DNA from: Oscillospiraceae bacterium
GTDB lineage: Bacteria; Bacillota; Clostridia; Oscillospirales; Oscillospiraceae
Length of the DNA stretch: 64,000 bases
Direction: 5' to 3'
Assembly (NCBI GenBank): GCA_015067435.1
Contig: SVMM01000012.1
Location: 1-64,000 of the forward strand
The position numbers were made by a program, and so were the translations under genes. Within the stretch, counting starts at the first letter, position 1; each line of letters starts with the position of its first letter. The notes under the pieces are model-generated. The model ran no database searches, had not been told where the DNA came from, and saw nothing but the letters and a program-made list of their open reading frames with translations. This document shows positions 1 through 64,000 of the stretch, one piece after another.

Positions 1-23
1 CTTCATTTCGCATCACCACTAAG

Positions 24-52
24 ATTATAGCATAGTGGTAACAATTATTCAA
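24..52 (-). promoter_or_regulatory. Leftward sigma-A promoter at window edge
   Basis: On the minus strand TTGAAT (47-52) and TATAAT (24-29) are separated by 17 bp. The promoter fires toward base 1, so it probably drives a gene lying outside the window; minus-strand ATG codons occur at 13 and 6. Bases 1-162 hold nothing else recognisable. Confidence 0.4.
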
Positions 53-162
53 TCTTTTTAATCAGATATTAGTATGAGACGTTATTTGATTACAACTGAA
101 CCGACCCAAAAGGAACGGTAACGAGAAACCTGCAAAAAAGCAGCTTGCCCGGATCACCCGCG

Positions 163-1053
163 TCAGCGGGGCTGGCTTGCAGAAAACGAAACCTGTATCT
201 GAGCGAGAAATCTCTCCGCGATCGGAGAGAATGTCTGATACTTCTTCCAAACAAGAAACAGCTTGGTTTCAAGCCTCGGCGTGAGCGGACGGAATACAAG
301 CCCACTGCCGGGCGAGGTGTTGACCAGACGGTCGAATGTCAGCAGATAACCGAGGTGCTCCTTCGCAAAAAGAGATGCGTTGTAGGAAAGCCGGAAAGAG
401 CCCTCCAAATGCAGTTGTTCCATTTTCTCCTTCGCCCATCTCGGGATGTCCTTCTCCCAGGCTTGCCCGGAGCAGAACAGCGGCAGTCCGATCAGGTCGT
501 CCACACGGATGGCCTTTTTCCTTGCCAGCGGGTCGTCGTCCGGTATGACGAGGCCCCACACGTCTTCTTCGGGGAAGGTCAGATACTCATATTTTGCCGC
601 GTCGGGAATTTCCGCCAGCACCACAAAATCCAAAAGCCCCTTGTCCAGCTTTTCCGCGACCTGCTCGGTGTCACCGCTGGTGATATAGTAGCGAAGCCCC
701 GGATAGTTCTTCTTGAACGAATGGAGCTCCTGCGCAAAGAAGCTGATCTGATAGGACTCGGCCAATCCGAAATACAGGTCTCCGCCCGTAATGTCATCCA
801 GCGAAACAAACTCTTTTTCAATGCGATCCGCCATGCTGACAAGATCCTCCGCGCGGTTGCGGAGGAGCACGCCCTCGTCCGTCAGAGCGATGCTGAAGCT
901 GTGGCGGGTAAAGAGCTTCTTGCCAAGCTCGTCTTCAAGGGCCTTGAGCGTCTTGGACAAGGTGGGCTGTGTGACGTGAAGCGTTTCCGCGGCCTTTGTC
1001 ATATTCTCTTCTCTTGCCACGGCAAGGAAATATCTGAGTGTACGAATCTCCAT
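163..1053 (-). CDS. LysR-family transcriptional regulator
   Basis: A DNA-binding regulator of 296 residues. The N-terminal winged helix-turn-helix opens MEIRTLRYFLAVA and contains the family phrase AAETLHVTQPTLSKTLKALE; the rest is a LysR effector-binding domain of normal length. I start at ATG 1053, where LysR homology begins, rather than at a TTG 18 bases upstream. It is divergent from the hydrolase/flavoprotein genes at 1176-4535, and the intergenic stretch carries a T-N11-A inverted repeat. By LysR convention it probably activates those genes and controls itself. The inducer is unknown. Confidence 0.9.
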   Translation of the reverse strand: MEIRTLRYFLAVAREENMTKAAETLHVTQPTLSKTLKALEDELGKKLFTRHSFSIALTDEGVLLRNRAEDLVSMADRIEKEFVSLDDITGGDLYFGLAESYQISFFAQELHSFKKNYPGLRYYITSGDTEQVAEKLDKGLLDFVVLAEIPDAAKYEYLTFPEEDVWGLVIPDDDPLARKKAIRVDDLIGLPLFCSGQAWEKDIPRWAKEKMEQLHLEGSFRLSYNASLFAKEHLGYLLTFDRLVNTSPGSGLVFRPLTPRLETKLFLVWKKYQTFSPIAERFLAQIQVSFSASQPR

Positions 1054-1078
1054 CGAGGCATCCCCCGTCAAAAACTAT

Positions 1079-1148
1079 GATATTCCAAACACGAATATCA
1101 CGATATTCATTATAACCATTAGCGAAGCGGACGTCAAGCAGCTATAAT
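1079..1148 (+). promoter_or_regulatory. LysR-type operator and activator-dependent promoter
   Basis: GATATTC (1079-1085), a 7-base spacer and GAATATC (1093-1099) form a perfect inverted repeat of ATTC-N7-GAAT type, the LysR T-N11-A pattern. A third GATATTC lies at 1102-1108. TATAAT at 1143-1148 is a good -10 box but no credible -35 precedes it, as expected if a regulator bound at about -70 to -45 recruits polymerase. The binding assignment is inferred. Confidence 0.55.
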
Positions 1149-1175
1149 CAAAGCATCCAAGGGAGGAGACAGTTG

Positions 1176-1409
1176 ATGACAGAAGGGATCAGGAACAATT
1201 TGATGGATGCGGGGTGCCCGGAGGACTCAGCCGCGCTCGTGGAGCAGTTTTATTCCGCGGGGCATCTCGACGACGCCCTGCGGCAAATGCGAGTCATACG
1301 TTGCGGCTTGATCGACGAGCTGCATCTGAGCCAACGCAGAGTGGACTGTCTCGACTATCTCATCAGAAGAATTGAAAAAGAAACGAAAACGACAACGGAA
1401 AGGCGGTAA
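1176..1409 (+). CDS. Small protein of unknown function, first gene of LysR-linked operon
   Basis: A 77-residue acidic/basic helical protein without signal peptide or cysteine motif beyond scattered Cys. A TTG sits directly before the ATG, but the GGGAGGAG site at 1161-1168 is best spaced for ATG 1176. Its TAA overlaps the ATG of the next gene by one base (TAATG), so the two are translationally coupled. The charged C-terminal helix (LIRRIEKE) could support dimerisation. I do not recognise a family; it is probably an accessory of the adjacent hydrolase. Confidence 0.7.
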   Translation: MTEGIRNNLMDAGCPEDSAALVEQFYSAGHLDDALRQMRVIRCGLIDELHLSQRRVDCLDYLIRRIEKETKTTTERR

Positions 1410-2410
1410 TGAATATGATGAAGACGGAAGAACTGAAGCTCGCGCAGGAGTGGGACAAGACTTTCCCGAAGAGTGATAAAGTAGATCACTGCAAAGTTAC
1501 GTTCATGAACCACTTTGGTATCACCCTGGCGGCAGATATGTATGTCCCCAAGGGTACGGCAGGAAAGCTGCCTGCTATCGCGGTTTCCGGTCCCTTTGGC
1601 GCCTGCAAGGAACAATCCTCCGGTTTGTATGCGCAGACCATGGCGGAGCGTGGTTTCCTGACCATTGCTTTCGACCCCTCCTTCACCGGCGAGTCCGGCG
1701 GTTATCCCCGCGCGATGCACTCCCCCGATATTGACGTGGAGGATTTTCAGGCGGCGGTCGATTTCCTGTCCGTGCAGGAAAACGTCGATCCCGAGCGCAT
1801 CGGCATCATCGGCATTTGCGGCTGGGGCGGCATGGCTCTTCAGACAGCCTGCATCGACACAAGGATCAAGGCAACGGTGACATCCACCATGTACGATATG
1901 TCCCGCGTCGCCGCAAACGGCTACTTCGACGCGTCGGACAACGAAGAGGCAAGGCATCAGATGCGAGCCGCGATTAACTCCCAGCGCACGAAGGACTATC
2001 AGAGCGGCGACTATGCCCGCATGGGCGGAGTGGTCGATCCCCTGCCGGAGGACGCGCCGTACTTCGTCAAGGACTACCACGATTACTACAAGGCGCCGCG
2101 CGGCTATCATCCCCGCTCGCTGAACTCCAACGACGGCTGGACGATGAACACCGGCACCTCGCTGATGAATATGCGGCTGTTCACCTATGCCAAAGAGATT
2201 CGCTCCGCCGTTCTGATGATCCACGGCGACAAGGCGCACTCCTGCTATATGAGCCGCGACGCTTACGCCGATATGGTGAAGAACAGCCGGTACACGGACA
2301 ACAAAGAGCTGTATATCATCCCAGGCGCATCCCATACCGACCTGTACGACCAGACCAACATCATTCCGTTCGATAAGCTGGAGAGCTTCTTCTCTGAATA
2401 CTTGAAATGA
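1409..2410 (+). CDS. Alpha/beta hydrolase, YcjY/dienelactone-hydrolase-like
   Basis: A 333-residue cytoplasmic alpha/beta hydrolase. The nucleophile-elbow region reads IGIIGICGWGGMAL, with cysteine where many relatives carry serine, as in dienelactone hydrolase-like enzymes. The strand before the cap has the oxyanion-region pattern FDPSFTGESGG, and the C-terminal SHTDLYD supplies the catalytic His. It follows the small gene with a one-base overlap and precedes a flavoprotein, so it probably belongs to a LysR-induced detoxification or redox set. The substrate cannot be read from sequence. Confidence 0.85.
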   Translation: MNMMKTEELKLAQEWDKTFPKSDKVDHCKVTFMNHFGITLAADMYVPKGTAGKLPAIAVSGPFGACKEQSSGLYAQTMAERGFLTIAFDPSFTGESGGYPRAMHSPDIDVEDFQAAVDFLSVQENVDPERIGIIGICGWGGMALQTACIDTRIKATVTSTMYDMSRVAANGYFDASDNEEARHQMRAAINSQRTKDYQSGDYARMGGVVDPLPEDAPYFVKDYHDYYKAPRGYHPRSLNSNDGWTMNTGTSLMNMRLFTYAKEIRSAVLMIHGDKAHSCYMSRDAYADMVKNSRYTDNKELYIIPGASHTDLYDQTNIIPFDKLESFFSEYLK

Positions 2411-2422
2411 GGTGGGCAGTCT

Positions 2423-2965
2423 ATGGCTAAGAAGGTATTGATCGTATCGACCAGCCTGCGCACGGGCAGCAACTCGGAGCTTCTGGCACGGGAGGCGGAG
2501 CGCGGAGCGCGCGACGCGGGACATGACGTGGAGCTTGTCAGTCTCAAGGATAAAGACATTCGCTTCTGCAAGGGATGCCTCGCCTGCCAGAAAACCGGCA
2601 AGTGCGTCATTAAGGATGACGCGGCTGAGATCGTCGGCAAGGTTCAAAACGCGGATGTTCTGGTTTTCGTGACGCCCATCTATTATTACGAGCTGAGCGG
2701 TCAGCTCAAAACGCTGCTCGACCGCTGCAATCCGCTTTTCCCGCAGGAGTATGCTTTCCGCAACGTATATCTGATGACCGCCTCGGCAGAGGACGGAGAC
2801 GAGGTGTATGAAAAGGCGGCCAACGGGCTCAAGGGCTGGATCGACTGTTTCTCTGAGTGCAGCTTTGCAGGCGTCTTCAGCGGCGGCGGCCTGAACGACG
2901 GAAACGAAGCGCAAAAGCGTCCCGACATGCTGGAGCGGGCATATCAATTTGGAAAGAAGCTGTGA
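2423..2965 (+). CDS. Flavodoxin-fold NAD(P)H-dependent oxidoreductase, iron-sulfur flavoprotein type
   Basis: A 180-residue flavodoxin-fold reductase. The N-terminal VLIVSTSLRTGSNSELL is the FMN-phosphate loop. FCKGCLACQKTGKC gives Cys-X2-Cys-X2-Cys-X5-Cys, the spacing of archaeal and clostridial iron-sulfur flavoproteins, so a 4Fe-4S cluster is plausible beside FMN. It starts 12 bases after the hydrolase and ends 4 bases before the next start. Likely role: electron transfer or reduction of small electrophiles. The partner is unknown. Confidence 0.85.
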   Translation: MAKKVLIVSTSLRTGSNSELLAREAERGARDAGHDVELVSLKDKDIRFCKGCLACQKTGKCVIKDDAAEIVGKVQNADVLVFVTPIYYYELSGQLKTLLDRCNPLFPQEYAFRNVYLMTASAEDGDEVYEKAANGLKGWIDCFSECSFAGVFSGGGLNDGNEAQKRPDMLERAYQFGKKL

Positions 2966-2969
2966 GCGT

Positions 2970-4535
2970 ATGAAAAGAACAGTTGCGATTCTTTTGGTTC
3001 TTCTGCTGACGCTGACGATGCCGGCATGTGCCGCGAGCGCGCCTTCGGCGGCAGAGTCGACCGCCGGCAGCATGATGGTTGTTGCCGCAGCGGAAAAGAC
3101 CTCGTTTTCGGATGTCCCGGACTCCGCATGGTATGCCAAGGCCGTGCGCTATGTTTCGGAGCGTGGTTTAATGAACGGCACGGGCGAGGGCAAATTCTCG
3201 CCCGACGAACCGTTTACCCGCGCGCAGCTTGCGACCGTGCTTTACCGCATGGCGGGCAGTCCCCCGGTGACAGGCGAGGACAGCTTTACCGACACCGAAG
3301 CCGGCGCGTGGTACTCAGATGCCGTGCTGTGGGCGTCGCGCAACGGCGTGGTCAATGGGCTCGGCGGCGGACGTTACGGCACGAATGAGCCGACCACGCA
3401 GGAGCAGCTTGCCGTCATGCTCTGGCGCGACGCGGGCTCGTATGTGCTGGGCGGAGAATACACCGACGCTTGCGGCGTGGAGAATCATGCGAGCGATTGG
3501 GCGGTCGATGCCGTTCGCTGGGCGAGAGTGGACGGACTGCTCACCGACGCGATCCCGTTTGAGCCGCGCTCGGCGGCGACACGCGCACAGGTGGCGGATA
3601 TGGTGTACCGTTATCTGCTGCTTTTAGAGCGGTTTGCCGATGTGGACGCCGTCATCAGCGCGACACAGAAGCACGAGACGGAGAATATCGTGCTGACCGT
3701 CGCCGGGAAAACGCTTGCGGTGGAATGGGCGGACAACTCCAGCGTTGACGCGCTGCGGGAGCTGCTGCGCAGAGCAGGAACGATTACGCTCGACATGAGC
3801 GACTACGCAGGCTTTGAGAAGGGCGCGCCTCTGCCCGAAACGCTGCCGCAGAACAACGAGCCGATGAACACCGATGCGGGCGACATTATTCTCTATCAGG
3901 GCAGACAGTTCGTCATCTATTATGATCGGAACAGCTATTCACTTACGCCGCTCGGCAAGATCACGGGCATGGCAAAGGCGGAATTGCAGGCGCTTCTCGG
4001 CGCGGGCAACGTAACGGCGACGCTCTCACTTTCCGGCGCGGCTGAACCGACGACTGCGGCAAATCGCACGCTGGTCGTCTACTTCTCCGCAACCGGCACG
4101 ACGAAGGGCGTCGCGGAGCGGCTGGCGTCGGTCACGGGCTCAGACCTCTGCGAGATCGTCCCCACGGAGCCGTACACCGCTGAAGACCTCAACTACAACG
4201 ACAGTTCCACCCGCGCGACGCGGGAGCAGAACGATGCCTCGGCACGCCCGGCCATCAGCGGGACCGTGGCGAACATGGCGTATTATGATATCATCTTCCT
4301 TGGCTATCCGATCTGGTGGGGACAGGCGCCAAAAATCATGTATACCTTTGTGGAAAGCTATGATCTCGCGGGCAAGACCATCGTGCCGTTCTGTACCTCG
4401 GGCAGCAGCGATATCGGCAGCAGCGCGGTGAACCTGAGCAAGAGCGCGCCGGGCGCGGTATGGATGGACGGAAAGCGATTCAGCGGCGGCGTGTCCGACG
4501 CCGATCTGAAAGCGTGGGTTGATGACTTGAAATAA
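2970..4535 (+). CDS. Secreted SLH + cyclophilin-like + flavodoxin fusion lipoprotein
   Basis: A 521-residue exported protein. Residues 1-20 are a signal peptide ending LTMPAC, a plausible lipobox. Three SLH repeats follow (FSDVPDSAWYAKAV; FTDTEAGAWYSDAV; a weaker third), roughly residues 40-220. A cyclophilin-like beta domain occupies about 230-350 and a long-chain flavodoxin domain about 365-520 (VVYFSATGTTKGVAERLA; GYPIWWGQAPKIM; IVPFCTSGSSDIGSS). I start at ATG 2970, just before the hydrophobic core and 4 bases past the previous stop. A flavodoxin outside the membrane, anchored to cell wall by SLH repeats, is unusual and suggests extracytoplasmic electron transfer. Confidence 0.85.
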   Translation: MKRTVAILLVLLLTLTMPACAASAPSAAESTAGSMMVVAAAEKTSFSDVPDSAWYAKAVRYVSERGLMNGTGEGKFSPDEPFTRAQLATVLYRMAGSPPVTGEDSFTDTEAGAWYSDAVLWASRNGVVNGLGGGRYGTNEPTTQEQLAVMLWRDAGSYVLGGEYTDACGVENHASDWAVDAVRWARVDGLLTDAIPFEPRSAATRAQVADMVYRYLLLLERFADVDAVISATQKHETENIVLTVAGKTLAVEWADNSSVDALRELLRRAGTITLDMSDYAGFEKGAPLPETLPQNNEPMNTDAGDIILYQGRQFVIYYDRNSYSLTPLGKITGMAKAELQALLGAGNVTATLSLSGAAEPTTAANRTLVVYFSATGTTKGVAERLASVTGSDLCEIVPTEPYTAEDLNYNDSSTRATREQNDASARPAISGTVANMAYYDIIFLGYPIWWGQAPKIMYTFVESYDLAGKTIVPFCTSGSSDIGSSAVNLSKSAPGAVWMDGKRFSGGVSDADLKAWVDDLK

Positions 4536-4560
4536 ACAGCGTAGAAAAAACAGAGGAGGA

Positions 4561-4713
4561 CGATTCGATTTGGACGCTCTTGCCGTCCACGACGAAGCGC
4601 TGGCTGGATTCCTGCGCCGTGAGCGCCGCTCCCGCGGCCGGGGCGGCGATGGACGCGCCGAGGATGATGCCGCTGGCGACGAGCGCCGCTTCTTTTCTTC
4701 TGCTGTTCTTCAT
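4561..4713 (-). pseudogene. 3'-truncated stalk-domain (copper-amine-oxidase-N-like) small secreted protein
   Basis: After AAAGGAGGG, ATG 4713 opens a basic start, a hydrophobic signal core (LVASGIILGASIAAPAAG) and the phrase RFVVDGKSVQIES, typical of small stalk-domain proteins. After about residue 51 the frame loses all resemblance and runs antisense into the flavodoxin gene ending at 4535. The missing part would carry the conserved GNNYVKLRD-type segment. It follows the integrase 14 bases downstream on the same strand, suggesting an integrase-linked cassette cut by recombination near 4555. Confidence 0.6.
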
Positions 4714-4727
4714 GGTTCTTCCCTCCT

Positions 4728-5903
4728 TTATATTTGTAGGTTGCCTTGCAGCGCGGCGCTCGCCGCGCGTTTGTTTTTGTCGAACGAGTGGCTGTAGATG
4801 TCCAGCGTCGTGGACGGCTGGGCGTGGCCGAGGATGCCCGCCACCGTCGTGACGTCCGCACCGTTGGCGATCATGAGGCTCGCCGCCGTGTGCCGCAGAC
4901 TGTGGACGTTCAGCCGCTCGGGGAGGCCGTTCTTTTGCAGGATCAGCTTGAACCGCCAGGTGAACGTGGTCGGCGTCATCGGAAGGCGCTCCCCGTGGCG
5001 GCGGAAGAGGAAGTCGTCCTCCGCGAGCGCCCGCTCGTCCTCCTGCTCCGTCACGTCCTCGCAGAAGGCGCGGTACTCGCGCAGCAGGCTTTCCATCTCG
5101 GCGGAGAAGTAGACGTAGCGGTCGCCCGCCGTGGTTTTCGGCTCTTTCACGATGATGTCCTCGCTGGTGAGCTTGACGACGCTGCGCCGGATGTGGATGC
5201 TCCGCGCGCCGTAGTCGATGTCCTGCCATTGGAGGGCGCAGCATTCGCCGCGCCGCATTCCTGTGGCAAGCAGGAGTTTGAAGAAGGTTTCGTATTTGAT
5301 GCTTTCGTTCTCCACCGCCGCGATGACGCGCTGCGCCGTTTCCTCATCGGCGATGAAGCGTTCGCACTTGCGCCCTGCGTAGCGGTAGGTGCGCCACGCG
5401 GGGTTGTGATCGAGAAAGCCGCTCTCCATCGCATCGGAGAGGATGCCACACAGACAGGCGTGGACACCCTCGACGGTGTTTTCGGAGAGCGGCTTTCCAT
5501 TGTTTTTGCTTTTTGTTTTCCGCAGCTCTGCGTAGAGCTTGCGGAAGTGCTCGGCGCGCAGGTCGGTCAGCTTGATGTGGCCGAGCGCGGGGAGGAAGCG
5601 GTCAATATCCCGCCTTTCACGGGTGAGCGTGGATTTCGCCAGTTTGTTCGGTGCGACGTTTTGAAGCCAAAGCTCCGTGTACTCCGCGAGCGTGATGTTG
5701 CGGTTCACCGCCTGCGGCAGATTCCTGCACTCGCGTTCGAAGAGGATCGCCTGCTCGTCGAGCCATCTTTCCTTCTGCTTCGGCGTGAGACCGTCGGGCG
5801 GCCGGACGGTTTTCTGCTGTGCCGCCCGCCGCTTGCCGTTGGGATCGTAGCCCATCGACACGACGAGCAGGTAGCTGTTCCCGCGCTTTCGGATGCTTGC
5901 CAT
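4728..5903 (-). CDS. Tyrosine recombinase / integrase
   Basis: A 391-residue phage/ICE-type integrase. Residues 1-60 are an arm-type DNA-binding segment (MASIRKRGNSYLLVVS), followed by a SAM-like core-binding domain (TLAEYTELWLQNVA) and the catalytic domain. Catalytic residues are visible: Arg in TGMRRGECCALQW, His-x-x-Arg in HSLRHTAASLM, His in GHAQPSTTLD and the nucleophile Tyr in DIYSHSF. The start is ATG 5903, preceded by GGAAAGGAG. No excisionase or element body adjoins it, so it is probably a stranded integrase. It has the same length as the integrase at 24990-26165. Confidence 0.92.
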   Translation of the reverse strand: MASIRKRGNSYLLVVSMGYDPNGKRRAAQQKTVRPPDGLTPKQKERWLDEQAILFERECRNLPQAVNRNITLAEYTELWLQNVAPNKLAKSTLTRERRDIDRFLPALGHIKLTDLRAEHFRKLYAELRKTKSKNNGKPLSENTVEGVHACLCGILSDAMESGFLDHNPAWRTYRYAGRKCERFIADEETAQRVIAAVENESIKYETFFKLLLATGMRRGECCALQWQDIDYGARSIHIRRSVVKLTSEDIIVKEPKTTAGDRYVYFSAEMESLLREYRAFCEDVTEQEDERALAEDDFLFRRHGERLPMTPTTFTWRFKLILQKNGLPERLNVHSLRHTAASLMIANGADVTTVAGILGHAQPSTTLDIYSHSFDKNKRAASAALQGNLQI

Positions 5904-6085
5904 GATCGTATGCTCCTTTCCTTCCGCGCTCAATCCTGTTGAGCTTTTTGGCAAGCACACAATACCGAAGGCAGCGGGAGAAAGCTACTGTAAAGATGCG
6001 CGGAATCGCAGATTCTACCAAAGCGACAAGAGAAACGGCCTGTCTCACGGAAAGGAGCGCGGGGGTGCATGATCGGAGAATACGC

Positions 6086-6844
6086 TTACTGCCCCAGCAC
6101 GTCGCGCAGGATGCTGCAGCAGGTCTGATACATCAGAATCGTGTCGATCCCATAGGCGAGAAAATCGAGTCCCGCGTCGAACAGCTCCCGCGCGAACGCC
6201 GCGCTGAGTCCCAACGCGCCCACAGGCATACCGGCCTGCGCGGCGCGTTTGACCATATCGAGCAGCGCTCCGTGCACCTCGGGCGCGTCCAGATCGCCGC
6301 GAAGTCCCATTGAGACCGACAGGTCGACCGGCCCGAGAAACACCGCCGTCAGTCCGGGTGTCCGCATGATGGCGTCAAAATTCCTCACGCCCTCCGGCGA
6401 CTCGATCAGCGCCATAACCGCCGTTTCGCGGTTGGCGTTCTCATAGTATTCTCCACCGCCCGCGCCGTAAAGGTTGGCGCGTACGCCCGGGCATGCGCCG
6501 CGCGTACCTCCCGGCACGAAACGGCACAGACTCACCGCTTCCGCCGCCTGCTCCGGCGTGTCGACGTTCGGTACGATGATGCCTGCGGCACCCATGTCGA
6601 GCGATTTTTTGATCCACGTTGCGTCGAGCGCGGGTACCCGCGCAAGCATCGAAAGCCCTGCCGCCTCACCGGCACGGATCATTTGAACCAGCGTCTCCGT
6701 GCCGTAATAAGCGTGCTCCAGATCGATCGCCGCGAAGCGGAATCCGGCATAGCCCGCCGCCTCCAGAAACTCTGGAGACCCGGACTGGATGAACGTGCCG
6801 ATGAACGGCTTTTCACCGGCAAGCAATGAATGAAATGATATCAT
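6086..6844 (-). CDS. HpcH/HpaI-family aldolase
   Basis: A 252-residue class II pyruvate aldolase of the HpcH/HpaI family, which cleaves or forms 4-hydroxy-2-oxo acids with a divalent metal. Family marks are FAAIDLEHA (catalytic His44), the metal-site Glu in MALIESPEG, and the Asp in GPVDLSVSMG. The glycine-rich GTRGACPGVRAN loop is also typical. Length is normal and the gene is monocistronic behind its own promoter (6917-6945). The sugar-acid or aromatic substrate cannot be told from sequence. Confidence 0.9.
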   Translation of the reverse strand: MISFHSLLAGEKPFIGTFIQSGSPEFLEAAGYAGFRFAAIDLEHAYYGTETLVQMIRAGEAAGLSMLARVPALDATWIKKSLDMGAAGIIVPNVDTPEQAAEAVSLCRFVPGGTRGACPGVRANLYGAGGGEYYENANRETAVMALIESPEGVRNFDAIMRTPGLTAVFLGPVDLSVSMGLRGDLDAPEVHGALLDMVKRAAQAGMPVGALGLSAAFARELFDAGLDFLAYGIDTILMYQTCCSILRDVLGQ

Positions 6845-6916
6845 AGTAAATGCGTCCTTTTATATTCTTTCGGTATTGCTGTTCTCCGCTAATTCCGATT
6901 TGTTGCCGCTTTTGAA

Positions 6917-6945
6917 ACTATAGCATTTTTCACGGTCATAATCAA
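6917..6945 (-). promoter_or_regulatory. Sigma-A promoter of the HpcH/HpaI aldolase gene
   Basis: On the minus strand TTGATT (6940-6945) and TATAGT (6917-6922) are separated by exactly 17 bp, with the start codon about 75 bases downstream. Confidence 0.6.
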
Positions 6946-6949
6946 GTTG

Positions 6950-7224
6950 TTGGTGAAACTGACGAGGCCTGAACCCGGCAACACTTAGGGTAACAGGGAC
7001 TAAATTCCTCGTCTGTAGTGCTCTCGTCGATGTACCTTGCCTCTGCACGGCGCTCGGCGTCGATGAGGATGCGCTTGGCGTCCCACACGTTGCCATATCA
7101 GAAGGAGCCGCTGCGAGACATCGCCATGTACCACATGGTGAAAGAGGATGCGGTGGAGAAGGCGAAGCGCCGTGCGCAGGAGAAGCTGGGCGAGAAGATG
7201 TCCTCGCCGGAGGAAAACAAGTGA
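6950..7224. pseudogene. Two opposed coding scraps, probably mobile-element remnants
   Basis: On the minus strand near 6995-7095 an uninitiated frame reads NVWDAKRILIDAERRAEARY, a charged helix like the tails of mobilisation proteins. On the plus strand 7094-7224 a start-less frame ends LGEKMSSPEENK and is also a charged helix. They abut at about 7094 in opposite orientation, which implies a deletion or inversion joint. Neither piece has a family I can name. Confidence 0.35.
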
Positions 7225-7272
7225 ATACAGAGCGGGCGAGGCTGGAGAGATCCAGCCCCGCCCGCTGTATTT
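7225..7272. terminator. Bidirectional intrinsic terminator after cymR
   Basis: GCGGGCGAGGCTGG and CCAGCCCCGCCCGC form a long GC stem with a 6-base loop, flanked by ATACAG and CTGTAT. It lies just past the stop of the Rrf2 gene (7286) and can close the leftward mccB operon. Confidence 0.7.
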
Positions 7273-7285
7273 GATTGCTCCGTGC

Positions 7286-7720
7286 TCAGATCACATAGTC
7301 ATTGCCGCGGTTGGCGGCCTGTCGGTCCAGGATGTCCTGCAGTGTGATCCCGTCGAGATAGTCGTTGATGACCTTGTCCAGCCCGCGCCAGATGGGCAGC
7401 GTCGCACAGTCCGCCTGCCGCGCGCAGGTGTTGTGGTCCGCTTCCAGACACGTCACCGGGGCAAGCGAGCCCTCCGTCACGCGCAGGATGTTGCCGAGCG
7501 TATAGTCCTCCGGGTTCCGCGCGAGGCGATACCCGCCCTGATAGCCGCGCGTCGTGCGCAACAGATCGAACCGATTGAGCGTCGGGATGATCTGCTCCAG
7601 ATACTTCTTGGAGATCTCCTGCCGCTGCGCGGAGTCCTTCAGCGCAACATAGCCGTTCCCCTGATGCTCCGCGAGGTCAAGCATCAGCCGCAGCGCGTAC
7701 CGCCCGCGCGTCGAGATCAT
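7286..7720 (-). CDS. cymR: Rrf2-family regulator, CymR-like
   Basis: A 144-residue Rrf2 protein. The winged helix-turn-helix begins MISTRGRYALRLMLDLA, with the recognition segment ISKKYLEQIIPTLNR and the wing TTRGYQGGYRLAR. Three cysteines in VTCLEADHNTCARQADC (Cys-X7-Cys-X5-Cys) resemble the IscR cluster ligands, so an iron-sulfur or redox-sensing form is possible. It is the last gene of the mccB-mccA-transporter operon, which matches CymR, the Bacillus repressor of cysteine genes whose co-repressor is the CysK protein. The start is ATG 7720 after AAGGCGG. The CymR identity is inferred from context; the IscR alternative is open. Confidence 0.75.
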   Translation of the reverse strand: MISTRGRYALRLMLDLAEHQGNGYVALKDSAQRQEISKKYLEQIIPTLNRFDLLRTTRGYQGGYRLARNPEDYTLGNILRVTEGSLAPVTCLEADHNTCARQADCATLPIWRGLDKVINDYLDGITLQDILDRQAANRGNDYVI

Positions 7721-7760
7721 CAATTGAAACACCGCCTTTTCTGCTGTTACGATGGATACC

Positions 7761-9143
7761 TTACAGGATGCCGAGCGACGTGAGCGCGACGAAGAAGGTC
7801 GCGACGGGCGCGACAAAGCGCAGGAGGAAGTGCCACAGGCGTTTCCACGCGAACGCGCCGCTCTTTTCGACCTCGGCAAGCACAGCGTCGGGCTTCCACA
7901 CCCAGCCGATGAAGATCACCATGAAGAGCGCGCCGAACGAGAGGAACACGTTCTCGCCGAGAAAGTCCACCGAATCGAGCATATCCATGCCCGCGAAGCG
8001 CTCGCCGAGCCATGCGAGCGGATGGACGCCGGAGAGCAGACCGTAGCCGAGCGACACCGGGATCGACAGCACGAACGAGAGAAGGCAGGACGCCGCCGTG
8101 GCCTTATCCGTGCTCCACTTCAGATGCTCCGTGCCGATGGGGACGAGCGCGCCGGTGATGCCGATGCTCGTCGAGAGCCCCGCCGCGAACGCGGAGACGA
8201 AGAAGATAAAGCCAAAGACGTTGCCGCCCGGCATGCCGTCGAACACCTTCTTGAGCGTGATGAAGAGAAGGCCCGGCCCCGAGGTCGGGTCGAGGCCGTA
8301 GGCGAACACCGCCGGCATGATGGCAAGGCCTGCCAGCATGGCGACGATCATGTCCGCGATCGGAATGGCGATCGCCTGACGCGGAATGTTCGTCTCGTCC
8401 GGCATGAAGGACGAGAGGAAGATGTTCGTGCCGAAGCCGATGTTGATGGAGAACCACATCTGCACCACCGCCAGCGAGAACACGCCGAAGAAGCCGATCT
8501 CGCGGAACGCCGCCATGTTCGGCTTAAACATGTACTTTAAGCCCTCGACCGCGCCGGGGAGCGTGCAGCTGCGCACGGCGACGATGACGAGCATCACGAA
8601 CAGCACCGGCAGCAGCACGCGGCAGGCTTTTTCATAGCCCCTGGCGAAGTCGTTGCGGATGATGACATAGGTCAGCCCCAGCACGAGCGCTGTCCACACG
8701 AGCGGTTCGACCGGCGCGGAGATCATCGCGCCGAAGAACGCCGCGCCGTCCGCCGCGGCGAAGCCGCCGACGCCGAAGATCGCGAGGAAGTAAAGGCACA
8801 TGTACTTCATCAGATAGCCAACGATCAGCGCGTAGAAGCCCATGACGAGGATGCAGGTGATCTCGTGCAGCCAGCCGACGAAGCCCCACTTTTTGTCGAC
8901 CGCCTCGTACGCCCGGACCGGTCCGACGCGGAATTTTCGCCCGAAGCCGTACTCCGAGATGACGATGGGGATGCCGACGGCGAACACCGCGACGAGGTAG
9001 ACGACGATGAACGGGAAGCCGCCGCCGCGCCCCATCTTGAACGGGAAGCCCCAGAGGTTGCCGAGGCCCACCGCGCCCGCGACGTTCGCGAGGAAGAAGC
9101 CCGCCGTGCCCGAAAAGTTGCTGCGCTTGCCCTGCTGTTTCAT
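7761..9143 (-). CDS. Sodium-dependent transporter of the NSS (SNF) family
   Basis: A 460-residue integral membrane symporter of the LeuT fold. TM1 carries the substrate/sodium signature AGAVGLGNLWGFPF followed by GRGGGFPF; further helices continue to the C-terminus (11-12 expected). It begins 3 bases after mccA and sits between the cysteine enzymes and cymR. Amino acid uptake, perhaps of a sulfur amino acid such as methionine or cysteine, is the obvious reading, but the substrate is not shown by sequence. Confidence 0.88.
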   Translation of the reverse strand: MKQQGKRSNFSGTAGFFLANVAGAVGLGNLWGFPFKMGRGGGFPFIVVYLVAVFAVGIPIVISEYGFGRKFRVGPVRAYEAVDKKWGFVGWLHEITCILVMGFYALIVGYLMKYMCLYFLAIFGVGGFAAADGAAFFGAMISAPVEPLVWTALVLGLTYVIIRNDFARGYEKACRVLLPVLFVMLVIVAVRSCTLPGAVEGLKYMFKPNMAAFREIGFFGVFSLAVVQMWFSINIGFGTNIFLSSFMPDETNIPRQAIAIPIADMIVAMLAGLAIMPAVFAYGLDPTSGPGLLFITLKKVFDGMPGGNVFGFIFFVSAFAAGLSTSIGITGALVPIGTEHLKWSTDKATAASCLLSFVLSIPVSLGYGLLSGVHPLAWLGERFAGMDMLDSVDFLGENVFLSFGALFMVIFIGWVWKPDAVLAEVEKSGAFAWKRLWHFLLRFVAPVATFFVALTSLGIL

Positions 9144-9146
9144 GGT

Positions 9147-10070
9147 TTACTCACTCCCGGTTTCGTATAGGTTCTTGCTGAAATAGCGGTCGCCGCGGTC
9201 GGGCAGGATGACGACGAGATTGCCCTTCGCGCCCTGGTCGATCAGCTTCTTCGCCGCCGCGAGCGCCGCGCCGGAGGACGAGCCCGCGAAGATGCCCTCC
9301 CGCGCCGCCAGCTCGCGCGAGCCGGCAAACGCCTCGGCGTCCGTGATTTTGACCACGGCGTCCACGAGCGTCATGTCCATCGTGTCGGCGACAAAGTCGT
9401 TGCCGATGCCCTCGATGTCGTAGTCCGCGTGTTCGCCGCCGCCCATCGTCGAGCCGACGGGGTCGGCGAGGATGCCGCGCACGTCGGGGTTCTGCTCTTT
9501 TAAGTAGCGCACGACGCCGCTGTAGGTGCCGCCGCTACCCGCGCCCGCGACGAGGTAGTCGATTTTCCCGTCCAGCGCCTCCCAGATCTCTGGCCCCGTC
9601 GTGTCGTGGTGGATCTGCGGGTTCGCCGGGTTCTTGAACTGCGCGAGCGAGATCGAGCCGGGGATCTCCGCGCGCAGCTCGTCCGCCCTTGCACTCGCGC
9701 CGAGCATCCCGCCGGAGCGCGGCGTGTGCACGATCTCCGCGCCGAGCGCGCGCATGAGCGTCTGCTTCTCCTGCGAGAACTTCTCCGGCACGACGAAGAT
9801 CACGCGGTAACCGCGGTTGAGCGCCGCGAACGCGATGCCGAGGCCGGTATTGCCCGCCGTCGCCTCGATGATCGTGCCGCCCGGACGCAGCCGTCCGGTG
9901 CGCTCCGCGTCGTCGAGCATCGCCTGTCCGATGCGGTCCTTCACGCTGCCCGCGGGGTTCCACAGCTCCAGCTTGGCAAAGAGATTCACGCCCTCCGGCG
10001 TGCGGATATGATTGAGCTTCACCAGCGGCGTATGGCCGACCAGCTCCTGCATGGATTCGTAGTATTTCAT
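9147..10070 (-). CDS. mccA: O-acetylserine-dependent cystathionine beta-synthase / cysteine synthase
   Basis: A 307-residue fold-type II PLP enzyme. The PLP lysine is Lys44 in NPAGSVKDRIG, the phosphate loop is AGSGGTYSG, and the substrate loop reads EATAGNTG. NPAGSVKDRIG and TAGNTG are nearer to MccA than to CysK (SSVKDRI, PTSGNTG). It overlaps mccB by 4 bases, the pairing that in Bacillus makes cysteine from homocysteine: MccA condenses O-acetylserine with homocysteine and MccB cleaves the cystathionine. A plain sulfide-using cysteine synthase is the alternative. Control is through the attenuator and the probable CymR site upstream of mccB. Confidence 0.85.
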   Translation of the reverse strand: MKYYESMQELVGHTPLVKLNHIRTPEGVNLFAKLELWNPAGSVKDRIGQAMLDDAERTGRLRPGGTIIEATAGNTGLGIAFAALNRGYRVIFVVPEKFSQEKQTLMRALGAEIVHTPRSGGMLGASARADELRAEIPGSISLAQFKNPANPQIHHDTTGPEIWEALDGKIDYLVAGAGSGGTYSGVVRYLKEQNPDVRGILADPVGSTMGGGEHADYDIEGIGNDFVADTMDMTLVDAVVKITDAEAFAGSRELAAREGIFAGSSSGAALAAAKKLIDQGAKGNLVVILPDRGDRYFSKNLYETGSE

Positions 10071-11224
10071 ACCTTACTCCCTTCGATCGCCTGCGCCAGA
10101 TCATCGCGCAGGTCATTCCAGTTTTCGATGCCGATGGAAAGGCGGATGAGGCCGTCCGTGATGCCGACCTTTTCCCGTACCTCGCGGGGAATGGAGGCGT
10201 GCGTCATGCTCGCGGGATGGCACACAAGCGACTCCACGCCGCCGAGGCTCTCAGCCAGCGCGATCAGCTTGAGAGACGAGAAGAACTTACGGATGTCGTA
10301 TCCGTCCTCCAGCTCGAACGACAGCATCGCGCCGCCGTTTTTCGCCTGAGCGCGGTTGATCTCGTAGCCCTGCGCGCAGGGGAGGCCGGGGTAGTAAATC
10401 TTCTTGACCGCCGGATTCCCCTTGAGCCACGCGGCGGCCTTCTCCGCGTTCTCGACGTGCCGGTCCATGCGCACGGCGAGCGTCTTGATCCCGCGCAGCA
10501 GCAAAAAGCTGTCAAACGGCCCAAGCACGCCGCCCGTCGCGTTCTGCAAAAACGCCAGCCGTTCCGCAAGCGAAGCGTCCTTCACGACGGCGAGGCCCGC
10601 CACCACGTCGCTGTGCCCACCGAGGTACTTCGTCGCGCTGTGGACGACGATATCCGCGCCGAGCGTCAGCGGACGCTGCAAATACGGCGTCATGAACGTG
10701 TTGTCCACGATGGCGAGCGCGCCGTGCCTGTGTGCGAGCTCCGCCGCCGCCGCGAGGTCGGTCACGGTCAGGAGCGGGTTCGCCGGACTTTCGACCAGCA
10801 CCGCCTTGACGTCCGGTGTCAGCGTCGCTTCAAACGCCGCGGGATCGGTCGTGTCCGCGATGGTATAGGCGAGGCCGAAGCGCTGGAACACCTTGTCGAG
10901 CACACGGTACGTCCCGCCGTAGACGTTGGAGGAGATGACGACGCGGTTGCCGCTCTGGAAGAGCTGCAAGACCGCGGTGATCGCCGCCATGCCGGAGCCG
11001 AACGCGAAGCCCGCAGTTCCGTCCTCCAGTTCCGCGATCAGCGCCTCCAGCGCCGCGCGGGTGGGATTGCCGGTGCGGGAATACTCCCAGCCCGTGTTCT
11101 GACCGAGCCCGCTCTGCTCGTAGGTCGAGGTCTGGTAGATCGGCACGTTGACCGCGCCGGTCGTCCTGTCGCCGTAGACGCCGCCGTGGATCACGGCGGA
11201 TTCGATATTCTGATAGCTTGCCAT
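10067..11224 (-). CDS. mccB: Cystathionine gamma-lyase / homocysteine gamma-lyase
   Basis: A 385-residue Cys/Met-metabolism PLP enzyme of fold type I. It has the N-terminal VPIYQTSTYEQ, the PLP-binding YSRTGNPTR and GSGMAAI, and the Schiff-base lysine in VVHSATKYLGGHSD. It is the first structural gene of the operon and overlaps mccA by ATGA. I start at ATG 11224 (GAAGAAGG upstream), where homology begins; the in-frame codons further upstream lie in the leader RNA. It converts cystathionine to cysteine, 2-oxobutyrate and ammonia. Cystathionine gamma-synthase activity cannot be excluded from sequence. Confidence 0.88.
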   Translation of the reverse strand: MASYQNIESAVIHGGVYGDRTTGAVNVPIYQTSTYEQSGLGQNTGWEYSRTGNPTRAALEALIAELEDGTAGFAFGSGMAAITAVLQLFQSGNRVVISSNVYGGTYRVLDKVFQRFGLAYTIADTTDPAAFEATLTPDVKAVLVESPANPLLTVTDLAAAAELAHRHGALAIVDNTFMTPYLQRPLTLGADIVVHSATKYLGGHSDVVAGLAVVKDASLAERLAFLQNATGGVLGPFDSFLLLRGIKTLAVRMDRHVENAEKAAAWLKGNPAVKKIYYPGLPCAQGYEINRAQAKNGGAMLSFELEDGYDIRKFFSSLKLIALAESLGGVESLVCHPASMTHASIPREVREKVGITDGLIRLSIGIENWNDLRDDLAQAIEGSKV

Positions 11225-11246
11225 AGAAAACGTCCTTCTTCCCGAT

Positions 11247-11328
11247 AAAATAAAACTCCGCCTGTTCGCCGAAAGGGCGCTCAGACGGGAAAAGGTCAAA
11301 ACAGCGCGGCAAAACCGCGTCTCCCGTC
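11247..11328 (-). terminator. Cysteine-responsive attenuator (terminator and antiterminator) before mccB
   Basis: Reading the minus strand, CCGTCTG (11282-11288) pairs with CAGGCGG (11258-11264), with inner stem GCGCC/GGCG, and is followed by AGTTTTATTTT: an intrinsic terminator. GACGGGA (11322-11328), 3 bases past the leader stop codon, is perfectly complementary to TCCCGTC (11284-11290), which overlaps the terminator 5' arm. A ribosome reaching the stop would cover GACGGGA and allow termination; a ribosome stalled at the Cys codons would leave it free to antiterminate. This matches classical trp-type logic. Folding was done by eye. Confidence 0.75.
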
Positions 11329-11330
11329 CG

Positions 11331-11393
11331 TCAACATCGACAGGAAGCGCACATCTCAAATACGTAGTGGTAAGCCAATACCGTAAGCCGCAT
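11331..11393 (-). CDS. Cysteine leader peptide of the mccBA operon
   Basis: A 20-codon ORF reading MRLTVLAYHYVFEMCASCRC, with three Cys codons (TGC, TGT, TGT) in the last six sense codons. GAGGG lies 7 bases before the ATG. It sits about 45 bases after the -10 box and immediately before the terminator/antiterminator pair, so it is best read as a regulatory uORF whose translation senses charged tRNA-Cys. No homologue is known to me. Confidence 0.7.
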   Translation of the reverse strand: MRLTVLAYHYVFEMCASCRC

Positions 11394-11427
11394 CGTGAAA
11401 CCCTCAAATAAACCATATAGTTGATTA

Positions 11428-11467
11428 ACTTAGTAGGCATTATAGGTTGAAAAGCGGGTTTTGTCAA
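11428..11467 (-). promoter_or_regulatory. mccB operon promoter with candidate CymR operator
   Basis: On the minus strand TTGACA (11462-11467), 17 bp and TATAAT (11439-11444) form a consensus sigma-A promoter. CCTACTAAGT follows one base after the -10. The same CCTACT block occurs just after the -10 of the methyltransferase promoter as the palindrome CTACTTAGTAG. This position suits a repressor; CymR, encoded in this operon, is the likely one. The site-protein link is inference. Confidence 0.65.
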
Positions 11468-11546
11468 GCATAATTTTTGAAACGGCGCAAAAAGTTCGGC
11501 GAAATACACTGTTTGAAGCGGTAAAACCATCTGCATCCATAACCAA

Positions 11547-11574
11547 TTGACTTACTATGTTGATATGTTATAAT
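11547..11574 (+). promoter_or_regulatory. Promoter of the MOSC gene
   Basis: TTGACT (11547-11552), 16 bp and TATAAT (11569-11574), followed by AGGAGG before the ATG at 11605. The 380-base space between mccB and this gene also holds the mccB leader and promoter on the other strand. Confidence 0.65.
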
Positions 11575-11604
11575 TATAAAAACACATATTAGGAGGATGC
11601 CACT

Positions 11605-12078
11605 ATGCAGGGCGTGATCAAGGCTGTGTGTATCAGCGAAGAGAAGGGAACGGAAAAGCATCCCGTGGAGTCAGCCCATCTGACGGCGCATCACGGGATC
11701 GACGGGGACGCCCATGCCGGGCCGTGGCACCGTCAGGTCAGTCTCCTGTCCTGGGAGAAGGTGGAGGAGTTCAACCGCCGCGGCGCGCAGGTGACGGACG
11801 GCGCCTTCGGGGAAAACCTGCTGGTCAGCGGGATCGACTTCCGCAGCCTGCCCATCGGCACGGTGTTCACGACGGAGCAGGTCGAGCTGCGCCTGACGCA
11901 GATCGGCAAGGAATGCCATTCCCACTGCGCCATCTTTCAACGGGTCGGCAGCTGCATCATGCCGCATGAGGGCGTGTTTGCGGAGGTGCTTCGAGGCGGA
12001 ACGGTCGCGCCGGGCGAGATACTGACGGTCCATCTGCCGCCGGCGGACGATTTGAAAAATCAACCGATTGACGCTTGA
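11605..12078 (+). CDS. MOSC-domain protein
   Basis: A 157-residue stand-alone MOSC (molybdenum cofactor sulfurase C-terminal) protein. Family features are HHGIDGDAHAG, QVSLLS, FGENLL and the conserved-cysteine segment IGKECHSHC with GVFAEVL after it. MOSC domains bind metal-sulfur or molybdopterin groups and are proposed sulfur carriers. No molybdenum gene adjoins; the placement inside a sulfur amino acid region fits sulfur transfer. It is divergent from mccB behind its own promoter, and no terminator separates it from the next promoter. Confidence 0.85.
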   Translation: MQGVIKAVCISEEKGTEKHPVESAHLTAHHGIDGDAHAGPWHRQVSLLSWEKVEEFNRRGAQVTDGAFGENLLVSGIDFRSLPIGTVFTTEQVELRLTQIGKECHSHCAIFQRVGSCIMPHEGVFAEVLRGGTVAPGEILTVHLPPADDLKNQPIDA

Positions 12079-12118
12079 CAGAGGAAAGAAGCTGTGTTAC
12101 AATAAACCTACTTAGTAG
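12075..12118 (+). promoter_or_regulatory. Consensus promoter plus palindromic operator for the methyltransferase transcript
   Basis: TTGACA (12075-12080), 17 bp and TACAAT (12098-12103). The perfect odd palindrome CTACTTAGTAG (12108-12118) lies at about +1, matching the CCTACTAAGT element at the mccB promoter. Probably an Rrf2/CymR operator. Confidence 0.65.
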
Positions 12119-12163
12119 ATAGACATTATATTTTGTGTGGACTTGTCAAATGGGGAGCGAAGG

Positions 12164-12292
12164 ATGAAACAGACCGTTTTTCATTTGAATCCCATCGCAG
12201 CCGAAGCGAACGATCTTCGCTTCGGCGGATCAGTCGCGCTTGATCGCGTCTGCTGCTGTCTGTGCTGCCGCGACGGCACAGGCGGAAGATAG
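12164..12292 (+). CDS. Poly-cysteine leader peptide
   Basis: A 42-codon ORF with GGGGAG upstream. Residues 28-38 read RVCCCLCCRDG, five Cys in six codons (29 onward). It lies between a consensus promoter and a terminator whose 5' arm is complementary to codons 39-41 of the ORF. Function as a cysteine-sensing uORF is inferred. The poly-Cys tract recalls the cysteine-attenuation uORFs described in actinobacteria, although this is a Firmicute. Confidence 0.75.
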   Translation: MKQTVFHLNPIAAEANDLRFGGSVALDRVCCCLCCRDGTGGR

Positions 12293-12373
12293 CGTTTGCT
12301 GTTTTGCTGCATTTGGCACCCGCCTGTTCCGGCTCCGCACCCGCGGAGCGTGAGGAACACGGCGGGATTTTTC
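12278..12373 (+). terminator. Cysteine-responsive attenuator before the methyltransferase gene
   Basis: The terminator has outer stem CCCGCCTGTTCC (12319-12330) with GGAACACGGCGGG (12354-12366, one bulged C), inner stem CTCCGC/GCGGAG, and a following ATTTTTCT. ACAGGCGG (12278-12285), inside the end of the leader ORF, is perfectly complementary to CCGCCTGT (12320-12327) in the terminator 5' arm, giving an 8-bp antiterminator. A ribosome stalled on the Cys codons leaves ACAGGCGG exposed; one at the stop codon (12290) covers it. Confidence 0.75.
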
Positions 12374-12401
12374 TATCTTTCTATCAGAATGAGGTGTTTT
12401 T

Positions 12402-13316
12402 ATGATCGACAACAGGGAAAGCGTGACCGCAAAGCTCTGCTCCTTTGCCCGCGCTTATCACTCCAACCACGAGAGGATCAAGATCTTTGACGATTATCTT
12501 GCCTACGACCTGATGGGCCGTGAGGAATATGAGGAGATCGGGCAGCTGATCGAGCACGACTACAAAACGGAGCTGTTCGATCCGAGACAGGATTTCCGCT
12601 CGTCCAGCATCCGTGAGGAGATGGACCGCTATATCCTGCCCATCCCGCTCTCCCGCGCCGCGTTCGCCGAGCGCGAGCTCCTGCGCTTCGCGCGGGAGCA
12701 CGGCGAATGCCAATACGTCATCTGCGGCGCGGGAATGGACACCTTTGCCTTCCGCAACGAAAACCCTGACATTCGGGTCTTCGAGATCGACCATCCGGAC
12801 ACGCAGCGCTACAAGCTCCGAAAGATCCGCCGGCTGGAGTGGAACATCCCAACGAACGTGACGTATGTCCCGGTGGACTTTTCAAAAGACGACATGGCGG
12901 AGGAGCTGGAGAAGGCCGACTTTGATCCGAGGCTGCCGTCGTTCTTTGCCATCCTCGGCGTGACCTATTACCTGACGCTTCCCGTCTTTGAAGAAACGCT
13001 CCGTCGGATCGGCGGCGTCGCCGCGCCCGGAAGCAGACTGGTCTTCGATTTTCCCGACGATTCCACGTTTGGAAAGGGGACGGCGGAGCGCGTGCGTACG
13101 CTCTCGGACATTACCGCCGCGCTCGGGGAGCCGATGCGCCACGGATATTCGTCCGCGGAGGTCGACGCGGCGCTCGCCCGTCAGGGCTTTCTGACTGATG
13201 CGCACGAGTCGCCGGAGCACATACAGGAGCGCTATTTTGCGGGACGGGCCGACGGCAAGCGCGCGTTTGAGAACATCCACTTTATTCTGGCGGAAAAGAA
13301 CAGGATCAGCGCCTGA
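12402..13316 (+). CDS. Class I SAM-dependent methyltransferase, leucine carboxyl methyltransferase family
   Basis: A 304-residue methyltransferase of the LCMT/Ppm1 family. The SAM-binding loop is YVICGAGMDTFAFR, the acidic strand-2 end is VFEIDHPDTQ, and VTYYLTLPV follows motif IV. Such enzymes methylate carboxyl or hydroxyl groups of small molecules; no substrate can be assigned. Transcription depends on the attenuator above, so it is expected to rise when cysteine-tRNA charging falls, which is unexpected for a methyltransferase unless it acts in sulfur-compound metabolism. TGAGGTG precedes the ATG. Confidence 0.82.
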   Translation: MIDNRESVTAKLCSFARAYHSNHERIKIFDDYLAYDLMGREEYEEIGQLIEHDYKTELFDPRQDFRSSSIREEMDRYILPIPLSRAAFAERELLRFAREHGECQYVICGAGMDTFAFRNENPDIRVFEIDHPDTQRYKLRKIRRLEWNIPTNVTYVPVDFSKDDMAEELEKADFDPRLPSFFAILGVTYYLTLPVFEETLRRIGGVAAPGSRLVFDFPDDSTFGKGTAERVRTLSDITAALGEPMRHGYSSAEVDAALARQGFLTDAHESPEHIQERYFAGRADGKRAFENIHFILAEKNRISA

Positions 13317-13321
13317 ACAAA

Positions 13322-13350
13322 ACCGCACGGTTCGTGCGCCGTGCGGTTTT
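13322..13350 (+). terminator. Intrinsic terminator of the methyltransferase gene
   Basis: ACCGCACGG (13322-13330) and CCGTGCGGT (13339-13347) form a stem with an 8-base loop and a following T run, 5 bases past the stop codon. Confidence 0.8.
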
Positions 13351-13364
13351 GCCGCGGTATGATG

Positions 13365-13424
13365 ACAGCCTCCCAGGAGAACGTCGGCTGTAAACGGCAA
13401 TCTTCCGGGAGGCTGTTTTCTTTC
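13365..13424 (+). terminator. Second hairpin with T-rich tail between methyltransferase and msrA
   Basis: ACAGCCTCCC (13365-13374) pairs perfectly with GGGAGGCTGT (13407-13416), followed on the plus strand by TTTCTTTCTTT. The 32-base loop is long. It may back up the previous terminator or act for the convergent msrA operon, although the minus-strand tail is not T-rich. Confidence 0.45.
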
Positions 13425-13425
13425 T

Positions 13426-13920
13426 TTACGGCATATCCAGATGCATCAGCTTCGGCGGAATGTGGCAATAGCCGCCGGGGTTCTTCACAAGGTAGTCCTG
13501 ATGGTATTCCTCCGCGGCGTAGAAGTTCTCAAGCGGAAGGACCTCCACGGCGAGCTTTGCGCCCGCCTTTTGCTCCTCGGCGCGGACGACCGCCTCAATG
13601 TCGGGCAGGAGCGCATCGTCCTCATAGTAGATGCCGGTACGGTACTGCGTGCCGGTATCCGCGCCCTGACGGTTCACGGACAGCGGGTCGATGGTGAGGA
13701 AGTAGTAACCCAGCAGCTTGCGCGTGGGGAGCACGGCTTCGTCGTATTCGACCCTGACCGTTTCGGCGTGTCCGGTGTCGCGATAGCGGACGTCCTCGTA
13801 GCTCGGGTTTTCCGTGCGCCCGTTGGCGTAGCCGACCTGCGTGTCGAGCACGCCGCGGAACTGCTTGATGAAGTGCTCGGTGCCCCAGAAGCACCCGCCC
13901 GCGAGATAGATGGTCTTCAT
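13426..13920 (-). CDS. msrA: Peptide methionine sulfoxide reductase A
   Basis: A 164-residue MsrA. The catalytic GCFWG motif (Cys10) lies in YLAGGCFWGTEHF, and the C-terminal FYAAEEYHQDYL is the conserved substrate/active-site segment. It reduces methionine-S-sulfoxide in proteins or free methionine. It is the last gene of the methionine-uptake operon (starting at metQ, 19753), 19 bases after the QueG-like gene, so salvage of oxidised methionine may be coupled to uptake. Confidence 0.95.
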   Translation of the reverse strand: MKTIYLAGGCFWGTEHFIKQFRGVLDTQVGYANGRTENPSYEDVRYRDTGHAETVRVEYDEAVLPTRKLLGYYFLTIDPLSVNRQGADTGTQYRTGIYYEDDALLPDIEAVVRAEEQKAGAKLAVEVLPLENFYAAEEYHQDYLVKNPGGYCHIPPKLMHLDMP

Positions 13921-13939
13921 TGCGGATTCTCCTTTTCGC

Positions 13940-14734
13940 TTACAGATCCCGCACCGCGTTCAGCGAGCCGAAATTTCGCACGTGCTCGATGCCCGCCTCG
14001 CTGACCGAGCGGCGCCCATAGACCTTTTTATCCTCGCCGATCGGGCAGACCGCCGTGCAGCGCCCGCAGGGGTAGCGGAACTCGCCCTTGAGCTCCTGAT
14101 GATAGCGCGCGCATTTGTGCTTGTCCATGTCCGCCGCGACGCGGTCGTCGCGCGGCGTGAACGCCTGGATCGGGCAGCTTTTGACACACTGGCCGCAGCG
14201 GATGCAGATATCCTTTTCGATCATCTTGTCGGGCGCGACCTCCGCGTCCGTGATGACGCTGACGAGCCGGATGCGCGGCCCGTATTCCTTCGTCAAAAGC
14301 GCGTGGTTCATGCCGATGGTGCCAAGTCCCGCGTAGTAGCCCGCGATGACGTGGGAAAACGGAACCTCCGGCTTTTTGACGAGCACGGAGATGTCCCCGT
14401 AGCAGTCGCGCGGGAAGAAATGCGCGCGGAAGCCCTGCGTGTTGAGAAGGTTCGCCATGCGGTAGCCGATCTCGTCGAGCATCCGGTTGGTCGTGTTGTA
14501 CAGCTCCGAGTAGAGCACCGACGGCGTGGTCTCGATCATGGACGGGAAGATCTGCACCGCCATCACGATGACCGTCCTCGCCCACGGCCAGATGCTCTGC
14601 GGATAGTATTCCGGCAGCGTATAGCGGTATTCCGCCCAGCGCTCGACGTTCGCGAAGCCGATGAGGTTGACGCCGAGCTTCTTCGCCTCGCGCTTGAGGC
14701 GCTGCTTGAGGCGGGCGCGGTCATTGGCGCCCAT
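13940..14734 (-). CDS. QueG-like double [4Fe-4S] reductase-type protein
   Basis: About 264 residues. The N-terminal part resembles the cobalamin-binding region of epoxyqueuosine reductase relatives (KKLGVNLIGFANVERW). The C-terminal third has two ferredoxin-type clusters: ICIRCGQCVKSCPIQ and CGRCTAVCPIG with an earlier CARYHQ cysteine. It is shorter than QueG (about 380) and lacks its HEAT-repeat tail, so another role, such as electron transfer for sulfoxide or corrinoid chemistry, is likely. The start is ATG 14734 or the overlapping GTG 14740 (GTGA with the previous stop). Confidence 0.75.
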   Translation of the reverse strand: MGANDRARLKQRLKREAKKLGVNLIGFANVERWAEYRYTLPEYYPQSIWPWARTVIVMAVQIFPSMIETTPSVLYSELYNTTNRMLDEIGYRMANLLNTQGFRAHFFPRDCYGDISVLVKKPEVPFSHVIAGYYAGLGTIGMNHALLTKEYGPRIRLVSVITDAEVAPDKMIEKDICIRCGQCVKSCPIQAFTPRDDRVAADMDKHKCARYHQELKGEFRYPCGRCTAVCPIGEDKKVYGRRSVSEAGIEHVRNFGSLNAVRDL

Positions 14735-14736
14735 TG

Positions 14737-15933
14737 TCACAACCCTCGCAAGGCGTCGTCAAGCTGCGCGAGAATGTCGTCCGCGTCCTCGATGCCCGCG
14801 GAGAACCGAAGCTGCCCGAGGGAGATGCCCGCCTTGTCGAGCTCCGCCTTGCTGTACGCGCGGTGAGAGGTCTTTGCCGGATAGGACACGGAGGTCGCCG
14901 TTCCGGCGAGGCTCGGTACGTACTTGATGAAGCCGAGGTGATCGACCACATAGGTCGCCGCCTCCACGCCGCCGCGGATGTCCGCGCTGAGCATACCGCC
15001 GTACAGCCCGTTTCGGAACAGCCGGGAGGCAAGCGCGTGGTCGCGGTTCGACGCAAGCCCCGGATAGTACACTCGCTCGACGGCGGGGTGGTTTTCCAGA
15101 AATTCCGCGATTTTCAGTGCGTTCTGCGACTGCCGCGTCACGCGCAGGTCGAGCGTGCGGAGGCTGCGCGCAAGCAGCCAGCTCTCCGCCGCGCCGAGCG
15201 TCGCGCCGTAAAGCGTCAGCTTTTTTTGAATGCGCCCGATCCATTCCTTTGAGCCGGTCGCCGCGCCGCCGACGAGGTCGCTGTGCCCGCCGAGGTACTT
15301 GGTCGCGCTGTAGAGCGCGAGGTCCGCGCCGAGGCGGATCGGCTGCGCCACGATGGGCGAGGCGAAGGTGTTGTCGACGAAAAACGCCGCGCCGTGGCGG
15401 TGCGCAATCTCGGCAATGGCAGGGATGTCCGGCACCGCGAGCAGCGGATTGCTGATGGTCTCCGTGTAGACGAGCTTCGTGTTAGGACGGATCGCGTTTT
15501 CGACGCTCGCGGGATCGGAAAAGTCCGTGAACGTGACCTCGACGCCGAAGCGCTTGAGCTCGTTTTCCAGATAATCGCGCACACCGCCGTAGAGGACGGG
15601 CGACGACACGATGTGGTCCCCCGCGCCGACCGCGCTGATGATGCTCAGAATGATGGCGGCCATGCCGGAGGAGAAGACCAGCCCCGCCTCCGCGCCGTCC
15701 GCGCGCGCGAGGGCGCTCGCCGCCGCGTCGCTGTTGGGGTGCTTCATGCGGGCGTAGACGTAGCCGTCCGCCGCACCCTCATAGATATCGTCGACGCTCT
15801 TGACGTCGTCGAAGGCGAACACGCTCGTCATGTAGACGGGCTGCACCTCCGGAACGGAACGATATTGGCGCAGCGCCTTTTCCGCCTGTCCGTCTCCCGC
15901 GTGCGCGAGGGCCGTGGAAATGCTTTCACTCAT
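14737..15933 (-). CDS. Cys/Met-metabolism PLP lyase (cystathionine beta-lyase / methionine gamma-lyase-like)
   Basis: A 398-residue fold-type I PLP enzyme. It shows YARMKHPNSDAAASALA (PLP-phosphate region), SSGMAAI and the Schiff-base lysine in LYSATKYLGGHSDLVGG. It overlaps the upstream M20 gene (stop 15930) and ends where the QueG-like gene starts. The YARMKHPN variant in place of the usual YSRxxNPT departs from classic MetB/MccB. C-S lyase activity on methionine, cystathionine or an S-alkyl cysteine fits the operon. Exact specificity is unresolved. Confidence 0.85.
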   Translation of the reverse strand: MSESISTALAHAGDGQAEKALRQYRSVPEVQPVYMTSVFAFDDVKSVDDIYEGAADGYVYARMKHPNSDAAASALARADGAEAGLVFSSGMAAIILSIISAVGAGDHIVSSPVLYGGVRDYLENELKRFGVEVTFTDFSDPASVENAIRPNTKLVYTETISNPLLAVPDIPAIAEIAHRHGAAFFVDNTFASPIVAQPIRLGADLALYSATKYLGGHSDLVGGAATGSKEWIGRIQKKLTLYGATLGAAESWLLARSLRTLDLRVTRQSQNALKIAEFLENHPAVERVYYPGLASNRDHALASRLFRNGLYGGMLSADIRGGVEAATYVVDHLGFIKYVPSLAGTATSVSYPAKTSHRAYSKAELDKAGISLGQLRFSAGIEDADDILAQLDDALRGL

Positions 15934-17135
15934 AATGATCCTCCTTCTCCGAGATGCGCGAGCGCGCACCGGGTCAGTATTTCGCAGCCGACGTCGATCG
16001 CTCCGTCGCCGATCACGAGGTTGGGACTGTGCAGCGGCACCGACGTGTCGGGCCTGCCCTCGCGCGCGACGCCGACGTGGATGAAGCAGCCGGGGACGCG
16101 CTCGGCGAACGCCGCGAAGTCATCGCCGCCGAAGCCCATCGGCACGGATTTGCGAATGATCCGCGCCGCGTCGCCCACGGTGTCCAGAGCGGCGGCATAC
16201 ATCGTCTCACAGGCGCGCGCGTCGTTGACGAGGCAGGGCGTATTCATCTCGAACTCCGCCTCGGCGGTCACGCCGTACAGCGCCGCCGTCTGTTGAATGG
16301 TATCCTTTACGGCGGCGAGCAGCGTTTCCCGCGCCGCCATGGACAGGGCGCGGACCGTGCCCTCAATTTCCGCGTAATCCGCGGTGATGTTCCAGGTGCT
16401 TCCCGCGCTGATCCTGCCGACGCCGACCAGAACATTTTCCAGCGGGTCGAGCCGGCCGGACAGGCCACGCAGGCGTAGCGCGAGATCCGCCGCCGCAAGC
16501 AATGCGTCGCTGCCGAGGTGCGGCTTTGCGATGTGCGCGCTTTTGCCGTGCAGACGGACGAGCATATGGTCGCAGGAGGCGGCGTCCGTTCCGTCCGTCA
16601 GGATGACCGAGCCGAGCGGCGCGTCCGGCGTGACGTGGAAGCCGTAGATGCGCTCCGCGCCGTCCGTCGCGCCCTCCGCCAAAAAGTATTGCGAGCCGTG
16701 CCCCAGCTCCTCCGCCTGCTGGAACACAAAGCGCACGTTCCCGTGCAGTTTCTCGCGATAAGCCGTCAGCAGCCGCGCGGCGCCGAGCAGCGCCGTCGCG
16801 TGGACGTCGTGCCCGCAAGCGTGCATGACGCCGTTAACCTCGGAGGGGAACGGAAAGCTGCTTTCCTCCTGCAGCGGGAGCGCGTCGATGTCAGCGCGCA
16901 GGATGACCGTCGGTCCGGGAAAGGCACCGTGCAGCTCGGCAAGCGTGCCGGTGCCGCCGACCACGCGCCAGTCAAGACCGAGCTTCGTGAGCTCTTCGCG
17001 GATCCTCTGCGCGGTCTGAACTTCCTTTCCGCTCGGCTCGGGGTGGCGGTGGAGCGTGTGCCGGAACTCGTAAAGCTCGCCGCGGAGGGCGGCGAAGTCC
17101 TCCCGGATCGTTTCGTATGCTGCCGTGGACGCCAT
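15930..17135 (-). CDS. M20D-family amidohydrolase (N-acyl amino acid deacylase-like)
   Basis: A 401-residue M20 peptidase of the IAA-amino-acid-hydrolase/aminoacylase subfamily. Metal ligands are visible in ILRADIDALPL, MHACGHDVHATALL and FQQAEELGHGSQYF, with the C-terminal GFGGDDFAAFAERVPGCFIHVG; the dimerisation domain lies at about 185-300. Its place between the methionine permease and a C-S lyase suggests deacylation of imported N-acyl sulfur amino acids, as in Bacillus S-conjugate salvage. AAAGGAG precedes ATG 17135, which overlaps the metI stop by one base. Confidence 0.87.
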   Translation of the reverse strand: MASTAAYETIREDFAALRGELYEFRHTLHRHPEPSGKEVQTAQRIREELTKLGLDWRVVGGTGTLAELHGAFPGPTVILRADIDALPLQEESSFPFPSEVNGVMHACGHDVHATALLGAARLLTAYREKLHGNVRFVFQQAEELGHGSQYFLAEGATDGAERIYGFHVTPDAPLGSVILTDGTDAASCDHMLVRLHGKSAHIAKPHLGSDALLAAADLALRLRGLSGRLDPLENVLVGVGRISAGSTWNITADYAEIEGTVRALSMAARETLLAAVKDTIQQTAALYGVTAEAEFEMNTPCLVNDARACETMYAAALDTVGDAARIIRKSVPMGFGGDDFAAFAERVPGCFIHVGVAREGRPDTSVPLHSPNLVIGDGAIDVGCEILTRCALAHLGEGGSL

Positions 17136-17815
17136 CAGTGTGTGCTCCTTTTCGCAACAAAGTTTCCGATGATCTGCAGCACGCAGACAAAGGCGATGAG
17201 CAGAAGCGTCGTGATCCAGGTGATGTCCGTCATGTAGCGGTTGTGGCCGTAGCGGATGGCGAAGTCGCCGAGACCGCCCGCGCCGACCGCGCCCGCCATC
17301 GCCGTCAGCCCCAGCAGATTGATCGCCGTGATGGTCGTCGCTCTGGAGAGCGCGGGGACGCCCTCGCGGAGATAGACCTTGAAGATGATCGACGCGGGAC
17401 GCATCCCCATCGCCTCCGCGGCCTCGACCACGCCGCCGTCCACCTGCGCGAGCGCGGCCTCGACCTGACGGGCGAAGAACGGCACGGTGCCGATGACGAG
17501 CGGGACGATGGCGCCCTTGACGCCGATGCTCGTGTGGACGATGGCGCGCGTGAGTGGCAGAAGCAGCGAGATCAAAATGACAAACGGGATGGAGCGGAAC
17601 GCGTTGATGACCTTGTCGATGACCTGAAATACGGCGTTTCTCTCCAGAATGCCGCCGCGGCGCGTCACGATGAGCAGCACGCCGAGAACAAGGCCGAGCA
17701 GGAAGACGAAGATGCCGGAGACGGCGAGCATTTTCAGCGTGTCCACGATGGATTTCAAAAACTCCGGTACGCGCACGACCAGATTGGGAAGAAGCCGTTC
17801 AAGCAGCCCTTGCAT
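17135..17815 (-). CDS. metI: Methionine ABC transporter permease
   Basis: A 226-residue inner-membrane permease with about five transmembrane helices and the cytoplasmic coupling loop EAAEAMGMRPASIIFKVYL, which holds the EAA motif. The LTAMAGAVGAGGLGDFA segment is characteristic of MetI. It overlaps metN by 17 bases. It forms the MetNIQ importer for D/L-methionine and related thioethers. Confidence 0.93.
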   Translation of the reverse strand: MQGLLERLLPNLVVRVPEFLKSIVDTLKMLAVSGIFVFLLGLVLGVLLIVTRRGGILERNAVFQVIDKVINAFRSIPFVILISLLLPLTRAIVHTSIGVKGAIVPLVIGTVPFFARQVEAALAQVDGGVVEAAEAMGMRPASIIFKVYLREGVPALSRATTITAINLLGLTAMAGAVGAGGLGDFAIRYGHNRYMTDITWITTLLLIAFVCVLQIIGNFVAKRSTH

Positions 17816-18854
17816 CCTTGATCACCTCCACGGAAATGTTCTGCTTGCGCAGGTAGGCGAGCGCGGCGGAGACGTTCTTCTCCTCGCCGCTGAAAATGCC
17901 GACCGTCCCGCCGAGCGGCGCGCCGGAGATGATCTCCAAATCGCCGAAGAGAATGTTGCACACGACGTCGTACTTCCGCGAGACCGTGGAGATGAGCGGC
18001 TCGGAGACGGTCGAGCTCCGGAAGCGCATCATCACGAGCACCTCGCCGCGCCTGAGATCGACGATGGGGTCGTTGTCCTCGACCAGCCGGTAGATCTCGG
18101 ACAGGCTCGACGTCGTATTGATGAAGTCCTTCGTGATCTGCTCTCGCGGCGCGGCGAACACGGAGAAAACGTCGCCCTCCTCCACGACCTGCCCGTTTTC
18201 CATGACGGCGACGCGGTCGCAGATGCGCTTGATGACGTTCATCTCATGCGTGATGACGACGACGGTGATGCCAAGCTCCGTGTTGAGGCGACGGAGCAGC
18301 GCGAGGATCGAGCGCGTCGTCTGTGGGTCGAGCGCGCTGGTCGCCTCGTCGCACAGCAGCACCTTCGGGTCGCTTGCGAGCGCACGCGCAATGGCGACGC
18401 GCTGCTTCTGCCCGCCGGAGAGCTGGGAGGGGTAGGACTGCGCGCGGTCGCTCAAATCGACGTATTCCAGCAGCTTCGATACCTTTTCGTCGATCTGCGC
18501 CCTGGTAAGTCCCGAGCCGTGGAGCGCAAGCGCAATGTTGTCGAACGCCGTGCGCGAGGGCATGAGGTTGAACTGCTGGAAGATCATTCCGATCTTCTTG
18601 CGCTCACGGCGCAGCGCGTCGGGCCGGAGCGACGCCATATCGATGCCGTCCACCGTCACCGTGCCGGAGGTGGGGCGCTCAAGCATATTGATGCAGCGCA
18701 CGAGCGTCGATTTGCCGGCGCCCGAAAAGCCGATGATCCCGTAGATCTCACCTTTTGCGATGTGGAGGCTGACATTTCTGACAGCCTCCACGGTGCGATT
18801 TTTTGTCTCAAAGACCTTGCTGACGTTTTGAAGTTCGATGATCGTGTTGCTCAT
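17799..18854 (-). CDS. metN: Methionine ABC transporter ATPase
   Basis: A 351-residue ABC ATPase: Walker A GFSGAGKST, signature LSGGQKQRVAIARAL, Walker B VLLCDEATSALDP and switch His in VVITHEMN. Residues from about 265 form the C-terminal NIL (ACT-like) domain that in MetN binds methionine and inhibits transport from inside. It overlaps metQ by 4 bases. Confidence 0.94.
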   Translation of the reverse strand: MSNTIIELQNVSKVFETKNRTVEAVRNVSLHIAKGEIYGIIGFSGAGKSTLVRCINMLERPTSGTVTVDGIDMASLRPDALRRERKKIGMIFQQFNLMPSRTAFDNIALALHGSGLTRAQIDEKVSKLLEYVDLSDRAQSYPSQLSGGQKQRVAIARALASDPKVLLCDEATSALDPQTTRSILALLRRLNTELGITVVVITHEMNVIKRICDRVAVMENGQVVEEGDVFSVFAAPREQITKDFINTTSSLSEIYRLVEDNDPIVDLRRGEVLVMMRFRSSTVSEPLISTVSRKYDVVCNILFGDLEIISGAPLGGTVGIFSGEEKNVSAALAYLRKQNISVEVIKDARAA

Positions 18855-19753
18855 TGTCTATCCCAAGCCGCAATGTAGAGCCCCTGGAAGTCGTTGGCGT
18901 AGATTTCCTTGGTGCGGTCGGTCTGGTACGCCTTGACGATCTCCTGATACAGCTCATTGTCCTTGTCCGCCGTGCGCGCGGCGATGACGTTGACGTACGA
19001 ATTGGTCGTGTAGTAGGAGGGGTCGTCAAAGAAGATGGAATCGTTGATGGGGGAGAGCCCGGCGTCAAGCGCGTACCCGCCGTTGATGATCGCGGCGTCC
19101 ACGTCCGGCAGCAGACTCGCCGTCTGGGAGGCGTCGACCTCGACGATCTCAATGTTCTTCGGGTTCTCCGCAATGTCGGCGACGGTGTACGGCACAGCCG
19201 CGCCCTCCTTGATCTTCAGGAGGCCCGCCGCCTGCAGCACGGTCAGCGCGCGCCCGCCGTTCACGGCGTCGTTCGGAATGGCGATCTTCCCGCCCTCGGG
19301 GATCTCGTCGACGCCGGACACCTTCTTGGAGTACAGGTTCAGCGCGGTGATGAGCGTGTCGCCGATGGCGTCGATCTGGTAGCCGAACTTATCCTTTTCG
19401 TTGTTCAGGTAGGCGTAGTGCTGGAAGGAATTGAGGTCGATGTCGCCGGCGTCCAGCGCGGCGTTCGGCTGGGTGTAGTCGGTGAAGAAGACGTACTCGA
19501 TCTTGACGCCCTTCCCGGCGAACTCGGCGACGATGGGATCCCAGACGGTCTCGTCGCTCGCGCCCATGATGCCGAGCTTGACGGTGACGTTGTCGTACTT
19601 CGGCGCGTCGGCGGGTGCGCTCTCGGCGGCTTTCGTTACGTTCTCGGCGGGAGCCGGGGCGGCGGAGGGAACGGAGGACGCGCTTGCGGAGGAGCAGGCG
19701 GTCGCGGTGGTGAGAAGCGCCAGCAGAAGCAGCGCGGCAATGATCTTTTTCAT
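18851..19753 (-). CDS. metQ: Methionine-binding lipoprotein
   Basis: A 300-residue NlpA/MetQ-family lipoprotein. The signal peptide ends LLTTATAC (lipobox, Cys20), followed by an Ala/Ser/Pro linker to about residue 50 and then the binding domain (VKLGIMGASDETVWDPI; NSFQHYAYL). AGAAAGGAC precedes ATG 19753. It is the first structural gene of a seven-gene operon extending to msrA, downstream of two short leader ORFs and a terminator. Confidence 0.94.
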   Translation of the reverse strand: MKKIIAALLLLALLTTATACSSASASSVPSAAPAPAENVTKAAESAPADAPKYDNVTVKLGIMGASDETVWDPIVAEFAGKGVKIEYVFFTDYTQPNAALDAGDIDLNSFQHYAYLNNEKDKFGYQIDAIGDTLITALNLYSKKVSGVDEIPEGGKIAIPNDAVNGGRALTVLQAAGLLKIKEGAAVPYTVADIAENPKNIEIVEVDASQTASLLPDVDAAIINGGYALDAGLSPINDSIFFDDPSYYTTNSYVNVIAARTADKDNELYQEIVKAYQTDRTKEIYANDFQGLYIAAWDRQ

Positions 19754-19802
19754 GGTTGTTGTCCTTTCTTATCTTGACATTTTGAATGTTTATTGTTGGG
19801 TG

Positions 19803-19883
19803 CTATTTGCTTCCGGCACAGGGGCGACACATTCGTCCACATCGGAAGTTTGTTCGGACAAGACGCTCAAAAATGTTGTTCAT
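19803..19883 (-). CDS. Micro-ORF with LVRTN-RMCRPC motif, metQ leader
   Basis: A 26-codon ORF behind a GGAAAGAGG site, after the terminator and 49 bases before metQ. Residues 8-22 read LVRTNFRCGRMCRPC. The same arrangement, LVRTN-x-R-x-GRMC-xx-C, occurs in the metY leader ORF at 21345-21416, and synonymous codon differences between the two point to conservation of peptide. It probably acts as a cis-regulatory nascent peptide sensing cysteine/methionine supply or stalling the ribosome; that role is inferred. Confidence 0.65.
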   Translation of the reverse strand: MNNIFERLVRTNFRCGRMCRPCAGSK

Positions 19884-19911
19884 GTCGTTTTCCTCTTTCC
19901 TTTCATCTCAT

Positions 19912-19946
19912 AAAAAAACGAGGGACTTCTGTGTGAAGCCTCCCGT
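19912..19946 (-). terminator. Intrinsic terminator in the metQ leader
   Basis: On the minus strand ACGGGAGGCTTC and GAAGTCCCTCGT pair over 12 positions with one mismatch, a 5-base loop and seven following T. It lies between the Met-rich uORF and the second micro-ORF. Candidate antiterminator partners are CCTCCCCGTTT (20011-20021) for the 5' arm, or GGACTT just past the uORF stop for the 3' arm. I cannot decide between them by eye. Confidence 0.75.
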
Positions 19947-19968
19947 TTTTCGCCATACAAGTCCGCGC

Positions 19969-20091
19969 TTATGCACGGCGGTGCAAAAGCCCGCGGAAGC
20001 GGTGAACGGGAAACGGGGAGGTCATGCGCATACAAAGCTGCATGCACACCATGTCGCGCATATTGACGCTGCCGGCGAAGAACATCGTCAT
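19969..20091 (-). CDS. Methionine-rich leader peptide of the metQNI operon
   Basis: A 40-codon ORF beginning MTMFFAG, with the tract NMRDMVCMQLCMRM at residues 10-23: seven Met in the first 23 codons plus two Cys. AAAGGGG lies 9 bases upstream. It begins about 35 bases past the -10 box and is followed by an intrinsic terminator. It probably senses charged initiator/elongator Met-tRNA so that uptake genes are read only when methionine is scarce. No S-box or T-box elements are seen here. Confidence 0.7.
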   Translation of the reverse strand: MTMFFAGSVNMRDMVCMQLCMRMTSPFPVHRFRGLLHRRA

Positions 20092-20123
20092 CTTTGTGGT
20101 CCCCTTTCGCTTAACTGTGGCCG

Positions 20124-20192
20124 ATTATAGCCTGACAAAATCGTTTTGTCCAATACCCGATCGCTATGCTCAGGTATAAGCGTGGCCTATAG
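20124..20192 (-). promoter_or_regulatory. metQ operon promoter with LysR operator
   Basis: On the minus strand TTGGAC (20148-20153), 18 bp and TATAAT (20124-20129). Upstream lies CTATAGGCCACGCTTATAC (20174-20192), which matches TTATAGGCTCCGGCTATAA in front of metY. Both operators lie near a TTGGACAAA -35 region. The LysR gene at 20207-21124 lies between the two sites, so shared control is likely. Confidence 0.6.
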
Positions 20193-20206
20193 CATGACGC
20201 CTGCGG

Positions 20207-21124
20207 TCATACCCCGAGATACCGCCGCAGCTCATCGAGATAGAGCTGCGCCATGCGGCTGAGAATCGTGTTCTTCCGAACGATATAACCGATCTCCATC
20301 TCCCGTCCGGCGTCGATTGCGTCCGATTCAAACGGCACGGCGATATAGTCGGAGCCGTTCAGCTCCTCGCAGATGATGCCGGAGCAGAGCGTATAGCCGT
20401 TCAGCCCGACCATCAGATTGAGCATCGTTGCGCGGTCGTTGGCCTTGATCGTGCGGGAATACTCGCTGGTGCTCAAAATCTCCTCCGCGAAGTAGAACGA
20501 GCCGGCCGCCCCCTGCTCAAAGGACAGGCAGGGGTAGTCGGCAAGCTCCTCCATGCGGATCGACGCCTTTCCCGCGAGCGGGTGCCCCTTCCAGAGATAG
20601 ACGTAGACGCCGCAGTCGATCAGATGGTGGAACGCAAGGCTGTTGGCGCGGAAGATCTTCTCCATCGCCTTGCGGTTGAATTCGTTGAGGTAGAGGATAC
20701 CCAGCTCGCTGCGCCCGGTCGCGACGTCGTCGATGACCTCGCGGGTCTTCGTCTCGCGGATGGCGAACTCATACTCCTCCGTGTCGAACTGCTGTACCAT
20801 CTCGACAAAGCTCTTCACCGCGAAGGAATAGTGCTGCGCGGAGATGCCGAACTTCTTTTTTAGCGTCCCGCCCTTGCCGTACTTTTCGAGCAGCGCGTCG
20901 TACTGCTGCACGACCTGGCGCGCGTATTGGATGAACTCCGTCCCGTCGTTCGTCAGCGCCGCGCCCCGGCCGCTGCGGTTGAAGATCGTGACGCCGAGCT
21001 CGCGCTCCAGTTCCTGGATCGCGCCGGTCAGCGAGGGCTGCGAGACGTACAGCACCTCCGCCGCCTTGTTGAGCGAGCCGGTTTCTGAGATCGTGATCGC
21101 ATAACGCAGCTGTTGAATGGTCAT
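20207..21124 (-). CDS. LysR-family regulator of the methionine region
   Basis: A 305-residue LysR protein. The helix-turn-helix begins MTIQQLRYAITISETGSLN, with AAEVLYVSQPSLTGAIQELE as recognition region; the C-terminal effector domain is complete. GGAGGT precedes ATG 21124, and upstream in-frame codons lie in the divergent promoter zone. Candidate operators of the TTATAG-N7-CTATAA type occur on both sides (20174-20192 and 21246-21264). CysB, MetR and CmbR-type regulators that bind O-acetylserine or homocysteine are reasonable models. The actual effector is unknown. Confidence 0.9.
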   Translation of the reverse strand: MTIQQLRYAITISETGSLNKAAEVLYVSQPSLTGAIQELERELGVTIFNRSGRGAALTNDGTEFIQYARQVVQQYDALLEKYGKGGTLKKKFGISAQHYSFAVKSFVEMVQQFDTEEYEFAIRETKTREVIDDVATGRSELGILYLNEFNRKAMEKIFRANSLAFHHLIDCGVYVYLWKGHPLAGKASIRMEELADYPCLSFEQGAAGSFYFAEEILSTSEYSRTIKANDRATMLNLMVGLNGYTLCSGIICEELNGSDYIAVPFESDAIDAGREMEIGYIVRKNTILSRMAQLYLDELRRYLGV

Positions 21125-21245
21125 TGCAGCATACCTCCCGAGCGTTTCGCTATTACATATTAAAATCATAGGCAAATTATAGGGGAACCGACTTTTGCTG
21201 TCAAGCTTTCTACAAATATCAGAAAACACATTGACAAGATAGGCA

Positions 21246-21314
21246 TTATAGCCGGAGCCTATAACCGGATATATCTTTCGTGTATTGGACAAACGGAAGC
21301 GGCGGACGTATCAT
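21246..21314 (+). promoter_or_regulatory. LysR operator and metY promoter
   Basis: TTATAGCCGGAGCCTATAA (21246-21264) is an inverted repeat with a 7-base centre. TTGGAC (21285-21290), 18 bp and TATCAT (21309-21314) form the promoter. The operator centre is near -65, the usual LysR activation position. The GTATTGGACAAA block around the -35 is repeated at the metQ promoter. Confidence 0.55.
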
Positions 21315-21344
21315 TACATCAGAAATCAGAAAGGAAGCGCGGAT

Positions 21345-21416
21345 ATGAACCATGAACTGAAAGCGCTTGTGCGCACAAATATCCGAAACGGACGAATGTG
21401 TACCTCGTGTTGTTAA
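21345..21416 (+). CDS. Micro-ORF with LVRTN-RMCTSCC motif, metY leader
   Basis: A 23-codon ORF after AAGGAAG. Residues 8-23 read LVRTNIRNGRMCTSCC and end in two Cys codons before the stop. It matches the second micro-ORF before metQ (19803-19883). No terminator follows before metY, so any regulation would have to act on translation or mRNA stability. Absence of signal or membrane features argues against a free functional peptide. Confidence 0.65.
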   Translation: MNHELKALVRTNIRNGRMCTSCC

Positions 21417-21475
21417 ACCCATTCCCCGCAAGCAATAATTGAATTTTAAAAACAACAAGAAAGAGGTATATTGCT

Positions 21476-22756
21476 ATGTCGAACTATAAATTTGAGACCC
21501 TTCAGCTCCACGTCGGTCAGGAGCAGCCCGATCCCGCGAGCGACGCCCGCGCGGTGCCCATCTACGCGACCACTTCCTACGTCTTCCGCAACTCCGAGCA
21601 TGCAGCGGCGCGCTTCGGCCTCGCCGACGCCGGCAACATCTACGGCCGCCTCACCAACTCCACGCAGGGCGTGTTCGAGGAGCGCATCGCGGCGCTCGAA
21701 GGCGGCGTCGCCGGCCTCGCGGTCGCATCCGGCGCGGCGGCGATCACCTACACCATCCAGGCGCTTGCCAAGGCGGGCGAGCACATCGTCGCCCAGAAGA
21801 CCATCTACGGCGGCAGCGCGAATCTGCTCTCGCACACGCTCCCGCTCTACGGCATCGAGACCACCTTCGTCAACATCCACGACTTAAGCGAGGTCACGGC
21901 GGCGATCCAGTCGAACACCAAGGCGATCTACATCGAGACCCTCGGAAACCCGAACAGCGACATCCCCGACATCGACGCGCTCGCGAAGATCGCGCACGAG
22001 CACGGCCTGCCGCTCGTCATCGACAACACGTTCGGCACGCCGTATCTCATCCGCCCCATCGAGCACGGCGCGGACATCGTGGTGCACAGCGCGACCAAGT
22101 TCATCGGCGGCCACGGCACGACGCTCGGCGGCGTGATCGTGGACAGCGGCAACTTCGACTGGGCGGCGAGCGGCAGGTATCCGTGGATCAGCGAGCCGAA
22201 CCCCAGCTACCACGGCGTCAAGTTCACCGACGCGGCGGGCAAGGCTGCGTTCGCGGTCTACATCCGCGCGATCTTGCTGCGCGACACCGGTTCGTGCATC
22301 TCGCCCTTCGCGGCGTTCCTCCTGCTGCAAGGGACCGAAACGCTGTCGCTTCGCCTCGAGCGCCACGCGGAGAACACGAAGAAGGTCGTCGAGTACCTCA
22401 AGAACCACCCGAAGGTCGAGAAGGTCTATCACCCGTCGCTGCCCGACCATCCCGACCACGCGCTGTATGAGAAGTATTTCCCGAACGGCGGCGCGTCGAT
22501 CTTCACCTTCGACGTCAAGGGCGGGCAGAAGGAGGCGTTCGCGTTCATCGACGCGCTGGAGATCTTCTCGCTGCTGGCAAACGTCGCGGACGTCAAGAGC
22601 CTCGTTATCCACCCCGCGACGACCACGCACTCCCAGCTCACGACGGCGGAGCTGGAGGCGGCGGGCATCCACCCGAACACGATTCGCCTCTCCATCGGCA
22701 CGGAGCACATCGACGACATCATCGCCGATCTGGACAAGGGCTTCGCGGCGGTTTAA
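21476..22756 (+). CDS. metY: O-acetylhomoserine sulfhydrylase
   Basis: A 426-residue fold-type I PLP enzyme of the OAH/OAS sulfhydrylase group. It has the Schiff-base lysine in VVHSATKFIGGHGTTLGG, followed by the MetY-specific insertion GNFDWAASGRYPWISEPN. It makes homocysteine (or methionine, with methanethiol) from O-acetylhomoserine. AGAAAGAGG precedes the ATG. It lies downstream of the LysR operator and the micro-ORF, and 102 bases before the next PLP gene, with a strong hairpin between. Confidence 0.93.
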   Translation: MSNYKFETLQLHVGQEQPDPASDARAVPIYATTSYVFRNSEHAAARFGLADAGNIYGRLTNSTQGVFEERIAALEGGVAGLAVASGAAAITYTIQALAKAGEHIVAQKTIYGGSANLLSHTLPLYGIETTFVNIHDLSEVTAAIQSNTKAIYIETLGNPNSDIPDIDALAKIAHEHGLPLVIDNTFGTPYLIRPIEHGADIVVHSATKFIGGHGTTLGGVIVDSGNFDWAASGRYPWISEPNPSYHGVKFTDAAGKAAFAVYIRAILLRDTGSCISPFAAFLLLQGTETLSLRLERHAENTKKVVEYLKNHPKVEKVYHPSLPDHPDHALYEKYFPNGGASIFTFDVKGGQKEAFAFIDALEIFSLLANVADVKSLVIHPATTTHSQLTTAELEAAGIHPNTIRLSIGTEHIDDIIADLDKGFAAV

Positions 22757-22798
22757 CAGGACACCTCATCATTGGCCATAGTTGCATCTCCTAAGGCA

Positions 22799-22831
22799 GC
22801 GCCCGCGCGGTCTCATTTGCCGCGCGGGCGC
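22799..22831 (+). promoter_or_regulatory. Perfect 12-bp hairpin between metY and the next PLP gene
   Basis: GCGCCCGCGCGG (22799-22810) and CCGCGCGGGCGC (22820-22831) with a 9-base loop. No T run follows, so it is more likely an mRNA 3'-end stabiliser or processing barrier than an intrinsic terminator. Confidence 0.5.
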
Positions 22832-22858
22832 TTACCGTAAAGGCGGAAAGGAAGAGGA

Positions 22859-24055
22859 ATGTCGAAAAAGGAAAACAGGTTCAAAGGGTATGGTATCGCC
22901 ACGCAGGCGATTCATACAGGCACCGATTATGACGCGGAGACCGGCGCGGTTCGCCGCCCGCTGCATATGGCGAACAGCTACAAGCTGCCGGACGATCTTT
23001 CACAGGTCAACTATTCGTCCACCGACCTTCTGATGTATTCCCGCAACGGGAACGCGAACCAACACTGGCTGGAGGAGAAAATCGCCGCGCTGCACGGCGC
23101 GGACGACGCCATCGTGCTCGCCAGCGGCGTCGGCGCGCTCCACGCACTGTTCTGGACGCTGCTGAAAAGCGGCGACCGCGTGGTCTATCCGAAGGTCAGC
23201 TACATGGCGGTCTATCGGATGTTCCACGAGCTGTTCAACCGCAAATTCGGCGTGGAGACGGTCATGGTGGATATGACGGATCTCGACGCTGTGCGAAAGG
23301 CCGTAACGCCGGGGACGCGGCTCGTCCACATCGAAACGCCGGACAATCCGACCGTGGGCGTGACGGATATCGCGGCGGTCGCCGAGATCGCGCACAAAAA
23401 CGGCGCGCTGCTGTCGGTGGACAACACCTTCGCCTCGCCGCTCAACCAAAAACCGCTGGAGCTTGGCGCGGATTTCGTGGTGGAGGCGCTGACGAAGTTC
23501 ATCAACGGCCACGGCGACGCGCAGGGAGGCGCAATCATCTCCAACGATCTTGAGACAATGGACCGCATCCGCTATGAGGCGCAGGTGAACGTCGGCGCGG
23601 TCATCAGCCCGTTCAATGCGTGGCAGATCTTCCGCGGCTCGGTCACGTTCCCGCTGCGGATGCGCCAGATCAACGCCTCGTCGCAGCAGATCGCCGAATG
23701 GCTGGAGCAGCGCGAAAACGTGACCTTTGTCTCCTATCCCGGACTTCCGAGCAATCCGGGACACGAGCTTGCCAAACGGCAGATGCGCGGCGGCTTCGGC
23801 GGCGTGATCTCCTTCGGCGTCGCAACAGACGACAAGACGGTGGAGCGGTTCTGCGCCGCGCTCAAGGTTGTGACCTTCGCCGTCTCGCTCGGTCACGACG
23901 AAAGCCTGATCTTCCCGCAGCCGAGCTATGACGAGCGGATCGACCTGTACCCCGAGCAGTTCCGCAAGGGCTTTATCCGATTCAGCGTAGGGCTGGAGGA
24001 GCCGGAGGACATCATCGCCGATCTCGATCAGGCGCTGCGCGCGGTGGGACTGTGA
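22859..24055 (+). CDS. Cys/Met-metabolism PLP enzyme (gamma-lyase / synthase-like)
   Basis: A 398-residue fold-type I enzyme with MYSRNGNANQHWLEEK in the PLP-phosphate region, LASGVGAL, and lysine in VEALTKFINGHGDAQGG. The EALTK and YSRNGNANQ variants depart from MccB and MetY, so it is a fourth distinct paralog in the window. Cystathionine or methionine gamma-lyase is the nearest guess. GGAAAGGAAG precedes the ATG, and it is followed 62 bases later by the HFCD flavoprotein. Confidence 0.83.
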   Translation: MSKKENRFKGYGIATQAIHTGTDYDAETGAVRRPLHMANSYKLPDDLSQVNYSSTDLLMYSRNGNANQHWLEEKIAALHGADDAIVLASGVGALHALFWTLLKSGDRVVYPKVSYMAVYRMFHELFNRKFGVETVMVDMTDLDAVRKAVTPGTRLVHIETPDNPTVGVTDIAAVAEIAHKNGALLSVDNTFASPLNQKPLELGADFVVEALTKFINGHGDAQGGAIISNDLETMDRIRYEAQVNVGAVISPFNAWQIFRGSVTFPLRMRQINASSQQIAEWLEQRENVTFVSYPGLPSNPGHELAKRQMRGGFGGVISFGVATDDKTVERFCAALKVVTFAVSLGHDESLIFPQPSYDERIDLYPEQFRKGFIRFSVGLEEPEDIIADLDQALRAVGL

Positions 24056-24117
24056 GCGGTAATTACCGGCCTGAACAAACAGAGCAATACCGGCAAGGGC
24101 AGAAAGGAAGAAGACAT

Positions 24118-24660
24118 ATGAAACGGATCATTCTTGGCGTGACCGGCGCCGCCTGTGCGCCGAAGGCGGTCGAGCTTGCGCGCAAGCTGACGGAGAACGG
24201 CTACGCGGTGGATGCGATCCTGTCGGTCCCGGCAGGCGCGTCGATTGTGCAGGAACTGGAAAAAGCGGCCGGGCGGACGGTCTATGCGCCGTCTTCCGGC
24301 GACGGCGGCCTTGACGAGGGCGATTACCTTGCGCTGGCGAACGATGCCGACCTCGCTGTGGTCGTTCCCGCGAGCGCCGCGGCAATTGCAAAGCTGTCGG
24401 CGGGTATCGCGGACGACCTGCTGACCGCGACGCTGCTTGCGCTGGAAGATGGTCCCGTGCTGCTCTGCCCCGGAATGGACGCCGCGACCTATCGCAACCC
24501 GATCACGCAGCGCAATCGCCGGGAGCTGGAAAACCTTGGCTATTACTTTGTCGCGCCGAAGCTGACCGAGTCGGGAAAGCTCGTGCTCGCGGAGGTCGAC
24601 AGGATCCTGGAAAAGGTGGGCGATATGCTCGATCCCGAATGCTGGGGCGCGTATATCTGA
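24118..24660 (+). CDS. HFCD-family flavoprotein (EpiD / PPC-decarboxylase / UbiX fold)
   Basis: A 180-residue flavoprotein. The N-terminal KRIILGVTGAACAPKAVELA is the phosphate-binding start of the HFCD fold; PASAAAIAKLSAGIADDLL replaces the usual PASANT motif, and CPGMDAATYRNP stands where PxMNxxMW occurs in peptidyl-cysteine decarboxylases. It binds FMN or prenyl-FMN by family. Its position beside cysteine/methionine enzymes fits oxidative decarboxylation of a C-terminal cysteine or a thiol compound, but altered motifs make the reaction uncertain. GAAAGGAAG precedes ATG 24118. Confidence 0.75.
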   Translation: MKRIILGVTGAACAPKAVELARKLTENGYAVDAILSVPAGASIVQELEKAAGRTVYAPSSGDGGLDEGDYLALANDADLAVVVPASAAAIAKLSAGIADDLLTATLLALEDGPVLLCPGMDAATYRNPITQRNRRELENLGYYFVAPKLTESGKLVLAEVDRILEKVGDMLDPECWGAYI

Positions 24661-24696
24661 GGAAAACAGGCGCGGCAGCCGGCAAGACGATATTGT

Positions 24697-24985
24697 CGTT
24701 CTGCTTCTGGTCGTTCTCCCCCAGTGGCAGGATGATCAGCTTCGACAAGAAGACGGAAATGAAAAACATCGCGACGATCGCAGTCCCGCCGACGATCAGG
24801 ACATAGCGGATCAGCGTATGCATGCTGCTGTCCGTCACCGTATTGTCCATAAATGCCACAAGGGTATAGCCGTCCTTCTGTACGACCCGGAACAGCAGTA
24901 AATCCCGCCGTCCGAAAGTCGGGCCGTTTTCCCGAATATCCTCCGCGATCCCGATCAGGTTCTCATCGCTGTAGATGCCTCTCAT
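24697..24985 (-). pseudogene. Internal fragment of a sensor histidine kinase
   Basis: The minus-strand frame covers the end of an extracytoplasmic sensor region, one transmembrane helix (LIRYVLIVGGTAIVAMFFIS) and the juxtamembrane PLGENDQKQ, which in intact kinases leads directly into the phospho-acceptor His box. The sequence leaves frame and homology just there, and the N-terminal part is missing where the integrase gene (stop 24990) abuts. It resembles the ectodomain plan of the kinase at 63432. Confidence 0.65.
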
Positions 24986-24989
24986 TCCG

Positions 24990-26165
24990 TTACGCGCTCT
25001 TATCCTCCACGCTCCCCGGAATGATGCCGGAGATCACGCGCGCCGCTTCGAGCTTGCGCTCCATCTGCGGATGGCAGTAGGTGCGCTCCAGAAAGGACGT
25101 GTCCCCGTGACCGGCGAGATCGGCGACCGTCTGTTTATCCACGCCGCCGTGGAGCAGGGTGGTCATATACAGGTGCCGGAGCGTGTGGAGATGGTATTCC
25201 TCGCTGAAACCGTGGCGGTCGTAGAACTTCCGCAGGTGCTTCGTGAACGTGTCGGGATGAATGAGCCGCCCGTGCTCGTCGGTGAAAAGATACTCGCTGA
25301 ACGGATAGCGGTTGCGCTCGGCCTCGCGGTTCTTGTGGATGAAGAACGCGCAGAGCAGCAGCGACATACCCTCGTCGAGAGCGATGACGCGGGCGCGCCC
25401 GTTCTTCGTCGTGCCCTCGACCACGCCGATGCCCGCGACGCTGCTGCGGGAGCGGCTGACGATCATCGACAGCTCGGCGACGCTCTCAAACGGGAAGTCG
25501 GACCACTTGAGCGCGCAAAGCTCGCCGCGGCGACAGCCCGTGCAGATCGCCAGCAGATAGAAGACCCTGTAATGCGGAGGTTCCTCCATGAGCGCCCGCA
25601 GGAAACGCGTTACCTCGTCGGGATCGGGAACGAACTGCTCCCGCGCCTTCGTGTCGGGCAGGTCGATCATGCGCGCGGGGTTCTTCTGGATGATCTCGTT
25701 GCGCTTCGCGTCGGAGAGCACGGCGGAAACAGCGGTGAGGTACTTCTGCACGGTCGCCTCCTGGACGGGCTTGCCGTGATGCGTCCGCTTCCGCAGCTCA
25801 ATGAGCATATTCTCCAGCGCGATGGGACGCAGCTTCGAGAGCGGGATCGAGCCGATGTACCGGAACGTGACCTCCAGCATCCGCGCGTACATCGCCAACG
25901 TGCTGGGCGCGTAATTTGCCTGCCGCTTGAGCCAGCTCCGGGCGAAATCCTCGAACGGTGTATCGGCGTCCTCGCCGAAGCCGTTCTTCACCAGCCGCTC
26001 GAAGTCCTCCGCCTCGTGCGCGACGTACTGTGCGATGGAGCGCGGGTGGACGCTCTCGGGGACGTGGATGGTTTTGGCGCGGGAGATCTTTTTGCCGTTC
26101 GCGCGGTACCCGTTGCTGACGGTGATCTTGTATTTGCGGGAATTGATTTTCTTGATGCTTGCCAT
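24990..26165 (-). CDS. Tyrosine recombinase / integrase
   Basis: A 391-residue integrase. The arm-type start is MASIKKINSRKYKITVSNGY, followed by a core-binding domain (FEDFARSWLKRQANY) and the catalytic domain with Arg in CTGCRRGELCALKW, His-x-x-Arg in HTLRHLYMTTLL, His in GHGDTSFLERTY and nucleophile Tyr in the same segment. AAAGGAG precedes ATG 26165. It is a diverged relative of the integrase at 4728-5903, with equal length and the same strand. Neighbours on both sides are broken genes, so its host element has decayed. Confidence 0.92.
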   Translation of the reverse strand: MASIKKINSRKYKITVSNGYRANGKKISRAKTIHVPESVHPRSIAQYVAHEAEDFERLVKNGFGEDADTPFEDFARSWLKRQANYAPSTLAMYARMLEVTFRYIGSIPLSKLRPIALENMLIELRKRTHHGKPVQEATVQKYLTAVSAVLSDAKRNEIIQKNPARMIDLPDTKAREQFVPDPDEVTRFLRALMEEPPHYRVFYLLAICTGCRRGELCALKWSDFPFESVAELSMIVSRSRSSVAGIGVVEGTTKNGRARVIALDEGMSLLLCAFFIHKNREAERNRYPFSEYLFTDEHGRLIHPDTFTKHLRKFYDRHGFSEEYHLHTLRHLYMTTLLHGGVDKQTVADLAGHGDTSFLERTYCHPQMERKLEAARVISGIIPGSVEDKSA

Positions 26166-26209
26166 ATCAAACTCCTTTGCATTAAAATTCGGGATATGAG
26201 CAGACCTTG

Positions 26210-26520
26210 TCACATGGACATGCTCATGCCGAAGCCGTGGTACTCCTCGAATTCTTCCTCTTCGGCAAGCCGCTGCTGCTCTTCCTCCTCGGCGCGAAGG
26301 CGCAGCTCTTCTTCCTCCGCCATTCGCTGCCTTTGCTCTTCCGCCTGCCGTCGTTCCTGCTCTTCGGCCTGACACTGCCGTTGCCGAAGCGCTCGGCGAT
26401 CAGGTCGGCGAGCTGCTGGTTGCCGCCGGAGTAGGAACCGCGCTCACGCATCAGCTCGACGAGCGCGCGCATCTCCGCCGGCATGAGAACCGTCGGTTCC
26501 TTCAGCGAGTCTTTCAGCAC
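26210..26520 (-). pseudogene. Frameshifted C-terminal fragment of a coiled-coil protein
   Basis: One minus-strand frame reads MPAEMRALVELMRERGSYSGG and LADLIAERFG; a single-base shift near 26390 leads into a long Glu/Gln/Arg repeat (AEEQERRQAEEQRQRMAEEE) ending EEYHGFGMSMSM. Together they look like the tail of one mobile-element protein of unknown type, upstream of the integrase on the same strand. Confidence 0.5.
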
Positions 26521-26528
26521 GCGCCATG

Positions 26529-26791
26529 TGCAGGTTTCTTTCGTCGGCTACCCAGTTTGGTGGTACACGCTGCCGCAGGTGATGTTCAGCTTCTTCGACG
26601 AGTACGACTTCACGGGCAAGACCATCGTGCCGTTTGTCACCCACTACGGCAGCAGGGACGGCGGAACCTTTAGAACCATTGCCGAGCTGGAGCCGGATGC
26701 TACCGTTCTGCAAGGGATCGCGGTGCATCAGAACGACGTTGCGAAATGTGAAAAGGATGTGCTGAAATGGCTGGACGGCTTGGGATATTGA
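26529..26791 (+). pseudogene. 5'-truncated flavodoxin gene
   Basis: Only the C-terminal half of a flavodoxin remains: FVGYPVWWYTLPQVMFSFF, GKTIVPFVTHYGSRDGG and the final helix KCEKDVLKWLDGL. The N-terminal FMN-phosphate loop is absent, replaced by unrelated sequence before about 26529. It is related in fold to the flavodoxin domain of the fusion protein at 2970-4535. Confidence 0.7.
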
Positions 26792-27429
26792 TCACCGCAT
26801 TGCTCGCGACTCTTGCGCTGGGCGTGACCGCTGCCTGCGCCGCGAGTGGTGATCGTACCATCGCGAAGCCGTCGACAACCGGAACGGTGACGGAAGGTAC
26901 GGAAACCTATCGCGGCTTTACCCTCGACAATGTGCTGCATTCGCCGCACGACGGGGACATTCACTACAACGTCTACATTCCCGCGAGCTACGACGGCAGC
27001 AGGCCCTATGCGGCTTTCTTCACACTGCCGGGCTACGAGGGGCTGTACTTTCAGGGCGTCGGCGTCAACCTCCGCGCGGAGGCGTTCGGGTTTGAGGCAC
27101 AGAAGTATGTCGAGGACATGATCGTCGTCGCGCCGCAGCTTTCGGATTGGGGCGAGGCCTCGGCAAACCAGACCATTGCGCTGGTCGGATACTTTTTGGA
27201 GCATTACCGTATCGACCCCGCGCGGGTCTACGCCAACGGCTATTCCGGCGGCGGGGAGACCATGTCGCTTGTTATGGCAAAGCGTCCCGAGTTGTTCGCG
27301 GCGTACCTGCACGTCAGCTCCCAGTGGGACGGCGCGTATGAGCCGGTGGTCGACGCACGGACGCCGGTGTACCTCTTTAGCAAGATTTTCGGCCTCCAGC
27401 TAATAAAAATCGGTCTCCAGCTAATATGA
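26767..27429 (+). pseudogene. 3'-truncated secreted esterase / alpha-beta hydrolase
   Basis: It starts with a signal peptide (LGILITALLATLALGVTAAC), then a PHB-depolymerase/esterase-like domain with VYIPASYDGSRPY, oxyanion region and nucleophile elbow YANGYSGGGETMSL. After about residue 204 (TPVYLFSK) homology stops and the frame reads through two copies of a short repeat to a stop, so the Asp and His of the triad are missing. It overlaps the flavodoxin remnant by 25 bases. Confidence 0.65.
27389..27426 (+). repeat. Two-copy 17-bp direct repeat at the esterase truncation point
   Basis: TCGGCCTCCAGCTAATA (27389-27405) and TCGGTCTCCAGCTAATA (27410-27426), one mismatch, 21-base period. It marks the break in the esterase gene. 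The AT-richer stretch from here to about 27620 has no gene I can recognise and may be the end of an insertion sequence. Confidence 0.5.
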
Positions 27430-27655
27430 AGTGAATCCCACTCAAAATCCTGCTATTACATTTGACTGCTGTTGACCACCGTTACCATATCAGAGGACAT
27501 GGTCTTGGTTAACATAATTTCAATCGGTAGACATAACAACCAAAAATCGTAATATAGTACCACAACTTCGTAATCTGGTGAATGTTCAGGCGCGGGGAAA
27601 ACGTCTAAAATGGTCCTGCATGATTCCAAAAACCGATTTTGGAGGAGACAAGACC

Positions 27656-30600
27656 ATGAAAAAGACACGTTTTCTCGCGCTGCTTTTATGCTTTGTCCTC
27701 GCGCTCGGCTTCCTGCCGCCGCATGCGCGGGCGGCGGACGACGTCGTTACCTTTGAGGCGGTGAAAACCACCGGGGACAGCCACGTCCAATTTACCGTGA
27801 CGATAACGGCGGTCGTCAACCGGACCGCAAAAAAGGCGGACGTCACCTTTACCCGCAGCAATTTTGCCTTCAAGGGCAAGGAGGACAAGGAATACCTGAA
27901 GGAGGAGTACCCTGACTCCTACAAGGCGTATCTTGCGTTCGGCTCTCAGAATTACGGGCACCTGACCGCCGATGTGGTGGAGGATAAGCTGGACTACGAT
28001 CAGGGCAACGTGAACTTCCGGCTGGAAAACTTTGTCTGGGACACCGCAAAGTTCCAATTGGAAAATCCCTTCGCCCCGAACGGATTTGTCGGACGGTTCA
28101 TCGTCATCAACAAATGGGAAAAGGTGACCGTCGGCGGACTCGGCAACGGTCATGTCGGCTTGGGCGAATCCGACGAGTACGGCTCCGCGCAATACTCCTT
28201 CAAGCGTGTCGAGAGCGCTCCGAGCGCGCCGCAGGGCAGGGAATACACGATCAAGCGCGACAATTTCAGCTTTCCCAACGCGAAAAGCTCCTTTGTATCC
28301 ACGTCCGCGCGGCCCCGCATCTTCGGCGGCAATTATTTTGAACCCGGCACCTACGGCGCGATGCTCGACGGCACCGCCTACAATAGCCTGACAGGCAGCG
28401 GCAAGGCGAGCCAGATCGCGGCGGTCAATGCGTTTCTGAGTCAGGGCTGGCGCGGCTCCTGCCTCGGCATGTCCGTTATGAGCGGCCTCCTCTTTGAGGA
28501 ACAGATCGCGCTGGACCGCTTCGGCAGCGTGTCTCAGGCGTTCGATCTGACCGCGCCCGTCAGCAACGAGTCGCTGATGCGCACGATCACATACTACCAG
28601 ATCGCGGACAATGAAACCCGGTACAAGGAATCCGAGCTTTCCGATCTGAGCGAGCAGGTGGCGCTAAAGCTCGTCAAGTCCCTGCAGGACGACCCGCAGA
28701 GCCCCGTGGTCGTCGGCTTCCGGCTTACCAGAGTCAGCGGCAGGGCGGAAGAACTCGTCTTGCGCGGTCACGCCGTGCTCGCGTTCAAGGTGGAGCAAAA
28801 GAACTCCGGGTACGACGTGAGCGTTTACGACCCAAACTATCCCAACGAGGCGCGGCACCTCTACATCGACGATATGCGCGAGGTCTCGTTCCCGGACTAC
28901 GCGAACCCCTATCTGCTGCGCGCCGATAAGGCGGAGGCCTTATTCAACGCCAATCTCTATTATCCCGCGCCCGCTTCGGGCGAGGCGGTCATCCACACAA
29001 ACGGAGACTTGGACGTCGAGGTCGCCGGCAGGAGCGCGTCGATCCGCGGCGAGCAGAAAACAGGCGACCTTCCCGTCGAGACGGGGGGAGAGTCCGGCGG
29101 CGGCGAGACCGTGATCTATGTTCCCGTACAAAGCGGGCAGTCCATCCGCGTGCGCTGCTCCGGCGGCACGAACGCGAGCGTGCAGACCGCCGATACCTTC
29201 GCGCTCATTACCGGCGGCGCGACCGAAGTGACGGTCAACGCCGACGGCAGCGTAACCGCCAAGACGAACGGCACGGCGGGCTCGCTCGCCGTCGCGTCGG
29301 ACAAGACAAGCGGCAATCTCTTCGGCACGACCGTCGAGACCAAGGCTCCCGAGGTCACGGTCACGCCGACGGGCAGCGGCGCGAACGTCACGACGAACGG
29401 CGGCACGGCGGATATCACCGTTTCGGGCAAGGACAACAGCGTCAAGTTTGAGAATGTCGATACCTCGAAGGGCGTGGACGTCAAGAACAGCGGCAACGAC
29501 TCCACGGTTTCCTCCGACGGACAGGAGATCGCCAAGGGCACCGCGAGCAGCAGCGGCGGCACGGCGCAGCCCGCGCAGCCGACGCAGCCCGCCGCCGACA
29601 AGCGGCAGATATCCAACGACGCGACACAGAAGGCAAGCGGCAACTCCTCGCAGATCGTGGATAATCGCAAAAACAGCGGCGGCACGATCGAGACCTTCCA
29701 CCGCAGACGCAGCGGCGCCAGATACAGCAGCTGGGCGGAGCAGGAGCTGGCGCTCGCGGACAACATGAACATCATTCCCGACGCGCTGATGACCAAGCTG
29801 ACCGGCAACATCACACGCAAGGAATTCGCCCAGCTCGTCTACAACACGGTGAAAGCCGCGACCGGCATGAGCGACGCGGACATGGCGAAGTACGCTGCGA
29901 AGCCCGGCAACGCTTACGACAGCCAGTACGCCGATCCTGCCGTCGCGTTCGCCTACGGCGTCGGCATCGTGAGCGGCTATGAGGATGGCTCGTTCCGCCC
30001 CGAGAACACGATCACGCGCGAGCAGGCGGCGAAGATGCTCGTCGTCATGGCGGAGCTGCTGGGCAAGATCACGAGCGAATCAGGCGCGAAGAAGTTTAAC
30101 GACGCGCCGAACAACTGGGCGCAGACGTATATCAATAAGATCAGCTCCGTCACGTCCCCCTACAGCGGCTCCCGCGTCATGGGCGGCGACGACAAGGGCA
30201 ACTTCTCCCCGACGGGGACGTTTACGACGGAGCAGGCGGTCGCGACGATGCTGCGCATGTTCGAGAGTGTCGTCGGTGAGAAGTCCGGCTACAGCGGCGG
30301 CGTCATCCAGTCGACGACACCGACAACCCCGACCACTCCGACCACACCGACGACCCCGACGCAGACAGGCACGACCGTGCCGACGGTCGCGGACAACGAC
30401 ATGACCGGCTTCGTGCCGAAGGATTGGAGCTGGGCCGCCGAGGGCGAGGGCTACGGGCGCAAATTCTTTACCTCCGGTAAGTACGTTCGCGACGACGGGC
30501 GCGCCGTGCTCTACATCGACAGCGGCGACAGCTACGACGGCTTTTCCTACCAGCTCTTCGTCATGGCGGGCGGCGCGAAGCAGGAGAATTACCAGGCATA

Positions 30601-30808
30601 TGACTTTAGCGGCGGCACGTCCTATTGCTGGGCGAGCAACAGCAGCGAGAGCAAGGCGGGTGACTCGAGCAACGGCTTGTTCTTCCACAGCCTCGGCAAC
30701 GGTTGCCTGATCCTCACAACGGACTGGCTCGACGAGATGTATCTTGCCTACGACCTCAGCTCCGGCGAGCCCGGGGACATCTTCTACCTCGTGCGCGAGA
30801 AGAAGTGA
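27656..30808 (+). CDS. Large secreted papain-like/SLH surface protein, paralog 1
   Basis: 1050 residues. Signal peptide 1-26 ends PPHARAAD. Residues 27-195 are a divergent beta-rich region. Residues 196-440 hold a papain-like core with GSCLGMSVMSGLLFEE (Cys269), RGHAVLAFKVE (His372) and YDVSVYDPN (Asp392/Asn394). Residues 445-640 are a Gly/Thr/Ser-rich beta region (TVNADGSVTAKTNGT). SLH-like sequence spans 700-870 (AFAYGVGIVSGYEDGSFRP). A Thr-Pro linker lies at 887-905 and a C-terminal domain at 913-1050 ends VREKK. ATG 27656 follows GGAGGAG. It is probably a wall-attached peptidase or acyltransferase; activity is inferred. Confidence 0.82.
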   Translation: MKKTRFLALLLCFVLALGFLPPHARAADDVVTFEAVKTTGDSHVQFTVTITAVVNRTAKKADVTFTRSNFAFKGKEDKEYLKEEYPDSYKAYLAFGSQNYGHLTADVVEDKLDYDQGNVNFRLENFVWDTAKFQLENPFAPNGFVGRFIVINKWEKVTVGGLGNGHVGLGESDEYGSAQYSFKRVESAPSAPQGREYTIKRDNFSFPNAKSSFVSTSARPRIFGGNYFEPGTYGAMLDGTAYNSLTGSGKASQIAAVNAFLSQGWRGSCLGMSVMSGLLFEEQIALDRFGSVSQAFDLTAPVSNESLMRTITYYQIADNETRYKESELSDLSEQVALKLVKSLQDDPQSPVVVGFRLTRVSGRAEELVLRGHAVLAFKVEQKNSGYDVSVYDPNYPNEARHLYIDDMREVSFPDYANPYLLRADKAEALFNANLYYPAPASGEAVIHTNGDLDVEVAGRSASIRGEQKTGDLPVETGGESGGGETVIYVPVQSGQSIRVRCSGGTNASVQTADTFALITGGATEVTVNADGSVTAKTNGTAGSLAVASDKTSGNLFGTTVETKAPEVTVTPTGSGANVTTNGGTADITVSGKDNSVKFENVDTSKGVDVKNSGNDSTVSSDGQEIAKGTASSSGGTAQPAQPTQPAADKRQISNDATQKASGNSSQIVDNRKNSGGTIETFHRRRSGARYSSWAEQELALADNMNIIPDALMTKLTGNITRKEFAQLVYNTVKAATGMSDADMAKYAAKPGNAYDSQYADPAVAFAYGVGIVSGYEDGSFRPENTITREQAAKMLVVMAELLGKITSESGAKKFNDAPNNWAQTYINKISSVTSPYSGSRVMGGDDKGNFSPTGTFTTEQAVATMLRMFESVVGEKSGYSGGVIQSTTPTTPTTPTTPTTPTQTGTTVPTVADNDMTGFVPKDWSWAAEGEGYGRKFFTSGKYVRDDGRAVLYIDSGDSYDGFSYQLFVMAGGAKQENYQAYDFSGGTSYCWASNSSESKAGDSSNGLFFHSLGNGCLILTTDWLDEMYLAYDLSSGEPGDIFYLVREKK

Positions 30809-30825
30809 GAAGGGAGGAGATCGCA

Positions 30826-31152
30826 ATGTATCTTTCCACAACGGACAGCATCGTGGGGCACAGGATCGTCCGAACGGTCGGCCCCGTCTGGGGCATCGGC
30901 GACGCCTATCATGACTCCGGCTATTATAAGAACAGCGACGGAAGCTCTTACCACAGAGACCGGTACAGCGCTATGGCGGAAGCGAACATGAGCATAAAGG
31001 AGGCGATGGAATCCCTTCTCGAATCCGTGCGGGAGGCGGGCGCCAACGGCGTGATCAACCTGACGCAGACTGCGCTGACGACGGGAAATACCGGATATGG
31101 AATACTGCAGTCCGTTTACATTCTGATGGGCACCGCCGTGGTGGTGGAGTAA
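30826..31152 (+). CDS. YbjQ-family (UPF0145) putative metal-binding protein
   Basis: A 108-residue protein of the YbjQ/heavy-metal-binding fold: MYLSTTDSIVGHRIV and TVGPVWGI near the start, an amphipathic helix SIKEAMESLLESVREAGANG, and the closing strand YILMGTAVVVE. It lacks a signal peptide. It starts 17 bases after paralog 1 behind GGGAGGAG and is followed by a second copy. YbjQ proteins form pentamers; their biochemical role is not settled. Confidence 0.82.
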   Translation: MYLSTTDSIVGHRIVRTVGPVWGIGDAYHDSGYYKNSDGSSYHRDRYSAMAEANMSIKEAMESLLESVREAGANGVINLTQTALTTGNTGYGILQSVYILMGTAVVVE

Positions 31153-31168
31153 AAAGGAGGAAAGCGGC

Positions 31169-31453
31169 ATGTATCTTTCAACGACCGAAAACATCCCGGG
31201 GCACCGCATCGTTCAGGTGGGCGGCCCGATCTGGGGCGTGGGCGCGTACAATGCCCGCGAAAAGCAGGCAACGACCACCCTGATGTACAGAGCCATTGAG
31301 CAGGCGGCGGATTCCCTGTGCGATTCGCTCAAGAAGAGCGGCTTCAACGGCGCGATCGGGCTGACGCAGATATCCGGGCTTGCCAACAGCGTCAACGGAT
31401 ATGCATATGACGGCTATTACGTGCTGATGGGCACCGCCGTGATGGTGGAATAA
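31169..31453 (+). CDS. YbjQ-family protein, second copy
   Basis: 94 residues, starting MYLSTTENIPGHRIVQ and ending YYVLMGTAVMVE, clearly paralogous to the preceding gene but lacking its Tyr/Ser insertion after WGIGD. AAAGGAGG precedes the ATG. Two adjacent copies could form a mixed oligomer. Both sit in the surface-protein array without a visible metal operon. Confidence 0.82.
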   Translation: MYLSTTENIPGHRIVQVGGPIWGVGAYNAREKQATTTLMYRAIEQAADSLCDSLKKSGFNGAIGLTQISGLANSVNGYAYDGYYVLMGTAVMVE

Positions 31454-31469
31454 AGGAGGAGGAAACGAC

Positions 31470-32039
31470 ATGGGCTTATTCTTTCAAAACGAACCCGCGT
31501 CCCCCGCGCCGCAGAGCGCGCCGAAGCCCGCCGCCCCGGGCGCGGGCAAGCAGCAGGCCGCGCCGCGGCCCGCATCCGCTCCCGCCCCCGCGGTGAAGAG
31601 CGAGCCAAAGCCGTCGAAGCCGCAGGTGGCGGCGGACTCCCTTGCCATCAAGAAGCTGTGGGTCAGCGGAGTGATCCAGAACGGGATATTCTTCCATCTG
31701 ACCCTGATCGCCGACGTGCTGCCGCCCGCCAACTTTACGCTGAACTGCGACGTCGAGATCACGCACATCGGCCTGTTCAACAAGGAATCGACCGTCCTGC
31801 GCACGAACGGGCCCAAGCCGCACAACCTCGCCGTGGTCCGTCGGTCGGACGGCAGCGGAAAGCCCAAGGCAAAGCGCCTCGAGGACGGGACGTATGAGAT
31901 CGAGTTCTCTCTCGAATACCTCGGCGCCTCCGGCGGGATCAACGGGAACATCAAGCGCGGCACGCACCGCCTGAGCATCCAGATCACCGGGGACGCGCTC
32001 AAGGAACCGTTCATCCACATCGACGAGTTCAAGGTCTGA
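31470..32039 (+). CDS. MGLFFQNE-tagged protein with C-terminal beta domain
   Basis: 189 residues. Residues 1-8 are MGLFFQNE, identical to the next protein. Residues 9-55 form a Pro/Ala/Lys linker and 56-189 a beta-rich domain (LWVSGVIQNGIFFHLTLIADV to FIHIDEFKV). The C-terminal domain is of the same kind as those ending the proteins at 35999 and 42789. There is no Sec signal, so the common tag may mark a shared destination or partner. No known family recognised. Confidence 0.75.
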   Translation: MGLFFQNEPASPAPQSAPKPAAPGAGKQQAAPRPASAPAPAVKSEPKPSKPQVAADSLAIKKLWVSGVIQNGIFFHLTLIADVLPPANFTLNCDVEITHIGLFNKESTVLRTNGPKPHNLAVVRRSDGSGKPKAKRLEDGTYEIEFSLEYLGASGGINGNIKRGTHRLSIQITGDALKEPFIHIDEFKV

Positions 32040-32060
32040 CGCCGCAAGGGAGAAAATGGT

Positions 32061-32678
32061 ATGGGCTTATTCTTTCAGAACGAGACCGGCAATCCGCCGC
32101 CGAAACCCGCTCCCGCACCACCGCCCGCCCCTGCGCCGCAGAGCGCGAAAAAGCCGTGGGAGCCGTCGAGCGCCTTCGTACCCTATGACCAATACGTCAG
32201 GAGCCTCGGCGCCAACCCGGACATTGTGGGGCTTACCGTGCGCGACGCGAGCTTTGACCGCCTGACGCGGCCCGACGGCGAGGGGCATTATCTGCGTGTG
32301 TATCTTAGATGCACGGACAGCAGGAAACCGCCGGAGGATTTTGAAAACGTGCTGGTGCAGCTGACATTGCTCCGCTTCCTTCGCGACGACGTTTCGGAGG
32401 ACGAGTATTGGGAGAGAATGCGGAAGTACGGCATTGGGAGCGGTTACGGCACGGAGGATTACGAGGAGCTGGACACCGCCGTCCGGCTGACGACGATGCA
32501 CGTCAACCAACACTACGGGATGTCAAATGAAGGGGGCGTCTGGCACTTTCAGGCGGCGATGAACGTCACGCCGGACAAGGTGGATTGGGTCAGGGACGGC
32601 ATTTATATCGTCGGACTGGACGTCGGCGGGGCAAAGCTGTCCACGGACGCGAGAATACAGGCGTATCCGTTCCCGTAG
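32061..32678 (+). CDS. MGLFFQNE-tagged protein with FxPYxxYV module
   Basis: 205 residues. The MGLFFQNE tag (1-8) and Pro-rich linker (9-33) precede a module starting SSAFVPYDQYVRSLGANPD and ending DGIYIVGLDVGGAKLSTDA. The same module occurs twice in the 749-residue protein at 42789 (LFTPYSSYVKTMGANPD; TFVPFEKYVEKYHADPS). It pairs with the preceding tagged gene. Function unknown; modular shuffling is evident. Confidence 0.75.
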   Translation: MGLFFQNETGNPPPKPAPAPPPAPAPQSAKKPWEPSSAFVPYDQYVRSLGANPDIVGLTVRDASFDRLTRPDGEGHYLRVYLRCTDSRKPPEDFENVLVQLTLLRFLRDDVSEDEYWERMRKYGIGSGYGTEDYEELDTAVRLTTMHVNQHYGMSNEGGVWHFQAAMNVTPDKVDWVRDGIYIVGLDVGGAKLSTDARIQAYPFP

Positions 32679-32682
32679 ATAT

Positions 32683-32775
32683 GATCCCGTTCCCGGCCAT
32701 TACAACGCAAAGCTCAACATCGAAACGGCTGAATATCCGCGTAAAGGGCGTGTGCTGTTCAATCGCTTTCAGTGA
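32683..32775 (+). pseudogene. 30-codon remnant of a beta-domain C-terminus
   Basis: A start-less frame reads PGHYNAKLNIETAEYPRKGR then VLFNRFQ and a stop. It corresponds to PGYYNVRFSIETAEYLRKGH and VLFNRFHVDKLE at the end of the 42789 protein. It lies directly before paralog 2, showing that a full gene of that type once preceded it and was deleted. Confidence 0.75.
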
Positions 32776-32793
32776 ACGGAAAGGAATACGACC

Positions 32794-35700
32794 ATGAAAA
32801 AGACACGTTTTCTCGCGTTGCTAGTATGCCTTGTCCTCGCGCTCGGCTTCCTGCCACCCCGCGCGCGGGCAGCGGACGAGGTGCTCTATCTGCAGTGGGA
32901 TTACAAATTGTCCGTGACGAATCTGTTCAAGCTGCACCCGATCCATCTCGACCTTGTGCTGAACCTCACCACCGGAAAGGCGACCCTGGATTTTAAGCGC
33001 CTGGAGGAACCCCAGTACAGCGGCTATATCCAGGAAAAGGAGAAAGAAAAGGAATACACCAGGAAGTACAAGGAGAATATGTCCGGCCGCGTGACCTACG
33101 ACATCGTGCAGGTGGATCTCAAACAGGGCGATCCCCGGCTGCCCGCCTGCCTGCGGTACGACGCCACGATGAAGGACGGCGTGAAGTGGCTTTTGACCAA
33201 CGCCTCCGGGGCGGAGTCGGTCATCTGGGACATCGCGAACAATACCGAACACACGCTGCTGTGCCCTTATGAGATCTGGCTCTCCCCGTACCGGGACGAT
33301 CCAAACAGCAACTTCAACGGGCAGTTCCACAGCCGCAAGGATATCACCGACCCCGAGGACAGCCAATATATCGCCGGCAACAGCTATTTCAAGCTTGCCG
33401 ACGGCGCGCCGCCGTCCGCGCCTGCGACGCGGGAATACGCCATCAAGCGCGACAATTTCAGCTTCGACAACGACGACCCCAGCTTTTTCAAAGACCGATC
33501 GGAAGCCCAACCGACGATCGTCGCGGGCCCCACCATCTGGTTTTACGGCACCTACGGCTATCTGATCGACGATTCGGCGTTCAAGGCGATCATGGCGGGG
33601 CGCACACAGAGCCAGAAGGCGGAGCTGATTGCAAAGCTGGACGGCAAGTTTGAGGGCGCCTGCTACGGCATGTCCGTCACGAGCGGTCTCCTGTTTGAGG
33701 AGCGCATTGCGCTCAATCAGTTCGGCACCGGGGCGGACGCGTTCAGCCTGAAAGCGCCCTGGGAGAACCCGGCGCTGGCGCGGACGCTGGCTTTCTATCA
33801 GGTCTGCGGAAACTACGATATTCTCGGCTATGAGAAGCGGCACCGCGGCGAACTCGCGGACAGCCGGAGCACGGCGCTGCGCATCGTCAAGTCCCTGCAA
33901 AGCGAGCCGGAGCATCCCGTGGTCGTCGGCTTCTCCGCCTCGGAAGGCAGCACCAGATATGGCCACGCGGTGCTTGCCTTCAAGGTGGAGGAAACAAGCG
34001 GAACTTACAAATACGACGTGAGCGTTTACGACCCGAACGAGCCCGAAAAAGCGTGTCACATTTATATAGCCGAAAACGGCGACGCCTCGTTCCCCTCCCA
34101 CGACAACCCCTATTTCAGGCTTGCCGACAAGGCGAGCGTCCTGTATGACGCGACGCTTTTCTATCCCGCCGTCGCCAAAAACGAGGTGGATATTCGCACG
34201 AACGAGGGCGTGACGGTCGAGACGAACGGCAAGAGCGCGACCGTGGACAGCGGCAAGGTCACGGGTGATCTCGATGTCACTGCGTTCAAACCGGAGGCCG
34301 GAAGCGACGAGACGGTCATCATCGTCCCCACCGAGGCAAACCAGCCCGTCCGCGTCCGCAGGCTGCACCCCAATAACGGCGGCTCGGCGAGCGTGCAGAC
34401 GAGCGATACCTTTGCGCTCATCTCCGGCGGCGCGAACGAAGTGACCGTCAACCCTGACGGTTCCGTCACCGCCAAGACGAACGGCACGGAGGGCGCGCTC
34501 GCCGTCGCCTCCGACAAGACGAAAGGCGACCTCTTCGGCACGACGGTCGAGACGAAAGCGGGCGAGGTCACGGTCACGCCGACCGCGAGCGGCGCGAGCG
34601 TCAGGACGAACGGCGGCACGGCGGACGTCACCGTTTCCGGTGAGAGGAACAGCGTGACGTTCGAGGACGTCGACACCTCCAAGGGCGTGGATATCAAGTC
34701 GAGCGGCAATTCGACCACGCTTTCCTCGGATGGGCAGGAGATCGCCAAGGGCACGGCGAACAGCAGCGGCGGCACGACCGAGGCGGCAAAGCCCGCGCAG
34801 CCGACCGCCGACAAGCAGCAGATCTCCAACAACGCGACGCAGAAAGCGGGCGGCAACTCCACGCAGATCGTGGACAAGCGCAGAAACGGCGGCAGTGGCG
34901 CGAGCGGCTTCCGCAGCCGTCACGGGAACGTCAAATACAGCACGTGGGCGGAGCAGGAGATCATCATCGCGGACGATTTCGGCATCATTCCCTCCGCGCT
35001 TTTGAATAAGCTCACCGGCAGCATTACCCGCAAGGAATTCGCCCAGCTCGTCTACAACACGGTCAAGGCCGCGACGGGCATGAGCGACGCTGACATGGCG
35101 AAGTACGCCGCGAAACCGGGCAACGCCTATGCCAGCCAGTACAGCGATCCCGCCGTGGCGTTCGCCTACGGCGTCGGGATCGTGGGCGGCTTTGAGGACG
35201 GCTCGTTCCGCCCGGACAACACCATCACGCGCGAGCAGGCGGCGAAGATGCTCGTCACGATGGCGGAGCTGCTGGGCAAGATGACGAGCGAATCGGGCGC
35301 GAAATCCTTCCGCGACGCGCCGAACAACTGGGCGCAAACCTACATCAATAAGATCAGCTCCGTCACCTCGCCCTACAGCGGCGCGCGCGTGATGGGCGGC
35401 GACGACAAGGGCAACTTCTCCCCGACGGGGACGTTTACGACTGAGCAGGCAATAGCCACGATGCTGCGCATGTTTGAGAGCGTGGTGGGCGAAAAGTCCG
35501 GCTACTCCGGCGGCGTGATCGCTTCGTCCGCACCCGCGACCCCGACGCAGACGGATACGACCGTGCCGACGGTCGCGGACAACGACCAGACCGGCTATAC
35601 GCCGAAGGATTGGAGCTGGACCGCCGAGGGCGAGGGCTACGGGCGGAAGTATTTCACTTCCGGCAAGTATGTCCGCAGGGACGGCCTCGCCGTGATATAC

Positions 35701-35985
35701 ATTGAGAGCAGCGACAGCCCCGACGGCTTTTCCTACACGCTCTTTGTGCCGGCAAGCGGCGCGCGGCAGAGCAATTATGAATCGCACGATCAGTACGGCA
35801 ACTCTTTTGCTTGGGCAGCGGTGAACGAATGGAACGAATACCATGCCAATGACAGGGGAAACGGCCTGATCTTTGACAGTATAGGCGACGGCAGGCTTGA
35901 GATCGTGAGCGACTGGATCGACGAGATGTATCTGCAATACGAAGCGCCGGACGGCACCTACTACCTCGTGCGCGAGAAGAAGTAA
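32794..35985 (+). CDS. Large secreted papain-like/SLH surface protein, paralog 2
   Basis: 1063 residues with the same plan as paralog 1: signal peptide 1-26 (PPRARAAD), divergent region 27-215, papain-like core with GACYGMSVTSGLLFEE (Cys290), YGHAVLAFKVE (His391) and YDVSVYDPN (Asp413/Asn415), beta region about 460-660, SLH segment about 715-885, a much shorter linker, and a C-terminal domain ending VREKK. The region after residue 216 is strongly similar to paralog 1 while the first 190 mature residues are not. ATG 32794 follows GGAAAGGAA. Confidence 0.82.
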   Translation: MKKTRFLALLVCLVLALGFLPPRARAADEVLYLQWDYKLSVTNLFKLHPIHLDLVLNLTTGKATLDFKRLEEPQYSGYIQEKEKEKEYTRKYKENMSGRVTYDIVQVDLKQGDPRLPACLRYDATMKDGVKWLLTNASGAESVIWDIANNTEHTLLCPYEIWLSPYRDDPNSNFNGQFHSRKDITDPEDSQYIAGNSYFKLADGAPPSAPATREYAIKRDNFSFDNDDPSFFKDRSEAQPTIVAGPTIWFYGTYGYLIDDSAFKAIMAGRTQSQKAELIAKLDGKFEGACYGMSVTSGLLFEERIALNQFGTGADAFSLKAPWENPALARTLAFYQVCGNYDILGYEKRHRGELADSRSTALRIVKSLQSEPEHPVVVGFSASEGSTRYGHAVLAFKVEETSGTYKYDVSVYDPNEPEKACHIYIAENGDASFPSHDNPYFRLADKASVLYDATLFYPAVAKNEVDIRTNEGVTVETNGKSATVDSGKVTGDLDVTAFKPEAGSDETVIIVPTEANQPVRVRRLHPNNGGSASVQTSDTFALISGGANEVTVNPDGSVTAKTNGTEGALAVASDKTKGDLFGTTVETKAGEVTVTPTASGASVRTNGGTADVTVSGERNSVTFEDVDTSKGVDIKSSGNSTTLSSDGQEIAKGTANSSGGTTEAAKPAQPTADKQQISNNATQKAGGNSTQIVDKRRNGGSGASGFRSRHGNVKYSTWAEQEIIIADDFGIIPSALLNKLTGSITRKEFAQLVYNTVKAATGMSDADMAKYAAKPGNAYASQYSDPAVAFAYGVGIVGGFEDGSFRPDNTITREQAAKMLVTMAELLGKMTSESGAKSFRDAPNNWAQTYINKISSVTSPYSGARVMGGDDKGNFSPTGTFTTEQAIATMLRMFESVVGEKSGYSGGVIASSAPATPTQTDTTVPTVADNDQTGYTPKDWSWTAEGEGYGRKYFTSGKYVRRDGLAVIYIESSDSPDGFSYTLFVPASGARQSNYESHDQYGNSFAWAAVNEWNEYHANDRGNGLIFDSIGDGRLEIVSDWIDEMYLQYEAPDGTYYLVREKK

Positions 35986-35998
35986 AGGAGAGTGCCAT

Positions 35999-37552
35999 AT
36001 GTCAGATTACACCGATTTTACCTACCTCGACTACCACAACAGCGACTCAGGGCAGCGGCGCGTCGATTCCGACGCCATCGGCCGCGCTTTTTCACAGGCG
36101 GGCGCGAGTTATTACGGCGACGGCAGCGAGTTCATCGTCGGCTACGACGCGAACGGCGGCGCGATGATCGACTCTGACGCCGTGCGCGCCGCCGCGCGCC
36201 GCAAGGCGGAGGAGGCGGCCTCGGCGGAGCGCGCGGAGGACGCGTTCATGCGCATGTATGTCAAGCAGCTCTACCAGCAGAACGCGCACACCTATCTCTA
36301 TCACGGCAGGGATATCATCTGGTATCGGCTGAACGGGAAGATCCTCGGGCACAATCTGCTCCACAGGGACGAAAACTGCCCGTATCGGTACAACTCGGTC
36401 AAGCTCGGACCGTTTCTGAGCTATCAGGAGGGCATGGTCCGGCTTCACGACTGCCCGGAAATGGAGCACACCACGCTTTGCCCGTACTGCCTGCGCCTGC
36501 GCGACAAGGAGAACGCGGAGACCACCGCCATGATGGACGCCATCCTCGCCTCACTGCAAAGCGGCGCGTGGCAGAAGGAGTATTATACGCTCGACCACCC
36601 CGCGGAGCAGGCCGCGCCGGTGCAGAAGACGGTCGAGGTGACGTGGAGCGGCGTGAGCGGAAAGGTGAGCCTGCCGCGGGAGCACAGCCTGAAGATACTT
36701 GACTGCTCGGTCACCCTCGAGCCGGAGTGCATCCGCTGCGAGCTGGGCGTCGTTTCCCCGCTTCCGTTCGCGCCGGATTCGGTGATCCGGATCGCGCACG
36801 ATCTGCGCGTCAACTATGCAGACGGAGGCAAGGAGCTTGCGGTGTATCACAAGGACGACGACATCGGCCGCGCCAAGCCCCTGCCTTGGCGGGAGTATGA
36901 AGGCGAGGGGTACGGCTACATTCTTCGCATCGACCACAAAAGGTTCGACGATAAGAAGTGGGACTTTCCGCGCAGCTATGCGCCGGAGAAATTCTCCGTT
37001 TCCTTCGCAACGCTTGACAAGATCTTCGAAGACGGCGGCTACAGCGCGCGCCCGAGAACCGTTTTCCCGATGAAGGGGGGCGCCCCGGTGATCGTCCGGG
37101 CAAAATCGGAGCCCGTCCGCGCGGAAGGCCCCGTGGGCAACGAGAGCATTCCCGCGGGTAGCATCCGGCTACTGGACGTAAAGCAGGCCCTCATGGATCA
37201 CGGCAGGCTGGTCCTGGTACTGAACGTTCGATCCAAGGTGCGCCTCGCCACAAGGCAGGGACGCGCGCAGGGGATCAAACTGAGCGGAGAGGTCGAGATC
37301 TTCCGCAAGGGCCTTTTGGGCAAGAACTCCCTCGTCAACTGGCGCGGCACGACGCGCCTTGATCCGGATTTCGAGCGAGGGGACAGCGACACGGCGTTTC
37401 CGTTCCGCTACGAAGCCCTGCTCTTTGAGGACGACTGGATGCAGAAAACGCCGGACGAGGGCTACCATCAGTATCGGGTGAAGCTGTCGGGCGGCTGCAT
37501 CGACCCCGCCGGCGCGGAATGCGACGGAAAGATCTACATCCACGTAGAGTAA
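35999..37552 (+). CDS. MSDYTDF-tagged protein with His/Cys metal module and two beta domains
   Basis: 517 residues. Residues 1-80 (MSDYTDFTYLDY; GSEFIVGYDANGGAM; RRKAEEAAS) are nearly identical to the start of the 42789 protein. Residues 115-170 hold His122, Cys127, Cys152 and CPYC (161-164), a treble-clef-like metal site reminiscent of Ada-type zinc modules. Two beta domains follow (about 225-350 and 390-517). No signal peptide. It starts 13 bases after paralog 2. Function unknown. Confidence 0.75.
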   Translation: MSDYTDFTYLDYHNSDSGQRRVDSDAIGRAFSQAGASYYGDGSEFIVGYDANGGAMIDSDAVRAAARRKAEEAASAERAEDAFMRMYVKQLYQQNAHTYLYHGRDIIWYRLNGKILGHNLLHRDENCPYRYNSVKLGPFLSYQEGMVRLHDCPEMEHTTLCPYCLRLRDKENAETTAMMDAILASLQSGAWQKEYYTLDHPAEQAAPVQKTVEVTWSGVSGKVSLPREHSLKILDCSVTLEPECIRCELGVVSPLPFAPDSVIRIAHDLRVNYADGGKELAVYHKDDDIGRAKPLPWREYEGEGYGYILRIDHKRFDDKKWDFPRSYAPEKFSVSFATLDKIFEDGGYSARPRTVFPMKGGAPVIVRAKSEPVRAEGPVGNESIPAGSIRLLDVKQALMDHGRLVLVLNVRSKVRLATRQGRAQGIKLSGEVEIFRKGLLGKNSLVNWRGTTRLDPDFERGDSDTAFPFRYEALLFEDDWMQKTPDEGYHQYRVKLSGGCIDPAGAECDGKIYIHVE

Positions 37553-37576
37553 TCGGTCAGGGAAGGGAGATCCACC

Positions 37577-40500
37577 ATGAAAAAGACACGTTTTCTCGCG
37601 CTGTTCCTATGCCTTGTCCTCGCGCTCGGCTTCCTGCCGCCGAAGGCGCGGGCGGCGGGCAGTATCCGCTTTGAGGCGGAGGAACTGGACGCGCCCGGCC
37701 CGATCTGGACCTACACCCGCATCCGCGTCTCCGTTGACACCTCCACCATGACGGCGCAGGCGTCCTTCCGGCGCTATAAGGATGAAACGGACTGGGACTA
37801 TATTCAGGAGAATACGCCCAAGCTCGATGCGGACTGCCATACCATCTGCCACAACACCTATGGGCAGTGTTATGCCAAAGCCGAACCCGTCGGCAATAAG
37901 GGCAACGCGTTCCGGCTGACCAACCTCGTGTGGCAGGGTGATCCGTACATCTTTGATGGCGGCGAGGTCTTCAGCATATATGTCAACGCCACCGAACTGA
38001 CGTTTGAAAGCGGCTCTGTCACCGTTAAGCCGTCCTCGCGGCTCGAACATCCGAAATCGTTTTGCGCGCTGGATTCATGGAGCCCGGGCGTCCGCTTCAA
38101 GCTGACCGATGATGACGTGGAGTACATCAACTACGAGCCTGTAAAGCCGGAGAAAAAGGAATACACGATGGGGCGGGACAACTTCGGCTTCGACAACGAA
38201 TGGGGCTCGTTCTTTGACCGTCCCACGCGCGCCGAGGCGACAGGGATCTACGCCGCGGGCACACGGTGGGGCTCCTACGGCAGCCTGCTCGACGACTCGT
38301 CGATCAAGGCGATGATCTCCGGACGCTCGTTCAGCCAGACCGCCGATATCATCAGCAGGCTGAACCGCCGCTGGCAGGGCTCCTGCTACGGCATGTCCAT
38401 CACGAGCGGCCTTCTGTTCGAGGAGAAGATCTCGCCCAGACAGTTCGCCGTCGGATCGGATCCCTACCATTTCACCGAACCCGCGAACAACGAGGAGCTG
38501 GCGCGGACGCTGACGTACTATCAGGTCATTATGAACTATGATTTCCTCGGCTATGAGAAGCGGCACAGCGCCGATCTTCCCGGCAGCCGGAGTACAGCGC
38601 TGAGCATCGCCAGATCGTTAAAGGAAGCCCCGGAGCATCCCGTGGTTGTCGGCTTCTCATTCTCGGAGGACGACGGGGCGCAGCGGGTGTGGCATGCCCA
38701 CGCGGTGCTCGCCTTCAAGGTGGAGGACGCGAGCGGGGGTTACAAATACGACGTCAGCGTTTACGACCCGAACGAGCCAAAGGAAGCGCGTCATATCTAT
38801 CTCACAGAGGACGGCGACGCATCCTTCGCGCCCTACAACACCCCGTATTTCAGGAATGCCGACAAGGCGAGGGATCTCTACGACGCCACGCTCAGCTATC
38901 CCGAGCTCCCGCCGGATGTTGCGATGGTCACCACGGACAGCGGCGCGGAGGTCGAGACCGACGGCAAGACCGCGACCGTCCGGAACGATCAGATCACAGG
39001 CAACCTTGACGTCACGGCGGAAAAGCTCGTCGGCGGAGACGAAACCGTGATTTATGTTCCCGTGACAATCGGGCAGGGCTTCAGCGTCCGCCTCCTCGGC
39101 GGCACGAGCGCGAGCGTGCAGACCGCCGACACCTTCGTGCTCATCACCGGCGGCGCGGAGGAAGTGATCCTCAACGCGGACGGCTCCGTCACCGCGAAGA
39201 CGAACGGCACGGAGGGCTCGCTTGCCGTCGCATCGGACAAGACGGGCGGCAGTCTCTTCGGCACGACCGTCGAGACCAAGGCGGGCGAGGTCACGATCAC
39301 GCCGACCAATAACGGCGCGAACGTCACGACAAATGGCGGCACGGCGGATATCACGGTCTCCGGCGGCGACAACAGCGTGACCTTTGAGAACGTGGATACG
39401 TCCAAGGGCGTGGACATCAGGAACAACGGCAACAGCTCAACGCTCACCTCTGACGGGCAGGAGATCGCCAAGGGCACGGCGAACGCGAACGGCGGCACGA
39501 CCGAGGCGGCGCAGCCGGCGCAGCCTGCCGCCGACAAGCAGCAGATCTCCGACGACGCGACGCAGAAGGCAAGCGGCAACTCCGCGCAGATCGTGGACAA
39601 ACGCAAGAGCGGCGGCGACACGACGGAGCAGTTCCGCTCGCGCCGCGGGAACAAGAAATACAGCACCTGGGCGGAGCAGGAATTGGCGCTCGCGGACGCG
39701 CTCGGCATCATCCCGGAGGCTCTGTTCAACAAGCTCACAGGCAACATCACGCGCCGCGAGTTCGCGCAGCTCGTCTACAACACGGTCAAGGCGGCGACGG
39801 GCATGAGCGACGCGGATATGGCGCAGTACGCAAAAAAGCCCGGAAACACCTTTGACAGCCAGTACAGCGATCCTGCGGTCGCCTTCGCCTACGGCGTCGG
39901 GATTGTCAGCGGCTATGAGGACGGCTCATTCCGTCCCGACAACACGATCACGCGCGAGCAGGCGGCAAAAATGCTCGTCGTGATGGCGGAGCTGCTGGGG
40001 AAGCTCACGAGCGAGTCGGGCGCGAAGAACTTCAACGACGCGCCGAACAACTGGGCGCAGACGTATATCAACAAGATAAGCTCCGTGACCTCCCCTTACA
40101 GCGGCGCGCGCGTGATGGGCGGCGACGACAAGGGCAATTTCTCCCCAACCGGCACGTTCACGACGGAACAGGCGGTCGCGACGATGCTCAGAATGTTCGA
40201 GAGCGTCGTGGGCGAGAAGTCTGGCTACTCGGGCGGCGTGATTCAGACGACCGCTCCCGCAACGACGCCGACCACGCCCACGCAAACGGGCGGTGTTTCC
40301 GTGCGCGCCGATAATGACATGACCGGCTATTCGCCGAAGGACTGGAGCTGGGTCGCCGAGGGTGAGGGCTATGGACTCGACCACTTCACCTCCGGCAAGT
40401 ACGTCCGCGCGGACGGGCGCGCCGTGCTTTACATCGAGAGCAGCGACAGCCCCGACGGCTTTTCCTATCAGCTCTTTGTCATGGCGAGCGGCGCACGGCA

Positions 40501-40717
40501 GAGCAACTATGAGGCGTACAACGACTTCTATCCCGACTCCTCCTACGCGTCGGCATATCGGAGCGAAACCTATGCCACGGACTACGGCAACTGGCTGTTC
40601 TTTGATTGCAGCAGCGACGGCGGCAGCATCGAAGTCGAAAGCGACTGGAACGACGAGATGTATCTGAAATATGACGCGCCGGACGGCACCTACTACCTCG
40701 TGCGCGAGAAGAAGTGA
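37577..40717 (+). CDS. Large secreted papain-like/SLH surface protein, paralog 3
   Basis: 1046 residues. Signal peptide 1-26 (PPKARAAG); divergent region 27-195 with several Cys (CHTICHNTYGQC); papain-like core with GSCYGMSITSGLLFEE (Cys270), HAHAVLAFKVE (His375) and YDVSVYDPN (Asp397/Asn399); beta region; SLH segment with EDGSFRPDNTITREQAAKM; short Thr-rich linker; C-terminal domain ending VREKK. The catalytic residues are kept in all three copies, arguing for activity. GGGAAGGGAG precedes ATG 37577, 24 bases after the tagged protein gene. Confidence 0.82.
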   Translation: MKKTRFLALFLCLVLALGFLPPKARAAGSIRFEAEELDAPGPIWTYTRIRVSVDTSTMTAQASFRRYKDETDWDYIQENTPKLDADCHTICHNTYGQCYAKAEPVGNKGNAFRLTNLVWQGDPYIFDGGEVFSIYVNATELTFESGSVTVKPSSRLEHPKSFCALDSWSPGVRFKLTDDDVEYINYEPVKPEKKEYTMGRDNFGFDNEWGSFFDRPTRAEATGIYAAGTRWGSYGSLLDDSSIKAMISGRSFSQTADIISRLNRRWQGSCYGMSITSGLLFEEKISPRQFAVGSDPYHFTEPANNEELARTLTYYQVIMNYDFLGYEKRHSADLPGSRSTALSIARSLKEAPEHPVVVGFSFSEDDGAQRVWHAHAVLAFKVEDASGGYKYDVSVYDPNEPKEARHIYLTEDGDASFAPYNTPYFRNADKARDLYDATLSYPELPPDVAMVTTDSGAEVETDGKTATVRNDQITGNLDVTAEKLVGGDETVIYVPVTIGQGFSVRLLGGTSASVQTADTFVLITGGAEEVILNADGSVTAKTNGTEGSLAVASDKTGGSLFGTTVETKAGEVTITPTNNGANVTTNGGTADITVSGGDNSVTFENVDTSKGVDIRNNGNSSTLTSDGQEIAKGTANANGGTTEAAQPAQPAADKQQISDDATQKASGNSAQIVDKRKSGGDTTEQFRSRRGNKKYSTWAEQELALADALGIIPEALFNKLTGNITRREFAQLVYNTVKAATGMSDADMAQYAKKPGNTFDSQYSDPAVAFAYGVGIVSGYEDGSFRPDNTITREQAAKMLVVMAELLGKLTSESGAKNFNDAPNNWAQTYINKISSVTSPYSGARVMGGDDKGNFSPTGTFTTEQAVATMLRMFESVVGEKSGYSGGVIQTTAPATTPTTPTQTGGVSVRADNDMTGYSPKDWSWVAEGEGYGLDHFTSGKYVRADGRAVLYIESSDSPDGFSYQLFVMASGARQSNYEAYNDFYPDSSYASAYRSETYATDYGNWLFFDCSSDGGSIEVESDWNDEMYLKYDAPDGTYYLVREKK

Positions 40718-40729
40718 GGAGATGAACCG

Positions 40730-41296
40730 ATGCGAAGGATGTATGTTCTTTTGAAGATTCTCTTCAAGCTTCTGATCATCCTGCTCAGCCTGTTTCTCAT
40801 TATGATATGGCTGATGGACATCAACCACATCGACAAATACGTTCCCGAATCGGTGTCGTTTGGCGCGGCATTTATGAACCTCATCAAGGTGGGGCGGGAG
40901 AGCATTCCGCTCAAAGACCTGCTCAAATACTACAAGGACAATATGCTGATCCTCGGTATCCACAAGGGCATCACAAACACCGCGTGCATCCTTTGCAGCC
41001 TGCCGCTGATCCCGCTTTTTTTCAAGGTCATATTTCAGGGGTGGGGCAGCGGGCTCGAGTATGTGGCGGCAAACCTCACCACAAGGTACGTCTACGTGGA
41101 CACGGGGAAATATGCGTTTACCCGCTTTAATGACGAGGTGCTCTTCTTCCCACTGTTCGATCTGGCGATCAGGCTGGCCCTGGTCTGGGGGCTGTTTGAG
41201 CTGTCGCCCTTTATTTTCCTGATCACGCTTGCGCTCAATATCCTGCAGCTCTTCTGGATCAGTCCCGGAGGAAGGGAGGCGTCCGCCCGTGCGTAA
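40730..41296 (+). CDS. Membrane protein of unknown function
   Basis: 188 residues with hydrophobic helices at about 8-28, 83-103 and 143-178 (probably two). The loop between helices 1 and 2 (about 30-80) is polar, with HIDKYVPESVSF. It starts 12 bases after paralog 3 and overlaps the lipoprotein gene by 8 bases. No family recognised. It may anchor or assist the paralog 3 group. Confidence 0.7.
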   Translation: MRRMYVLLKILFKLLIILLSLFLIMIWLMDINHIDKYVPESVSFGAAFMNLIKVGRESIPLKDLLKYYKDNMLILGIHKGITNTACILCSLPLIPLFFKVIFQGWGSGLEYVAANLTTRYVYVDTGKYAFTRFNDEVLFFPLFDLAIRLALVWGLFELSPFIFLITLALNILQLFWISPGGREASARA

Positions 41297-41801
41297 TAGA
41301 ATTATTGTGACCGCGCTGCTTCTCCTTATCTGCGCCGCGCTCCTTTCCGGCTGTCAGAGGAACGGCAATAAGGTGTTCGGCATTTCGAGGACGAAAGGCG
41401 AAGCCAATGGAGGGGAAAACATCTCCTGGAGCGCGCTTTCGGAAAAGTACGCCGCGCTCAAATATGTCCCCGCGCTCATGGACCCCGTGGATTTTTACAA
41501 GCCGAGCGGCTCCAATGGGGCAAAATTCGGATTTCTTGAGGTCGAGAAGCCCGAAGCCAGGTATGACGAGCTTCGCGAAACGCTTGAGGGCGCCGGGTTT
41601 GCTCTGGACGATGACTACGACGGCTTTTTAAGCAACCGAAACCTGAGCACCGAGGAGGAAAAAGCCGAAGCCGTCTGCAAGCGGTTTTATAAAGACGTCG
41701 GCGGCGCGGGCGATGGGATCAGGCGCGTCTACGTCTGCATCGAATACTTTGCACTCAAGTACAAGAACTCCCGCAACGTCTTTATCAGGATCTCGGGATA
41801 A
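41289..41801 (+). CDS. Small lipoprotein of unknown function
   Basis: 170 residues from GTG 41289, chosen because it opens RNRIIVTALLLLICAALLSGC, a clean lipoprotein signal with LLSGC lipobox (Cys22). The mature part is hydrophilic and has no recognised domain (KYAALKYVPALMDP; YVCIEYFALKYKNS). It is translationally overlapped with the membrane protein gene, so the two may form a unit. An immunity-type or chaperone role for the adjacent peptidase-like protein is conceivable but not shown. Confidence 0.7.
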   Translation: MRNRIIVTALLLLICAALLSGCQRNGNKVFGISRTKGEANGGENISWSALSEKYAALKYVPALMDPVDFYKPSGSNGAKFGFLEVEKPEARYDELRETLEGAGFALDDDYDGFLSNRNLSTEEEKAEAVCKRFYKDVGGAGDGIRRVYVCIEYFALKYKNSRNVFIRISG

Positions 41802-41833
41802 AGCAGATCTGCTTACGAAAGGCGGAGGATGCC

Positions 41834-42775
41834 ATGAAAGCCAAACGCGGCGAGGAGGCGCTCATGCGCCTGCTCGCGAAGAGCGTGTCGGCGCAGCGCG
41901 ATGCGGTTTACCTTGAACGGGACGGCGAGACCGTCTGGTTCCCGCATCGCGGCTCCGTTGCGGGTTTTCACCTGATCCACCGCAGCGGCGCGGACTGCCG
42001 CTACGCCTTCTTGCCCGAACGCGTCGGGCCGTTTCCGACCGATATAGAGGGGCTCGGAGAGCTTGGCGAGATCAGGGTGGAGCAGTATTATCCCTGCCCG
42101 TTCTGCTTCGCCGGGACGCCGATCATGGATGACCTGGAGCGCGGCGACGCCGAGCGCGTGCAGACGATCCGGCGTGTGCTGAGCGAGGGACGATGGCGTC
42201 GGGGGTACTATACGGGCGACGAGCCGAAGGCGTCGGCCCCGGCAAAAAAGGCAGCCCCGGCAAAGCCGACGGCTCCTCCGAAAAGAGTGGCTCCCGGGAA
42301 TAAGGCGATCCCCGTGTATAAGAAAGCTGAGACATCCGGATTTTACTACAACCGGCCCGAAAAGGGGTCTCTGGAGTTCAAACGCTATGAGGTGACGGTC
42401 AACCGCGACTCTGTCTGGCTGGAGTTGGATTTCGTCTCCCCGCTCCCCATACGGAAGGATTCCAGGCTGGACGTCACCACCAGCCTGAAAATCTCCTATG
42501 TCAAGAATGGGATCTTCGGGCCCAGGACGGTGACGGTGCTGCCCGGTGAGCGCACAACAAAGGACTCGAGGGTATTTCCGTGGGACAAGCATGAAGGAGA
42601 GGGATATGGCTACGGGGTGAGCCTGCATTATTACCGGTGGGAGATGAGCAAGCCCGGCGGCACCGGCCGTTATACCATTGACTTTACCCTTGACGACGAG
42701 AACTTCGACAGGCAAAGCGTTGAGAAGGTCAGAAGCCGTTTGGAGGGCGACCTGACCGTCAGGAAAAGGCGCTGA
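41834..42775 (+). CDS. Metal-module protein, N-terminally shortened paralog of the 42789 protein
   Basis: 313 residues. It begins within what corresponds to residue 75 of the 42789 protein (RGEEALMRLLAKSVSAQRDA). Metal module: His49, Cys55 (HRSGADCRYAF), then CPFC (88-91) in YYPCPFCFAGTPIMDD. An Ala/Pro/Lys linker at 135-165 leads to a beta domain (LEFKRYEVTVNRDSVWLELD). Its ribosome site AAAGGCGGAGGA equals the stretch coding RKAEE in the full-length paralogs, so a deletion has turned coding sequence into an initiation region. Confidence 0.75.
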   Translation: MKAKRGEEALMRLLAKSVSAQRDAVYLERDGETVWFPHRGSVAGFHLIHRSGADCRYAFLPERVGPFPTDIEGLGELGEIRVEQYYPCPFCFAGTPIMDDLERGDAERVQTIRRVLSEGRWRRGYYTGDEPKASAPAKKAAPAKPTAPPKRVAPGNKAIPVYKKAETSGFYYNRPEKGSLEFKRYEVTVNRDSVWLELDFVSPLPIRKDSRLDVTTSLKISYVKNGIFGPRTVTVLPGERTTKDSRVFPWDKHEGEGYGYGVSLHYYRWEMSKPGGTGRYTIDFTLDDENFDRQSVEKVRSRLEGDLTVRKRR

Positions 42776-42788
42776 GGAGGAAAGCGAC

Positions 42789-45038
42789 ATGTCAGACTAC
42801 ACCGATTTTACGTACCTGGACTACCAATACAGCGACGCGGGGCAGCGGCAGGCGGACTCGGACGCCATTGCCCGCGAGTTTTCCAAATACGGCGCGAGCT
42901 ACTACGGCAACGGCAGCGAGTTCATCGTCGGTTACGACGCAAACGGCGGCGCGATGGTCGACTCCGATGCCGTGCGCGCCGCCGCGCGCAGAAAGGCGGA
43001 GGAGGCGGAGTCCTCCCGCCGCGCGGAGGAGGCGCTCATGCGGCTGATCGCGCAGAACGCGTCGGCACACCGCGCGAGCACCTATCTGGAGCTGGACCGG
43101 GAGATCGTGTGGTTCCCCTGGCGCGGCAAGGTCAGTGGTATGAATCTGGTACACCGCAGCGGCATGAACTGCCGCTATGCCTTTTCGCCCGCGCGCGTCG
43201 GGCCGTTCCCGACCTATATGCACGGATTGGGCGAGATCAGCGAGATCCGCGTTGACAAAACCTATCCCTGCCCGTTCTGCTTCGCCGGGACGCCGATCAT
43301 GGACGATTTGGAAAAGAGCGACGCCGAGCGCGTGCGGTCGGTCCGGCGCGCGCTGCGCACGAATCAGTGGCGCGAGGAGTGCTACATGAGCGGCGCGGAC
43401 AGCAAGCCGAGCGTGACAAACAACGTGCAGCTGGAGGAATCCAAGCTGTTCACACCCTACAGCTCCTACGTCAAGACGATGGGTGCGAACCCCGATGTGG
43501 ACGGCACGGTAGCGATCGGCTCGATGGTGTCGCGGCACAGGCACAGCGACGGCAAAAGGGACTACCTCGACGTCAGATTTGTCTGCGTCAGCAAAAAGCG
43601 TCCCGCGGAGCAGTATGACAACGTGCTGATGCAGGTATCCCTCTTTCGTTATCGGAAGGGCGGCTCGCCGGAGGACTTTCGGAAGAACGCGAAGAAGGCC
43701 GTTTACGGCGATTTTGAAAAGCTCTACTCCGATTTTCACCTCTTCACGATGGAGACGGCGGAGGTGCGGGAGTATGACGGCTCCTTCCTCTACTATCTGG
43801 ACAGCGCGTTCGTCCTCAACACGCTGCCCCAGATCGAGGACGGCGTCTACATGGTCGGACTTGACCTCGGCGGCGCGCGGATGTACAAGGACGCCAAGTG
43901 GGGTGTGTACGGTTTCTTCCCGGAGCCGGAAGAGGAAAACGAGCCGGACCCGATTGAGGAGTCGAAGACCTTTGTCCCCTTTGAAAAGTACGTGGAGAAA
44001 TACCATGCGGACCCCTCTGTTCAAAAGCTGATAATCCTCAGTTCCGAGCTGTTCCGCGGTCCGGACCCCTATGAGGGATATTGCCTCTGCGGGCGGTTTC
44101 TGTGCCGATACCCGGAGAAAGCGCCGGACGCATTCGAGAAAATACCGTCGAAGGTCACCATGCGGCGGCTGAAGAAAGACATCCCCTTTGAAACATTCCA
44201 AAGAAACGCGGCGCACTATACGGAGGAGGACTTTGACGAGGTTGAGGACAGTCAATGCCTGGTGACGCTGCGCACGGATCGGGCGAATTGTGATATGCGG
44301 GAGGACGGCAGCGTGCTCTGCTACATGGATATGGAGTATTATGAGCTGTCCGACCCGGAATGCTTTGAGGACGGCATCTACGCCATCGAGATGGAGATCG
44401 GCGGCGCACGGATGCACCGTTCCGCCAAGTGGGGTGTGTACGCTTTTTACGGGGAGGAGCGTTCCGCGCCCGCGCCTGCCCCAGGCGGCACGGCGCCCGC
44501 TCCGGCGCCCGGTCCCGCCGATTCCGGCCGCTCCGGGGCAAGGACGGCGGAGCATCCCGACACGCGGGACTATTTTGAGATTCCCGTCGACCTTGAGCGC
44601 TTTATCTCGCTCGGCAGCGACCCGCGCGTGCGCGAGATGCGGATGGAGTATTACGAGGTGACGATCACACCCGGCGCGGTCGTCTTTCACGTCGCCGTCA
44701 ACAGCAGGAAGCCCCTGCCGGTCGGCGGGGAAATGACGGTCTGGTGCGATTGCAGCGTGACTGCGCAGCAAAAAAAGCTGCTTGGGAAAAAAGTGTGGGA
44801 TATCGTTTATAGAGGGAACCTTCCGTCTCCGCTCAAGCAGGCGAAGATATTGCCGCGCGACGATTATGAATACGACGACGCTTACGGGTATTTTCTCGAA
44901 ATCACTTTTATGGGAGACGAGCTGCTCAGAAATCCCATTCCCGGCTACTACAACGTAAGGTTCAGCATTGAAACGGCGGAATATCTGCGCAAGGGGCACG
45001 TGCTGTTCAACCGCTTCCATGTCGACAAGCTGGAATGA
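42789..45038 (+). CDS. 749-residue MSDYTDF-tagged modular protein
   Basis: Modules in order: MSDYTDF N-terminal region (1-95); metal module with His122, Cys128 and CPFC (161-164); two tandem FxPYxxYV modules (about 215-380 and 392-555), each ending DG(V/I)Y-x-(V/I)-x-(L/M)-(D/E)-x-GGARM; Ala/Pro linker (560-585); beta domain (600-749) ending VLFNRFHVDKLE. It is the most complete member of the modular family; other members are subsets of it. No signal peptide. GGAGGAAAG precedes the ATG. Cytoplasmic scaffold or secreted substrate of an unknown export route are both open. Confidence 0.77.
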   Translation: MSDYTDFTYLDYQYSDAGQRQADSDAIAREFSKYGASYYGNGSEFIVGYDANGGAMVDSDAVRAAARRKAEEAESSRRAEEALMRLIAQNASAHRASTYLELDREIVWFPWRGKVSGMNLVHRSGMNCRYAFSPARVGPFPTYMHGLGEISEIRVDKTYPCPFCFAGTPIMDDLEKSDAERVRSVRRALRTNQWREECYMSGADSKPSVTNNVQLEESKLFTPYSSYVKTMGANPDVDGTVAIGSMVSRHRHSDGKRDYLDVRFVCVSKKRPAEQYDNVLMQVSLFRYRKGGSPEDFRKNAKKAVYGDFEKLYSDFHLFTMETAEVREYDGSFLYYLDSAFVLNTLPQIEDGVYMVGLDLGGARMYKDAKWGVYGFFPEPEEENEPDPIEESKTFVPFEKYVEKYHADPSVQKLIILSSELFRGPDPYEGYCLCGRFLCRYPEKAPDAFEKIPSKVTMRRLKKDIPFETFQRNAAHYTEEDFDEVEDSQCLVTLRTDRANCDMREDGSVLCYMDMEYYELSDPECFEDGIYAIEMEIGGARMHRSAKWGVYAFYGEERSAPAPAPGGTAPAPAPGPADSGRSGARTAEHPDTRDYFEIPVDLERFISLGSDPRVREMRMEYYEVTITPGAVVFHVAVNSRKPLPVGGEMTVWCDCSVTAQQKKLLGKKVWDIVYRGNLPSPLKQAKILPRDDYEYDDAYGYFLEITFMGDELLRNPIPGYYNVRFSIETAEYLRKGHVLFNRFHVDKLE

Positions 45039-45123
45039 CGGTAAAACTTATCACATACGATTCGTTGACACGGCGGCGAGAGCGCCGTATGATATCATTA
45101 CAGAAGCGGAAAGGGGCATAGCG

Positions 45124-45846
45124 ATGTATCGCGTATACCTTGTGGATGACGACGCGCTGATCCTCGACGAGCTGATCGAAACCGTCCCGTGGCTGGACAA
45201 CGGTTTCGAGGTCGCGGGCCGGCAGACCGACCCGCAGCGCGCACTGGGCGAGATCAAGGACCTCTGGCCGGACGTGATATTCTGCGACCTCAAGATGCCG
45301 GGGATGGACGGCAACGAGCTGATCGCCCGCGTGAAGGAGGCGGGGATCGGCGCGGAGTGCGTGATGCTCTCGGCGTATGACGGCTTTGAAAACGTCCGCG
45401 CGTTCTTTCGCCAGTCCGGCTTCGACTACATTCTCAAGCCCGTGAACACGGAGGACATGGAGCTGCTGCTCGAGCGCCTCAACGTCCGCCTCGGCCGCTC
45501 GCATCGCCCGGAGAAGCCGTCCGCGAACGCGAAGTTCAACGAGCTGATCGCCTATGTGGACGAGCATTTTGCCGAAAAGATCACGCTCGACCGGCTCTCC
45601 GAGCGCTTCGGACTGAGCAAAAACTATGTCTGCGGCCTCTTCCAGCGGTATCTCAACCAATCCCTCAGCCTGTACCTCACGGACAGGCGCATGGCGTATG
45701 CGCGGGAGCTGCTGGAAAGCGAAGAGACGGTTTTGCTCAAGGAGGTCTCGGCGCGCTGCGGCTATTCGGACTATCATTACTTTTTCAAGGTGTTCAAGAA
45801 CCACTACGGCGTCTCGCCCAAGGAGATGCAGGAAAAGCGCGCGTAG
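45124..45846 (+). CDS. Response regulator with AraC-type DNA-binding domain (YesN-like)
   Basis: 240 residues. The receiver domain (1-120) has the DD pair in LVDDDALIL, phospho-acceptor Asp in IFCDLKMPGMDG, and Lys in DYILKPVN. The AraC-type double helix-turn-helix (about 140-240) shows ITLDRLSERFGLSKNYVCGLF and VSARCGYSDYHYFFKVFKNHYG. It pairs with the YesM-like kinase at 49561, separated by three genes. The target is probably this array or the adjacent solute-binding genes. Confidence 0.9.
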   Translation: MYRVYLVDDDALILDELIETVPWLDNGFEVAGRQTDPQRALGEIKDLWPDVIFCDLKMPGMDGNELIARVKEAGIGAECVMLSAYDGFENVRAFFRQSGFDYILKPVNTEDMELLLERLNVRLGRSHRPEKPSANAKFNELIAYVDEHFAEKITLDRLSERFGLSKNYVCGLFQRYLNQSLSLYLTDRRMAYARELLESEETVLLKEVSARCGYSDYHYFFKVFKNHYGVSPKEMQEKRA

Positions 45847-45915
45847 CGCGTGACGGCAGAGGGAACCGCAAACGGCGAGAACTGCTTCATTGAAAACGAC
45901 GCGGAGGATTGACGC

Positions 45916-47037
45916 ATGAGAGCCGAAGATCTGCAAGCGGAGCGGATCGAGCCGCTGAACTGCTATGGCATCCTGACGAACGACGACGGGCAAATCATGC
46001 TGTTGCTGCCCGGCTATTTCAGGGGAGAGCCCGCGCTCGCGGAGCTTCTTTACAATGGACATGACCATGCGATCCTCGCGCGGAACGAAAACCAATGCGT
46101 CGTGTGCGACGAGCTCAACCCGCAGATACGCGAGCTGCTTTCCGGCAGCGAATACATCCTTGTGTATGAGACGGATTCCAAGCGCCGGTATGCCGCCCGG
46201 GTCACGCGGGAGAACATCGACGAGCTCGCGGCGGACGCGCTCCGGCTCCACGACTATGAGTTTTCCCACCATCCCTTCCCCGTGCTGGACGGGACGTTCC
46301 GCACAGACGGGGCAAAATGCGACTATTGCGGGAACGAGGTCAGGATCTATTACAGGGGCATTACGGAGAAGGGACGGAAAAAAACGATCTGCCCGCGCTG
46401 TATCGACGACATGGCGCCCGATATGGACGACGGTGACGGATTGTTCCCCGGACTGGAGGAGGCGTGCCGCGCACATTCGGGCACGCTGTTCGGCGACACG
46501 CCGCCGTATCTCGACCACGGAAAGCCGGGCGCTCTATGGGCGGCGCACTGCGAAAAGCCGTCGATCTATCTCGGACGGCTCGACCCGCTCGACCTGATCG
46601 ACGAGCTGAAAGAAGAGCTGTCGGAGACGTGGGAGCACACGTTCAACCGATTCCGGGAGGACGACCCGCGGGATATTTTCAAGGAATTTATTGAGGGGGA
46701 CATGACGGCGCATCTGTTCCGCTGCGCGGTTTGCCAAAAGACGCTCGCCGTCTTCTACGAGCGGGCGGACGACTGCGGCTACGACGTCGCGCTGTCCTCG
46801 CTGTATCGCAGGGTGCAGGATACCTACGGCGATTCCTTTACGGAGACGTGGTTCCGGCTCACGCGCGGCGGCGACGGCTCCGCGCGCATCACCGAGATGG
46901 TGGGCGACCACGGGTATCACACGGTCGAGATCGACGCGGAGGGGAACATCTTATCCGACGGCGGCTTCGAGCTCGTGCGCGAGTGGAAGGAAGACCGCCT
47001 GCGCGTCGAAATGGACTGGGAGAATTTGAAGGAGTAA
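45916..47037 (+). CDS. CbrC-like zinc-ribbon protein
   Basis: 373 residues with CxxC pairs at KCDYCGNE, ICPRCIDD and RCAVCQKT. The CDYCG...CPRCIDD arrangement recalls the CbrC/UPF0167 family, whose biochemical role is unknown; match is partial. The rest is acidic. GGAGGATTGACGC precedes the ATG. It lies between the response regulator and the binding-protein genes, so co-expression is likely. Confidence 0.6.
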   Translation: MRAEDLQAERIEPLNCYGILTNDDGQIMLLLPGYFRGEPALAELLYNGHDHAILARNENQCVVCDELNPQIRELLSGSEYILVYETDSKRRYAARVTRENIDELAADALRLHDYEFSHHPFPVLDGTFRTDGAKCDYCGNEVRIYYRGITEKGRKKTICPRCIDDMAPDMDDGDGLFPGLEEACRAHSGTLFGDTPPYLDHGKPGALWAAHCEKPSIYLGRLDPLDLIDELKEELSETWEHTFNRFREDDPRDIFKEFIEGDMTAHLFRCAVCQKTLAVFYERADDCGYDVALSSLYRRVQDTYGDSFTETWFRLTRGGDGSARITEMVGDHGYHTVEIDAEGNILSDGGFELVREWKEDRLRVEMDWENLKE

Positions 47038-47042
47038 CACGC

Positions 47043-48452
47043 GTGAGAAAGCGATTGCCGCTTGGCATACTGCTGCTGATACTGCTTTTCACGGAGGGCT
47101 GCGCCGCAACGGCGCGGCCTTTGCCGCTTCGCGTCGCCATCCCCGATTCGGAAAACGTACAGAACTTCAGGACAAATTATTATGTAAACTGGCTGGAGGA
47201 AAAGACGGGGCTCGCGCTGGAGTTTGTCACCATCCGCCAGAGCGAGGGCGCGGAGTATCTGGACGCGCTTTTTGCCTCTGACGCCGACGTGGACGCGGTC
47301 CTCTTTGGAGACGGCTTTTCGATCGGCGAGGACGAGCTGCGGCGCTACGCCGGGGCGGGAGAACTGCATGCCCGTGACAACGGGTCGTTCTACTACGCGA
47401 ACTATGGCGCCGGAACGCGGAGCGGGCCCGGGCAGATCCTGTGGATCAATTGCGACTGGCTGGAGACGCTGGGGCTTGCGATCCCGCGGACGACGGACGA
47501 GCTGCGCGCGGTGCTGGAAGCCTTCCGGGACGGCGACCCGAACGGCAACGGCGTCGCCGACGAGATCCCGCTCCTGGGCGCGGTGGACGACTATGCGTAT
47601 TCTCCGACGGAGCTGCTGCTGGAGGCGTTTGTCTACAACGACCCCTACCGCTCCCGCCTTGTGCTGAGCGGCACGCGGGCGGAGTGCGTCGCCGCGGGAG
47701 ACGAATTTCGCGAGGGGCTTGCGTACTGCGCGGCGCTCTGCCGCGACGGTCTGCTCGACGCGCGCGCGTATTCCTGCCGACTGTCCCAGCTCGCGGAGCT
47801 GGTGAACAGCCCGGAAAACCTGGTGGGCGCGTTTACCACGGATTCCATCTCCAGCGTCATTTATCCGGGGAACCCGGAGATCATGGCGCGGTATATGCAC
47901 GTCGCGCCGCTCACAGGGCCGCACGGCGTACAAAACGCGCTGTATGTGGAGCGCGAACCGGCGGTGGGCGCGATCATCCCCGCGCGCAGCACGCGGAAGG
48001 ACGACGCGGAGCGGCTGCTGGATACGATGCTCAGCGAGGAAGCGTCGCTCATCGCGCGTTACGGCGAGCAGGGAGTGGACTGGGCGTTTTCAGACGGCTC
48101 GGATGTGAGCGTTTCCGGCGGCGTCTCCACGATCGTGACGAAAAACTATCTCTGGAACACGCCGCAGAATAAGCACCTGAGCGGTATCGGGCCGATGTGG
48201 GTGCGCGCGGAGTACCTGGAGGGCGTGACATGGAACGGCGTCAACTCCGACGCGGAGTACATCGACGCGCGGGCGCGGACGAGCTGCCGCGCGTTTCTGC
48301 CCGCGGCGCCCGGCTCCGCCGGGCGGGACGAGGCGCTCTCAGGCTTTGCCGACGGGTATATCCGTGAATTTGTCACAGGAGAACGTGACATTGGGAGTGA
48401 TACGGAATGGAACCGATTCGTAAGCGAATTGCAGCGCTTGGCGCGGCGCTGA
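47043..48452 (+). CDS. Extracellular solute-binding lipoprotein
   Basis: 469 residues from GTG 47043, six bases past the previous stop. The signal peptide ends LLLILLFTEGC (lipobox). The mature part is a family-1-type binding protein with the calcium-loop-like DGDPNGNGVADEIPL often seen in oligosaccharide-binding lipoproteins. No permease or ATPase gene follows. The gene overlaps the next binding protein by 46 bases. A sensor role with the YesM/YesN-type pair is likely. Confidence 0.82.
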   Translation: MRKRLPLGILLLILLFTEGCAATARPLPLRVAIPDSENVQNFRTNYYVNWLEEKTGLALEFVTIRQSEGAEYLDALFASDADVDAVLFGDGFSIGEDELRRYAGAGELHARDNGSFYYANYGAGTRSGPGQILWINCDWLETLGLAIPRTTDELRAVLEAFRDGDPNGNGVADEIPLLGAVDDYAYSPTELLLEAFVYNDPYRSRLVLSGTRAECVAAGDEFREGLAYCAALCRDGLLDARAYSCRLSQLAELVNSPENLVGAFTTDSISSVIYPGNPEIMARYMHVAPLTGPHGVQNALYVEREPAVGAIIPARSTRKDDAERLLDTMLSEEASLIARYGEQGVDWAFSDGSDVSVSGGVSTIVTKNYLWNTPQNKHLSGIGPMWVRAEYLEGVTWNGVNSDAEYIDARARTSCRAFLPAAPGSAGRDEALSGFADGYIREFVTGERDIGSDTEWNRFVSELQRLARR

Positions 48453-49564
48453 CGCTGCTGTGCGCCGGCTGCACGGCAGCGACCAAAGCGCCGGAGGCTC
48501 CGCCGGCCGTTGACGAAACGGCATGGGAGACGCCGGAGGAGCTGTACGCAAAGGCGCTGGAGGAGGACGTGCTGATCGTTTACACGGTCTCCACGCGTGT
48601 TACGGCGACCAAGGAGGCGTTCGAGAAGGCCTATCCGGGCCTCTGCGTGGAGGTGCGCGACCTGCGCAGCCCGGACCTCGTCGACGCGGTGGAGAAGAAC
48701 CACAACGAGGGGCTTTCCGCCTGCGACGTGGTGCTTTGCAACGACAACAGCGGAGAGTTCAAGGCGCGGCTCGTGGACACGGGCATCGTCGTACCTTACC
48801 TGCCCGCGGATATCGCGGCGCACAGGAAGGGAGTGGCGGACGGCGAGGCGTCCTTCGTCTATGAAGCGGAGCTGCTTTTTTACAACGGGGACCGGTATGA
48901 CGCCTGCCCCATCGACAACCTCTGGGCGCTGACGGAGGAACGCTGGGCGGGCAGAGTATACATGCCCAACCCCCTGCGCTCGTTTTCAACTTATGCCTTC
49001 TGCGGCGCGACCTTTGCCCACGGCGACGAGCTTGCCGCGGCGTACCGGGACTACGCGGGCGAGGCGCTTGCCGTGCCGGAGGGTTCCTCCGCCGCCGAGG
49101 TCTTCTGGGAGCGGGCGGCGCGGAATATCGTGTTCACCAACAGCTCCGACGAGGTGGCGGAGGCGCTGGGGAACGGCGACGCGGATTTCGGCGTCATGGT
49201 GTCGAGCAAGCTGCGCCTGCGCGGCGTCGGCTATGCGCTCGAGCCGGTCTGGCGTCTGAATCCGTTTGCGGGCTGTCGGACGTCGTTTGCCGCCATGCTT
49301 GCCGCGGACGCAAAGAACGTCAGCTGCGCAAAGCTCTTTCTGCGCTTTCTGCTGGGCGAGGCGGACGGAACGGGCGATGGGTACAGGCCGTTCTGCACGG
49401 CGGGCACCTGGTCGGTGCGCGACGACGTGCCGGACGGGACGGAGACGCCGCTGGAGCGCATCGACCTCATTGTGCCGGACCAGGACGAGCTGATCGCCCG
49501 CCGAGCGGAAATGGAACGCTTTTGGACGGAGACGATCCGCGCCAACGCGACAGGACAGACATGA
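48407..49564 (+). CDS. Second solute-binding lipoprotein, iron/polyamine-binding-like
   Basis: 385 residues. The signal peptide ends LLCAGC (Cys22) after GAALT. The mature domain resembles FbpA/AfuA-type binding proteins (LIVYTVSTRVTATKEAFEKAYPG; GVADGEASFVYEAELLFYN). It overlaps the kinase gene by 4 bases. As with its neighbour, no transporter genes are present, which suggests ligand presentation to the kinase. The ligand is unknown. Confidence 0.8.
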   Translation: MEPIRKRIAALGAALTLLCAGCTAATKAPEAPPAVDETAWETPEELYAKALEEDVLIVYTVSTRVTATKEAFEKAYPGLCVEVRDLRSPDLVDAVEKNHNEGLSACDVVLCNDNSGEFKARLVDTGIVVPYLPADIAAHRKGVADGEASFVYEAELLFYNGDRYDACPIDNLWALTEERWAGRVYMPNPLRSFSTYAFCGATFAHGDELAAAYRDYAGEALAVPEGSSAAEVFWERAARNIVFTNSSDEVAEALGNGDADFGVMVSSKLRLRGVGYALEPVWRLNPFAGCRTSFAAMLAADAKNVSCAKLFLRFLLGEADGTGDGYRPFCTAGTWSVRDDVPDGTETPLERIDLIVPDQDELIARRAEMERFWTETIRANATGQT

Positions 49565-51240
49565 AAAACACCAGATTTACCAAAAACTTCATGTGGCTCA
49601 TGCTCCTGCTCAGCGGGACCCTTGTGCTGCTGTGGGTCGTGTTCTACTACATCACCCTGGAGGTTACGAAGCGGAACATGATCCTGCAAGCGGAGACGAG
49701 CAGCGAGGCGATCATCGCGAGCATCGAAAACGAGCTGCTTGCCATCGACGCCACGGCGTATGACCTTGCGCACTACGACCGCGTCGAGTCCATGGCGATG
49801 GCGGAGGGCACGCGCTCGTTTTACGATTACGGCGCGGTGGCGGAGGAGCGCGGCGGCAGCATCGTCAACAACGCGCAGGCTGCCGACAACGCGGTGGTGT
49901 TCCGTGCCGACGGGCTCTTCTACCGGCTCAAGGGCACGATCCCCAACACGGCGCTCCGGCGTGTGTTCCGGCTCATTGAGAGCGCTCCGCGCTCGACCGT
50001 CGTTGTCACGACCAACGACACCGCCTATGTCGGGCGGAGCGAAACGATCTGGCGTGAGGGCACGGCGGTGGGTTATGTGGCGCTTTTGATGGAGGAGACG
50101 CGTATCGAAAAGCTGCTGCGCGCCTATGACGACATCGACTATCTGGGCGTGGCGCTGCTTTCGGGCGACAGGCTCATATCCTCCAACCGCAATCTTCGCT
50201 TCGAGGATATTCCGCGCATCCGGGAAAGCGCCGCCTTTACCCGTGAGAAGGACGTCGGGCTCTCGGGCTTTCGCCTGCTCGTCTACTGCGAGAGCAGCGT
50301 TTCCCGGCGGCTTTCCCGCTACTTTGCCGTTGCCATGCCGGTTACGGTCGTCATCCTCGCGCTGGTGATGGCGTTTTTCATCCGCTATCTGCGCCGCCAC
50401 ATGGTTACGCCCATCAACACCGTGATCGCGCTCACAAGGGAGTCCGGCGACAAGCCGCTGCCCCACACGGGCGAGGAATACTTCGACGGCCTCGTGGATC
50501 ACGTCAACGATATGCTTTCGCGCATCGAGGACAGGGAGCGCGCGCTGTATGCGTCCGAGAGGAAGGCGCGCGAATCGGAGCTTGAGAAGGAGCGGACGCT
50601 GGTGAGCCTTCTCAAAAAGCAGATCAGCGCCCACTTCACGGTCAACACGCTCAACGTCGTGCGCGCGCTCATCAACAAGGGCGAGCGCGAGGCGGCGGCG
50701 CGCATCTGCGGCGAGCTCTCGACGCTCCTGCGCTACGCCAACGCGCCGGAGGAGTATATTTCGCTGTCGGACGAATTCTACGTTCTGCGCCAGTACGTCG
50801 GCATCATGCAGGCACGCTATCCCGGCAAAATCCGCTTTGAGACGGACGAAGAGGACGTCCCCGAGGACGTGTTCATTCCGCGTATGCTGATCCAGCCCGT
50901 CGTGGAGAACGCCATCGTACACGGCCTCGACGGCAAGGAGGGGACGGTTTCACTTTCCGCGGAGCTTCAGGATGCGGCGGTCGTCGTCACGGTCGCGGAC
51001 GACGGCAAGGGCATGACGGCGGATGAGCTTTCCCGCGTGCGCGAGAGCCTGCGGCTCACGGGCAGCGCGGAGGAGCCGGGCATCGAGCACGTCGCGCTCA
51101 TCAACATCCAGAAGCGCATTCGCGTGGTCTGCGGCGACGGCTACGGCGTGGAGCTCGACTCCGCGCCCGACGAAGGCACGCGCGTGCGCCTGCGCTTCGC
51201 GAGAGACGTGGGCGAGGACGCCCTGCCGCGCAGGGTGTGA
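49561..51240 (+). CDS. Sensor histidine kinase, YesM/LytS type
   Basis: 559 residues from ATG 49561. TM1 is about 10-32 (FMWLMLLLSGTLVLLWVVF), an extracytoplasmic sensor domain reaches to about 255, and TM2 is about 258-282, followed by a HAMP-like stretch. The His_kinase box is KKQISAHFTVNTLNVV, where relatives read QINPHFLFNTL; the ATPase has QPVVENAIVHGL and VADDGKGM. Partner: the AraC-type regulator at 45124. Confidence 0.9.
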   Translation: MKNTRFTKNFMWLMLLLSGTLVLLWVVFYYITLEVTKRNMILQAETSSEAIIASIENELLAIDATAYDLAHYDRVESMAMAEGTRSFYDYGAVAEERGGSIVNNAQAADNAVVFRADGLFYRLKGTIPNTALRRVFRLIESAPRSTVVVTTNDTAYVGRSETIWREGTAVGYVALLMEETRIEKLLRAYDDIDYLGVALLSGDRLISSNRNLRFEDIPRIRESAAFTREKDVGLSGFRLLVYCESSVSRRLSRYFAVAMPVTVVILALVMAFFIRYLRRHMVTPINTVIALTRESGDKPLPHTGEEYFDGLVDHVNDMLSRIEDRERALYASERKARESELEKERTLVSLLKKQISAHFTVNTLNVVRALINKGEREAAARICGELSTLLRYANAPEEYISLSDEFYVLRQYVGIMQARYPGKIRFETDEEDVPEDVFIPRMLIQPVVENAIVHGLDGKEGTVSLSAELQDAAVVVTVADDGKGMTADELSRVRESLRLTGSAEEPGIEHVALINIQKRIRVVCGDGYGVELDSAPDEGTRVRLRFARDVGEDALPRRV

Positions 51241-51244
51241 TGCT

Positions 51245-51568
51245 ATGCTTTACTTTTGGCAAATGATTCGTGACGAAAGACCGGCGGAGGATAAGAACAG
51301 AAAGAATATCGAAAAACACGGTATCGCATTTAAGACTGCGGCAAGAGTGTTTGAGGATGATCTCCGGCTTGAGTATCCCGATCCGGATCATAGCGAGAAC
51401 GAAGAAAGATACCGCACAATTGGATTGGTTCATGATGTACTGACAGTCGTGTATTGTGATCGGGAAAACAAAGAGACGGGAGAAATGGATATAAGGATCA
51501 TCTCAGCAAGGCTGGCGACGAAGCTGGAGCGGAATGCATATAATAACAATGTTATTGGACGCTATTAA
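51245..51568 (+). CDS. brnT: BrnT-family toxin
   Basis: 107 residues with the BrnT pattern NRKNIEKHGIAFKTAARVFEDD and RYRTIGLVHDVLTVVYCDRE, then IRIISARLATKLERNAY. BrnT is an RNase-fold toxin neutralised by BrnA. It starts 4 bases after the kinase stop with a weak ribosome site, so expression may ride on upstream translation; an internal ATG at 51263 is an alternative start. Confidence 0.8.
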   Translation: MLYFWQMIRDERPAEDKNRKNIEKHGIAFKTAARVFEDDLRLEYPDPDHSENEERYRTIGLVHDVLTVVYCDRENKETGEMDIRIISARLATKLERNAYNNNVIGRY

Positions 51569-51588
51569 ACGGTGAGGAGGCAAATGCT

Positions 51589-51804
51589 ATGGGGAAAGAG
51601 GTACGTTTTATCTTAGAGCGTGGGACCAAGCTTTCTGACGAAGAGATCGCCATGATCGAAGCGGCTCGCAATCTGCCGGAGTCTCCCGATGAGGACAATC
51701 CGCCGATTGATCCCGTTGCAACACCGGAGCAGTACAATGCGTTGATGCGCGCCGTTGCCGAAAGGAATCGGAGGGTTGCGGGGAGACGAAGAGGCACCGC
51801 GTGA
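51589..51804 (+). CDS. BrnA-like antitoxin
   Basis: 71 residues (TKLSDEEIAMIEAARNLPES; TPEQYNALMRAVAERNRR) in the BrnA position behind GTGAGGAGG, 20 bases after brnT. It is short and I see no clear ribbon-helix-helix, so identity rests mainly on context. A terminator follows. Confidence 0.6.
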   Translation: MGKEVRFILERGTKLSDEEIAMIEAARNLPESPDEDNPPIDPVATPEQYNALMRAVAERNRRVAGRRRGTA

Positions 51805-51843
51805 ATAATTCTGACTACTGTTTGACTACTATTTTACGAAATA

Positions 51844-51881
51844 GGCTCCAGCCTGGCATTTGTGCAGGCTGGAGCCGTTTT
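51844..51881 (+). terminator. Intrinsic terminator after the toxin-antitoxin pair
   Basis: GGCTCCAGCCTG (51844-51855) and CAGGCTGGAGCC (51865-51876), perfect 12-bp stem, 9-base loop, followed by GTTTTC. It closes the array that begins at 27656. Confidence 0.8.
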
Positions 51882-51946
51882 CAAAAGGTTTTGGATACGT
51901 TCCAACGAGTCCTGAAACCCGCATTAATCCGGCATTTTGCAGCCAT

Positions 51947-52000
51947 GCCTGATAACTCCGACTCTGAAGGTCGTGCGTTCGAATCGCATCGGGCGTACCA
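51947..52000 (+). tRNA. 3' fragment of a tRNA-Arg(CCG)-like gene, attachment-site scar
   Basis: ACTCCGACTCTGA supplies an anticodon-loop region with CCG, AGGTC is the variable loop, GTGCG-TTCGAAT-CGCAT the T arm, and CGGGCGTACCA the acceptor 3' strand with encoded CCA. The 5' acceptor strand and D arm are absent upstream. Such 3' halves are what tyrosine recombinases leave after integrating in tRNA genes. Not a functional tRNA. Confidence 0.6.
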
Positions 52001-52058
52001 AAAACCCACCGAAATATTATGTTTCGGAGGATTTTTGCGATTTTTCGGAGGCGATAAC

Positions 52059-52361
52059 GTGTCTGAAAAAATCTATACGCAGGAAGAGATCGCGGCGTGC
52101 GTCATCCCTCTGCTGCAAAAATACCACGCGGAGCGTGCGGTTTTGTTTGGCTCCTACGCACGCGGCGAAGCGACGAGGACGTCGGACGTCGATCTGGTCA
52201 TCATCGGCGGAGCAGAATTTGACCCGACCGACGTTTTTTCCATTGCCGATGAATTATTTGACCGGCTTGGGAAAAATGTTGACGTATATGAGCTGCGCGA
52301 AATCAACGAGGGCACGGATTTCTATAACGCCATCTTCTCGGAGGGGGTGCAGATCGCTTGA
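52059..52361 (+). CDS. MNT-type nucleotidyltransferase (antitoxin-like)
   Basis: 100 residues from GTG 52059, 8 bases after CGGAGG. The catalytic pattern is LFGSYARGEATRTSDVDLVI (GSYARG and DVD). Single-domain MNT proteins pair with HEPN RNases and AMPylate them. The TTG/ATG of a HEPN-like gene overlaps its stop at 52358, but that gene is broken. Confidence 0.82.
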   Translation: MSEKIYTQEEIAACVIPLLQKYHAERAVLFGSYARGEATRTSDVDLVIIGGAEFDPTDVFSIADELFDRLGKNVDVYELREINEGTDFYNAIFSEGVQIA

Positions 52362-52390
52362 AATATTCCGATGAGCAAAGGCTTGCAAGA
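52358..52390 (+). pseudogene. Truncated HEPN-toxin start
   Basis: TTG 52358 overlaps the MNT stop and reads LKYSDEQRLA, like the opening of HEPN partner proteins, then enters the antisense of the MATE gene 3' end. Only about ten codons survive, so the toxin is lost. Confidence 0.4.
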
Positions 52391-53585
52391 CCAACGTCCC
52401 GAAAAAGGAGACCAGCAGGGAACGCACCGGACGGTCGAGCGCGGTGAAGTATGAGGAAAAGCACATGTCGATCCAGCCTGCAGGGTAGGAGAACGAGAAG
52501 AGCCGGATCGCGGTCTTGCTGACGGCGGCAAGCTCCGTATCTCCCGGTTTGATGAAAATCGACGCAACGGACGGCCCGGCGAGCAGCATGAACAGGAACG
52601 CAGCGACCGCCGTGATGACCGTGGCGATGAGGACGCGGCTGAAGATCGCCTTCATGCGCTCAATCATCCCCGCGCCATAGCAGTAGCTGATTGCGGGCTG
52701 GAGCGAATCGCAGATGCCGAAGTTGAGCATGCCGATGATGCTGTCCACATACATGACGATGGAAAACGCAGCCACCGCGGTCGTACCGCCGTGCTTGAGT
52801 AAAAACAGATTGTAGACGACGCTCATGATGGACATGGCGATGCTGCTGAAAAACTCGCTGGAACCGTTGGCGGCGATGCGGAAGAACCGCGCGGCGGGAA
52901 TGCCCTCGCGCGTGTAGTAGAGATCCATGCGCTTCCCCATAAACAGCAGCAGCGTTATGACGGAGCCGAGGGCAATAGAGACGCAACTGGCCACCGCCGC
53001 CGCTCTCACACCCCGATGCAGCACGGCAATGAGGACGAAGTCCAGCACGACGTTGAGCCCCTGCGTTACGACGCCGATCCACATGCTGAGCTTCTGCCTG
53101 CCGCACACGCGCAGATAATTGTCGGTGGCAAAATAGATGGGGATCAGCGGCCCGAACAGCGCGTAAACGCGTAAATACTCGACGCTGAATTGAATCGCGG
53201 TTTCGCTTGCGCCGGGGGCAAGCAGCGTGATGAACGGTTTTGCAAAGAAGAAGCCGAGCAAACCGAGTACGCAGGAGAGCAGCAGAATGAACTTTACCGA
53301 GAAGGAAAAGACCCGCGACGCCTCCTCCCGCCCCCGTTCGCCGAGCAGCATGGAGATGTTGACGCTCGCGCCGGTGGCAATCATGTTGGAAAGCGCCTCG
53401 ACGATCATGATGACCGGCATGATGAGGTTGATCGCGGCAAGCGCGTCCTCACCGAGAAAGCGGCCGACAAAGAGCCCGTCGACCACGGAGTAGAGCGCGC
53501 CGAACACGGATGTGACCACTGCGGGCACGGCGCATCGGAAAAACAGCTTCGTCGGCGGAAGCTGCGCGAAGATTTCGGAATCCAT
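52380..53585 (-). pseudogene. 3'-truncated MATE-family efflux pump
   Basis: MATE multidrug exporter homology runs from MDSEIFAQLPPTKLFFRCAVPAV through typical repeats (GALYSVVDGLFVGRFLG; NIGMLNFGIC-like second half) to SLLVSFFGTLVLQAF near residue 402. The final one or two helices are missing; the frame continues antisense into the nucleotidyltransferase gene to 52254. The junction near 52380 coincides with truncation of the HEPN gene, so a single deletion fused the two. Confidence 0.75.
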
Positions 53586-53622
53586 AGAACCTCCGGAGGT
53601 TTCAGAATCATACGCGGTGATA

Positions 53623-53654
53623 CAGAAAGGCAGGGGCGTACCCCTGCCTTTCTG
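53623..53654. terminator. Perfect inverted repeat between MATE gene and 53690 gene
   Basis: CAGAAAGGCAGGGG and CCCCTGCCTTTCTG, 14 bp, 4-base loop. It lies 35 bases past the stop of the leftward gene at 53690 and before the MATE gene start. T runs are weak on both sides, so a terminator role is likely but not certain. Confidence 0.55.
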
Positions 53655-53689
53655 CTTGAAAAGGGAGATGAGAAATGGATGTGCTGTGT

Positions 53690-54274
53690 TTAGTGCCCGG
53701 CGGCTTTGAGCTGACGCCTGACCTGTTCCAGCTTCTTCTTGATCTCTTTTCTGTCCTCGGCGTCCGAGGTGGACTTGAGCTGCTTCTCCAGCGCCTTCTG
53801 CTTGGTTTTCAGAGCCGAGACGTCCGTTGATGCGGTCTGCGCTTTCACGGGCTCTGCCTGCTCCTTTGCGCCGGCAGCCTTCCCGGCGGCCTCCGCCGCG
53901 GGCTTGTCCTCTGCCGCCTTTGCTTCATCAGTCTTCTTTCCGTCGGTCGGCGCGTCAAACTGTATCTTCGCGCCGTTCTCGCCGTCGGATACCGGCTGAT
54001 AGCGCCCGAACGACGCGCGATCCTCCGCCGTTTCGGGGACATAGCGGTCGCGCGTGGGGCGTTCGGAAGCGCGCGGCGCGTGCTCCTGCTTCGCGTCGGG
54101 ACGCTCTGCCCTGCCGATCTCGGACACGCCGCTCACGCGATTAGCCTTCAGATCGGCGAGCGCCTGCTCAGCCTCCTTGCTCCGATCCCCGACGGGCGCA
54201 GCCTTCTCCGGGCGGCTGTTGTTCTGCGCCGTCTCGTGGTTTTGATTCTGTCGAACATCCAATCCGATCGCCAT
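53690..54274 (-). CDS. Hypothetical charged coiled-coil protein
   Basis: 194 residues starting MAIGLDVRQNQNHE. The middle is a low-complexity Ala/Glu/Lys stretch (AKAAEDKPAAEAAGKAAGAKEQ) and the C-terminus a coiled coil (KTKQKALEKQLKSTSDAEDRKEIKKKLEQVRRQLKA). No signal peptide or cysteine. The second ATG (54274) is better spaced to GGGAGG. A motif shared with the VTT operon promoter lies upstream (54349-54367), so it is probably in the VanRS-like regulon. No family recognised. Confidence 0.75.
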   Translation of the reverse strand: MAIGLDVRQNQNHETAQNNSRPEKAAPVGDRSKEAEQALADLKANRVSGVSEIGRAERPDAKQEHAPRASERPTRDRYVPETAEDRASFGRYQPVSDGENGAKIQFDAPTDGKKTDEAKAAEDKPAAEAAGKAAGAKEQAEPVKAQTASTDVSALKTKQKALEKQLKSTSDAEDRKEIKKKLEQVRRQLKAAGH

Positions 54275-54348
54275 AACCATACCTCCCTGTATTTGGTGCT
54301 TCCATCATAACAGGGCGCAGGGCAAAAAACCACGAAAGAACTGTGAAG

Positions 54349-54367
54349 AAATCTGAAGAATCCTTAA
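54349..54367 (-). promoter_or_regulatory. OmpR-type direct-repeat motif before the 53690 gene
   Basis: Minus strand TTAAGGATTCTTCAGATTT, continuing TTCACAGTTC: repeats with 10-base period. It matches 17 of 19 positions of the motif at 56452-56470. Confidence 0.5.
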
Positions 54368-54371
54368 GATT

Positions 54372-55685
54372 CTATGCAAGCGGCAGCGAGAGACACACGG
54401 TATACACTCCGTCCGCTTCCGCGCAGGCATACGCTCCTCCATGGTATTCGAGGATGCGCCGGCAGGTGTTCAGCCCGATGTTGGTGCTCTCCTTCGCGTC
54501 GCGCTGCGGAGAGACATGGTTTTTCAGCTCAAGAACCGCGCGGCCGCCGTCCTGTTTGCTGACGATGTCAACGGGCTGCGCAGGATCGGCGTACTTCAGA
54601 AGATTGGAGTACAGGTTGTCAAAGGCGCGGCGGAGCAGGTCAATGTTGACCATCAGCGAGCCCTCCAGCACGCCGAAGTCCGTATGCACGGTAAAACCCT
54701 TGCTCTCCAGCGAAAAAGCGTACTCGCTCCAGATGTTCCGTATCAGCTCGTCGGCTCCCACGGCCTCCAATTCGGGCTTTTCCCACTCGGACGAGTATAC
54801 AAGGAAGTATTCAAACAGCTTGTCCGCCATCTCCTTGATGCGCAGCGCTTTTTCGTGGCTGCGGCCGATGAAGTGGCGAAGCTGCTCCTCGTCTTTGTAT
54901 TTGCCCCGTTCCATCAGCTCCAGATACCCGAGGAGCGCCGTCAGCGGCGTGCGCAGGTCGTGAGACATCGCCGTGACAAGCTGCGAGTTGGCGGAGCGCA
55001 TGGCTTCCTCCGCTTCCTGATGCTCTCGGATCGAACGGCGCATCTGGTCGATCCCTGAAGCAAGCTCGCTGAGCTCGTCCTCGCCCAAAACAGTCACGCG
55101 ATAGTTCAGATCACCGCCGGCGAGGATGTCAAGCTCCCGCTTGAGCCGCTGGATGTAGCGCAGCTTTTTGCGGACAAAGAAAATGATGGAAAAGAAAAAG
55201 ACGACAAACGCGATGAGCGCGGAGATCACGATGCTCCAATAGTAATAAGCGTCTCCCGCGTAGTAGTAAAGCCGCGCCGTGACTGTCGTGCCGTCGCTGA
55301 GCGTCAGGATGGCCTCCTGCGCGGAGTCCTCAAAAAAGGAGTCGTCTTCTGTGATGCCCTGCGGGGTTCTGGAAGGAGTGGACTCATAGATTGCCGCTCC
55401 GTCATGGAACAGCAGGAGATAGACCTTGTCGCCGCGGCTGCACCAGACGTTGAGCAGGTGCAGGTTTGTCTCGTCGATCCGCTCGTCGTTCACATATTCC
55501 TGAAGCTGCTTGAGCTGGCGCTTTTCCATCCGATCCGTGAACGCCTGACCGTATACGGTTTTGTCCAGGATCAGATTGCTCAACGCAAAGAAAATGCAGA
55601 ACGCCACGGCTGCCGCGAGCAGGGACAGCATCACCGCAAGAAGCAGCTGGACGCTGAGGGAGCGCCGGCGGTTTTCTTTACTCAA
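54372..55685 (-). CDS. Sensor histidine kinase, VanS-like
   Basis: 437 residues from TTG 55685, overlapping the regulator stop and preceded by AAAGGGG. TM1 is about 12-35 and TM2 about 160-180, with a small extracytoplasmic domain between, followed by HAMP (VTVLGEDELSELASGIDQM). The HisKA box is VTAMSHDLRTPLTALLGYL; the ATPase has NLYSNLLKYA as N box and TNIGLNTCRRILEYHGG. The plan matches VanS/EnvZ-type kinases of Clostridia. Confidence 0.9.
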   Translation of the reverse strand: MSKENRRRSLSVQLLLAVMLSLLAAAVAFCIFFALSNLILDKTVYGQAFTDRMEKRQLKQLQEYVNDERIDETNLHLLNVWCSRGDKVYLLLFHDGAAIYESTPSRTPQGITEDDSFFEDSAQEAILTLSDGTTVTARLYYYAGDAYYYWSIVISALIAFVVFFFSIIFFVRKKLRYIQRLKRELDILAGGDLNYRVTVLGEDELSELASGIDQMRRSIREHQEAEEAMRSANSQLVTAMSHDLRTPLTALLGYLELMERGKYKDEEQLRHFIGRSHEKALRIKEMADKLFEYFLVYSSEWEKPELEAVGADELIRNIWSEYAFSLESKGFTVHTDFGVLEGSLMVNIDLLRRAFDNLYSNLLKYADPAQPVDIVSKQDGGRAVLELKNHVSPQRDAKESTNIGLNTCRRILEYHGGAYACAEADGVYTVCLSLPLA

Positions 55686-56376
55686 TGCGATACCCCTTTC
55701 CCCAGACGGTACGGATGGTATGGCTGTTCTGCGGATCGTCGCCCAGCTTGCGGCGGATGTTGCGGATATGCACCATGACCGTGTTGTTGGAGGTATAGAA
55801 ATACGGCTCGTCCCAGATGCTCTCATAAATGTTCTGTACGGAGAACACCTTTTTCTGGTTGGAGGCGAGCAGATGCAGGATGCGGTACTCGGTGTCGGTC
55901 AGAGGCACCTCCTGCCCGTCGCGGCGCACGATGTTCTGCGCGGTGTCAATCTCGATGTTGCCGCAGCAGCGGATCACGCCGCTTTGCTGCTCGGCGGATT
56001 TTGCGCCGTACACACAGTACCGCCGCAGCATGGCCTTGACGCGCGAGACCAGCTCGGTATAGGAAAACGGCTTGACCAGATAATCGTCGCCGCCGGCGGA
56101 AAAACCCACCGCCTTATCCTGATCCTGTGATTTGGCGGTGAGAAACAGAACCGGCACCGTTGATTGCTTGCGGATCTCGGAGCAGACGGCGTAACCGCTC
56201 ATGCCGGGCATCATCACATCCAGAATGACCAGATCAACGGTGTCGTCCAGCTTGCTGAGCACCTCCGCGCCGCTTGCGGCCTCCACGACCTCATACCCCT
56301 CGCCGCTGAGCAGCAGGCGCAGCACCTCGCGGATCTCGGGGTCGTCGTCGGCAAAGAGTATCTTTTTCTCGTTCAC
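55678..56376 (-). CDS. OmpR-family response regulator, VanR-like
   Basis: 232 residues from GTG 56376 behind GGGAGGT. The receiver has DDD in LFADDDPEI, phospho-Asp in LVILDVMMPGMSG and Lys in DYLVKPFSY. The winged helix is at 135-232 (LTDTEYRILHLLASNQ; VMVHIRNIRRKLGDDP; VWGKGYRIE). It is divergent from the VTT/pssA/psd operon. The shared direct-repeat motif suggests it controls that operon and the 53690 gene. Confidence 0.92.
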   Translation of the reverse strand: MNEKKILFADDDPEIREVLRLLLSGEGYEVVEAASGAEVLSKLDDTVDLVILDVMMPGMSGYAVCSEIRKQSTVPVLFLTAKSQDQDKAVGFSAGGDDYLVKPFSYTELVSRVKAMLRRYCVYGAKSAEQQSGVIRCCGNIEIDTAQNIVRRDGQEVPLTDTEYRILHLLASNQKKVFSVQNIYESIWDEPYFYTSNNTVMVHIRNIRRKLGDDPQNSHTIRTVWGKGYRIE

Positions 56377-56451
56377 GGAAGCTACCTCCCAATGATATGC
56401 TGCCTCCATTATACAGAGCTGCGGTGCGTTTGGACAGCCTTTTTTCGCAAA

Positions 56452-56470
56452 TTAAGATTTCTTCAGATTT
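56452..56470 (+). promoter_or_regulatory. OmpR-type direct-repeat motif before the VTT gene
   Basis: TTAAGATTTCTTCAGATTT contains two TTMAGATTT units with a 10-base period; AATCTTAAGAATC follows 10 bases later. It lies in the 162-base space between the regulator gene and the VTT gene. Confidence 0.5.
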
Positions 56471-56538
56471 ATCGTAGGGGAATCTTAAGAATCACCCTGT
56501 ATGCTGTCCACATTCCGAGAGAAGGAAGGCAGATTCCT

Positions 56539-57117
56539 ATGGTCAAAACAAAACTGGATGTCGGGCGCGTCCTCAGCGCGGCGATGGTCGCGCTGCTCCT
56601 GCTCTCCGCCGCCTTTGTGCTGCGCGGTTGGACGAGCGGGAGCTTTTCCTCGACGGAGGCCATGCGCGCCTACATTGCCTCATTCGGCGTTCTTGCACCG
56701 CTGGTGCTGACGCTCATTCAGGCGCTGCAAGTGGTGCTGCCCGTGCTGCCGGGGTGGCTGGGCTGTATCGTCGGCGCGGCGCTGTTCGGCTCCGCGGGAG
56801 GCTTCTGGTGCAACTACATCGGTATCAGCGCGGGTTCCATCGCCGCATATTTCCTTGCGCGGCGCTACGGCGTGAGTCTGGTGCGACAGCTTGTCCCGAT
56901 GGATCATTATGAAAAGTGCGCGGCATGGGCGAGAAACAAAAAGAGCTACACGCTGGTGCTGTTCCTTGCCATTCTGCTGCCGCTGGCGCCGGACGATTTT
57001 CTGTGCTACTACTCCGGCCTCGCCGAGATGGACGCCAGGAAGTTCATCACCATCATTCTTGCCGCAAAACCGTGGTGCATCCTGTTTTACAGCGTTTTCT
57101 TCGCGCAGTTTCTGTAA
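56539..57117 (+). CDS. VTT/DedA-family (TVP38-like) membrane protein
   Basis: 192 residues with an N-terminal transmembrane helix and the VTT core (QALQVVLPVLPGWLGCIVGAA; GISAGSIAAYFLARRYG; FLAILLPLAPDDFLCYYSGL). VTT/DedA proteins act as lipid scramblases or undecaprenyl-phosphate flippases. It leads an operon with pssA and psd, so phospholipid handling under control of the VanRS-like pair is likely. ATG 56539 is the best start though its ribosome site (GAAGG) is loosely spaced. Confidence 0.87.
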   Translation: MVKTKLDVGRVLSAAMVALLLLSAAFVLRGWTSGSFSSTEAMRAYIASFGVLAPLVLTLIQALQVVLPVLPGWLGCIVGAALFGSAGGFWCNYIGISAGSIAAYFLARRYGVSLVRQLVPMDHYEKCAAWARNKKSYTLVLFLAILLPLAPDDFLCYYSGLAEMDARKFITIILAAKPWCILFYSVFFAQFL

Positions 57118-57146
57118 TCGGTATTCAAAGAAAGGTCAAGATAAAA

Positions 57147-57275
57147 ATGGACGGGATAAAAAGAGGACTGTTGGAGGGAATCGTGGCAATGAGTTTTTCG
57201 GTGCTGTTTTTTCCTCTGCTGCGATTCATTATGACAATGAACCAGAAGCAAATTGTGAGCAACAATCAGACGTAG
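57147..57275 (+). CDS. Single-span membrane micro-protein
   Basis: 42 residues starting MDGIKRGLLEG with a hydrophobic stretch IVAMSFSVLFFPLLRFIM and a polar tail NQKQIVSNNQT. AAAGGTCAAG precedes the ATG. It lies 29 bases after the VTT gene and 16 bases before pssA in one operon. A membrane regulator or subunit is likely; no homologue known to me. Confidence 0.6.
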   Translation: MDGIKRGLLEGIVAMSFSVLFFPLLRFIMTMNQKQIVSNNQT

Positions 57276-57291
57276 AAAGGAAAGAATAAAG

Positions 57292-57912
57292 ATGCTGGGA
57301 GTATATAACTACACGGTCGTACTGACCTACATTGGAATGCTGACTGGCTTCGTCGGCGTGACTTACGCTATGAACGGCAACGTCCACGCGGCGCTGGTGT
57401 GCCTGATGATCGCGGGCGTCTGCGATATGTTCGACGGGGCGATCGCCTCGACCATGCAGCGCACGGATCAGGAAAAACGCTTTGGCGTACAGATCGACTC
57501 GCTCAGCGACCTTGTATGCTTCGGCGTGCTGCCCGCCGTGATCGCCTACACAGCTGCCGGACAGACCATGGCGAGCCTGTACCTTGCGGGGCTGTATCTT
57601 CTCTGCGCGCTGATTCGGCTCGCGTGGTTCAACGTGGACGAGGAGGAGCGGCAGGAGCACGAGGGCGGCTCGCGCAAGGTCTACCTCGGCCTGCCTGTCA
57701 CGACGGCGGCATTGCTCCTGCCCGCGATGATGGAGCTCGGCGCACCGCTCGGCTGGCCGGTCGGCTCTCTCGCGCCGCTGATGCTGCTGGTGATGGCGGC
57801 GGCGTTCCTGACGCCGTTCAAGCTCCGCAAGCCGCAGCTTCCCGGGAAGGCAGTCATGCTGCTTGCCGGCGCGACGGAATTTGTGGTGTTGATGACGAGG
57901 GCGGTCGTATGA
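57292..57912 (+). CDS. pssA: CDP-diacylglycerol-serine O-phosphatidyltransferase
   Basis: 206 residues, CDP-alcohol phosphatidyltransferase family. The catalytic pattern D-G-x2-A-x(n)-G-x3-D-x3-D appears as MFDGAIASTMQRTDQ, then FGVQIDSLSDLVCFG. Several membrane helices follow. It makes phosphatidylserine from CDP-diacylglycerol and serine. It overlaps psd by 4 bases (ATGA). GAAAGGAAAG precedes the ATG. Confidence 0.93.
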   Translation: MLGVYNYTVVLTYIGMLTGFVGVTYAMNGNVHAALVCLMIAGVCDMFDGAIASTMQRTDQEKRFGVQIDSLSDLVCFGVLPAVIAYTAAGQTMASLYLAGLYLLCALIRLAWFNVDEEERQEHEGGSRKVYLGLPVTTAALLLPAMMELGAPLGWPVGSLAPLMLLVMAAAFLTPFKLRKPQLPGKAVMLLAGATEFVVLMTRAVV

Positions 57913-58733
57913 GCAGCGAGAGCAAAACGGTCCGTTTTCTGTACGGCACGGCCATGGGGCGCGCGATCCTGAAGGGGCTGCTGCGCTCTCGCGCGGACCG
58001 CGTCGCGGTCTGTTTCCTCCGCTCCGCCGCATCGAGACCGATCATTCGCAGCTATGCGAAGCGCCACGGCGTCGCGCTGGAGCAAGGACAGCGCTTCGCC
58101 ACGTTCCGCGATTTCTTTGCCCGCGCCAGACAGGGCGTCGGCATTGATATCACGCCGGAGCATCTGATCGCTCCCTGCGACGGCTGGCTGAGCGTCTATC
58201 CCATCGCTTCGGACAGCAGCTTCTTGATCAAGGGCTCGCGCTACCGACTCGGCGACCTGCTGCGGGATGAGGAGCTGGCGGAGGCCTTTCACGGCGGTGA
58301 CTGCCTGATCTTCCGCCTGACGCCCGCGGACTGCCACCATTACTGCTACATTGACGACGGCTATCAGGGGGAAAACCACTTCATCCCCGGCGAGCTGCAC
58401 AGCGTCCAGAGCGCTGCCTGTGAGCAGTTTCCGGTCTATACGCTCAACCGCCGCTGCTGGACGCTGCTTGAAACGGAACGCTTCGGTCCCGTCGTGCAGA
58501 CCGAGATCGGCGCTTTCGTCGTTGGCGGCATCGTGAACGAGCGGGAGAACGAGGCGTTCTGCAAGGGTGAGGAGATGGGGCATTTCGAGCTGGCGGGCTC
58601 CACCATCGTGCTGCTGTTCCAGAAGAACGGGATTGAGCTTGCCGCATATATCCGGCGGCAGCTCGCGGAGGGACGCGAGTATCGTGTGACGCAGGGGATG
58701 TGCCTCGGCGGAGTAAAGGAGAATTTGCCATGA
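57909..58733 (+). CDS. psd: Phosphatidylserine decarboxylase proenzyme
   Basis: 274 residues. The C-terminal ELAGSTIVLLFQ holds the GST motif whose serine becomes the pyruvoyl cofactor after self-cleavage; LTPADCHHYCYIDDG and PGELHSV are family segments. It converts phosphatidylserine to phosphatidylethanolamine. It overlaps both pssA and the following PAP2 gene by 4 bases. Confidence 0.94.
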   Translation: MSSESKTVRFLYGTAMGRAILKGLLRSRADRVAVCFLRSAASRPIIRSYAKRHGVALEQGQRFATFRDFFARARQGVGIDITPEHLIAPCDGWLSVYPIASDSSFLIKGSRYRLGDLLRDEELAEAFHGGDCLIFRLTPADCHHYCYIDDGYQGENHFIPGELHSVQSAACEQFPVYTLNRRCWTLLETERFGPVVQTEIGAFVVGGIVNERENEAFCKGEEMGHFELAGSTIVLLFQKNGIELAAYIRRQLAEGREYRVTQGMCLGGVKENLP

Positions 58734-59430
58734 AGCTGACACAATGGTTCCGGGCGCTCCCGCACTATACGCTTCCGCTGATGACCGTGACATGGATCTG
58801 GCAGGCAGCCGCGTTCTATCTGCCCAAGCTTCTGATGGACGGAAAGCCGCACTTCGACCTCTCCGTTTCGGCGGACGGGGTCGTTCCGTTTATCCCGGCG
58901 TCGGTGATTATCTATCTCGCCGCCTTCATCACATGGCCGCTGTGTTACCTGTACTGCGCCGCGCAGAATAAGGAACGCGCCTATCGCTTTCTCTGCGCGG
59001 AATTTCTGGCAAAGGCAGTCTGCCTTATTTCTTTCTGGTTCTGCCGACCGCCATCGCCCGCCCGGCCGTCGTGGGACATACCCTGTGCGATGACCTCGTG
59101 CGGTTCGTTTATTGGTTCGACTCGCCGACCAACCTGTTCCCGTCCATCCATTGTCTGATGAACTGGATGTGTTATCTGGGCGTGCGTGACGCGCCGAACG
59201 CGCCGCGCGGGGCCAAGACGGGACTGCTGATCTTCGCGTTTGCCGTTTTTCTCTCCACGCTGACGATGAAGCAGCATTTCATCGTCGATGTGTTTGCCGG
59301 CGTCGCCGTTGCGGAGCTGTGCTACCGGATCGCGGGGACACAGGCGGTCCGGCGCGTCTATGCCGACGCGGCGGATCAGATCGTGAGCCTTGCAGATCCC
59401 GCGATGAAAACCAGCAGAGAGAGCGGTTGA
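58730..59430 (+). pseudogene. PAP2-superfamily phosphatase, frameshifted
   Basis: The first frame (MKLTQWFRALPHYTLPLM; WPLCYLYCAAQNKERAYRFL) is interrupted near 59030. After a one-base shift the sequence continues LPTAIARPAVVG, NLFPSIHCLMNW and STLTMKQHFIVDVFAG, the PSIH and SxxxxxHxxxD phosphatase motifs. The total of 701 bases is one short of a whole number of codons. A T-run (TTATTTC) is the probable site, either a real frameshift or a base-call error. As the last gene of the operon it may dephosphorylate lipid phosphates. Confidence 0.75.
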
Positions 59431-59544
59431 GCGCAGAAACGCGAAATCAGCAAAACCCGCTGACGTGAACAGGTAACGACGGGATGAGCGGCGATTGAGA
59501 AGAACTGCGCAGGGCAACCCATCATTTATTCAGGAGGCAGCAGC

Positions 59545-61971
59545 ATGAAATTGGACCAGGCGTTTAAAATGGCCATCAAGTCGATCCTTGCGAAAAAGGG
59601 ACGCTCGTTCCTGACGATGCTTGGCATCATCATCGGCATCGCGTCGGTCATGACCATCGTTGCCACCGTCTCCGGCTACAACGAGAAGATGATGGAGGCG
59701 CTTGCGGCGCAGGGGACGAACAAGATCACAGTCTCCCTCAGCCTGAACACGGGCGAGAGCGGCTTTGAGAGGATACGAGACTATTGCCGGAGCCTCGGCA
59801 GTGACGTGGTGGGCGTGACGCCCAGCGCACAGGCGTGGAGCGCCACGGTCAAGTACGGCGCCAAGGTATCGGACACGATGGAATGGCAGGATCAGCCGCG
59901 GGTGTATCTTGGCAGCGACCAGTATTCCAAGGTTACGAGCTTTACGGTCGCGCGCGGGCGTGACATCCACATCATTGATATTGAGGACTACCACCGGGTG
60001 TGCGTACTCGGCGCACGGGTGGCGAAAACATTCTTTGATTATGCCGATCCCCTCGGAGAGAGCATTATGATCGGAGGCACGCCCTTCAAGGTGGTTGGCA
60101 TCTACGCGGAAAAGGATGCGAACAGCAGCTATTCCATGGACAACGTTATCGTTATCCCTTACGCGGCAAAGCGGTTCCTTCCCAACACGGACGCGGAGCT
60201 GAACGAGTTCTCCGTCAAGGTCAAGGATGCGCAGACGGTCAAGAAGGTGACGGAAAAGCTCAACGCTTATGTGGCCACGCTGACCGAGGACGGCAAGCGC
60301 GGCTATGGCAGCGCCTACAGCGAGCAGCGGGCGATGGACGAGAGCAACAACGCGCTGACGATGATTTCGGTGGTGCTCGGCGGCATTGCCGGCATCTCCC
60401 TTCTGGTCGGCGGCATCGGCATCATGAACATCATGCTGGTCACCGTTACGGAGCGCACGCGGGAGATCGGTATCCGCCGCGCGATCGGCGCGGCGCGCGG
60501 TTCCATTGTGGCGCAGTTCCTCATCGAAGCGGCGATGCTCTGCGGCATCGGCGGGATCATGGGCATCATCATCGGCTATGGCGGAACACATCTCGCGGGC
60601 AAGCTGCTCTTTCAGGGGATGTCGCTGTATCCGTCGCTGAAGATCACGCTGGGCGCATTTGCGTTTTCTGTGACGCTCGCCATCGGCTTCAAGTGGTCGG
60701 ATCTGGAAAAGATGATGCTTGACGGCATCTACAAGGCGCTGCAATCCATTATCATCCTCGCGGTCGTCGGCGTGCTGGTCGGCGTGTGGATCCAGGCGGG
60801 CGTGGTCCCCTCCATGGTCTACTATGGCCTCAAGCTCCTGCATCCGAGCATCTTCCTTGTGGCAGTCCTGCTGATCTGCTCCATCACGTCTCTGGCTACC
60901 GGAACGTCGTGGGGCACGATGGCGTCCATGGGCGTTGCGTTCCTCGGCATTTCCTACGGCATGGGTATCAACCCGGCCATCACCGCCGGCGCGGTCCTCT
61001 CCGGTGCGTACTTCGGCGATAAGATGTCGCCGCTGTCCGACACGACGAACCTCGCGCCGGCCATGGCGGGCACCGACGTTATGAGCCATGTCAAGTTCAT
61101 GATGCTGCCCACCGGCATCACCTACGGCGCCTGCCTGATCGTCTTTCTGGTTCTCGGTTTTACGGGAGCGGGCGGCACCGCCGATATGGCGCAGGCACAC
61201 GCGCTCGGCGAGGCAATCCACGGCCTGTTCAACATCAACCCGGTCCTGCTTCTCCCGCCGATCATCGTGATTGTCTCCATCGCGCTCAAGGTTCCCGCCC
61301 TGCCGGGCATTGCGCTGGGCATTTTCTCCGGCATTATTCTCGGTATGATCTTCCAGGGCAACAGCGCTTCGCTCTGGAAAATGATGGCGGTTGGTTACGA
61401 CGGCTTTACGCTGGAGGGAACGACCGGCATCGATGCGGTGGATAATCTGCTGCAGCGCGGCGGTATTACGAGCATGCTGTCCTCCATCTCGCTGACCATC
61501 ATCGCCATGATGTTCGGCGGCATCATGGAAGGCACCGGCATGATCGGCCTCGTGGTCGAGCAGCTCAAGAAGCTGGCGAAGGGCCCTGCGGGTCTCGTCA
61601 CGCTCACCGAGGCGACCTGTGTGTTCTCCAACGCCTCCATGCCGGAGCAGTACATTTCCATCATCATTCCCGGCCGTATGTACGCCGACGAATATGAGAA
61701 GATGGGTTTGCACCCGACCTGCTGCTCCAACGCGCTGGAGAGCGCCGGTACGGTCACGTCTGCGCTGATTCCGTGGAATACCTGCGGCGCGTATATCACT
61801 TCGACGCTTGGCCTGAAGGCGTGGAGCACCACGGCCAACGGCGGCGCTTACGGTCCGTGGGCGATTTTCAACTGGCTCATGCCCATCATGAACATTGTGC
61901 TTGCCTACGTTGGCCTTACCGTCGCAGACAAAGCGGGCGTCCGTCTTGCGAAGAAAAAGAAGGCGGCCTGA
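59545..61971 (+). CDS. MacB-type ABC permease / NhaC antiporter chimera
   Basis: 808 residues in one frame. Residues 1-378 are a MacB-like permease: MKLDQAFKMAIKSILAKKGR, TM1, periplasmic domain 45-260, then ISLLVGGIGIMNIMLVTVTERTREIGIRRAIGA. From about 381 (GFKWSDLEKMMLDGIYKAL) the protein is an NhaC-family Na+/H+ antiporter (TSLATGTSWGTMASMG; GAYFGDKMSPLSDTTNLA; MPEQYISIIIPGRMY). The permease lacks its last helix and the antiporter its first 50-70 residues. No MacA or ATPase adjoins. Ordinary AGGAGG start. Either a deletion fusion or an assembly joint near 60680. Confidence 0.75.
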   Translation: MKLDQAFKMAIKSILAKKGRSFLTMLGIIIGIASVMTIVATVSGYNEKMMEALAAQGTNKITVSLSLNTGESGFERIRDYCRSLGSDVVGVTPSAQAWSATVKYGAKVSDTMEWQDQPRVYLGSDQYSKVTSFTVARGRDIHIIDIEDYHRVCVLGARVAKTFFDYADPLGESIMIGGTPFKVVGIYAEKDANSSYSMDNVIVIPYAAKRFLPNTDAELNEFSVKVKDAQTVKKVTEKLNAYVATLTEDGKRGYGSAYSEQRAMDESNNALTMISVVLGGIAGISLLVGGIGIMNIMLVTVTERTREIGIRRAIGAARGSIVAQFLIEAAMLCGIGGIMGIIIGYGGTHLAGKLLFQGMSLYPSLKITLGAFAFSVTLAIGFKWSDLEKMMLDGIYKALQSIIILAVVGVLVGVWIQAGVVPSMVYYGLKLLHPSIFLVAVLLICSITSLATGTSWGTMASMGVAFLGISYGMGINPAITAGAVLSGAYFGDKMSPLSDTTNLAPAMAGTDVMSHVKFMMLPTGITYGACLIVFLVLGFTGAGGTADMAQAHALGEAIHGLFNINPVLLLPPIIVIVSIALKVPALPGIALGIFSGIILGMIFQGNSASLWKMMAVGYDGFTLEGTTGIDAVDNLLQRGGITSMLSSISLTIIAMMFGGIMEGTGMIGLVVEQLKKLAKGPAGLVTLTEATCVFSNASMPEQYISIIIPGRMYADEYEKMGLHPTCCSNALESAGTVTSALIPWNTCGAYITSTLGLKAWSTTANGGAYGPWAIFNWLMPIMNIVLAYVGLTVADKAGVRLAKKKKAA

Positions 61972-62010
61972 TCCGCACGGCACAAGATCATTTCCCTGCG
62001 GTTTGAAAAC

Positions 62011-62048
62011 GGCGCGGGCCCTTTTGACAAGGGCCTGCGCCGCTTTTT
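62011..62048 (+). terminator. Intrinsic terminator of the chimera gene
   Basis: GGCGCGGGCCCTT (62011-62023) and AAGGGCCTGCGCC (62029-62041) with a 5-base loop, then CGCTTTTT. Confidence 0.85.
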
Positions 62049-62139
62049 AAACTTTGTGTGAATTTGCGGTTCGTTCACTGTTCCGTTACTTTTCCCGTGT
62101 ATGATAGGCCAAACCAAAACAGCAAAGAGGATTCACGGA

Positions 62140-62721
62140 ATGAGCAGTATTTACGGAGACCAATACGGGCGGCTTGAGGAGACGATGGAAAAGCTGCTTG
62201 CGGCGATTGACGGCATCAGAGACGAAATGAGCGCCGAAACCGGTATGGACCCGGTCGAACACACGCTCGGGCGGATTAAGAGCGAGGAGAGCATGCGTGA
62301 GAAATGCCGCCGTCAGGGGCTTCCCGAGACGGAGGAGAGCGCGCTGGCCGTATTGCACGACGCGATCGGCGTGCGCATTGTGTGCGCCTTTCTCGACGAC
62401 GTGTATGAAATACGGGATCGACTGGCTGCGCTGCCTGCCCTGGAAATCGTGGAGGAGAAGGACTACATCCGCCATGCGAAGCCCAACGGCTACCGCAGCC
62501 TGCACCTGATCGTCCGCGTGGACGGGCGGTATCCCGCGGAGATCCAGCTTCGCACCATTTCCATGGACACATGGGCGGCGCTGGAGCACCACCTGAAATA
62601 CAAAAAGGACATCGGCGGGAATCTTGACCTGATCACCGGCGAGCTGAAGCGCTGTGCCGACGAGCTGGCGTCGACGGACGCCTCGATGCAGACGATCCGG
62701 GACATGATCCGAACGATGTAA
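62140..62721 (+). CDS. Small alarmone (ppGpp) synthetase, RelQ-type
   Basis: 193 residues from ATG 62140; an upstream in-frame ATG at 62101 lacks a ribosome site. Single RelA/SpoT synthetase domain: GRIKSEESMREKC, DAIGVRIVCAF, PNGYRSLHLIV and AEIQLRTISMDTWAALEH. No hydrolase or TGS domain. It makes (p)ppGpp from GTP/GDP and ATP. It is followed 20 bases later by a two-component system. Confidence 0.9.
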   Translation: MSSIYGDQYGRLEETMEKLLAAIDGIRDEMSAETGMDPVEHTLGRIKSEESMREKCRRQGLPETEESALAVLHDAIGVRIVCAFLDDVYEIRDRLAALPALEIVEEKDYIRHAKPNGYRSLHLIVRVDGRYPAEIQLRTISMDTWAALEHHLKYKKDIGGNLDLITGELKRCADELASTDASMQTIRDMIRTM

Positions 62722-62741
62722 AAGAAACGGAGTAAACAACC

Positions 62742-63413
62742 ATGCGGGTTTTGATTGCAGAGGACACGAAAGACCTCAACCACGCCGTTGCCGTTCTGCT
62801 GAGCCGGTCGGGCTACGACGTGGACGCCGTTTTCGACGGGGAGGCGGCGTTGGAGAAGATCGAGGAAAACGGCTACGACGCCGTGCTTCTCGACATCATG
62901 ATGCCCAAGCGCGACGGCTTGAGCGTCCTGCGGGAGATGCGCGCGCGGAACGTGACGATCCCCGTCCTGATGCTGACCGCGAAATCGGAGATCGACGACC
63001 GCGTCGAGGGCCTTTCGGCAGGCGCGGACGACTATCTGCCCAAACCCTTTGCCATGAAGGAGCTGCTCGCGCGCGTGGGCGCGATGACACGGCGGCGCAC
63101 GACCTATGATCCCACACAGGCGACGTTCGAGGATTTTTTCGTCGACGGCGGGACGCTGGAGCTGCGCGCGGAAAACGCCGTCCGGCTCTCGCTCAAGGAA
63201 TACGAGCTGCTGCGCCTGTTCATGACGCACGCGGAGCGTCCGTTGGATGAGGGCTTCCTGTTGGAGCATATCTGGGGCGGCGAACGGAGCGCGGACGGCG
63301 ACACGGTGTTCCTCTACGTCAGCTATCTGCGCCGGAAGCTCATCCAGATTGCCTCGCACGCGGAGATCGCGGGGGAGCGGGGCGGCAGCTACCGTCTGAC
63401 AAAAAGCGCCTGA
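62742..63413 (+). CDS. OmpR-family response regulator
   Basis: 223 residues. The receiver has LIAEDTKDL, AVLLDIMMPKRDG and DYLPKPFAM; the winged helix (VRLSLKEYELLRLFMTHAERP; FLYVSYLRRKLIQI) is complete. The gene lies 18 bases before the kinase gene. The linker region (TYDPTQATFEDFFVDGG) is long but normal for the family. Confidence 0.92.
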   Translation: MRVLIAEDTKDLNHAVAVLLSRSGYDVDAVFDGEAALEKIEENGYDAVLLDIMMPKRDGLSVLREMRARNVTIPVLMLTAKSEIDDRVEGLSAGADDYLPKPFAMKELLARVGAMTRRRTTYDPTQATFEDFFVDGGTLELRAENAVRLSLKEYELLRLFMTHAERPLDEGFLLEHIWGGERSADGDTVFLYVSYLRRKLIQIASHAEIAGERGGSYRLTKSA

Positions 63414-63431
63414 GACAGGGAGAATCGAACG

Positions 63432-64000
63432 ATGAACGAACGACATCTTCGAAAGATACGAAATCAGTTCATTCTGGTGTCCACGCTCTCCTTCTTCGGC
63501 GTGATGCTGCTGATGGGCGGACTGATCTACGCGCTGAGCGAGACCGCGCTTCGCAACGAGGTGCGCCAAATCATGAGCGTGATTGTTGAGAACGACGGCG
63601 AGATCCCCGACGCGGACGTGGACGTCCAATATGAGGTGGGCGCGGATGCTCCGTCGCTTCCCGGGGAAACCGCGCTCACGGAACGGGAGATCAGCGAGCA
63701 CATGGAGTGGAGCCTCCAGAGGATGTTCGGAAGAGGAAATCTGCTGGAGGAATCGCCGGATTATCTGCGCAGCACCAGCTACTTCGCCGTGCTTTTTGAT
63801 TCCTCGGACGAGGTGGAGAAGATCACGGCCAGCCACATCTGGGCGCTGGACGGGAACCGCGTGGCCCGCTACGCGCAGTTTGCAAAGAACCAGAGGTCCT
63901 CCTTCGGAAACATCGGCTGTTATTATTACGGCGTCTACGAGCGCGAGGGCGGCGGCGACATGGTGATCTATGTCGACCGCACGGGTCAGGTCTCGACCAA
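63432..64000 (+). CDS. Sensor histidine kinase, N-terminal part, continues past window end
   Basis: The first 189 residues are visible: a short cytoplasmic start, TM1 (FILVSTLSFFGVMLLMGGLIYAL) and an extracytoplasmic sensor domain (RSTSYFAVLFDSSDEVEKITASH, read in two parts). The catalytic part lies outside the window. The ectodomain has the same plan as the kinase fragment at 24697-24985. Partner: the regulator at 62742. Confidence 0.85.
   Translation, partial: MNERHLRKIRNQFILVSTLSFFGVMLLMGGLIYALSETALRNEVRQIMSVIVENDGEIPDADVDVQYEVGADAPSLPGETALTEREISEHMEWSLQRMFGRGNLLEESPDYLRSTSYFAVLFDSSDEVEKITASHIWALDGNRVARYAQFAKNQRSSFGNIGCYYYGVYEREGGGDMVIYVDRTGQVST

Follow-up and report, generated by a model that had tools for sequence, protein, structure and literature searches.

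The window, i.e., the whole stretch of 64,000 nucleotides of an Oscillospiraceae bacterium that was analysed (contig SVMM01000012.1, assembly GCA_015067435.1), carries three intact open reading frames on the forward strand, at 27656-30808, 32794-35985 and 37577-40717, which encode proteins of 1050, 1063 and 1046 residues (copies A, B and C), in agreement with the preliminary description of three proteins of about 1050 residues. They share one layout, namely a signal peptide (identified by eye), a divergent N-terminal domain (N-domain), a core bearing Cys, His and Asp, a beta region, an SLH region and a C-terminal domain, which ends in VREKK in all three, as described. For copy A two starts are possible, ATG 27656 and the upstream GTG 27578, and the shared signal peptide is obtained with the ATG. 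In this copy, where domain positions were converted from residue numbers, the signal peptide (27656-27733) is followed by the N-domain (about 27734-28230), the core (about 28231-28970, with Cys269 at 28460-28462, His372 at 28769-28771 and Asp392 at 28829-28831), the beta region (28967-29545), the SLH region (29708-30310) and the C-terminal domain (30389-30805). The three core residues of A align with equivalent residues in the other two copies. In copy B, with residue numbers derived from the alignment, the N-domain occupies about 32872-33408 and the core about 33409-34170 (Cys290 at 33661-33663, His391 at 33964-33966, Asp413 at 34030-34032), and in copy C about 37658-38137 and 38138-38917, respectively (Cys270 at 38384-38386, His375 at 38699-38701, Asp397 at 38765-38767). 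The beta region of A gave a weak match to DUF3060, under the Pfam cut-off (E 3e-4).

The genes do stand in a row, but the tandem initially described is a loose one, with four small genes between A and B and one gene between B and C, and the copies in the genome exceed three, since a fourth intact copy (D, contig C35) and a broken fifth (contig C31) lie beyond the window. All the neighbours lie on the forward strand. Copy A is followed by two YbjQ-like genes (30826-31453), the first of which (30826-31152) reached 23.7 bits against a Pfam cut-off of 23 and the second (31169-31453) 18.7 bits, below the cut-off. Then come two small genes with a common MGLFFQNE start (31470-32678, i.e., 31470-32039 and 32061-32678), which had no match in the Pfam search and whose homologues are located after copy D. 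Between B and C lies SDY1 (35999-37552, 517 aa, start MSDYTDFTYLDY), a homologue of which, 98.5% identical, precedes a relative of C in another genome, G309. Copy C is followed by genes for a membrane protein, a lipoprotein-like protein and an SDY-related protein (40730-42775), none of them matched in the Pfam search, and by SDY2 (42789-45038, 749 aa), the final gene of the array.

Conservation among the three proteins was clearly graded along their length. Regional alignments gave identities of only 14% (A/B), 19% (A/C) and 16% (B/C) in the N-domain, versus 45, 43 and 58% in the core, 66, 69 and 67% in the beta region, 86, 89 and 88% in the SLH region and 60, 62 and 68% in the C-terminal domain. 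The contrast between a divergent N-terminus and a conserved core and SLH segment, on which the preliminary description had insisted, was thus borne out. Surface placement also held, in line with the signal peptides and with SLH matches in Pfam (E 2e-13, 6e-12 and 3e-13 for A, B and C). Three SLH-like repeats can be recognised by eye in each protein, of which one stretch passes the Pfam cut-off (45.7-50.6 bits versus 20.8), and the three proteins would accordingly be anchored at the cell surface through SLH. The genome also has a gene for a polysaccharide pyruvyl transferase (PS_pyruv_trans), which lends weak support to anchoring because the same family was matched in 8 of 14 control genomes. 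Anchoring is not general in the family, since three Lachnospiraceae copies have no SLH (L065 and L066 by alignment, L082 by Pfam).

The Cys, His and Asp of the core are retained beyond this locus. Non-self matches (n = 19) were found in 11 of 300 genomes of the family (12 with the window's own), with Cys kept in 18, His in 19 and Asp in 19 of them. A wider contig scan retained GxCxG and a His in 32/32 loci, all of which contain YDPN by construction, this motif being part of the search pattern. Relatives with all three residues extend from clostridia to Rubrobacter, planctomycetes and one archaeon, with GxCxGM, HA/HQ and VYDPNxP as the family signature. Cys, His, Asp and two glycines were invariant in the 22 sequences of a first alignment (A2), from which a motif filter had removed one core, L048, and in the 26 of a second (A11), for most of which the Asp belonged to the search pattern; A11 and a further alignment of 13 sequences (A3) are chosen subsets. 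Chance resemblance to a triad was ruled out by the retention of these residues over such distances. The putative catalytic residues are kept in wider homologues, and no confident match to a known non-enzymatic family was found, so that the core withstood both objections foreseen in the preliminary description. A dead core, i.e., a papain-like fold with a structural or binding role in adhesins or S-layer components, would agree with the SLH repeats, with the beta-rich surroundings in the model of A, with the absence of any known activity for a family member, and with L048, a second core in which Asp replaces Cys and which shares one open frame with an intact core. The invariance of the five residues, filter and preset Asp notwithstanding, makes such a role improbable in our view.

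In line with the preliminary description, which could not name a family for it, the layout corresponds to no catalogued family in the libraries searched. Searches of the core against Pfam, NCBIfam, PHROGs and PDB sequences gave no confident match: none of 26 core sequences was matched in PHROGs at E 0.01, and the PDB sequence search returned SLH matches for A and otherwise only E values of 0.4-1.1. Weak matches concerned Peptidase_C78 (3/22 in A2, best E 9e-4; 1/26 in A11), folB, PatA and a putative cysteine peptidase model in NCBIfam (E 0.0025, 0.005 and 0.0055, each in one of the 22 sequences of A2) and, under the Pfam cut-off, Lyase_8_C in A (E 0.048). The 64 pattern matches in viral contigs included no relative; plasmids gave no match with the window core and two weak ones with a Limnoglobus core. 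Among open-licence papers, no literature on this core family was found. A papain-like module has been described in a multi-modular, cellulosome-related rumen protein of Ruminococcus flavefaciens (PMC3573020), and this module was absent from the PDB sequence matches of the core.

Profile comparison points to Peptidase_C39_2 (PF13529) as the nearest family, albeit over half of the domain. The core profile matched C39_2 domains at 77% by hhalign (E 2e-5) and a wider core profile at 56% (E 1e-4), in both cases over 36-44 columns that cover the His-Asp half and exclude the Cys. Peptidase_C1 reached only 0.26-0.27% and Transglut_core 0.25-0.41% (controls: 0.06% for an unrelated profile, 0.5% for the second), although the Cys regions do pair, in one alignment in the case of C1. 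The Pfam C39_2 model itself matched none of A, B and C at E up to 1, one of the 22 A2 members (E 7e-4) and none of the 26 A11 members at E up to 1. The order Cys, His, Asp-Pro is that of C39-like peptidases, and C39_2 shares the His-strand-DP motif with a Cys before it, as the sole clear match of the three families compared, whereas its Cys motif is GCGPTA instead of GxCxGM. A placement near the C39-like peptidases is thus supported, though weakly; of the families that the preliminary description had listed for comparison, C39 gave a match over half of the domain and C1 none. Cwp84 of Clostridioides difficile, a wall-anchored papain-like cysteine peptidase of the C1A family held by CWB2 modules, resembles these proteins as a secreted, wall-anchored enzyme of a clostridium but differs by its family and its mode of anchoring; the window core did not match Peptidase_C1. 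The structure prediction proposed at the outset, run on A, places the Cys at a helix start, the His inside a strand and the Asp directly after the next strand, a papain-like (clan CA) order which must be taken with low confidence at a mean pLDDT of 57.5 and a pTM of 0.36. The same fold and placement could belong to a transglutaminase- or acyltransferase-like enzyme that cross-links surface proteins, and transglutaminases and acetyltransferases do belong to the papain-like superfamily (PMC10318531), but we judge such a transferase unlikely, given the wide preference of the profiles for C39_2 over Transglut_core.

The N-terminal diversification announced for A, B and C was confirmed, and BLASTP ruled out three unrelated domains, as A is linked to C (E 5e-4), A and C to a Lachnospiraceae copy (E 4e-36 and 4e-9), and B to D (E 2e-47) and to the L061 copy (E 3e-9). 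Between A and B, the direct match reached only E 0.03, and A-type and B-type profiles aligned over 77 columns at E 1.5e-4 and a probability of 52%. Comparison between genomes gave a divided picture. Types A and C were 94-100% identical between genomes, which rejects a fast-changing N-domain for these types and argues for the exchange of stable types, whereas members of the B/D group were only 45-53% identical to those of G309; copy B and its G309 relative share 52% of the N-domain and 77% of the core, and faster N-domain change may be at work in this group. In papain-like enzymes, propeptides directly precede the catalytic domain, and the N-domain, lying directly ahead of the core, could likewise be an inhibitory propeptide cut off on activation and diverging under relaxed constraint, as the pace of the B/D group would allow. 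We give this little likelihood: N-domains of types A and C are better conserved between genomes than their own SLH regions (100 versus 86% for A and L060; 100 versus 91% for C and L063), and N-domains are paired with different core types, which counts against a core-specific propeptide.

The history of N-domain and core is indeed mosaic. Core data rejected the N-domain tree (AU p 2.8e-4) and N-domain data rejected the core tree (AU p 4e-10; three G309 fragments in this N-set included some upstream translated bases, and support within the B/D group of the N-domain tree was 20-45), which rules out plain tandem duplication without exchange. L061 and L063 share their core exactly and 18% of the N-domain; the Lachnospiraceae copy L065 combines an A-like N-domain (39% to A, 15% to D) with a D-like core (57% to D, 45% to A), and the broken copy a B-like core (79%) with an N fragment resembling those of A and L065. 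Between C and L063, 7 of 192 four-fold sites differ in N-domain and core, versus 43 of 116 in linker and SLH (Fisher p 2e-14). In a block at 35750-38749, covering the end of B, SDY1 and the signal peptide, N-domain and core of C, the 250-nt bins show 94-100% identity to contig C87 of G309, versus 84-88% deeper into C (92% in the last bin) and 80-85% for a flanking gene at 46000-46999. Most of the relatives come from assembled metagenomes. In G309, five contigs break off within a copy of this gene, and an exact identity of 783 nt between two contigs of that genome may be an assembly artefact. N-domain types appear to have been exchanged between gene copies and probably between species.

Several copies, exchanged parts and small genes recurring beside the copies might evoke an antibacterial system of the polymorphic or contact-dependent kind, suggested at first sight, in which the N-domain would pick the target cell, the core would be the toxin and the small neighbours its immunity proteins. 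Polymorphic toxins are modular, with exchanged domains, and papain-like domains, a C39-like clade included, are known among them (PMC3482391), but in those systems a toxin domain at the C-terminus varies and immunity partners accompany it, an arrangement not seen here, where variation peaks at the N-terminus and the catalytic-like part sits mid-protein. Moreover, the proteins bear SLH, several neighbours are related to one another, PADLOC matched none of ten proteins (A and C included, B not among them), and the searches recovered no family of toxins or immunity proteins, the recurring small neighbours matching no known family. Since the variable part is N-terminal and such families were not found, this likeness is not supported, and we regard it as very improbable. 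A further analogy is Kgp of Porphyromonas gingivalis, a gingipain whose fold and anchoring differ from those of A, B and C. As a surface proteinase it also has mosaic variants, formed by domain rearrangement and genetic exchange, a single gene there having two variants of the catalytic domain and three of the adhesin domain, whereas here a multi-copy array exchanges its N-terminal domain (PMC5266723).

From a mechanistic point of view, we lean slightly towards SLH-anchored, C39-like cysteine enzymes with exchangeable N-terminal domains, which would form a papain-like family absent from the catalogues searched. A, B and C would be secreted and held on the cell wall by SLH repeats, with a triad formed by the Cys at the helix start, the His in the following strand and the Asp ending the next one, a conserved upstream Asn being a candidate oxyanion-hole residue. 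The beta region may serve as a spacer, and the N-domain, ahead of the core, may act in substrate recognition or gating. Homologous recombination in the conserved stretches would keep the scaffold alike while exchanging N-domain types, and could provide one strain with several surface enzymes of differing specificity. More tentatively, these genes might give a commensal gut clostridium a repertoire of surface cysteine enzymes that is reshuffled by recombination. Recognition N-domains would then pass from copy to copy and from species to species in cassettes able to travel with the adjacent SDY gene, retargeting one scaffold without a new active site. If this is true, a widespread, unnamed family of cysteine enzymes with a recognisable signature would join the papain-like superfamily, and domain exchange among surface enzymes would extend to gut bacteria outside the known pathogens.

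The preliminary description of three long surface proteins was borne out, with open frames for A (27656-30808), B (32794-35985) and C (37577-40717), all on the forward strand, which run in the same order from a signal peptide (called by eye) through an N-domain some 160-180 residues long, a predicted papain-like core carrying the Cys/His/Asp motifs and a beta region to an SLH region and a C-terminal domain whose last residues are VREKK. Their strongly differing N-termini on a shared scaffold were likewise confirmed: pairwise identity was 14-19% in the N-domain, against 43-58% in the core, 66-69% in the beta region, 86-89% in the SLH region and 60-68% in the C-terminal domain. A and B are separated by a YbjQ-like gene pair and a second pair whose products begin MGLFFQNE, B and C by SDY1 (35999-37552), and C is followed by genes for a membrane protein and a lipoprotein-like product, an SDY-related gene and SDY2 (42789-45038). 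By coordinates, intergenic gaps are at most 32 nt, except about 115 nt upstream of B, so that the row from A to SDY2 may be one operon. Two further copies lie elsewhere in this genome (36 contigs, 3.34 Mb, 96% complete): D, the fourth intact one, on contig C35, whose neighbours are of the same kinds, and a broken fifth one on C31.

The genes at 31470-32678, 35999-37552 and 41834-45038, together with loci L049, L050 and L111, have shared starts (MGLFFQNE, MSDYTDFTYLDY), and their products contain Cys-rich motifs and repeated domains, with no Pfam match and no signal peptide by eye; of the 18 genus genomes, 3 had SDY2 relatives. A short remnant (32683-32775), located after the second MGLFFQNE gene and ahead of B, resembles SDY2 residues 715-745 in a frame that contains a stop and has the look of a recombination scar. 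A phage-type integrase gene (24990-26375, reverse strand) lies directly upstream of the array. On the 3' side, 45118-51240 encodes an AraC-type response regulator, two solute-binding proteins and a histidine kinase, conserved near copy A in genome G301, and a UPF0167-domain protein (45916-47037; PF03691, E 1.5e-14), which adjoins the array in G301 and G309 as well. The UPF0167 family takes in the E. coli colicin-tolerance protein CbrC.

The reconstructed histories of N-domain and core are different, since each data set rejected the other's tree (core data against the N tree, AU p 2.8e-4; N-domain data against the core tree, AU p 4e-10). In the Lachnospiraceae loci L065 and L066 the N-domain is A-like and the core D-like, and in the broken fifth copy a B-like core follows an N fragment of A/L065-like type. 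At four-fold degenerate sites, C and L063 (G309) differed at 7/192 positions in N-domain plus core and 43/116 in linker plus SLH (p 2e-14), and A and L060 at 11/192 and 21/105, respectively (p 3e-4). L061 and L063, two G309 copies, have exactly equal 783-nt cores and differing N- and C-terminal parts. Of their degenerate sites, 0/117 core positions are changed against 19/43 for the N- and C-terminal domains together (p 4e-13); the linker and the SLH region have 0/27 and 22/102 changed, respectively. An exact match between two contigs within a single assembly, as here, may be artefactual; the compared genomes are mostly metagenome assemblies, and five G309 contigs terminate inside copies of the surface-protein gene. 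Comparison across two independent assemblies is safer. Against G309 contig C87, 35750-38749 was 94-100% identical in 250-nt bins, and identity was 84-88% over 39000-40499, 92% in the final bin of C and 80-85% in the flanking gene (46000-46999), a pattern that interspecies transfer of a cassette would leave. In G301, the response-regulator cluster (95.7% identical) begins no more than about 430 nt after copy A, whose DNA is 92.9% identical; the 14 kb corresponding to 30813-45065 are absent, and the DNA 5' of copy A does not match the window's upstream region. The mosaic variants described for a gingipain (PMC5266723) are the closest analogue of such part exchange.

The N-domains can be assigned to a single divergent family, on account of BLASTP links (A-C 5e-4, A-L065 4e-36, C-L065 4e-9; B-D 2e-47, B-L061 3e-9; A-B only 0.03) and of a match between A-type and B-type profiles (E 1.5e-4, 52%, 77 columns). 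Types A and C were almost fixed across genomes (A vs L060 100%, L062 94%, a G309 copy 98%; C vs L063 100%); the B/D group was variable (B vs D 45%, B vs two G309 relatives 48 and 53%), the core of B being 77% identical to its closest G309 relative. Among 300 family genomes, only the window's own had a match to the A-type profile; the type also occurs in three other genus genomes (G301, G306, G309). That this N-terminal region is a propeptide seems unlikely.

No core of A, B or C matched Pfam or NCBIfam above curated cut-offs; 22 and 26 relatives scanned singly gave scattered weak matches only (best E 7e-4, each in 1-3 members), with no PHROGs match at E 0.01 among those scanned and no confident match among PDB sequences. 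A profile of C39_2 domains from relatives (A12) matched our core profiles A2 (22 sequences; 77%, E 2e-5) and A11 (26 sequences; 56%, E 1e-4), in the His-Asp half only; Peptidase_C1 and Transglut_core reached 0.25-0.41%, and an unrelated profile and a second control 0.06% and 0.5%. Given these values, a transferase instead of a peptidase is an unlikely reading of A-C. The model of copy A (mature residues 1-689, alignment of 19 sequences) was weak (mean pLDDT 57.5, pTM 0.36). It placed Cys243 at the start of helix 243-254 (block pLDDT about 70), His346 within strand 342-356 and Asp366 right after strand 359-365 (56-75), an order that, as modelled at low confidence, is papain-like; the N-domain opens with beta strands and two helices, and the beta region (417-602) is a series of short strands that includes the best-scored blocks. 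The consulted portions of a survey of 106 papain-like families (PMC10318531) describe none with the A-C layout, and our searches of open-licence papers showed no description of this core family.

Core relatives occurred in 12/300 family genomes (window's own included), 5/18 genus genomes (G300 only at E 4e-4) and, with A2, 2/398 phylum genomes, one being the window's own. A pattern scan of genome_contigs gave 57 matches, 32 of them encoding core relatives, in Oscillospiraceae, Lachnospiraceae, Rubrobacter, Planctomycetota, Ignavibacteria, a deltaproteobacterium, the archaeon Halovivax and others; all 32 retain GxCxG and a His, YDPN being part of the search pattern. Conservation of the putative catalytic residues in wider homologues held in 19 non-self family-genome matches (Cys 18/19, His 19/19, Asp 19/19), and one Asn, two Gly, Cys, His and Asp were invariant in A2 (22/22), that Asn being present in 22/26 of A11. 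Set beside this conservation, a dead fold is improbable. In some of the 10 relatives scanned, the core is accompanied by SLH, Listeria-Bacteroides repeats, cohesin or PKD domains, and in two by no known domain; a short Rubrobacter frame is almost entirely core. An Oscillospiraceae genome from roe deer rumen, G276, has eight core matches (L026, L038, L041, L043, L045-L048) in seven open frames that span 951-3034 residues; one frame, of 2086 residues, also encodes 11 Listeria-Bacteroides repeats and a cohesin domain. In L048, Asp replaces the catalytic Cys; its 1695-residue frame, shared with the intact L026 core (contig C81), seems to encode a two-core protein, altered core first and intact core second.

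The likeness to polymorphic or contact-dependent systems first proposed is very unlikely, as the variable part is N-terminal, the wrong place for it, and PADLOC lent no support with 10 proteins (B left out); papain-like and C39-like toxin clades are listed in PMC3482391. SLH scored above the Pfam cut-off in A, B and C and was absent from three Lachnospiraceae relatives. SLH anchoring requires polysaccharide pyruvyl transferase, which the window's genome encodes, a family also present in 8/14 control genomes. Taken together, the sequence evidence favours A-C as putative wall-anchored cysteine enzymes with exchangeable N-terminal domains, for which catalysis, anchoring and target recognition are predicted.
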